Shown here: piece after piece, positions 1-16,682 of the stretch
Layout: every line of letters begins with the position of its first letter
Numbering within the stretch: position 1 is the first letter of the stretch
NCBI GenBank assembly: GCA_003153585.1
Contig: PLZZ01000059.1
Span: 15,579-32,260, forward strand
Reading direction: 5' to 3'
Origin: Acidobacteriota bacterium
GTDB taxonomy: Bacteria; Acidobacteriota; Terriglobia; Acidiferrales; UBA7541
Length of the DNA: 16,682 bases
The notes under the pieces: model-generated
Seen by the model: the letters and a program-made list of their open reading frames with translations, nothing else
Database searches by the model: none
Told to the model about the DNA's origin: nothing
Made by a program: the position numbers and the translations under genes

Positions 1-498
1 GAGCCTCTTGTGCTACCGGAGTTCGACGAATATCAGGGGGAAGCAGTGCTCAAACACTGCCTGCCCGGGTTGCTCGAAAACGACCAGAAAGTCCGAGATC
101 TCCATGCCTCGTTTCAGTCTTCTGCCGGCTCTGCCGAAAAACGCGCGACTTTTCAAAAGTTGTTCGAAGCTGTCATTGGCGAGTGGGTGCGCGGCGAGAT
201 CTCTCCGCCAGGCGTAGAGACCTGGTCGGAGTTTTGCTCCAGGGTTAATTCCGGTCTCGTAAAGTTTCTCTCTGCCGGGGTACGCGGTGAACGAGTTGCC
301 ATTTTTACTTCCGGCGGTCCGATCGCAGTTGCCATGCAGCGTGCTATGCATCTCTCTGCGGAAAGGGCCTTGCAAGTGAGTTGGATGTCGCGCAACTCCT
401 CTTGGAGTGAATTTCTCTACTCCGCCCAGCGGTTCACACTCAGCTCTTTCAATGTCCACGGGCATCTCAACGATCCCGCGATGATGACGTACCGCTAG
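1..498 (+). CDS. Histidine phosphatase family protein, C-terminal part (5' end off window)
   Basis: The reading frame is already open at base 1, so the N-terminal half, which would hold the RHG catalytic motif, lies outside the window. What remains is 165 codons ending in TAG. It has an acidic stretch near its start (PEFDEYQGE) and a late strand-turn motif FTSGGPIAVA at 304-333, the position where this superfamily normally has its second catalytic histidine (xHGG). Here that residue is serine (TCC, 310-312). Family members remove phosphate from sugar phosphates, nucleotides or other small molecules; the substrate here is unknown. The next gene, a kinase, begins 8 bases after the stop, so the two are probably co-transcribed and may act on the same metabolite. 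The family call rests on overall pattern and context. The internal GTG at base 10 is probably not the start. Confidence 0.7.
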   Translation, partial: EPLVLPEFDEYQGEAVLKHCLPGLLENDQKVRDLHASFQSSAGSAEKRATFQKLFEAVIGEWVRGEISPPGVETWSEFCSRVNSGLVKFLSAGVRGERVAIFTSGGPIAVAMQRAMHLSAERALQVSWMSRNSSWSEFLYSAQRFTLSSFNVHGHLNDPAMMTYR

Positions 499-506
499 GG
501 CTTCCC

Positions 507-1574
507 ATGAGCGACTTTCTGGACCATCCGACAGCCATTCGATCCGGCGAAGAACTTGATTTGGGACGCCTCGAACCCTTCTTGGGCCGTCACTTTCCCA
601 ACGAAGAAGGTGCGCTTCAAGTTCACCAATTTCCCAGCGGCCATTCCAATTTGACTTATTCATTGCATCTTGGCGCCAAGGAGTTGGTTCTTCGGCGGCC
701 TCCCTTCGGAAGCAAGGTCAAATCGGCACACGATATGAGCCGCGAATTTCGCGTGCTCTCTAAGCTCCACTCCGTCTACGCCCCGGCTCCCGAAGTGCTT
801 CTCTATTGTGACGACGCTTCCGTCATCGGCGCACCGTTCTACGTGATGCAACCGATCCACGGCATCATTCTTCGCAGACAGTTGCCGCCCGGTTTGGATT
901 TTCCTCCGGAAACGGCGCGGCGGCTCAGCGAATCCTTCATCGAAAATCTCATACGCCTGCACCGCGTGGATTACGCCGGCGCGGGTCTTTCCGATCTGGG
1001 TAAGCCGGAGGGATATCTGGAACGGCAGGTCCGTGGCTGGACCGAGCGCTACTCCGGTTCCAGGACACACGATTATCCCGAGGTGGAAAAAATTTCCGCG
1101 TGGATGCAGCAACACATGCCGTCCACAACCGCCGTTTCGCTGATTCACAATGACTACAAATACGACAACGTAGTCCTCGATTCGAGCGACATCACGAAAA
1201 TTGTCGGCGTGCTCGATTGGGAGATGTCCACTATCGGTGACTCTCTCTCAGACCTCGGCGCTGTACTGGCTTATTGGATCGATGCGAAGGACCCTGAGGA
1301 GCTGGAACAAAATCGCTGGGGACCCACGAACTATCCGGGCAGCTTCACGCGCGAAGAAATTGTGCAGTATTACGCCCAAAAAACGGGCCGCGATGTATCT
1401 CAGATGCCTTTCTATCTCACCTTCGCCCGTTTCAAACTTGCCGTCATCGTCCAGCAAATTTATTATCGCTATCACCAAGGCTTTACCAAAGACGAACGCT
1501 TTGCAGCCATGCCCGAAAGAATTCAGATACTTTTGCGTGCCTCTTTGCACTGCGCGCAAACCGGCCGAATTTAG
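507..1574 (+). CDS. Phosphotransferase family protein (ACAD10/11- and LvaA-like acyl-CoA kinase)
   Basis: This is a 355-residue protein with the aminoglycoside-phosphotransferase/choline-kinase fold. The Brenner motif is HNDYKYDN at residues 214-221 (catalytic Asp216, metal-binding Asn221), followed by the metal-binding LDWE at 236-239 and the family signature STIGDSLSDL at 241-250. The N lobe has LVLRRPPFG at 60-68 and a conserved REF (Arg79-Glu80-Phe81). The order and wording of these motifs match my recollection of the kinase domain of animal ACAD11 and of LvaA from levulinate catabolism, which phosphorylates the 4-hydroxyl of 4-hydroxyacyl-CoA. The ATG follows AGGG (497-500), which overlaps the stop of the upstream phosphatase gene. 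The gene runs tail to tail into a - strand operon that carries an ACAD11-like dehydrogenase, supporting a shared pathway. Kinase fold: very likely. Acyl-CoA substrate: inference. Confidence 0.92.
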   Translation: MSDFLDHPTAIRSGEELDLGRLEPFLGRHFPNEEGALQVHQFPSGHSNLTYSLHLGAKELVLRRPPFGSKVKSAHDMSREFRVLSKLHSVYAPAPEVLLYCDDASVIGAPFYVMQPIHGIILRRQLPPGLDFPPETARRLSESFIENLIRLHRVDYAGAGLSDLGKPEGYLERQVRGWTERYSGSRTHDYPEVEKISAWMQQHMPSTTAVSLIHNDYKYDNVVLDSSDITKIVGVLDWEMSTIGDSLSDLGAVLAYWIDAKDPEELEQNRWGPTNYPGSFTREEIVQYYAQKTGRDVSQMPFYLTFARFKLAVIVQQIYYRYHQGFTKDERFAAMPERIQILLRASLHCAQTGRI

Positions 1575-1622
1575 GGCATCGCTCGGGTAAGCTTTCCAAA
1601 TCTGCACTCAAATAAGAGTTAA

Positions 1623-2087
1623 TCAGGTGTAGTAGCGGACGATCCACTCCGCAACGCAGACTGGTTTTGCAGATCCTTCGTTTTCTATGATTACGGAATA
1701 CGTCGCTTCAGCCGCATCGGAGAGTTCTTTTAAATCCAAGAGCGCAATCCGCGCACGAATCCTGGAATCGGCCCGCACCGCCGCAGGAAATCGCACACGA
1801 TTCAAACCGTAATTCACCGCCAATCGCACGCCGCCCTGGACTTGAATCGCCTCCTTCATAAGGTGGCTGAGCAAAGAGAGCGTAAGAAACCCGTGAGCGA
1901 TCGTGTCGCCGTAAGGTGACTCCTTGCTCGCCCGCGCGCGATCCAGATGAATCCATTGCCGGTCTTCCGTAGCTTCCGCGAACTTCTCGATCCGCTCCTG
2001 CGTAACGAGAAACCACTCCGTAACGCCAACTTCCCTGCCCACGAATTCTTTCAACGATTGCGGATTTTTGATCACGAGCGGCGGCAT
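1623..2087 (-). CDS. MaoC family dehydratase ((R)-specific enoyl-CoA hydratase type)
   Basis: This hot-dog-fold protein of 154 residues hydrates trans-2-enoyl-CoA to a 3-hydroxyacyl-CoA or runs the reverse reaction. The hydratase motif is visible at residues 42-51 (Asp42, His47, Asp49), followed by YGDTIAHGFLTLSL at 59-72, typical of single-domain MaoC proteins. I chose the ATG at 2087 because it overlaps the dehydrogenase stop as TGATG and has a purine-rich GAGAGAAG directly upstream. The open frame extends 10 codons further up to 2117, but that would overlap the dehydrogenase gene by 31 bases and lacks a better ribosome site. It is the last gene of the operon hydratase - dehydrogenase - MaoC, and translational coupling to the dehydrogenase is likely. 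It could handle the enoyl-CoA made by that enzyme. Confidence 0.9.
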   Translation of the reverse strand: MPPLVIKNPQSLKEFVGREVGVTEWFLVTQERIEKFAEATEDRQWIHLDRARASKESPYGDTIAHGFLTLSLLSHLMKEAIQVQGGVRLAVNYGLNRVRFPAAVRADSRIRARIALLDLKELSDAAEATYSVIIENEGSAKPVCVAEWIVRYYT

Positions 2088-3292
2088 CAACTTCTCTCGG
2101 CTTTCGCCAACTCCCACTTTGCAATCGACTCGATATGTACTTCATCCGGTCCGTCTGCCAACCGCAGCGTCCGAGCCATAGCCCAAGCGCTAGCCAGAAA
2201 CGTGTCCTGCGAAAGTCCGGCCGCTCCATGCGCCTGCATTGCCCGATCCAGCACACGCAGAGCCACGTTAGGCGCTACAACTTTGATCATCGCAATCTCG
2301 GCCCGTGCTGCTTTGTTGCCTACCGTGTCCATCATGTGCGCGGCCTTCAGCGTCAGCAGCCGCGCCTGTTCGATCTCCATGCGCGACTCGGCGATTCCCG
2401 CGCGAATCGTTCCCTGTTCGGCTAGCGCCTTCCCGAAGGCCACCCTCATTTGCACCCGTTTGCACATGGTTTCGAGCGCCCGCTCCGCGAGCCCGATACA
2501 TCGCATGCAATGATGAATCCGCCCAGGCCCCAGACGCCCTTGCGCAATCTCAAATCCGCGCCCTTCGCCAAGCAACATGTTTGTCGCTGGCACGCGCACT
2601 TTTTCAAAGTGAATTTCAGCGTGCCCGTGCGGCGCGTGGTCGTATCCGAATACTGTTAACATCCGCACGATCTTGACTCCGGGCGTATCGAGCGGCACGA
2701 GGATCATCGACTGCTGCTTGTGCGGCGGCGCGGAAGGATCGCTCTTGCCCATGAATATCGCGATCTTGCATCGCGGATCGCCTGCTCCTGAGGACCACCA
2801 CTTCCGCCCGTTAATCACGTACTCATCGCCGTCTCGTACGATGCCCGATGCAATGTTGGTGGCATCCGACGAGGCAACATCCGGTTCGGACATGGAGAAG
2901 CAGGATCGAATTTCGCCGGCCAGCAGCGGCTTTAGCCATTTTTCTTTTTGTTCTGCCGTACCATAACGCGCCAGCACCTCCATATTCCCGGTATCCGGCG
3001 CTGAACAATTGAACACCTCGGGCGCCATGTGACTGCGCCCCATGATTTCGCAAAGCGGCGCGTACTCCAGGTTGGTCAGGCCCGCGCCGTTTTCATCGTG
3101 CGGCAAAAACAAATTCCACAATCCCTCTTGGCGCGCCTTCGGCTTCAGTTCTTCCACGATCCGCGCGGGTTTCCAGCGTTCCCGCTCAATTTCTTCGTGG
3201 AATCGCTGTTCGTTTGGATACACGTGGACGTCCATGAAGCTTTGTAGCCGCCGCTGCAGCTCCTTCGTCTTTGCGCTGGGTTCAAAGTCCAT
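2087..3292 (-). CDS. Acyl-CoA dehydrogenase family protein, ACAD10/11 (LvaC)-like
   Basis: This 401-residue flavoprotein is of full length for the family. The diagnostic stretches are [13 protein letters not shown] (95-107), [17 protein letters not shown] (130-146, FAD/substrate binding), [16 protein letters not shown] (158-173), [11 protein letters not shown] and [10 protein letters not shown] near the C terminus, where Glu384 is the candidate catalytic base. From memory these are nearly identical to the dehydrogenase domain of animal ACAD11 rather than to ordinary short- or medium-chain enzymes. That branch and bacterial LvaC process phosphorylated 4-hydroxyacyl-CoA, eliminating phosphate, instead of, or as well as, simple 2,3-dehydrogenation. 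The gene lies 16 bases after the enoyl-CoA hydratase gene and overlaps the MaoC gene. A matching kinase gene converges on this operon. Family: near certain. Substrate: inference. Confidence 0.95.
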
Positions 3293-3308
3293 AGGTCAAA
3301 GGTCTCTT

Positions 3309-4139
3309 CTATTTGCCGGTGAAGACCGGAGCGCGTTTTTCGACAAAGTGCGCCACGCCTTCTTTGAAGTCTTCGCACTGCAGGCTGGCCAGCATTTCTC
3401 GCTCGGAGATTTCAAAAGCTTCCGCCAGAGTCAGAAACATCGCGTCGTACACTTGCCGCTTGATCACGCGCAGCGACCGCGGGCTCACGTTCGAGGCCAG
3501 GTCCACTGCGTACTCCCGCACCTTCGCATGAAACGCATCCTGCGGAAAGACTTGATTCACCAGTCCCATTCGCAGAGCCTCCGCCGCATCAATCATCCTC
3601 GCGGAAAATAGCAAGTCCAGTGCGTTGGCGTGTCCCACCAGACGCGGTAACATCCACGCCATTCCGTATTCGGCAATCAGTCCTCGACGCGCAAAAGCCG
3701 TTCCAAAACGCGCACCGTCGGAAGCAAAACGTAAATCGCAGTACAAAGCAATCACTAATCCCAAACCGACGATGGGACCATTGATGGCCGCAATCACGGG
3801 CTTTGTGACCGCCGGGAAATATGAATATTTTTTCTGAAAATCCGCTCTTGTGCCTTCGACAGTGCCGCCCTGAGGTTGCACCGCTTGGGCTCGTTGCGCG
3901 GAATCGAGTCCCTTCGTCGCGACCGTGGACAAGAGCGATATATCTGCGCCCGCGCAGAATCCTCGTCCCGCGCCCGTCAAGATGATCACGCGAACATTTT
4001 CGTCACGTTCCGCGTCTCTCACCGCGGCTTTTACTTCGCCTTCCATAACGGCGGTCCAGGCGTTCAGTTTATCTGGACGGTTGAGAGTGATCGTCGCGAC
4101 CCGGTCGGCTACGTTGTACAGCGTTTCTTGGTTTGGCAT
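3309..4139 (-). CDS. Enoyl-CoA hydratase/isomerase (crotonase) family protein
   Basis: This crotonase-fold enzyme of 276 residues has the first oxyanion-hole segment GAGRGFCAGADIS at 56-68 and the second INGPIVGLGL at 119-128. Glu147 in RRGLIAEYGMAW (141-152) sits where hydratases carry a catalytic acid/base; the Glu of the other canonical position is not obvious. It should add water to, or shift the double bond of, enoyl-CoA esters in beta-oxidation. I start it at ATG 4139. A TTG at 4160 would add seven residues (MYIIRPT) but falls inside promoter-like sequence. No Shine-Dalgarno is present before ATG 4139, and a TATAAT box sits 10 bases upstream, so the mRNA may be leaderless. It is the first gene of the dehydrogenase/MaoC operon. 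Confidence 0.92.
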   Translation of the reverse strand: MPNQETLYNVADRVATITLNRPDKLNAWTAVMEGEVKAAVRDAERDENVRVIILTGAGRGFCAGADISLLSTVATKGLDSAQRAQAVQPQGGTVEGTRADFQKKYSYFPAVTKPVIAAINGPIVGLGLVIALYCDLRFASDGARFGTAFARRGLIAEYGMAWMLPRLVGHANALDLLFSARMIDAAEALRMGLVNQVFPQDAFHAKVREYAVDLASNVSPRSLRVIKRQVYDAMFLTLAEAFEISEREMLASLQCEDFKEGVAHFVEKRAPVFTGK

Positions 4140-4161
4140 AGTGGGCCGGATTATATACAAT
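4133..4161 (+). promoter_or_regulatory. Candidate sigma70-type promoter of the alpha/beta hydrolase gene
   Basis: TTGGCA (4133-4138, 5 of 6 matches) and TACAAT (4156-4161, 5 of 6) are separated by the ideal 17 bases. The -10 box directly abuts the -10 box of the opposing promoter, and the -35 box overlaps the hydratase start codon. The predicted leader to ATG 4262 is about 94 bases and contains an inverted repeat, ACTTC/GAAGT, at 4211-4226. Confidence 0.5.
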
Positions 4162-4179
4162 GGCGGCCGCGTTAGTCAC
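4150..4179 (-). promoter_or_regulatory. Candidate sigma70-type promoter of the hydratase-dehydrogenase-MaoC operon
   Basis: On the - strand a perfect TATAAT (complement of 4150-4155) lies 18 bases downstream of GTGACT (complement of 4174-4179, 4 of 6 matches to TTGACA). Transcription would begin only 2-4 bases before the ATG at 4139. The spacing and the perfect -10 box are seen directly; activity is inferred. Confidence 0.5.
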
Positions 4180-4261
4180 ATTCATCTGTGTGTAACTATC
4201 TGTTTGAAGGACTTCTCCGCGGAAGTGCTGACCACGGCCGCGTCTCACGATTGGAGGTGCC

Positions 4262-5080
4262 ATGCCCTTCGTGCAAAATCAAGGTGCCAAAATATATTGG
4301 GATGAACAGGGTTCCGGCGAACCTCTATTGCTCATCATGGGCCTCAGCTACCCCTCCTACATGTGGCATCGCACCCGCCCTGTTCTTGCAAATCGTTATC
4401 GCACCATCGCTCTCGATAATCGCGGCGTGGGCCAAAGTGATGTGCCGCCAGGCGTTTACTCCATCGCATTGATGGCCTCGGATGCAGCATCTGTTCTGGA
4501 TGCAGCGGGCGTCGGGAGCGCGCACGTGTTCGGCGTTTCCATGGGCGGCATGATTGCGCAGGAATTTGCGCTTCAATATCCGAAGCGTGTGCGTTCGCTG
4601 ATTCTGGGTTGCACCGCGTTTGGCGGTCCGCATGCAATTCAAGCCGAGCCCGCGGCACTCCAAACTCTCATGCGTCAGGGCATGACTCCTGAAGAAGCCA
4701 AAGAGGCCATCATCCCGTTCATTTATGACGTGACTACTCCGCGCGAACGCATCGACGAAGACATGGCCATCCGCATGAAGTGGTATCCCACTCCGCAAGG
4801 GTACATGTCCCAACTTCAAGGGATTATCGCCTGGGAAGCCTACAGCCGCATCGCGCAAATCACGGCTCCCACGCTAGTCATTCACGGCGAAACCGACAGG
4901 CTCGTTCCAGCCGCGAACTCGCGGCTAATCGCCGACCGTTTACCTCACGCCAAACTCGTGCTGCTCCCGCACGCAAGCCACATTTTCGAGACCGACCAGC
5001 CCGGCGCGGCACATCAAGCAATTGTAGATTTTCTCGCCGCTCAGAATGGCGGTGCGCAGCGCTCTCAGGCTACTAACTAG
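4262..5080 (+). CDS. Alpha/beta fold hydrolase
   Basis: The 272-residue protein has a full alpha/beta-hydrolase catalytic set: the nucleophile elbow GVSMGG with Ser93, an acid at Asp212 in HGETDRLVP, and His240 in PHASHIFE. The oxyanion region MGLSYPSYMW is at 26-35, and LDNRGVGQSD (51-60) is the usual motif after strand 4. It has no signal peptide, so it is probably cytoplasmic. It most resembles esterase/lyase-type small hydrolases; the substrate cannot be told from sequence. GGAGG at 4253-4257 lies four bases before the ATG. It is divergent from the beta-oxidation-like operon and could be a thioesterase or ester hydrolase of the same pathway, but that is a guess. Its TAG stop shares the palindrome CTAG with the stop of the convergent patatin gene. 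Confidence 0.93.
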   Translation: MPFVQNQGAKIYWDEQGSGEPLLLIMGLSYPSYMWHRTRPVLANRYRTIALDNRGVGQSDVPPGVYSIALMASDAASVLDAAGVGSAHVFGVSMGGMIAQEFALQYPKRVRSLILGCTAFGGPHAIQAEPAALQTLMRQGMTPEEAKEAIIPFIYDVTTPRERIDEDMAIRMKWYPTPQGYMSQLQGIIAWEAYSRIAQITAPTLVIHGETDRLVPAANSRLIADRLPHAKLVLLPHASHIFETDQPGAAHQAIVDFLAAQNGGAQRSQATN

Positions 5081-8000
5081 CTTGCCTTCTGGCCGCCAGT
5101 AGTCAGCCTCGAAACGTCAAAACCGAACTTCTCCAGCTCGATTTTCAATTGCCCATCTAACGCCCCATTTGTAGGCGTCGCTGCTCCGGTTGGCAAAGTC
5201 GCAGCCGCTTCCCCTAACATCGAGCTCATCACTTCGTGATAGCCCAGCTCTCGGTAGCTTTCAAATTGCGATTCCGTAAACCATTGATCCACCGTCGTTT
5301 CGTGCGGAAACTGTGGATGCATCGTATGATAATTTTTAATATCGGTGGACTCGTCACCCGTCAGGGACGCTTTGAAATAAATAATTGTTCCGGTGGGCGC
5401 GGATTTGTCCACCGCCTCGTAATGGATTGTCCCTATTGCGCAATGCTTCTTGCTGGGCTTTCCTAATTTCGGCGGCACGATATCGCTGATGTTCAGTTGG
5501 ATATCGATCCCCAGATCGATTCGGCATTTCCGTATAGCGTTTCCCAACCCCGTGAATCCATAGCAGTCGTCCGCCTCCGCATCGCACACAATTATCAGCC
5601 CGCACCGCCGCTTCACCAGCTCGTACAATCCCATGTTTTCAAAATGTCCGCCGTCAGACAGGTACACGTATGCGGCTTCATCATCCGTACCTGCGAACAG
5701 CTCATTCAGCAGGTACGTCAATCCAAAGATTGGTGTCGCCCGTCTCGACGTTCGCCGGTCTCGGGGATTTCCGAGCCATTGTCCCAGACGCACATCGAAT
5801 AACGTCATTAGAAACGCTACTGGGGCCGAGCTGTAAGATCCCATGTTCGGACTTGCCGCCGCCCCCGAAATCCCCATCGCCAGCCCCAAATTCGGTCCAT
5901 TGAATGGCGGTGGAAACGCGTATTCTTCCGTTCGACGATATCCATAACGTTCGAGCGGTCGTAACAATCTCCGCAATACGCTATGCGCCTCTTCGGCTTC
6001 GCGTTTTTCCACTTCCTCTTTCGTGAGCGGCCTCTGTTGCCGCATCATTGGGCTGTCCTGTTCCTCAAGCCACACATCGAATCCGCAATATCGCGGCGTC
6101 ATGACGAACGATTCCGCCATCCGCTCCTGCCACGCCAAATCTTTTCCCTTAACCAGATTCAGAGACATATTCAGCACCGGGTACGGTCCGTCGTACGGAA
6201 TTTCTGCGTCTACCCTCAAGTCTTTGAGCGGCATGTCATCAGTCCCGTCGAATCCTGTAAATCGGTTCGGCGAACGTCCCTCGTTTGAGGCCCCCAAATA
6301 GCACCTCACCAGGCGGTTTCGATAAAACAAATGCATCGAGAATTGGTTGACGTCCACCCGCCACGCCATAATCCCCGCCACCGCCGCACACAACAAGATC
6401 GCCCACCAGAGCCGGTGCGTGCTGATGCTGGGGTATTCGCTAAACAGATCCAGTTGCTGCACTCTTGCGATCCCGTATGAAAGCCAACACAACAGCCCCG
6501 CGATAAATGCGTACGGGCCCACTTTCGCAACTCCGTCCTTCCACGTCTCCGTTCCCGTTATCCCCGACGCACTTGACTTCCCCGCGAGCACGCCTCCCAC
6601 TGTCGTCAGGATCCACGCCGGCGTCAGATACTTTGCCGCCAGACTCTTCACGAATGCGTTATTCGAAATGAATCCCGGAAAATAGAGCGCGACCCAGAAA
6701 ATCGCCAGCCATACGATTCCCCACAGCAACAGCCATCCTCCCAATCGTCCCCACCATTCCCGGGCTCGGTCGTGAAACACGGTCCCCATCAGTCCAATGT
6801 GCAGTGTTCCCGCGAGCAGGAAGATTCCCAGCACCAGCGGCACGCCCGCCGTTAGCGCCGCCTGTGTCGTCCAACAGAGTGTCTTCTCCGACAGCAGAGC
6901 GTACAGCCATCCCGCCAGTGCGCCAGCGCCCGCCGCTCCGATTAGCGTGATCGTGAAATCACGCGCCGATCGCAACTTTGCATAAAACCGGTCCGCCGCC
7001 GACTTTGTATTGTTCTCTGCAGGCGGTGCCTTTGCCTGGGCTCGAGCATGTCCGGCCAAATCGGCCATCTCTTCAGCGATCTTCGATACAAATGGCGCCA
7101 GCCAGCGCCTGTAAGCGAATCCTGCGGCGCTTGCTGCTACCCATATCGCGCTGTAAGCAATCGCGCCGTAAAGTGTCGATTCAGCGTACGGCAAATGGTT
7201 CTCGTGACTTCCTCCTCCGATTTGAGAGAACCTCGCCACTTGCCAGAGCGCCCCGAGAACCGCCACCGCAAATAGTGGTCCGGCTGCCAGTGCCAAAATC
7301 CAACTCTGTTTCGTCATTTGTCGCGCGCCGCCATCGTCGCGGCAATCCAGGTATGCCATATTGTTTAGGATTATCAGAAATGCGGTTATCAGCAGGACTA
7401 TCCCGGCATACATCCAGGTGCGCCCGATTTCTGGATTCCACTCCGCCGCCAGTCCCCATTTCTCTGCCAGGCGCGGAAGTAGCAGGAGCGCCGTCAGCAC
7501 AGCGAGCACGATCGTCTGATTCAGCAGCAAGTTCCGCAGATAAATCGCCACCATTGCCAAAGTGTCGCCGCTAAAAATTCCCAGCTTGGGCGTCAAGTAG
7601 TTGCTGAACACCCGTAAAAACCGGATCGGAGGCGGCTCTTTGTCGTCTATCTGGTGCACACGGTTTGTCGCCAGCCGTTTTTGTACCTCCCCAAAACTTT
7701 CTAGCCGCTTCGTCCACGCCGCCAGCCATCCTCCAATGTATCCCCCGCCGGACACTGTCGAGAGATAGTCGATACGGTGCAGCAGCTTCAACTCCGCCAA
7801 GGCCTGTAGCACGCCCAGGTTGAAGGTTGCGCTACGGATCCCTCCCCCCGAAAACGCCAATCCCGTCAGGTTCGCAGCATGAGCTTTGTTGACTACATTG
7901 ACCCAATTGACGTTGTCCTTCTGCCATGCCGGTTCGGCGGCATCGGCCTTTCCCGCGATCGGCGCTACCGGTGAAACCGCGGCATCACGCGGTTTACCCG

Positions 8001-8103
8001 TTTTCCCAGACGTCCCCCTCATTTCCCGCACTTTCTCAATTTCCTGCCGCTCATCGTCCAGAACAACCTCGAGGGCAACAGGCGGGAACGGGTCTTTGGA
8101 CAT
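5077..8103 (-). CDS. Patatin-like phospholipase with an inserted multi-helix membrane domain
   Basis: This is a 1008-residue protein. The patatin lipase half-sites are far apart. The N-terminal part carries the oxyanion motif SGGGIR (85-90) and the nucleophile segment STVSGGGYIGG (Ser118; T-x-S-x-G rather than G-x-S-x-G). The dyad aspartate is Asp817 in YLSDGGHFENMG. Between them, about residues 188-582, lie nine or ten hydrophobic helices (roughly 190-210, 230-250, 268-288, 311-330, 383-403, 416-436, 455-475, 494-507, 528-547, 564-582). The protein should therefore be an integral inner-membrane acyl hydrolase acting on lipid acyl esters. Similar large patatins occur in bacteria, with unknown physiological substrates. 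The first 60 residues are charged and probably disordered. GAGG lies nine bases before the ATG. The gene stands alone, divergent from greA. Confidence 0.9.
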   Translation of the reverse strand: MSKDPFPPVALEVVLDDERQEIEKVREMRGTSGKTGKPRDAAVSPVAPIAGKADAAEPAWQKDNVNWVNVVNKAHAANLTGLAFSGGGIRSATFNLGVLQALAELKLLHRIDYLSTVSGGGYIGGWLAAWTKRLESFGEVQKRLATNRVHQIDDKEPPPIRFLRVFSNYLTPKLGIFSGDTLAMVAIYLRNLLLNQTIVLAVLTALLLLPRLAEKWGLAAEWNPEIGRTWMYAGIVLLITAFLIILNNMAYLDCRDDGGARQMTKQSWILALAAGPLFAVAVLGALWQVARFSQIGGGSHENHLPYAESTLYGAIAYSAIWVAASAAGFAYRRWLAPFVSKIAEEMADLAGHARAQAKAPPAENNTKSAADRFYAKLRSARDFTITLIGAAGAGALAGWLYALLSEKTLCWTTQAALTAGVPLVLGIFLLAGTLHIGLMGTVFHDRAREWWGRLGGWLLLWGIVWLAIFWVALYFPGFISNNAFVKSLAAKYLTPAWILTTVGGVLAGKSSASGITGTETWKDGVAKVGPYAFIAGLLCWLSYGIARVQQLDLFSEYPSISTHRLWWAILLCAAVAGIMAWRVDVNQFSMHLFYRNRLVRCYLGASNEGRSPNRFTGFDGTDDMPLKDLRVDAEIPYDGPYPVLNMSLNLVKGKDLAWQERMAESFVMTPRYCGFDVWLEEQDSPMMRQQRPLTKEEVEKREAEEAHSVLRRLLRPLERYGYRRTEEYAFPPPFNGPNLGLAMGISGAAASPNMGSYSSAPVAFLMTLFDVRLGQWLGNPRDRRTSRRATPIFGLTYLLNELFAGTDDEAAYVYLSDGGHFENMGLYELVKRRCGLIIVCDAEADDCYGFTGLGNAIRKCRIDLGIDIQLNISDIVPPKLGKPSKKHCAIGTIHYEAVDKSAPTGTIIYFKASLTGDESTDIKNYHTMHPQFPHETTVDQWFTESQFESYRELGYHEVMSSMLGEAAATLPTGAATPTNGALDGQLKIELEKFGFDVSRLTTGGQKAS

Positions 8104-8169
8104 TAGATTTAGCCTCGCTTAGCAGCTTTTCTTGATTCAATCGACCGAATGCACGGAGAACCAGCCGGG

Positions 8170-8199
8170 AGGGTATTTCGCGTGCAAATTAACTGTCAA
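8170..8199 (-). promoter_or_regulatory. Candidate promoter of the patatin-like gene
   Basis: On the - strand a perfect TTGACA (complement of 8194-8199) precedes TACCCT (complement of 8170-8175) by 18 bases. The -10 box matches only at its three most conserved positions. The predicted leader to ATG 8103 is about 60 bases. Confidence 0.4.
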
Positions 8200-8266
8200 G
8201 TAAAAATTTCCCATTATCTGGCCGCTTCGCTCGCGGGCGCATATGCTTTCAACTAACCCCCGGCAT

Positions 8267-8296
8267 TTGCGGTTCCCCGCGCAAATCCTCTATAAT
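8267..8296 (+). promoter_or_regulatory. Candidate greA promoter
   Basis: A perfect TATAAT box at 8291-8296 lies 18 bases after a weak -35 (TTGCGG, 8267-8272). Transcription would start near 8302-8304, giving a leader of about 64 bases to the greA ATG. A perfect inverted repeat covers the predicted start point. Confidence 0.55.
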
Positions 8297-8297
8297 C

Positions 8298-8313
8298 TTT
8301 GGGTAATCCCAAA
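8298..8313. promoter_or_regulatory. Inverted repeat TTTGGG-TAAT-CCCAAA at the greA start point, possible operator
   Basis: Six-base perfect arms flank a four-base centre, one base after the TATAAT box. Because the dyad spans the expected transcription start, only part of it would be in the RNA, so a protein-binding operator is more likely than an RNA hairpin. No regulator is identified. Confidence 0.4.
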
Positions 8314-8324
8314 AAACACGACAC

Positions 8325-8352
8325 GAGGGCATCCCTTCATTATCTTGCCCTC
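8325..8352 (+). promoter_or_regulatory. Leader stem-loop in greA mRNA
   Basis: GAGGGCA (8325-8331) pairs with TGCCCTC (8346-8352), giving a 7-bp stem with a 14-base loop. The only SD-like GAGGG in the leader is inside the stem and 37 bases from the ATG. The sequence right before the ATG (AACTTGCCAAA) has no Shine-Dalgarno. Confidence 0.4.
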
Positions 8353-8366
8353 TCAAACTTGCCAAA

Positions 8367-8846
8367 ATGATTGATCTCGCTGAGAAAATTAAGAAGAAAC
8401 TAAAGGACGAAATCGCCGCCCTCGAGCACGAACTTCACGATGAGCTGCCCAAGGAAATCAAGGTAGCTCGCGCTCACGGCGACCTTTCCGAAAACGCTGA
8501 GTACAAGTACGCCAAGGAACGCCAGTCCTACGTCTCCGCCCGGCTCGGCCAGCTTCACCAGCGCATGGCCGACATTTCCATGATGAACCTAACCAACTTG
8601 CCAAAAGACCGCGCCGCTTATGGCTCCCGCATCGTCGTTCTCGACGTTGCGAAGTCCACCGAAATCGAGTACAAACTGGTGACGGTGGAAGAAGCCGACG
8701 TAACCAAGGGCCTCATTTCGACGAGTTCGCCCATCGGCAAGGCACTTCTTGGCAAAAAGCCCGGCGATGAGGTTACGGTTGTTACGCCGGCTGGTACCAG
8801 GGAATACGAAGTCGTTCGTCTGTCAACAATTTACGATGAGGAATAG
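8367..8846 (+). CDS. greA: Transcription elongation factor GreA
   Basis: The 159-residue length is normal for GreA/GreB. The N-terminal domain is a coiled coil whose tip bears GDLSENAEYKYAKERQ (38-53); Asp39 and Glu42 match the acidic residues that reach into the RNA polymerase secondary channel and coordinate the metal for cleavage of backtracked RNA. The C-terminal FKBP-like domain follows, with SSPIGKALLGKKPGDEV and a closing YEVVRLSTIYDE. It rescues stalled or backtracked polymerase in the cytoplasm. I call it GreA rather than GreB on the ISTSSPIGKALLGKKPGDEV style and on being the only copy seen. ATG 8367 fits the family N terminus, although no Shine-Dalgarno lies before it. It is the first gene of a tight three-gene cluster with two membrane protein genes. 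Confidence 0.96.
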   Translation: MIDLAEKIKKKLKDEIAALEHELHDELPKEIKVARAHGDLSENAEYKYAKERQSYVSARLGQLHQRMADISMMNLTNLPKDRAAYGSRIVVLDVAKSTEIEYKLVTVEEADVTKGLISTSSPIGKALLGKKPGDEVTVVTPAGTREYEVVRLSTIYDEE

Positions 8847-8864
8847 CATGGTGGCACTGAATCA

Positions 8865-9581
8865 ATGTTGACGCGCACCATCGGTCGTTACCTTTCCTGG
8901 CCCATCGACCGGCTGGCAGCGCTCCTCGCTCCGACCGGAATTCCTCCCAACGTCATCACCTGGCTGGCTCTTGTTTTGAATCTCTGGGCCGGCATACTTT
9001 TCGCTGCAGGCCGCTTCGCGGCTGGTGGCGGAATGATGATCCTAGCCGGCCTCTGCGACTTGCTCGACGGCCCAGTAGCCCGGCGGCAAAAACGCGTCTC
9101 GCTGTTCGGCGGCTTTCTGGATTCAATTCTTGACCGTTACGCAGACCTCATCCTCTTCCTCGGAATCTTGGTTTACTACGCGCGAGTGAATCGTTTCATG
9201 TACGCCGTCCTGGCGGGTGCCGCCATGGCTGGCGCCGTAATGGTAAGCTACGCAAAGGCGCGCGCGGAATCCTTGGTACCAAAGTCCGAAGTAGGATTTT
9301 GGGATCGGCCCGAGCGCCTCACGCTCATGATTCTCGGCGCGCTCGTCAACCGCATGCCCATTGCACTGTGGATCCTTGCCATTGGACCCAACTTCACCGT
9401 GATCCACCGCATTCTGCACACATGGAAACAAACGAAAGATGGCCCACTCCCGCTCGCTGGGAGCGAATCCTCTGCCGGTACAACATCTCCGCGTACAAAA
9501 TCCCGCGCTACTATTCCGGCTCCTGTTCAGCCGCGCGACGCCTCATCTCTTCTCACCCGCGCAGCCAAACGCGGAGGCTAG
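8865..9581 (+). CDS. CDP-alcohol phosphatidyltransferase family protein
   Basis: This 238-residue membrane enzyme transfers a phosphatidyl group from a CDP-linked lipid to an alcohol. The complete family signature is present: D65-x2-D68-G-x2-A72-R73-x8-G82-x3-D86-x3-D90, the aspartates that hold the catalytic metals. About five or six hydrophobic helices are visible (near 30-50, 52-67, 92-106, 110-130, 150-175). FWDRPERLTLMILG (145-158) resembles inositol-phosphate or glycerol-phosphate transferases, but the acceptor alcohol cannot be fixed from sequence. The last 40 residues are a Ser/Thr/Pro/Arg-rich tail, probably disordered. The gene starts 18 bases after greA with only a weak GGTGG ribosome site, and the next gene begins two bases after its stop, so the three are likely one transcript. 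Confidence 0.93.
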   Translation: MLTRTIGRYLSWPIDRLAALLAPTGIPPNVITWLALVLNLWAGILFAAGRFAAGGGMMILAGLCDLLDGPVARRQKRVSLFGGFLDSILDRYADLILFLGILVYYARVNRFMYAVLAGAAMAGAVMVSYAKARAESLVPKSEVGFWDRPERLTLMILGALVNRMPIALWILAIGPNFTVIHRILHTWKQTKDGPLPLAGSESSAGTTSPRTKSRATIPAPVQPRDASSLLTRAAKRGG

Positions 9582-9583
9582 TC

Positions 9584-9868
9584 GTGCCCAAGCTTCTGTG
9601 GATTATCGGCATCCTGGTCATCTGCGCGGGATTCGATCTGCTCTGGCAATCGCGTCACGAAATAAAGTTTTGGCTCGTCGCTTATCTGGCGGTTTTCCGC
9701 GCGATGCTTCGCCAGCAGGAATCTCCGATGCGCGTTTTTCCGGCGAAAGAAGCCGCCGCCAAGCGCCACGGAGCTGTCCGCTTTCTCCTCGGCATCGGCT
9801 TCGCGTTTCTTCTGGGGCCTATCCTGATCGCTCTCGGCATTACGCTTATGCTGCATCCTCACCTCTGA
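9584..9868 (+). CDS. Small membrane protein of unknown function, GTG start
   Basis: This 94-residue protein begins with GTG at 9584, two bases after the preceding stop and seven bases after GGAGG (9573-9577). The open frame extends further upstream, but that part only shadows the phosphatidyltransferase gene. Two hydrophobic helices are visible: LLWIIGILVICAGFDLLW at about 4-21 and FLLGIGFAFLLGPILIALGI at about 67-86. The loop between them is basic and polar (residues 22-66). I do not recognise a family. Close coupling to the phosphatidyltransferase suggests a membrane-lipid or accessory role, which is only inferred from position. Confidence 0.7.
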   Translation: MPKLLWIIGILVICAGFDLLWQSRHEIKFWLVAYLAVFRAMLRQQESPMRVFPAKEAAAKRHGAVRFLLGIGFAFLLGPILIALGITLMLHPHL

Positions 9869-9870
9869 AT

Positions 9871-9898
9871 CGGGCCGCCCCGCTGCAGGCCCGCTTTC
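9871..9898 (+). terminator. Weak terminator-like hairpin after the greA cluster
   Basis: CGGGCC (9871-9876) pairs with GGCCCG (9888-9893) around an 11-base loop, two bases after the small membrane protein's stop. Only CTTTC follows, so a strong intrinsic terminator is doubtful. Confidence 0.35.
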
Positions 9899-9957
9899 GT
9901 AAGTTTGCGTATTGCGCAACGCCTCCGGCGAACGCGTGCGAATTCCCGTCCGTACTG

Positions 9958-9963
9958 TATGAT
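9958..9963 (+). promoter_or_regulatory. Possible -10 box (TATGAT) of the asparaginase-like gene
   Basis: TATGAT (9958-9963) matches the consensus at 5 of 6 positions and would place the start near 9970, leaving about 17 bases of leader before the TTG start codon. No good -35 box is visible 16-18 bases upstream. Confidence 0.25.
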
Positions 9964-9986
9964 TTCATTTCACGGCCGATTCAAAC

Positions 9987-10919
9987 TTGAAACCTTCTCT
10001 GATCATTCACGGTGGCGCATGGAATATTCCCGATGAAGCAGTCGAGAGCTGCCGCGCGGGAATCCGCCGCGCTCTTGAAGCCGGCTGGAAGGTTTTGTCC
10101 GGCGCCGGCACGGCGCTGGATGCAGTCGAAGCCGTTATCGTAATCCTCGAGGACGATCCCACGTTTGACGCGGGTTTCGGCTCGCATCTGAATCGTGATG
10201 GCCACGTTCAACTCGACGCGATCATTATGAACGGCGCGACCCTGAAAGCCGGCGCCATCGCCGCCGTGGAGCGCGTGCGAAATCCAATCCGTCTGGCGCG
10301 CTGCGTCCTCGAAAAAAGTGAACACATGATGCTTGTGGGCTCCGGCGCGGAAAAATTCGCCCTGGAACACGATATGCCTCTGTGCGCGCCCGAAGATCTC
10401 GTGAACGAGCGCGAACGTGCCGCCTGGCGCCGGTGCCTGGAAGATTCGCACGCCGCCGAACACCATGTTGGCCACGAGCAAGGCACCGTCGGCGCCGTCG
10501 CTATTGATCGCCATGGAAATCTTGCAGCGGGCACCTCCACTGGCGGCACTTGCTGTAAATTTCCGGGACGCGTGGGCGATTCTCCGCTCATCGGCTGCGG
10601 CTGTTATGCCGACGCCGAAGCCGGCGGCGTTTCCTGCACCGGCCACGGTGAAGGCATCATGAAAATTGTGATGGCGAAAATGGCCATCGACCTTCTTCAC
10701 GACCAGCGTGTCCTGTTGCCTCACAGGGAAAAAGGCGTCCCGATCTCCCTGGCGCAAGCCGTTGCTGATGCCTGTATCCGCAAACTGGCGCATAGGGCGC
10801 ACACCACCGGCGGCCTGATTCTTCTTGACCGCGATGGCCTCCCGGCCGCCGCATTCAACACCCCCCGCATGGCGTACGGCTACGTGGAACCCGACGCCAC
10901 TTTTCGAATCGCCCCGTAG
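9987..10919 (+). CDS. Isoaspartyl peptidase/L-asparaginase (Ntn hydrolase, type 2)
   Basis: This 310-residue protein is of normal precursor length. It opens with LIIHGGAW (5-12), the family hallmark. The autocleavage site is QGTVGAVA, where Thr167 becomes the N-terminal nucleophile of the beta subunit. Substrate residues follow: TSTGG (183-187), GRVGDSP with Arg195 and Asp198, and TGHGE (218-222). The enzyme should cleave beta-aspartyl dipeptides and/or asparagine in the cytoplasm after self-processing into alpha and beta chains. The start is TTG at 9987: the only in-frame codon between an upstream stop (9960) and the conserved motif that could serve. No Shine-Dalgarno is visible. It follows the greA cluster after a weak hairpin and is probably transcribed separately. 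Confidence 0.93.
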   Translation: MKPSLIIHGGAWNIPDEAVESCRAGIRRALEAGWKVLSGAGTALDAVEAVIVILEDDPTFDAGFGSHLNRDGHVQLDAIIMNGATLKAGAIAAVERVRNPIRLARCVLEKSEHMMLVGSGAEKFALEHDMPLCAPEDLVNERERAAWRRCLEDSHAAEHHVGHEQGTVGAVAIDRHGNLAAGTSTGGTCCKFPGRVGDSPLIGCGCYADAEAGGVSCTGHGEGIMKIVMAKMAIDLLHDQRVLLPHREKGVPISLAQAVADACIRKLAHRAHTTGGLILLDRDGLPAAAFNTPRMAYGYVEPDATFRIAP

Positions 10920-10966
10920 CGGACGACTCCATTGCAGCGAAAAAGCATGTAGTTCATGATGTAGCG

Positions 10967-11785
10967 ATGACAAAGCACATGCAGTCCAGATGGATAGCAA
11001 TTCTTCTGGCAGCTTTCGCGTTTCTATATCCTCCCGTTTCTTCGGCACAGGTGGCTGTGAAACATCGGGAAGGCGCAATTCATGGCTTTCTAGTGCTGCG
11101 GACGCTAAACGATGAGACGATAGCCGAAGGTGACCTAACCCAGATTCCCAGCGGTGACCGCATAACCACTCACCTCATCTTCCATTTCAAGGATGGCTCT
11201 ACGCAGGAAGAAACCTCCGTGTTTTCCCAACGCGGTAGCTTCCGCCTTCTGAGCAACCATCTTTCCCAGAAGGGTCCCGCGTTCAAGCGTCCTACGGACG
11301 TCTCAATCAATTGTTCCACTGGCCAGGTCACGGTTCGCTATACGGACGAGAGCGGCAACGAAAAGGTCATCACCGACCGCCTTAAGCTGCCTCCGGACCT
11401 CGCGAATGGTATCGTCCCCACCATGCTGAAAAATATTCCGGCCGATGCGTCAAAAACAACATTTTCGATGCTCGTCGCCACGCCAAAACCACGGCTCGTG
11501 AAACTCGTGATCTCTCCCGAAGGTGAAGACACCTTCTCAATAGCCGATTCTGCCCGCAAAGCTGTGCGCTATGACGTGAAAGTGGACATCGGAGGCGCTG
11601 CCGGATTGGTCGCGCCACTCGTCGGCAAACAGCCGCCGGATAGCCACATCTGGATTCTGGAGGGCGAGGTACCCGCCTTTGTCAAATCGGAAAGCCCACA
11701 GAACGAGGACGGCCCTATCTGGCGAATTGAACTTACGAGTCCGGTCTGGCCGCAAAAGCACGCAGAGGATTCCCCAAAGAAGTGA
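10967..11785 (+). CDS. Secreted protein of unknown function
   Basis: This 272-residue protein has a classical signal peptide: basic MTKHMQSR, hydrophobic WIAILLAAFAFLYPPV, and a likely cleavage after SSA (residue 27). The mature part is rich in beta-strand-like alternation (for example HLIFHFKDGSTQEETSVF and KVDIGGAAGLVAPLVGKQP) and ends in a charged tail (HAEDSPKK). No catalytic motif is evident. It has one cysteine (in INCSTG) and no membrane segment after the signal, so it is predicted periplasmic or exported. The pattern recalls uncharacterised acidobacterial secreted proteins, but I do not recognise a named domain. Start ATG 10967 has no clear ribosome site; ATG 10979 (MQSRW) is an equal alternative and would keep the signal peptide. 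Confidence 0.8.
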   Translation: MTKHMQSRWIAILLAAFAFLYPPVSSAQVAVKHREGAIHGFLVLRTLNDETIAEGDLTQIPSGDRITTHLIFHFKDGSTQEETSVFSQRGSFRLLSNHLSQKGPAFKRPTDVSINCSTGQVTVRYTDESGNEKVITDRLKLPPDLANGIVPTMLKNIPADASKTTFSMLVATPKPRLVKLVISPEGEDTFSIADSARKAVRYDVKVDIGGAAGLVAPLVGKQPPDSHIWILEGEVPAFVKSESPQNEDGPIWRIELTSPVWPQKHAEDSPKK

Positions 11786-11808
11786 ACATCGGGGCGAGCC
11801 GGCTGAAG

Positions 11809-11814
11809 TAAAAT
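11809..11814 (+). promoter_or_regulatory. Possible -10 box (TAAAAT) of the DinB-family gene
   Basis: TAAAAT (11809-11814, 5 of 6 matches) lies 31 bases before ATG 11846. There is no recognisable -35 box at normal spacing, so this is a weak candidate. Confidence 0.22.
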
Positions 11815-11845
11815 AGACCGAGGAAATTAAGAACCTAGGGAGAAA

Positions 11846-12361
11846 ATGATGCCGATTCGAGATGCAATCCTCGCCGAATTTGACCACGAAATGATCAGCA
11901 CTCGTAAGACACTCGAACGCGTGCCCGAAGGCAAAGCCGAATGGGCTCCCCACGAAAAATCAATGAAGATGGGGCGCCTCGCCGGCCACGTCGCTGAGCT
12001 TTCCGGATGGGCCGCCACAATCATCGGACAAGACTCGCTGGATTTCCGGCCGGTCGGTGCTCCGCCCCAGACGCCCACCGTGATGACCTCACAAAAGCAG
12101 CTTCTTGAAGTTTTCGACAAGAAAGTAGCCGAGGCGCGCAAAGCAATTTCCGGAGCGAGCGACGAAACTCTAATGAAGCAGTGGACCCTTCTCTCCGGCG
12201 GCCAGACCCTCTTCTCCATGCCGCGCGTCGCTGTTCTTCGTAGCTTCGTGATGAACCACATCGTCCATCACCGCGCACAACTCGGGGTCTACTTGCGTCT
12301 AAACGGAATCGCCGTTCCTTCGGTCTACGGCCCCTCGGCCGACGAACAGTCTTTCGGCTAA
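11846..12361 (+). CDS. DinB family protein (putative metal-dependent enzyme)
   Basis: This 171-residue four-helix-bundle protein of the DinB/YfiT-like superfamily begins MMPIRDAILAEFDHEM. The predicted metal triad is present: His48 in LAGHVAEL and His138 with His142 in MNHIVHHRAQLGVYLR (H-x3-H). Members act as thiol transferases, hydrolases or damage-induced proteins; many are of unknown function. Pro-rich APPQTPTV lies in the middle loop, and SVYGPSADEQ near the end is a common family C-terminal sequence. AGGGAGA (11837-11843) is a strong ribosome site right before ATG 11846. It stands between a secreted protein gene and the EF-G-like gene, with no clear functional link. Confidence 0.9.
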   Translation: MMPIRDAILAEFDHEMISTRKTLERVPEGKAEWAPHEKSMKMGRLAGHVAELSGWAATIIGQDSLDFRPVGAPPQTPTVMTSQKQLLEVFDKKVAEARKAISGASDETLMKQWTLLSGGQTLFSMPRVAVLRSFVMNHIVHHRAQLGVYLRLNGIAVPSVYGPSADEQSFG

Positions 12362-12380
12362 TCGGCGAAGCGCGCGCCGA
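12362..12380 (+). repeat. Stem-loop directly after the DinB gene stop codon
   Basis: TCGGCG (12362-12367) and CGCCGA (12375-12380) form a 6-bp stem with a 7-base loop immediately after the TAA stop. There is no T-run, so this may protect the mRNA end rather than terminate transcription. Confidence 0.35.
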
Positions 12381-12403
12381 TGGAAGGCCGGTTCGTCTAA
12401 GAG

Positions 12404-12433
12404 TTGAACCGAAAGCACGCCGTGTGCTAGCAT
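12404..12433 (+). promoter_or_regulatory. Candidate promoter of the EF-G-like gene, with overlapping dyads
   Basis: TTGAAC (12404-12409) and TAGCAT (12428-12433) are 18 bases apart, matching the consensus at 4 of 6 positions each. Two dyads overlap it: CGGTTC (12389-12394) with GAACCG (12406-12411), and AGCAC with GTGCT (12414-12428). The predicted start near 12440 leaves a leader of about 215 bases. Confidence 0.35.
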
Positions 12434-12460
12434 CCCACTTTTCCGCAGGGTCATGCGCGT

Positions 12461-12497
12461 CAACCGACGGGGGCGGCGCCGTGATGGTTGTCTTTTT
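12461..12497 (+). terminator. Terminator-like hairpin in the leader of the EF-G-like gene
   Basis: CAACC (12461-12465) pairs with GGTTG (12486-12490), and ACGG (12467-12470) with CCGT (12479-12482), around a GC-rich loop. A TCTTTTT run follows at 12491-12497. It lies about 157 bases before the EF-G-like ATG and could end upstream transcription or act as an attenuator. The rest of 12362-12653 holds no convincing gene. Confidence 0.45.
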
Positions 12498-12653
12498 GCA
12501 AAGCTCGAATCTGTTTTCTGCAAGAACCCGCCACGAAATGCCTGTCCAGAGGGCTGACTCCGCGCTTTCGCTGCATATTCTCCAGCTTGCGCGCCCAAGA
12601 AAATTTCCGCCGCCGGTTTCCAGAAAGATGGATCCTTCTATGTGAGGTGATTT

Positions 12654-14789
12654 ATGAAATCGTACAACACCGAATGGATACGCAACGTTGGCATTGTCGG
12701 CCACGGCGACACGGGTAAAACCCAGCTCGTATCGTCGTTCTTGTTCGCCGCTGGGATGACGCCCCGCCTCGGCAAAGTGGCCGAGGGCTCAGCCACCACC
12801 GACTGGGACGAAGAAGAAATTGCGCGAAAAATTTCCATCAACACCGGCCTCGCATTCGCCGAATGGCAAGCGCCCGGACTGCCGGAAAAAGTAAAAATAA
12901 ATTTCCTCGATACGCCCGGCTACTCCACCTTCATCAACGAAACAAAATCCTCGCTCATCGCCGCCGACGCCTCGCTGATCGTGCTCGACGCTGCCGCTGG
13001 TGTCCAGGTCTGCACCGAAAGAGTTTGGGACTACGCCACCGAATACGATCAGCCTCGCGCATTCATCCTGAATTGGATGGACCGCGATCTCGCCAGCTTC
13101 GAGCGCGCACTGGATTCCATCCAGCATGTTTTTGGCCGTGGAGCCGTACCCATTCAATTGCCCATTGGACACGAAAGAGGTTTCAGAGGTGTTGTGGATT
13201 TAATCTCGATGAAAGCCCTCACCTACACGCCAGACGGCGATGGCAAAGCTAAAATAGAAGATATCCCCGCAGTTCTTGCCGAAGAAGCCAAGGCTGCGCA
13301 CGAAACGCTGGTTGAGTTGGTCGCGGAAGGCGATGACGCATTGATGCAGGAATTTTTCGACGAAGGCACCCTGCCCGTCGGTGATCTGAAGAAAGGCCTG
13401 CGCGAAGCCGTCCTGGCCAAAAGAATCTTTCCTGTCCTGCTCAGCTCCGCATTGCATAACGTCGGCAGCGACGCGATTCTGAATTTTCTGACCGAGATTT
13501 TCCCCGCGCCTGCCGTTCGCGGAAAAATCACCGGCCACAAGACCTCAGACCATAAAGGCGACCCCATCGAGCGCAAGATTGTGGATTCCGAGCCCACTTC
13601 GATTTTCGTTTTTAAGACGCTCGCCGATCCCTTCGCCGGCCGCATCACCTATTTCAAAGTCATGTCCGGGGTGTTGAAAAACGACGCTACGCTCAACAAC
13701 TTCAATCGCAGCACGCAGGAACGTCTTCAGCATATCCAGGTAATGCAGGGAAAAACGGCGACAGCGGTGAGCGACCTCCACGCGGGTGACATTGGTACGG
13801 TCGCCAAACTGAAGGACTCCACGACCGGTGAGACCCTGGGAGACAAGAACGCGCCGATTTTTTATCCTTGCGCGCGGATTCCCGAGCCGTCTATTACCTT
13901 CGCAGTCGAACCGAAGACGCGCGCCGACGAAGACCGCATAGGCGTCGCCATCCACAAGATTTTGGAGGAAGATCTCGCCTTGCGTTTTGCGCGCGATCCT
14001 CAAACAAAAGAATTCTTGCTGAGCGGCGCGGGGCAGCAGCATATCGAAGTAGTCGTCGCAAAATTGCGCAAGCGTTACCACGTCGAATTAAAACTCCATC
14101 CTCCGAAGGTCCCTTATCGCGAGACCATCCGCGGCAAAGCTGACGCCGAAGGCAAACACAAAAAACAAACCGGGGGCCACGGCCAGTTTGGCCTTTGCCG
14201 CATTAAGATGGAGCCGCTGCCGCGGGGCAAGGGCATTGAATTCGTGGACGATGTTTTCGGCGGCGCCATTCCCAAAAACTGGATTCCATCCGTCGAAAAA
14301 GGCGTTCGCGATTCCGCTGAGCGTGGGTTTCTTGCGGGTTTTCCTGTCACCGATATTCGCGTGAGCCTCTACGACGGCAAATATCACGACGTGGACTCCA
14401 GCGACATGGCCTTCAAGATTGCGGGCTCGCTCGCATTCAAGGAAGCCATGAAGCAGGCGCGCCCCGTCCTGCTCGAACCGATTATGCATGTCGAGGTCTA
14501 CGCGCCGGATCAGTATTCAGGCGATTTGATGGGCCATCTCAGCGGGCGTCGCGGAAAAATCAGTGGCAGCGAACTGCGAGGCGGAAGCGTCGTGGTCAAA
14601 GCCCTGGTTCCCTTCTCGGAAATGCTGAGTTATGCGAACGAGTTAATTTCAATGACGCAAGGACGCGGAAGCTACTCCATGGAATTTTCGCATTACGATT
14701 ATGTACCGGCAGAAATTGCGGAAAAAGTAATCGCCGCGCACAAACCGCATCACGCGGGCGAAGAAGAAAGCCAAGCTGCGTCAGCCTGA
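12654..14789 (+). CDS. Elongation factor G-like GTPase (EF-G2/FusA2-type)
   Basis: This 711-residue protein has EF-G length and domain order: a G domain, a beta-barrel domain 2 (about 300-400, with FKTLADPFAGRITYFKVMSG) and domains III-V, ending with the EF-G-type YAPDQYSGDLMGHLSGRRGKI and TQGRGSYSMEFSHYDYVP. The G motifs differ from true EF-G: the P-loop is GHGDTGKT (16-23) instead of AHxDAGKT; switch I reads ARKISI (57-62) in place of the RGITI type; switch II is DTPGYSTF (Tyr90 where EF-G has catalytic His); and G4 is NWMD (140-143) instead of NKMD. These point to a paralogous, EF-G2-like class, not the housekeeping translocase. AGGTGA lies just before ATG 12654. Its role at the ribosome is unknown; stress or ribosome rescue or recycling is possible. 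Confidence 0.92.
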   Translation: MKSYNTEWIRNVGIVGHGDTGKTQLVSSFLFAAGMTPRLGKVAEGSATTDWDEEEIARKISINTGLAFAEWQAPGLPEKVKINFLDTPGYSTFINETKSSLIAADASLIVLDAAAGVQVCTERVWDYATEYDQPRAFILNWMDRDLASFERALDSIQHVFGRGAVPIQLPIGHERGFRGVVDLISMKALTYTPDGDGKAKIEDIPAVLAEEAKAAHETLVELVAEGDDALMQEFFDEGTLPVGDLKKGLREAVLAKRIFPVLLSSALHNVGSDAILNFLTEIFPAPAVRGKITGHKTSDHKGDPIERKIVDSEPTSIFVFKTLADPFAGRITYFKVMSGVLKNDATLNNFNRSTQERLQHIQVMQGKTATAVSDLHAGDIGTVAKLKDSTTGETLGDKNAPIFYPCARIPEPSITFAVEPKTRADEDRIGVAIHKILEEDLALRFARDPQTKEFLLSGAGQQHIEVVVAKLRKRYHVELKLHPPKVPYRETIRGKADAEGKHKKQTGGHGQFGLCRIKMEPLPRGKGIEFVDDVFGGAIPKNWIPSVEKGVRDSAERGFLAGFPVTDIRVSLYDGKYHDVDSSDMAFKIAGSLAFKEAMKQARPVLLEPIMHVEVYAPDQYSGDLMGHLSGRRGKISGSELRGGSVVVKALVPFSEMLSYANELISMTQGRGSYSMEFSHYDYVPAEIAEKVIAAHKPHHAGEEESQAASA

Positions 14790-14817
14790 GACCGATATTT
14801 CAAAGCGACTGCAGTGA

Positions 14818-15063
14818 TTACTTCCCCGCTTCAGGCGCCGCTTGACCTGTCTGCGGGCTCTTGGCTTGCGCGTTGGCGCCCTGCGTCTTGGGGCCCTCAC
14901 CCTTCTTGTACTGACCGTTTTGGCCCACCGTGCGGGCCGGGCACCCCACGCCGAAACACGGACCCGTGGGTCGAAGATAGTAGCAACCCGTAAGTGACAG
15001 CATGGACGCGAGTAAGATCATCCCGCCCGCAAAAATCAGCATCCTTGCAACCTTCTTCTTCAT
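14818..15063 (-). CDS. Small putative lipoprotein
   Basis: This 81-residue protein has a basic start (MKKKVARM), a hydrophobic stretch (LIFAGGMILLASMLS) and a lipobox SLTGC with Cys27 as the predicted lipidation site, so it should be exported and anchored in a membrane. The mature 55 residues carry a CFGVGC pair (residues 36 and 41) and then a low-complexity, Gln/Gly/Ala/Lys/Pro-rich tail. No enzymatic domain is visible. The start is ATG 15063, supported by AGAGGG five bases upstream; the frame extends 23 codons further, but that would precede the signal sequence. It converges with the EF-G-like gene, leaving 28 bases between the two stops with no terminator seen. Confidence 0.75.
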   Translation of the reverse strand: MKKKVARMLIFAGGMILLASMLSLTGCYYLRPTGPCFGVGCPARTVGQNGQYKKGEGPKTQGANAQAKSPQTGQAAPEAGK

Positions 15064-15384
15064 AAGTGCCCTCTTTGAGAGGCTCGCAATAGTCAACGAA
15101 TCGCCTGGGACTCCATGCTCATATCTTGGCACAAATCCGGGAAGGCGTTCATGTTTCGGTGCGCATATGGCGCGAATCCGTTAGCGAACGAAAAGTGAAC
15201 CCATCACCGCGGGAAAAACTTCAGCGGCTCCCCGCTGCCAGGCAGATAAAAACCATAGTCTTCAGTTTTCAGCTTCACGAAAAACGCAGAAAGAAAAAGC
15301 TGGCGCGTCGCGCGTGCTCATCGCCCGGCGTGAACCAAATTGGCGCTTGCGATTTCCTCACAAACTGCGCAATCCTGCTGCGGC
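15064..15384. other. Non-coding interval between the lipoprotein and PLP-enzyme genes
   Basis: This interval of 321 bases separates two divergent genes and should hold both promoters, but I find no convincing -35/-10 pair for either. It includes a short dyad CCTCT-TTG-AGAGG (15070-15082) that overlaps the lipoprotein ribosome site, and TTGCG (15347-15351) facing CGCAA (15368-15372) just before the PLP-enzyme start. Open frames here look non-coding. Confidence 0.5.
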
Positions 15385-16572
15385 ATGAAAAAATCAAAAA
15401 AGAACGTCAAACGCGCCGGCGATGCCACCTTGGCCATCCACGCGGGCCAGGAAAAATTCCGGATCGGCGCGTCCGTGGGCGTGGAGATCGCGCGGACCGC
15501 GAATTTCACATTTGCAAACACGGAAGAAATGAAGCGCTGGGCGCAGGGGAAAAGCTCGGCTTATATTTACACGCGATACGGAAACCCCACGCTTACTATC
15601 GCCGAGAAGAAGCTCGCAGCGCTGGAAGGCGCGGAAGCAGCTGTGGTCACTGCGTCAGGCATGGCCGCCATTTCGAGCGCTCTTCTTTCTGTGCTGAAGG
15701 CCGGTGATGAAGTAATCGCCACGAGGCAGGTCTATGGCGGCACCTATCGGCTGATGCGCGATGTTTTTCCGCGAATGGCCATCGTGGTCCGGCACGTGGA
15801 GTCAGACCTCGCAGGAATCGAACGCTTGATAAGCCCGCGCACGAAGGCTCTTTATATCGAAACTCCAACGAATCCTACGCTGCGCCTAGTGGACCTGAAA
15901 AAAGCGATTGCCTTCGCGAAAGAGTGGGATTTGATCTCGCTGATCGACAACACCTTCGCCAGCCCGGTGCTCCAAAAGCCCATCGAGATGGGCTTCGATA
16001 TCGTGCTGCACAGCGCAACAAAGTATCTCGCCGGCCACTCGGACGTCATCGCGGGCGCCGCGGCCGGCAGCCACGCCCGGATGGAGAAGGTTCGCGACAT
16101 GATCATATATCTCGGGGGCTCGATGGATCCCGAGGCGGCTTTCCTGCTGATCCGCGGGATGAAAACTCTCGAACTGCGCGTGCTTCGACAATGCGCGACC
16201 GCCATGATCGTCGCGCGATATCTGGCCAAGCATCCAAAGGTCGCGCGCATCCACTATCCGGGCTTGCCGTCGCATCCGGACCATCAGTTAGCGAAGCGGC
16301 AAATGCGCGGCTTCGGTGCGATGCTGGCGTTCGATCTGAAAGGCGGCCTATCCGCAGCGCGCCGTTTCTGCGACCGCACGCGAATCTTCCTGCTGGCGGC
16401 GAGTCTGGGCGCGGCCGAGTCGCTCGTAGTCCTGCCAATTTATAGCTCCCACTACAATATGTCGCTCGCGGAATTGCGCGGCGCGGGAGTCGAGCCCGGT
16501 ACTGTCCGTGTTTCCGTCGGCCTCGAGGATCCAGAAGACCTCCTTGAAGATTTGCGTCAAGCCCTGGCGTAA
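15385..16572 (+). CDS. Trans-sulfuration family PLP-dependent enzyme (cystathionine synthase/lyase type)
   Basis: This 395-residue fold-type I PLP enzyme belongs to the Cys/Met metabolism group. The PLP lysine is Lys203 in HSATKYLAGHSD (199-210), Asp178 in LIDNTFASP pairs with the cofactor pyridine nitrogen, YTRYGNPT (62-69) supplies phosphate-binding residues from the partner subunit, and Tyr117 in RQVYGGTY stacks on the ring. ASLGAAESLVVLPIYSSH near the C terminus is the family signature. It may be a cystathionine gamma-synthase, cystathionine gamma-lyase or methionine gamma-lyase. The active-site cysteine known for methionine gamma-lyase (YGCT) is glycine here (Gly119), which argues against that assignment. 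ATG 15385 fits the family N terminus (MKKSKKNVKR then GDATLAIHAG); an upstream TTG at 15340 would add 15 unlikely residues. No clear Shine-Dalgarno is visible, and no sulfur-pathway neighbour is in view. Confidence 0.93.
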   Translation: MKKSKKNVKRAGDATLAIHAGQEKFRIGASVGVEIARTANFTFANTEEMKRWAQGKSSAYIYTRYGNPTLTIAEKKLAALEGAEAAVVTASGMAAISSALLSVLKAGDEVIATRQVYGGTYRLMRDVFPRMAIVVRHVESDLAGIERLISPRTKALYIETPTNPTLRLVDLKKAIAFAKEWDLISLIDNTFASPVLQKPIEMGFDIVLHSATKYLAGHSDVIAGAAAGSHARMEKVRDMIIYLGGSMDPEAAFLLIRGMKTLELRVLRQCATAMIVARYLAKHPKVARIHYPGLPSHPDHQLAKRQMRGFGAMLAFDLKGGLSAARRFCDRTRIFLLAASLGAAESLVVLPIYSSHYNMSLAELRGAGVEPGTVRVSVGLEDPEDLLEDLRQALA

Positions 16573-16601
16573 CAACGCAGAATTCGTGCGGTGCCCCGCT
16601 T

Positions 16602-16611
16602 AGAGCGCTCT
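16602..16611 (+). repeat. Palindrome after the trans-sulfuration enzyme gene
   Basis: AGAGCGCTCT (16602-16611) is a perfect 10-base palindrome 30 bases downstream of the TAA stop. It is followed by TCGG then AAAAA, not a T-run, so it is not a standard terminator. Its function is unknown. Confidence 0.25.
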
Positions 16612-16656
16612 TCGGAAAAAGGTTGCTGTGATTGGCGGGCTACATCGGGTAACTGA

Positions 16657-16682
16657 ATGGCTAAAAAACATCACTACAGCGT
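16657..16682 (+). CDS. Possible start of a gene cut by the right edge
   Basis: The last 26 bases read ATG GCT AAA AAA CAT CAC TAC AGC GT, encoding MAKKHHYS plus a partial Val codon. The upstream GGGT is only a weak ribosome site. The opening resembles some OsmC-family peroxiredoxins, but eight residues are too few to decide, and it may not be a gene. Confidence 0.35.

Follow-up and report, generated by a model that had tools for sequence, protein, structure and literature searches.

In a soil acidobacterium, assigned to Candidatus Acidiferrales from the names that its close homologues carry, the ACAD10/11-type enzyme set predicted to act on 4-hydroxy fatty acids is encoded by separate genes, whereas in animals it is fused. 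The set comes with a histidine-phosphatase-like protein whose subfamily, judged from its sequences, is marked by a fixed Ser in place of the second catalytic His, with the other catalytic residues kept. From gene content, residue conservation, co-occurrence across genomes and a predicted fold, we infer the activities, the substrate and a regulatory role. As the best explanation of the whole, we lean slightly towards a split ACAD10/11-type route in which the phosphatase-like protein tunes the kinase step.

Gene content and surroundings of the locus

The window is the whole stretch of DNA analysed, 16,682 nucleotides long, and its relevant features are listed in Table 1. PMC6692424, PMC11342911 and PMC12440821 are cited throughout from excerpts. 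An earlier sequence-only reading had named five genes here (phosphatase, kinase, dehydrogenase, crotonase and MaoC), and Pfam and NCBIfam profile matches located all of them where it had placed them. Its description of two converging units was likewise confirmed, as the convergent core of kinase and MaoC-ACAD11 was found in 12 of 12 stretches from the window's own family, its own locus counted.

Table 1. Features of the locus, in window coordinates.
Feature	Position	Strand	Evidence
Histidine-phosphatase-like protein, C-terminal 165 residues	1..498	+	PF00300 34.3 bits, cut-off 21.7
Conserved Ser codon (P0004 residue 178), phosphatase-like gene	310..312	+	Profile-profile alignment
LvaA/ACAD11-type kinase, APH fold	507..1574	+	PF01636 159.8 bits
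Kinase catalytic loop HNDYKYDN (D216, N221)	1146..1169	+	Alignment to ACAD11 chain
MaoC-type dehydratase, likely enoyl-CoA hydratase	1623..2117	-	PF01575 75.1 bits; same position in relatives
ACAD11/LvaC-type phospho-eliminating acyl-CoA dehydrogenase, function predicted	2087..3292	-	PDB matches, tree
Dehydrogenase Asp380, predicted catalytic Asp of ACAD10/11 type	2153..2155	-	Corresponds to D753 of PMC12440821 (excerpts)
Dehydrogenase R253 ... H261-C-M-R264 signature stretch	2501..2536	-	Corresponds to R626, H634, R637 of PMC12440821 (excerpts)
Crotonase-type enoyl-CoA hydratase (PRK06210 equivalog)	3309..4160	-	NF004857 384.9 bits, cut-off 341
Alpha/beta hydrolase	4262..5080	+	Abhydrolase_1 113 bits

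The phosphatase stop codon and the kinase start are 8 bases apart. The phosphatase gene is split by six Ns, a scaffold gap just left of base 1, and the window begins inside the gene. Its N-terminus was located at contig C120:15481, where an open reading frame agrees with the family profile; full-length homologues mostly have 239 residues.

Left of the window lie genes for an SDR, a CoA ligase, two acyl-CoA dehydrogenases, FadB and a thiolase. The SDR and the CoA ligase (contig 7767-8576 and 8594-10222) are on the kinase strand, 5 to 8 kb from the window, and both had been proposed as genes to look for on that side. The sequence-only reading had also reported no acyl-CoA synthetase, which stands inside the window and fails farther left, where the CoA ligase was found. 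The alpha/beta hydrolase, possibly a lactonase or esterase by sequence, scored 140 bits against the 3-oxoadipate enol-lactonase model, under the cut-off of 256. L121 and L013/L123 (one locus) have a homologue next to the crotonase, and the other family stretches as fetched have none; it is doubtful that this hydrolase belongs to the 4-hydroxy acid system.

Kinase and dehydrogenase

In the PDB, the kinase matched 9o56 with 384 bits and ACAD11 (8v3v) with 183 bits, and its identity to the kinase domain of ACAD11 is 34.5%. It is the only strong PF01636 match in its own genome, which is 73.8% complete (160.6 versus 30.5 bits). The APH3-type loop has its catalytic Asp and Asn, D216 and N221, and both are invariant in A2, as are R79 and R173. 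D216 aligns with D219 of the ACAD11 chain, taken as D220 of PMC12440821 with a one-residue offset; of the two CoA-contacting Arg residues in that paper, R86 and R176, the former mapped uncleanly. In the kinase tree, four of the five distant APH rows fell outside the ACAD11-type group, and a very long row (L211) sits on an open fork inside it. The window kinase and ACAD11 occupy two neighbouring clades and are not adjacent, which counts against the best explanation. An antibiotic or thiamine kinase was rejected, as the best NCBIfam matches of this type reached at most 34.9 bits, far below their cut-offs. An open frame of 852 residues had raised the suspicion of a kinase-dehydrogenase fusion; the two proved to lie in separate frames.

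The dehydrogenase gave PDB matches of 489.9 bits to 2wbi (ACAD11), 485.5 to 8v3u, 483.2 to 8v3v and 471.8 to 4hr3, the next being 1ukw with 134.7 bits, and it is 57.7% identical to 8v3u (animal ACAD11). It carries the HCMR motif (H261-C-M-R264) with the upstream Arg R253, and HHCMR was found in every ACAD11-profile match of at least 372 bits. Its D380 equals D753 of PMC12440821 with a one-residue offset, and, the R86 position of the kinase apart, both enzymes retain the published 4-phosphoacyl-CoA residues. In the dehydrogenase tree, it belongs to a clade with ACAD11 (support 99/96) that excludes the six own-genome dehydrogenases used. The alignments and trees by which the sequence-only reading was to be checked place the dehydrogenase with ACAD11-type proteins and, but for the one distant APH row on the open fork, tend to place the kinase there too. 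In Stutzerimonas, a second ACAD11-type gene was seen with no adjoining kinase in 15 kb.

Co-occurrence across genomes

An ACAD11-type gene was present in all 28 kinase-bearing genomes among the 151 genomes of the class scanned, so the locus is not due to chance. In these 28 genomes, the phosphatase-like gene lay at most 1.3 kb from the kinase in nineteen, elsewhere in four, and was absent in five; its association with the kinase gave a Fisher p of 2e-14 in our own tally, which ignores kinship. The counts left out nine kinase rows at or below 30.2 bits and the phosphatase rows at or below 48 bits, among them the N-terminal part of the phosphatase-like gene from the window itself. The kinase, MaoC, ACAD11 and SDR genes are still together in all five genomes without the phosphatase-like protein. 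This protein is considered accessory, since it is missing from 5 of 12 same-family kinase genomes. Its TSATP-like subtype was found without this kinase or the ACAD11-type gene in 11 of 151 genomes and therefore has some other role, which counts against the best explanation. The kinase loci compared were the best 80 of at least 589, about one third of them from Pseudomonas, and the eight plasmid relatives were our own choice from 46 records.

Ser in place of the second catalytic His

The catalytic core of the histidine phosphatase superfamily includes the second His. Profile-profile alignment placed the Ser of FSSGG in the phosphatase-like protein on the His of VTHGG in other histidine phosphatases. 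The position is Ser in 119 of 120 close homologues (Thr in one), in all 37 copies at kinase loci and in all 34 fetched class copies, and no family member read has the second His, unlike histidine phosphatases of branch 1 (PGAM5, PhoE, SixA). The His nucleophile (RH motif), two Arg and the Glu are retained in 36 of 36 kinase-locus copies covering them and in 34 of 34 class copies; for the window's own copy, the RH motif and the Glu were read, and the scaffold gap takes out the second Arg. The replacement of His by Ser recurs in relatives from a number of phyla and points to a changed enzyme or to a regulator. No description of the change was found in the literature searched, mostly papers outside subscription journals.

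Outside the family, 41 of 43 control histidine phosphatases have the second His (21/21 in control 1 and 20/22 in control 2). The two exceptions, L241 (Ser) and L247 (neither), count against the best explanation because they also lack it. For control 2, the 30 of 40 matches with a locus were read, giving 28 proteins (6 of the family and 22 others). Control residues were read by motif, and in seven control 1 proteins also by profile alignment; for 13 shorter SixA-like controls, this alignment spans the N-terminal part only and the His position comes from the motif.

A sequence search with P0004 against the PDB gave no match at E 0.1, so the fold was compared instead. The predicted structure has the full branch-1 histidine phosphatase fold; a first prediction, made with 26 close homologues (pLDDT 59.8), was left out.

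Comparison with known systems

The signature residues of both enzymes recur in the kinase and dehydrogenase domains of animal ACAD11, which differs from the locus in being a single fused chain with no phosphatase-like part. Compared with the LvaABCDE levulinate operon of P. putida KT2440, the acidobacterial run includes a histidine-phosphatase-like gene and further beta-oxidation genes, and no LvaB-like gene was found, LvaB presumably being a DUF6285 protein. In both, the kinase, the ACAD-type eliminase, the SDR and the CoA ligase each have a gene of their own (Rand 2017, via PMC6692424, PMC12440821 and PMC11342911), and LvaA shares 29% identity with the kinase domains of ACAD10/11 (PMC11342911). 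In Pseudomonas citronellolis, a gene for a histidine phosphatase close to that of the LvaA homologue was noted in 2019 (PMC6692424). The lva cluster of strain LA18T shares this gene and the lack of LvaB with our locus; it differs in that its phosphatase was proposed as a possible true phosphatase, and the excerpted description, on which the comparison is based, makes no mention of a His-to-Ser change.

In animal ACAD10, too, a phosphatase-like part that has lost a catalytic residue stands beside a kinase: this HAD domain has one Asp missing, shows hardly any phosphatase activity and holds the kinase back (PMC11342911). However, this part is fused and of the HAD fold, unrelated to the histidine phosphatase fold. 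The parallel drawn in the sequence-only reading therefore fails as homology, given that PF00300 is the sole Pfam match here, and an ACAD10 homologue was rejected on the differing fold (Pfam and predicted structure).

Role of the phosphatase-like protein

We favour a phosphoacyl-CoA-binding pseudophosphatase or an atypical phosphatase that would act at the kinase step. A stronger form, advanced tentatively and with more doubt than confidence, is that a multi-phylum pseudoenzyme family with the fixed His-to-Ser change serves as a dedicated sensor or regulator of the 4-hydroxyacyl-CoA kinase. It would be convergent with the HAD domain of ACAD10, two unrelated phosphatase folds having been disarmed for the same kinase. 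The retained His nucleophile, both Arg and Glu argue against a pure pseudoenzyme, which need not keep them.

The sequence-only reading had a phosphatase recycling dead-end phosphorylated acyl-CoAs. As an ordinary phosphatase, this idea is weakened by the absence of the second catalytic His from the family; an active atypical enzyme, clearing such acyl-CoAs or free phospho-acids in a metabolite-repair role in which Ser or the substrate replaces the second His, is unlikely. A core residue kept in nearly all controls and in no family member read speaks against it, whereas the invariant His nucleophile, Arg pair and Glu, the full branch-1 fold of the model and the accessory distribution fit it, as does a published proposal of phosphate removal from 4-phosphovaleryl-CoA (PMC6692424).

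It is still less probable that the kinase requires the protein as a partner in place of LvaB, the small LvaA-binding protein of P. putida. The DUF6285 profile, which we take to stand for LvaB, matched in 0 of 151 class genomes, which would leave room for a replacement, but 5 of the 28 kinase genomes have neither DUF6285 nor the phosphatase-like protein, so the kinase seems to need neither. In L207, a divergent kinase has a DUF6285 gene as its neighbour, and a homologue occurs in L206; a single-sequence profile of the L207 protein gave just one chance-level match (15.5 bits) in the other loci scanned. A replacement would agree with the P. citronellolis cluster, where a histidine phosphatase gene is present and lvaB is not (PMC6692424), and with the binding of LvaB to LvaA (Rand 2017, via PMC6692424).

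Proposed route

Homology, residues, co-occurrence and trees argue strongly for the split, un-fused ACAD10/11-type route of the sequence-only reading, with 4-hydroxyacyl-CoA the probable substrate by analogy with homologues. The chemistry is that known from LvaA/LvaC and ACAD10/11. The CoA ligase would form the acyl-CoA, and the SDR may convert the 4-oxo into the 4-hydroxy form and back. The kinase would then phosphorylate the 4-hydroxyl, and the ACAD11-type enzyme would eliminate the phosphate to give a 2-enoyl-CoA, with MaoC, crotonase, FadB and thiolase finishing beta-oxidation. The phosphatase-like protein most likely binds 4-phosphoacyl-CoA or the kinase, and would restrain or tune the kinase step in the manner of ACAD10's degenerate HAD domain. 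Another hydroxyacyl-CoA or a lactone-derived compound, in place of 4-hydroxy fatty acids, is an improbable substrate: the low kinase identity to ACAD11 and the varying gene settings of family members would allow it, but the HCMR, Arg and Asp set of the dehydrogenase is complete, and bacterial orthologues stood in for ACAD10 parts in vitro with 4-hydroxyhexanoyl-CoA (PMC11342911).

Implications

The biology of ACAD10/11 was worked out in 2024-2025. A bacterial partner with the logic of ACAD10 and another fold, if true, would offer a simple system for studying the control of 4-phosphoacyl-CoA build-up. The annotation "histidine phosphatase" of a widespread family would then need qualifying, and a marker would be gained for the use of 4-hydroxy acids and lactones in soil bacteria.

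Organization of the locus and its neighbours

The window (C120:15579-32260, where C120 is contig PLZZ01000059.1) comes from a bin of 3.28 Mb that is 73.8% complete, and its close homologues that bear names are labelled Candidatus Acidoferrales/Acidiferrales. The sequence-only reading had proposed a set of phosphatase, kinase, MaoC, dehydrogenase and crotonase genes, and all five were confirmed at the claimed positions (see table). The phosphatase gene is interrupted by six Ns immediately before window base 1. To the left of these Ns is its N-terminal part, which contains LVRHAQASF; most full-length homologues are 239 residues long.

The reading had also noted that the window holds no acyl-CoA synthetase; this stands inside the window, but a CoA ligase lies to its left. 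The search that it suggested there, for a ligase or a short-chain dehydrogenase (SDR), recovered both. The proposed arrangement in two converging units was seen as a kinase/MaoC-ACAD11 convergent core in 12/12 stretches of the window's own family, own locus included, while the flanking genes differ among the stretches fetched. Beyond the crotonase lies an enol-lactonase-like alpha/beta hydrolase, and its homologue adjoins the crotonase in stretches L121 and L013/L123.

Features of the window's locus and of variant clusters
Feature	Coordinates	Strand	Remark
LuxR-type and TetR regulators		kinase strand	left of window
Alcohol dehydrogenase, outer-membrane protein, aquaporin		kinase strand	left of window, after the regulators
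SDR	contig 7767-8576	kinase strand	
CoA ligase	contig 8594-10222	kinase strand	
Two acyl-CoA dehydrogenases		kinase strand	between CoA ligase and FadB-like gene
FadB-like protein	contig 12397-13731	kinase strand	
Thiolase	contig 14268-15387	kinase strand	two Ns break the frame
Phosphatase-like	window 1-498	kinase strand	follows thiolase
Kinase	window 507-1574	kinase strand	
MaoC	window 1623-2117	opposite	
ACAD11-type dehydrogenase	window 2087-3292	opposite	
Crotonase	window 3309-4160	opposite	
Alpha/beta hydrolase	window 4262-5080		
Patatin-domain protein	window 5077-8103		1008 residues, just 76 matched in Pfam
Both subtypes flanking ACAD11-type gene	L130 7478-10126; L131 5532-8146		genomes G106, G112
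Pseudomonas cluster	L026 8708-11845		phosphatase-like, SCP-2 sterol-carrier protein, kinase, SDR in order
Deinococcus cluster	L005 3723-4811		SMP-30/gluconolactonase gene near ACAD11-type gene
Planctomycete histidine-phosphatase-like protein (L247)	G167:C2:322302-322841		

Identity of the kinase and dehydrogenase

The best PDB matches of the kinase were 9o56 (384 bits), ACAD11 8v3v (183) and 3dxp (171), with the next chain at 45 bits. Those of the dehydrogenase were ACAD11 2wbi (490 bits), 8v3u (486) and 4hr3 (472), with the next at 135. The match tables say ACAD11 only; we take 8v3u and 8v3v to be mouse and 2wbi to be human ACAD11. Identities were 114/330 for the kinase against 8v3v and 226/392 for the dehydrogenase against 8v3u.

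The dehydrogenase tree (42 rows) agreed with the proposed assignment, as the window's enzyme and ACAD11 fall in one 99/96 clade and the six own-genome dehydrogenases used fall outside. In the kinase tree (58 rows), the window's kinase and ACAD11 occupy neighbouring bacterial-kinase clades; of the five distant APH rows, four fall outside and the other, a very long one, sits inside on an open fork. Through an inferred one-residue offset, kinase D216 and N221 and dehydrogenase R253, H261, R264 and D380 match residues given in the available part of PMC12440821, whose R86 has no clean counterpart in the kinase alignment. Among 151 genomes of the source's class, the kinase (at least 230 bits) and the ACAD11-type gene (E 1e-80) were found in 28 and 29, respectively, and occurred together in 28; the odd case was an incomplete gene at the edge of a contig. 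Sequence comparison argues strongly for the predicted pathway assignment of the kinase/dehydrogenase locus.

Linkage of the phosphatase-like gene

In the same 151 genomes, 23 had the kinase and the phosphatase-like gene (at least 129 bits), five the kinase alone, 11 the phosphatase-like gene alone, and 112 neither (Fisher p 2e-14, kinship ignored). The two genes were at most 1.3 kb apart in 19 of the 23 genomes and elsewhere in four. All five kinase-only genomes belong to the window's own family, where they make up 5/12 of the kinase genomes. As fetched, their stretches held a ligase in two and FadB in three. Since kinase, MaoC, ACAD11 and SDR remain together in 5/5, the phosphatase-like protein is probably dispensable for the pathway.

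A conserved serine at the second catalytic histidine

The structure model of P0004, a 91% identical homologue, predicted a branch-1 histidine phosphatase fold (pLDDT 95.2). A profile alignment with seven ordinary Terriglobia members (99.2%) placed Ser178 at the second catalytic His and Glu84 at the conserved Glu. Among the 120 close homologues listed, of 1040 found, 119 had Ser at this position and one had Thr. His9 and Arg8 were kept in the 117/117 covering them, Arg54 in 119/119, and Glu84 in 119, with Lys in one.

The serine family was present in 37 of the best 80 of at least 589 kinase-scan loci, with Ser in 37/37; by record title or tree label these loci span Acidobacteriota, Planctomycetota, Thermodesulfobacteriota, Bacteroidota, Actinomycetota, Pseudomonadota and others. 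Ser was likewise found in 34/34 copies fetched from class genomes and in eight of eight plasmid-borne relatives, hand-chosen among 46 records and including Deinococcus. The kinase was adjacent or one gene off in seven of these eight and absent from the stretch examined for the eighth. The homologue sets overlap, because L013 and L123 are apparently the same locus.

As a first control, 25 PF00300 places (23 proteins) from 13 class genomes resulted in 21/21 His outside the family and Ser in two family members, including the window's own. The second control comprised 30 loci given, of 40 matches, from six genomes of other groups (28 proteins). Its six family members all had Ser; of the 22 others, 20 had His, L241 had Ser and L247 had neither residue. 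Given L241 and L247, His loss outside the family is uncommon yet known. In L247, both catalytic histidines are seemingly absent, with RP where RH is expected. Decay of the protein fits less well than binding or altered chemistry, which the kept phosphate-binding residues and the fixed Ser would favour.

Subtypes and variant clusters

The serine family splits into TSGG-like and TSATP-like subtypes. TSGG-like copies were all (14/14) in genomes with the kinase. From 22 TSATP-like copies, 11 were beside the kinase and 11 in class genomes without it (L136, L138, L140, L141, L144-L149 and L152). These 11 have neither a kinase of the window's type (A2) nor an ACAD11-type gene; therefore, this subtype has another role. 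In two genomes, both subtypes flank an ACAD11-type gene in a single cluster.

In the Pseudomonas cluster L026, the ACAD11-type gene is at another genome site; similar spacing occurs in many other Pseudomonas loci, with SCP-2 read in L026 only. Two Pseudomonas genomes (L206, L207) carry a parallel cluster of divergent kinase, DUF6285 protein, acyl-CoA dehydrogenase, SDR and ligase. The gluconolactonase gene of the Deinococcus cluster hints at lactone substrates.

Relation to known systems

According to the available parts of PMC11342911 and PMC12440821, the split bacterial kinase and dehydrogenase are already established as LvaA/LvaC, and ACAD10 domains are replaceable by bacterial orthologues. 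The former describes an ACAD10 HAD domain that has a single Asp of its motif and negligible phosphatase activity and that restrains the kinase. In P. citronellolis, a histidine phosphatase was described in 2019 where LvaB would be, and possible phosphate removal from 4-phosphovaleryl-CoA was suggested (PMC6692424, in the part available). No report of the His-to-Ser change was found in the literature searched. Candidate roles for the phosphatase-like protein are a sensor or regulator, an atypical phosphatase, or a kinase partner. The gene cluster is a further case of a known pathway, and what is new and testable is the serine family.
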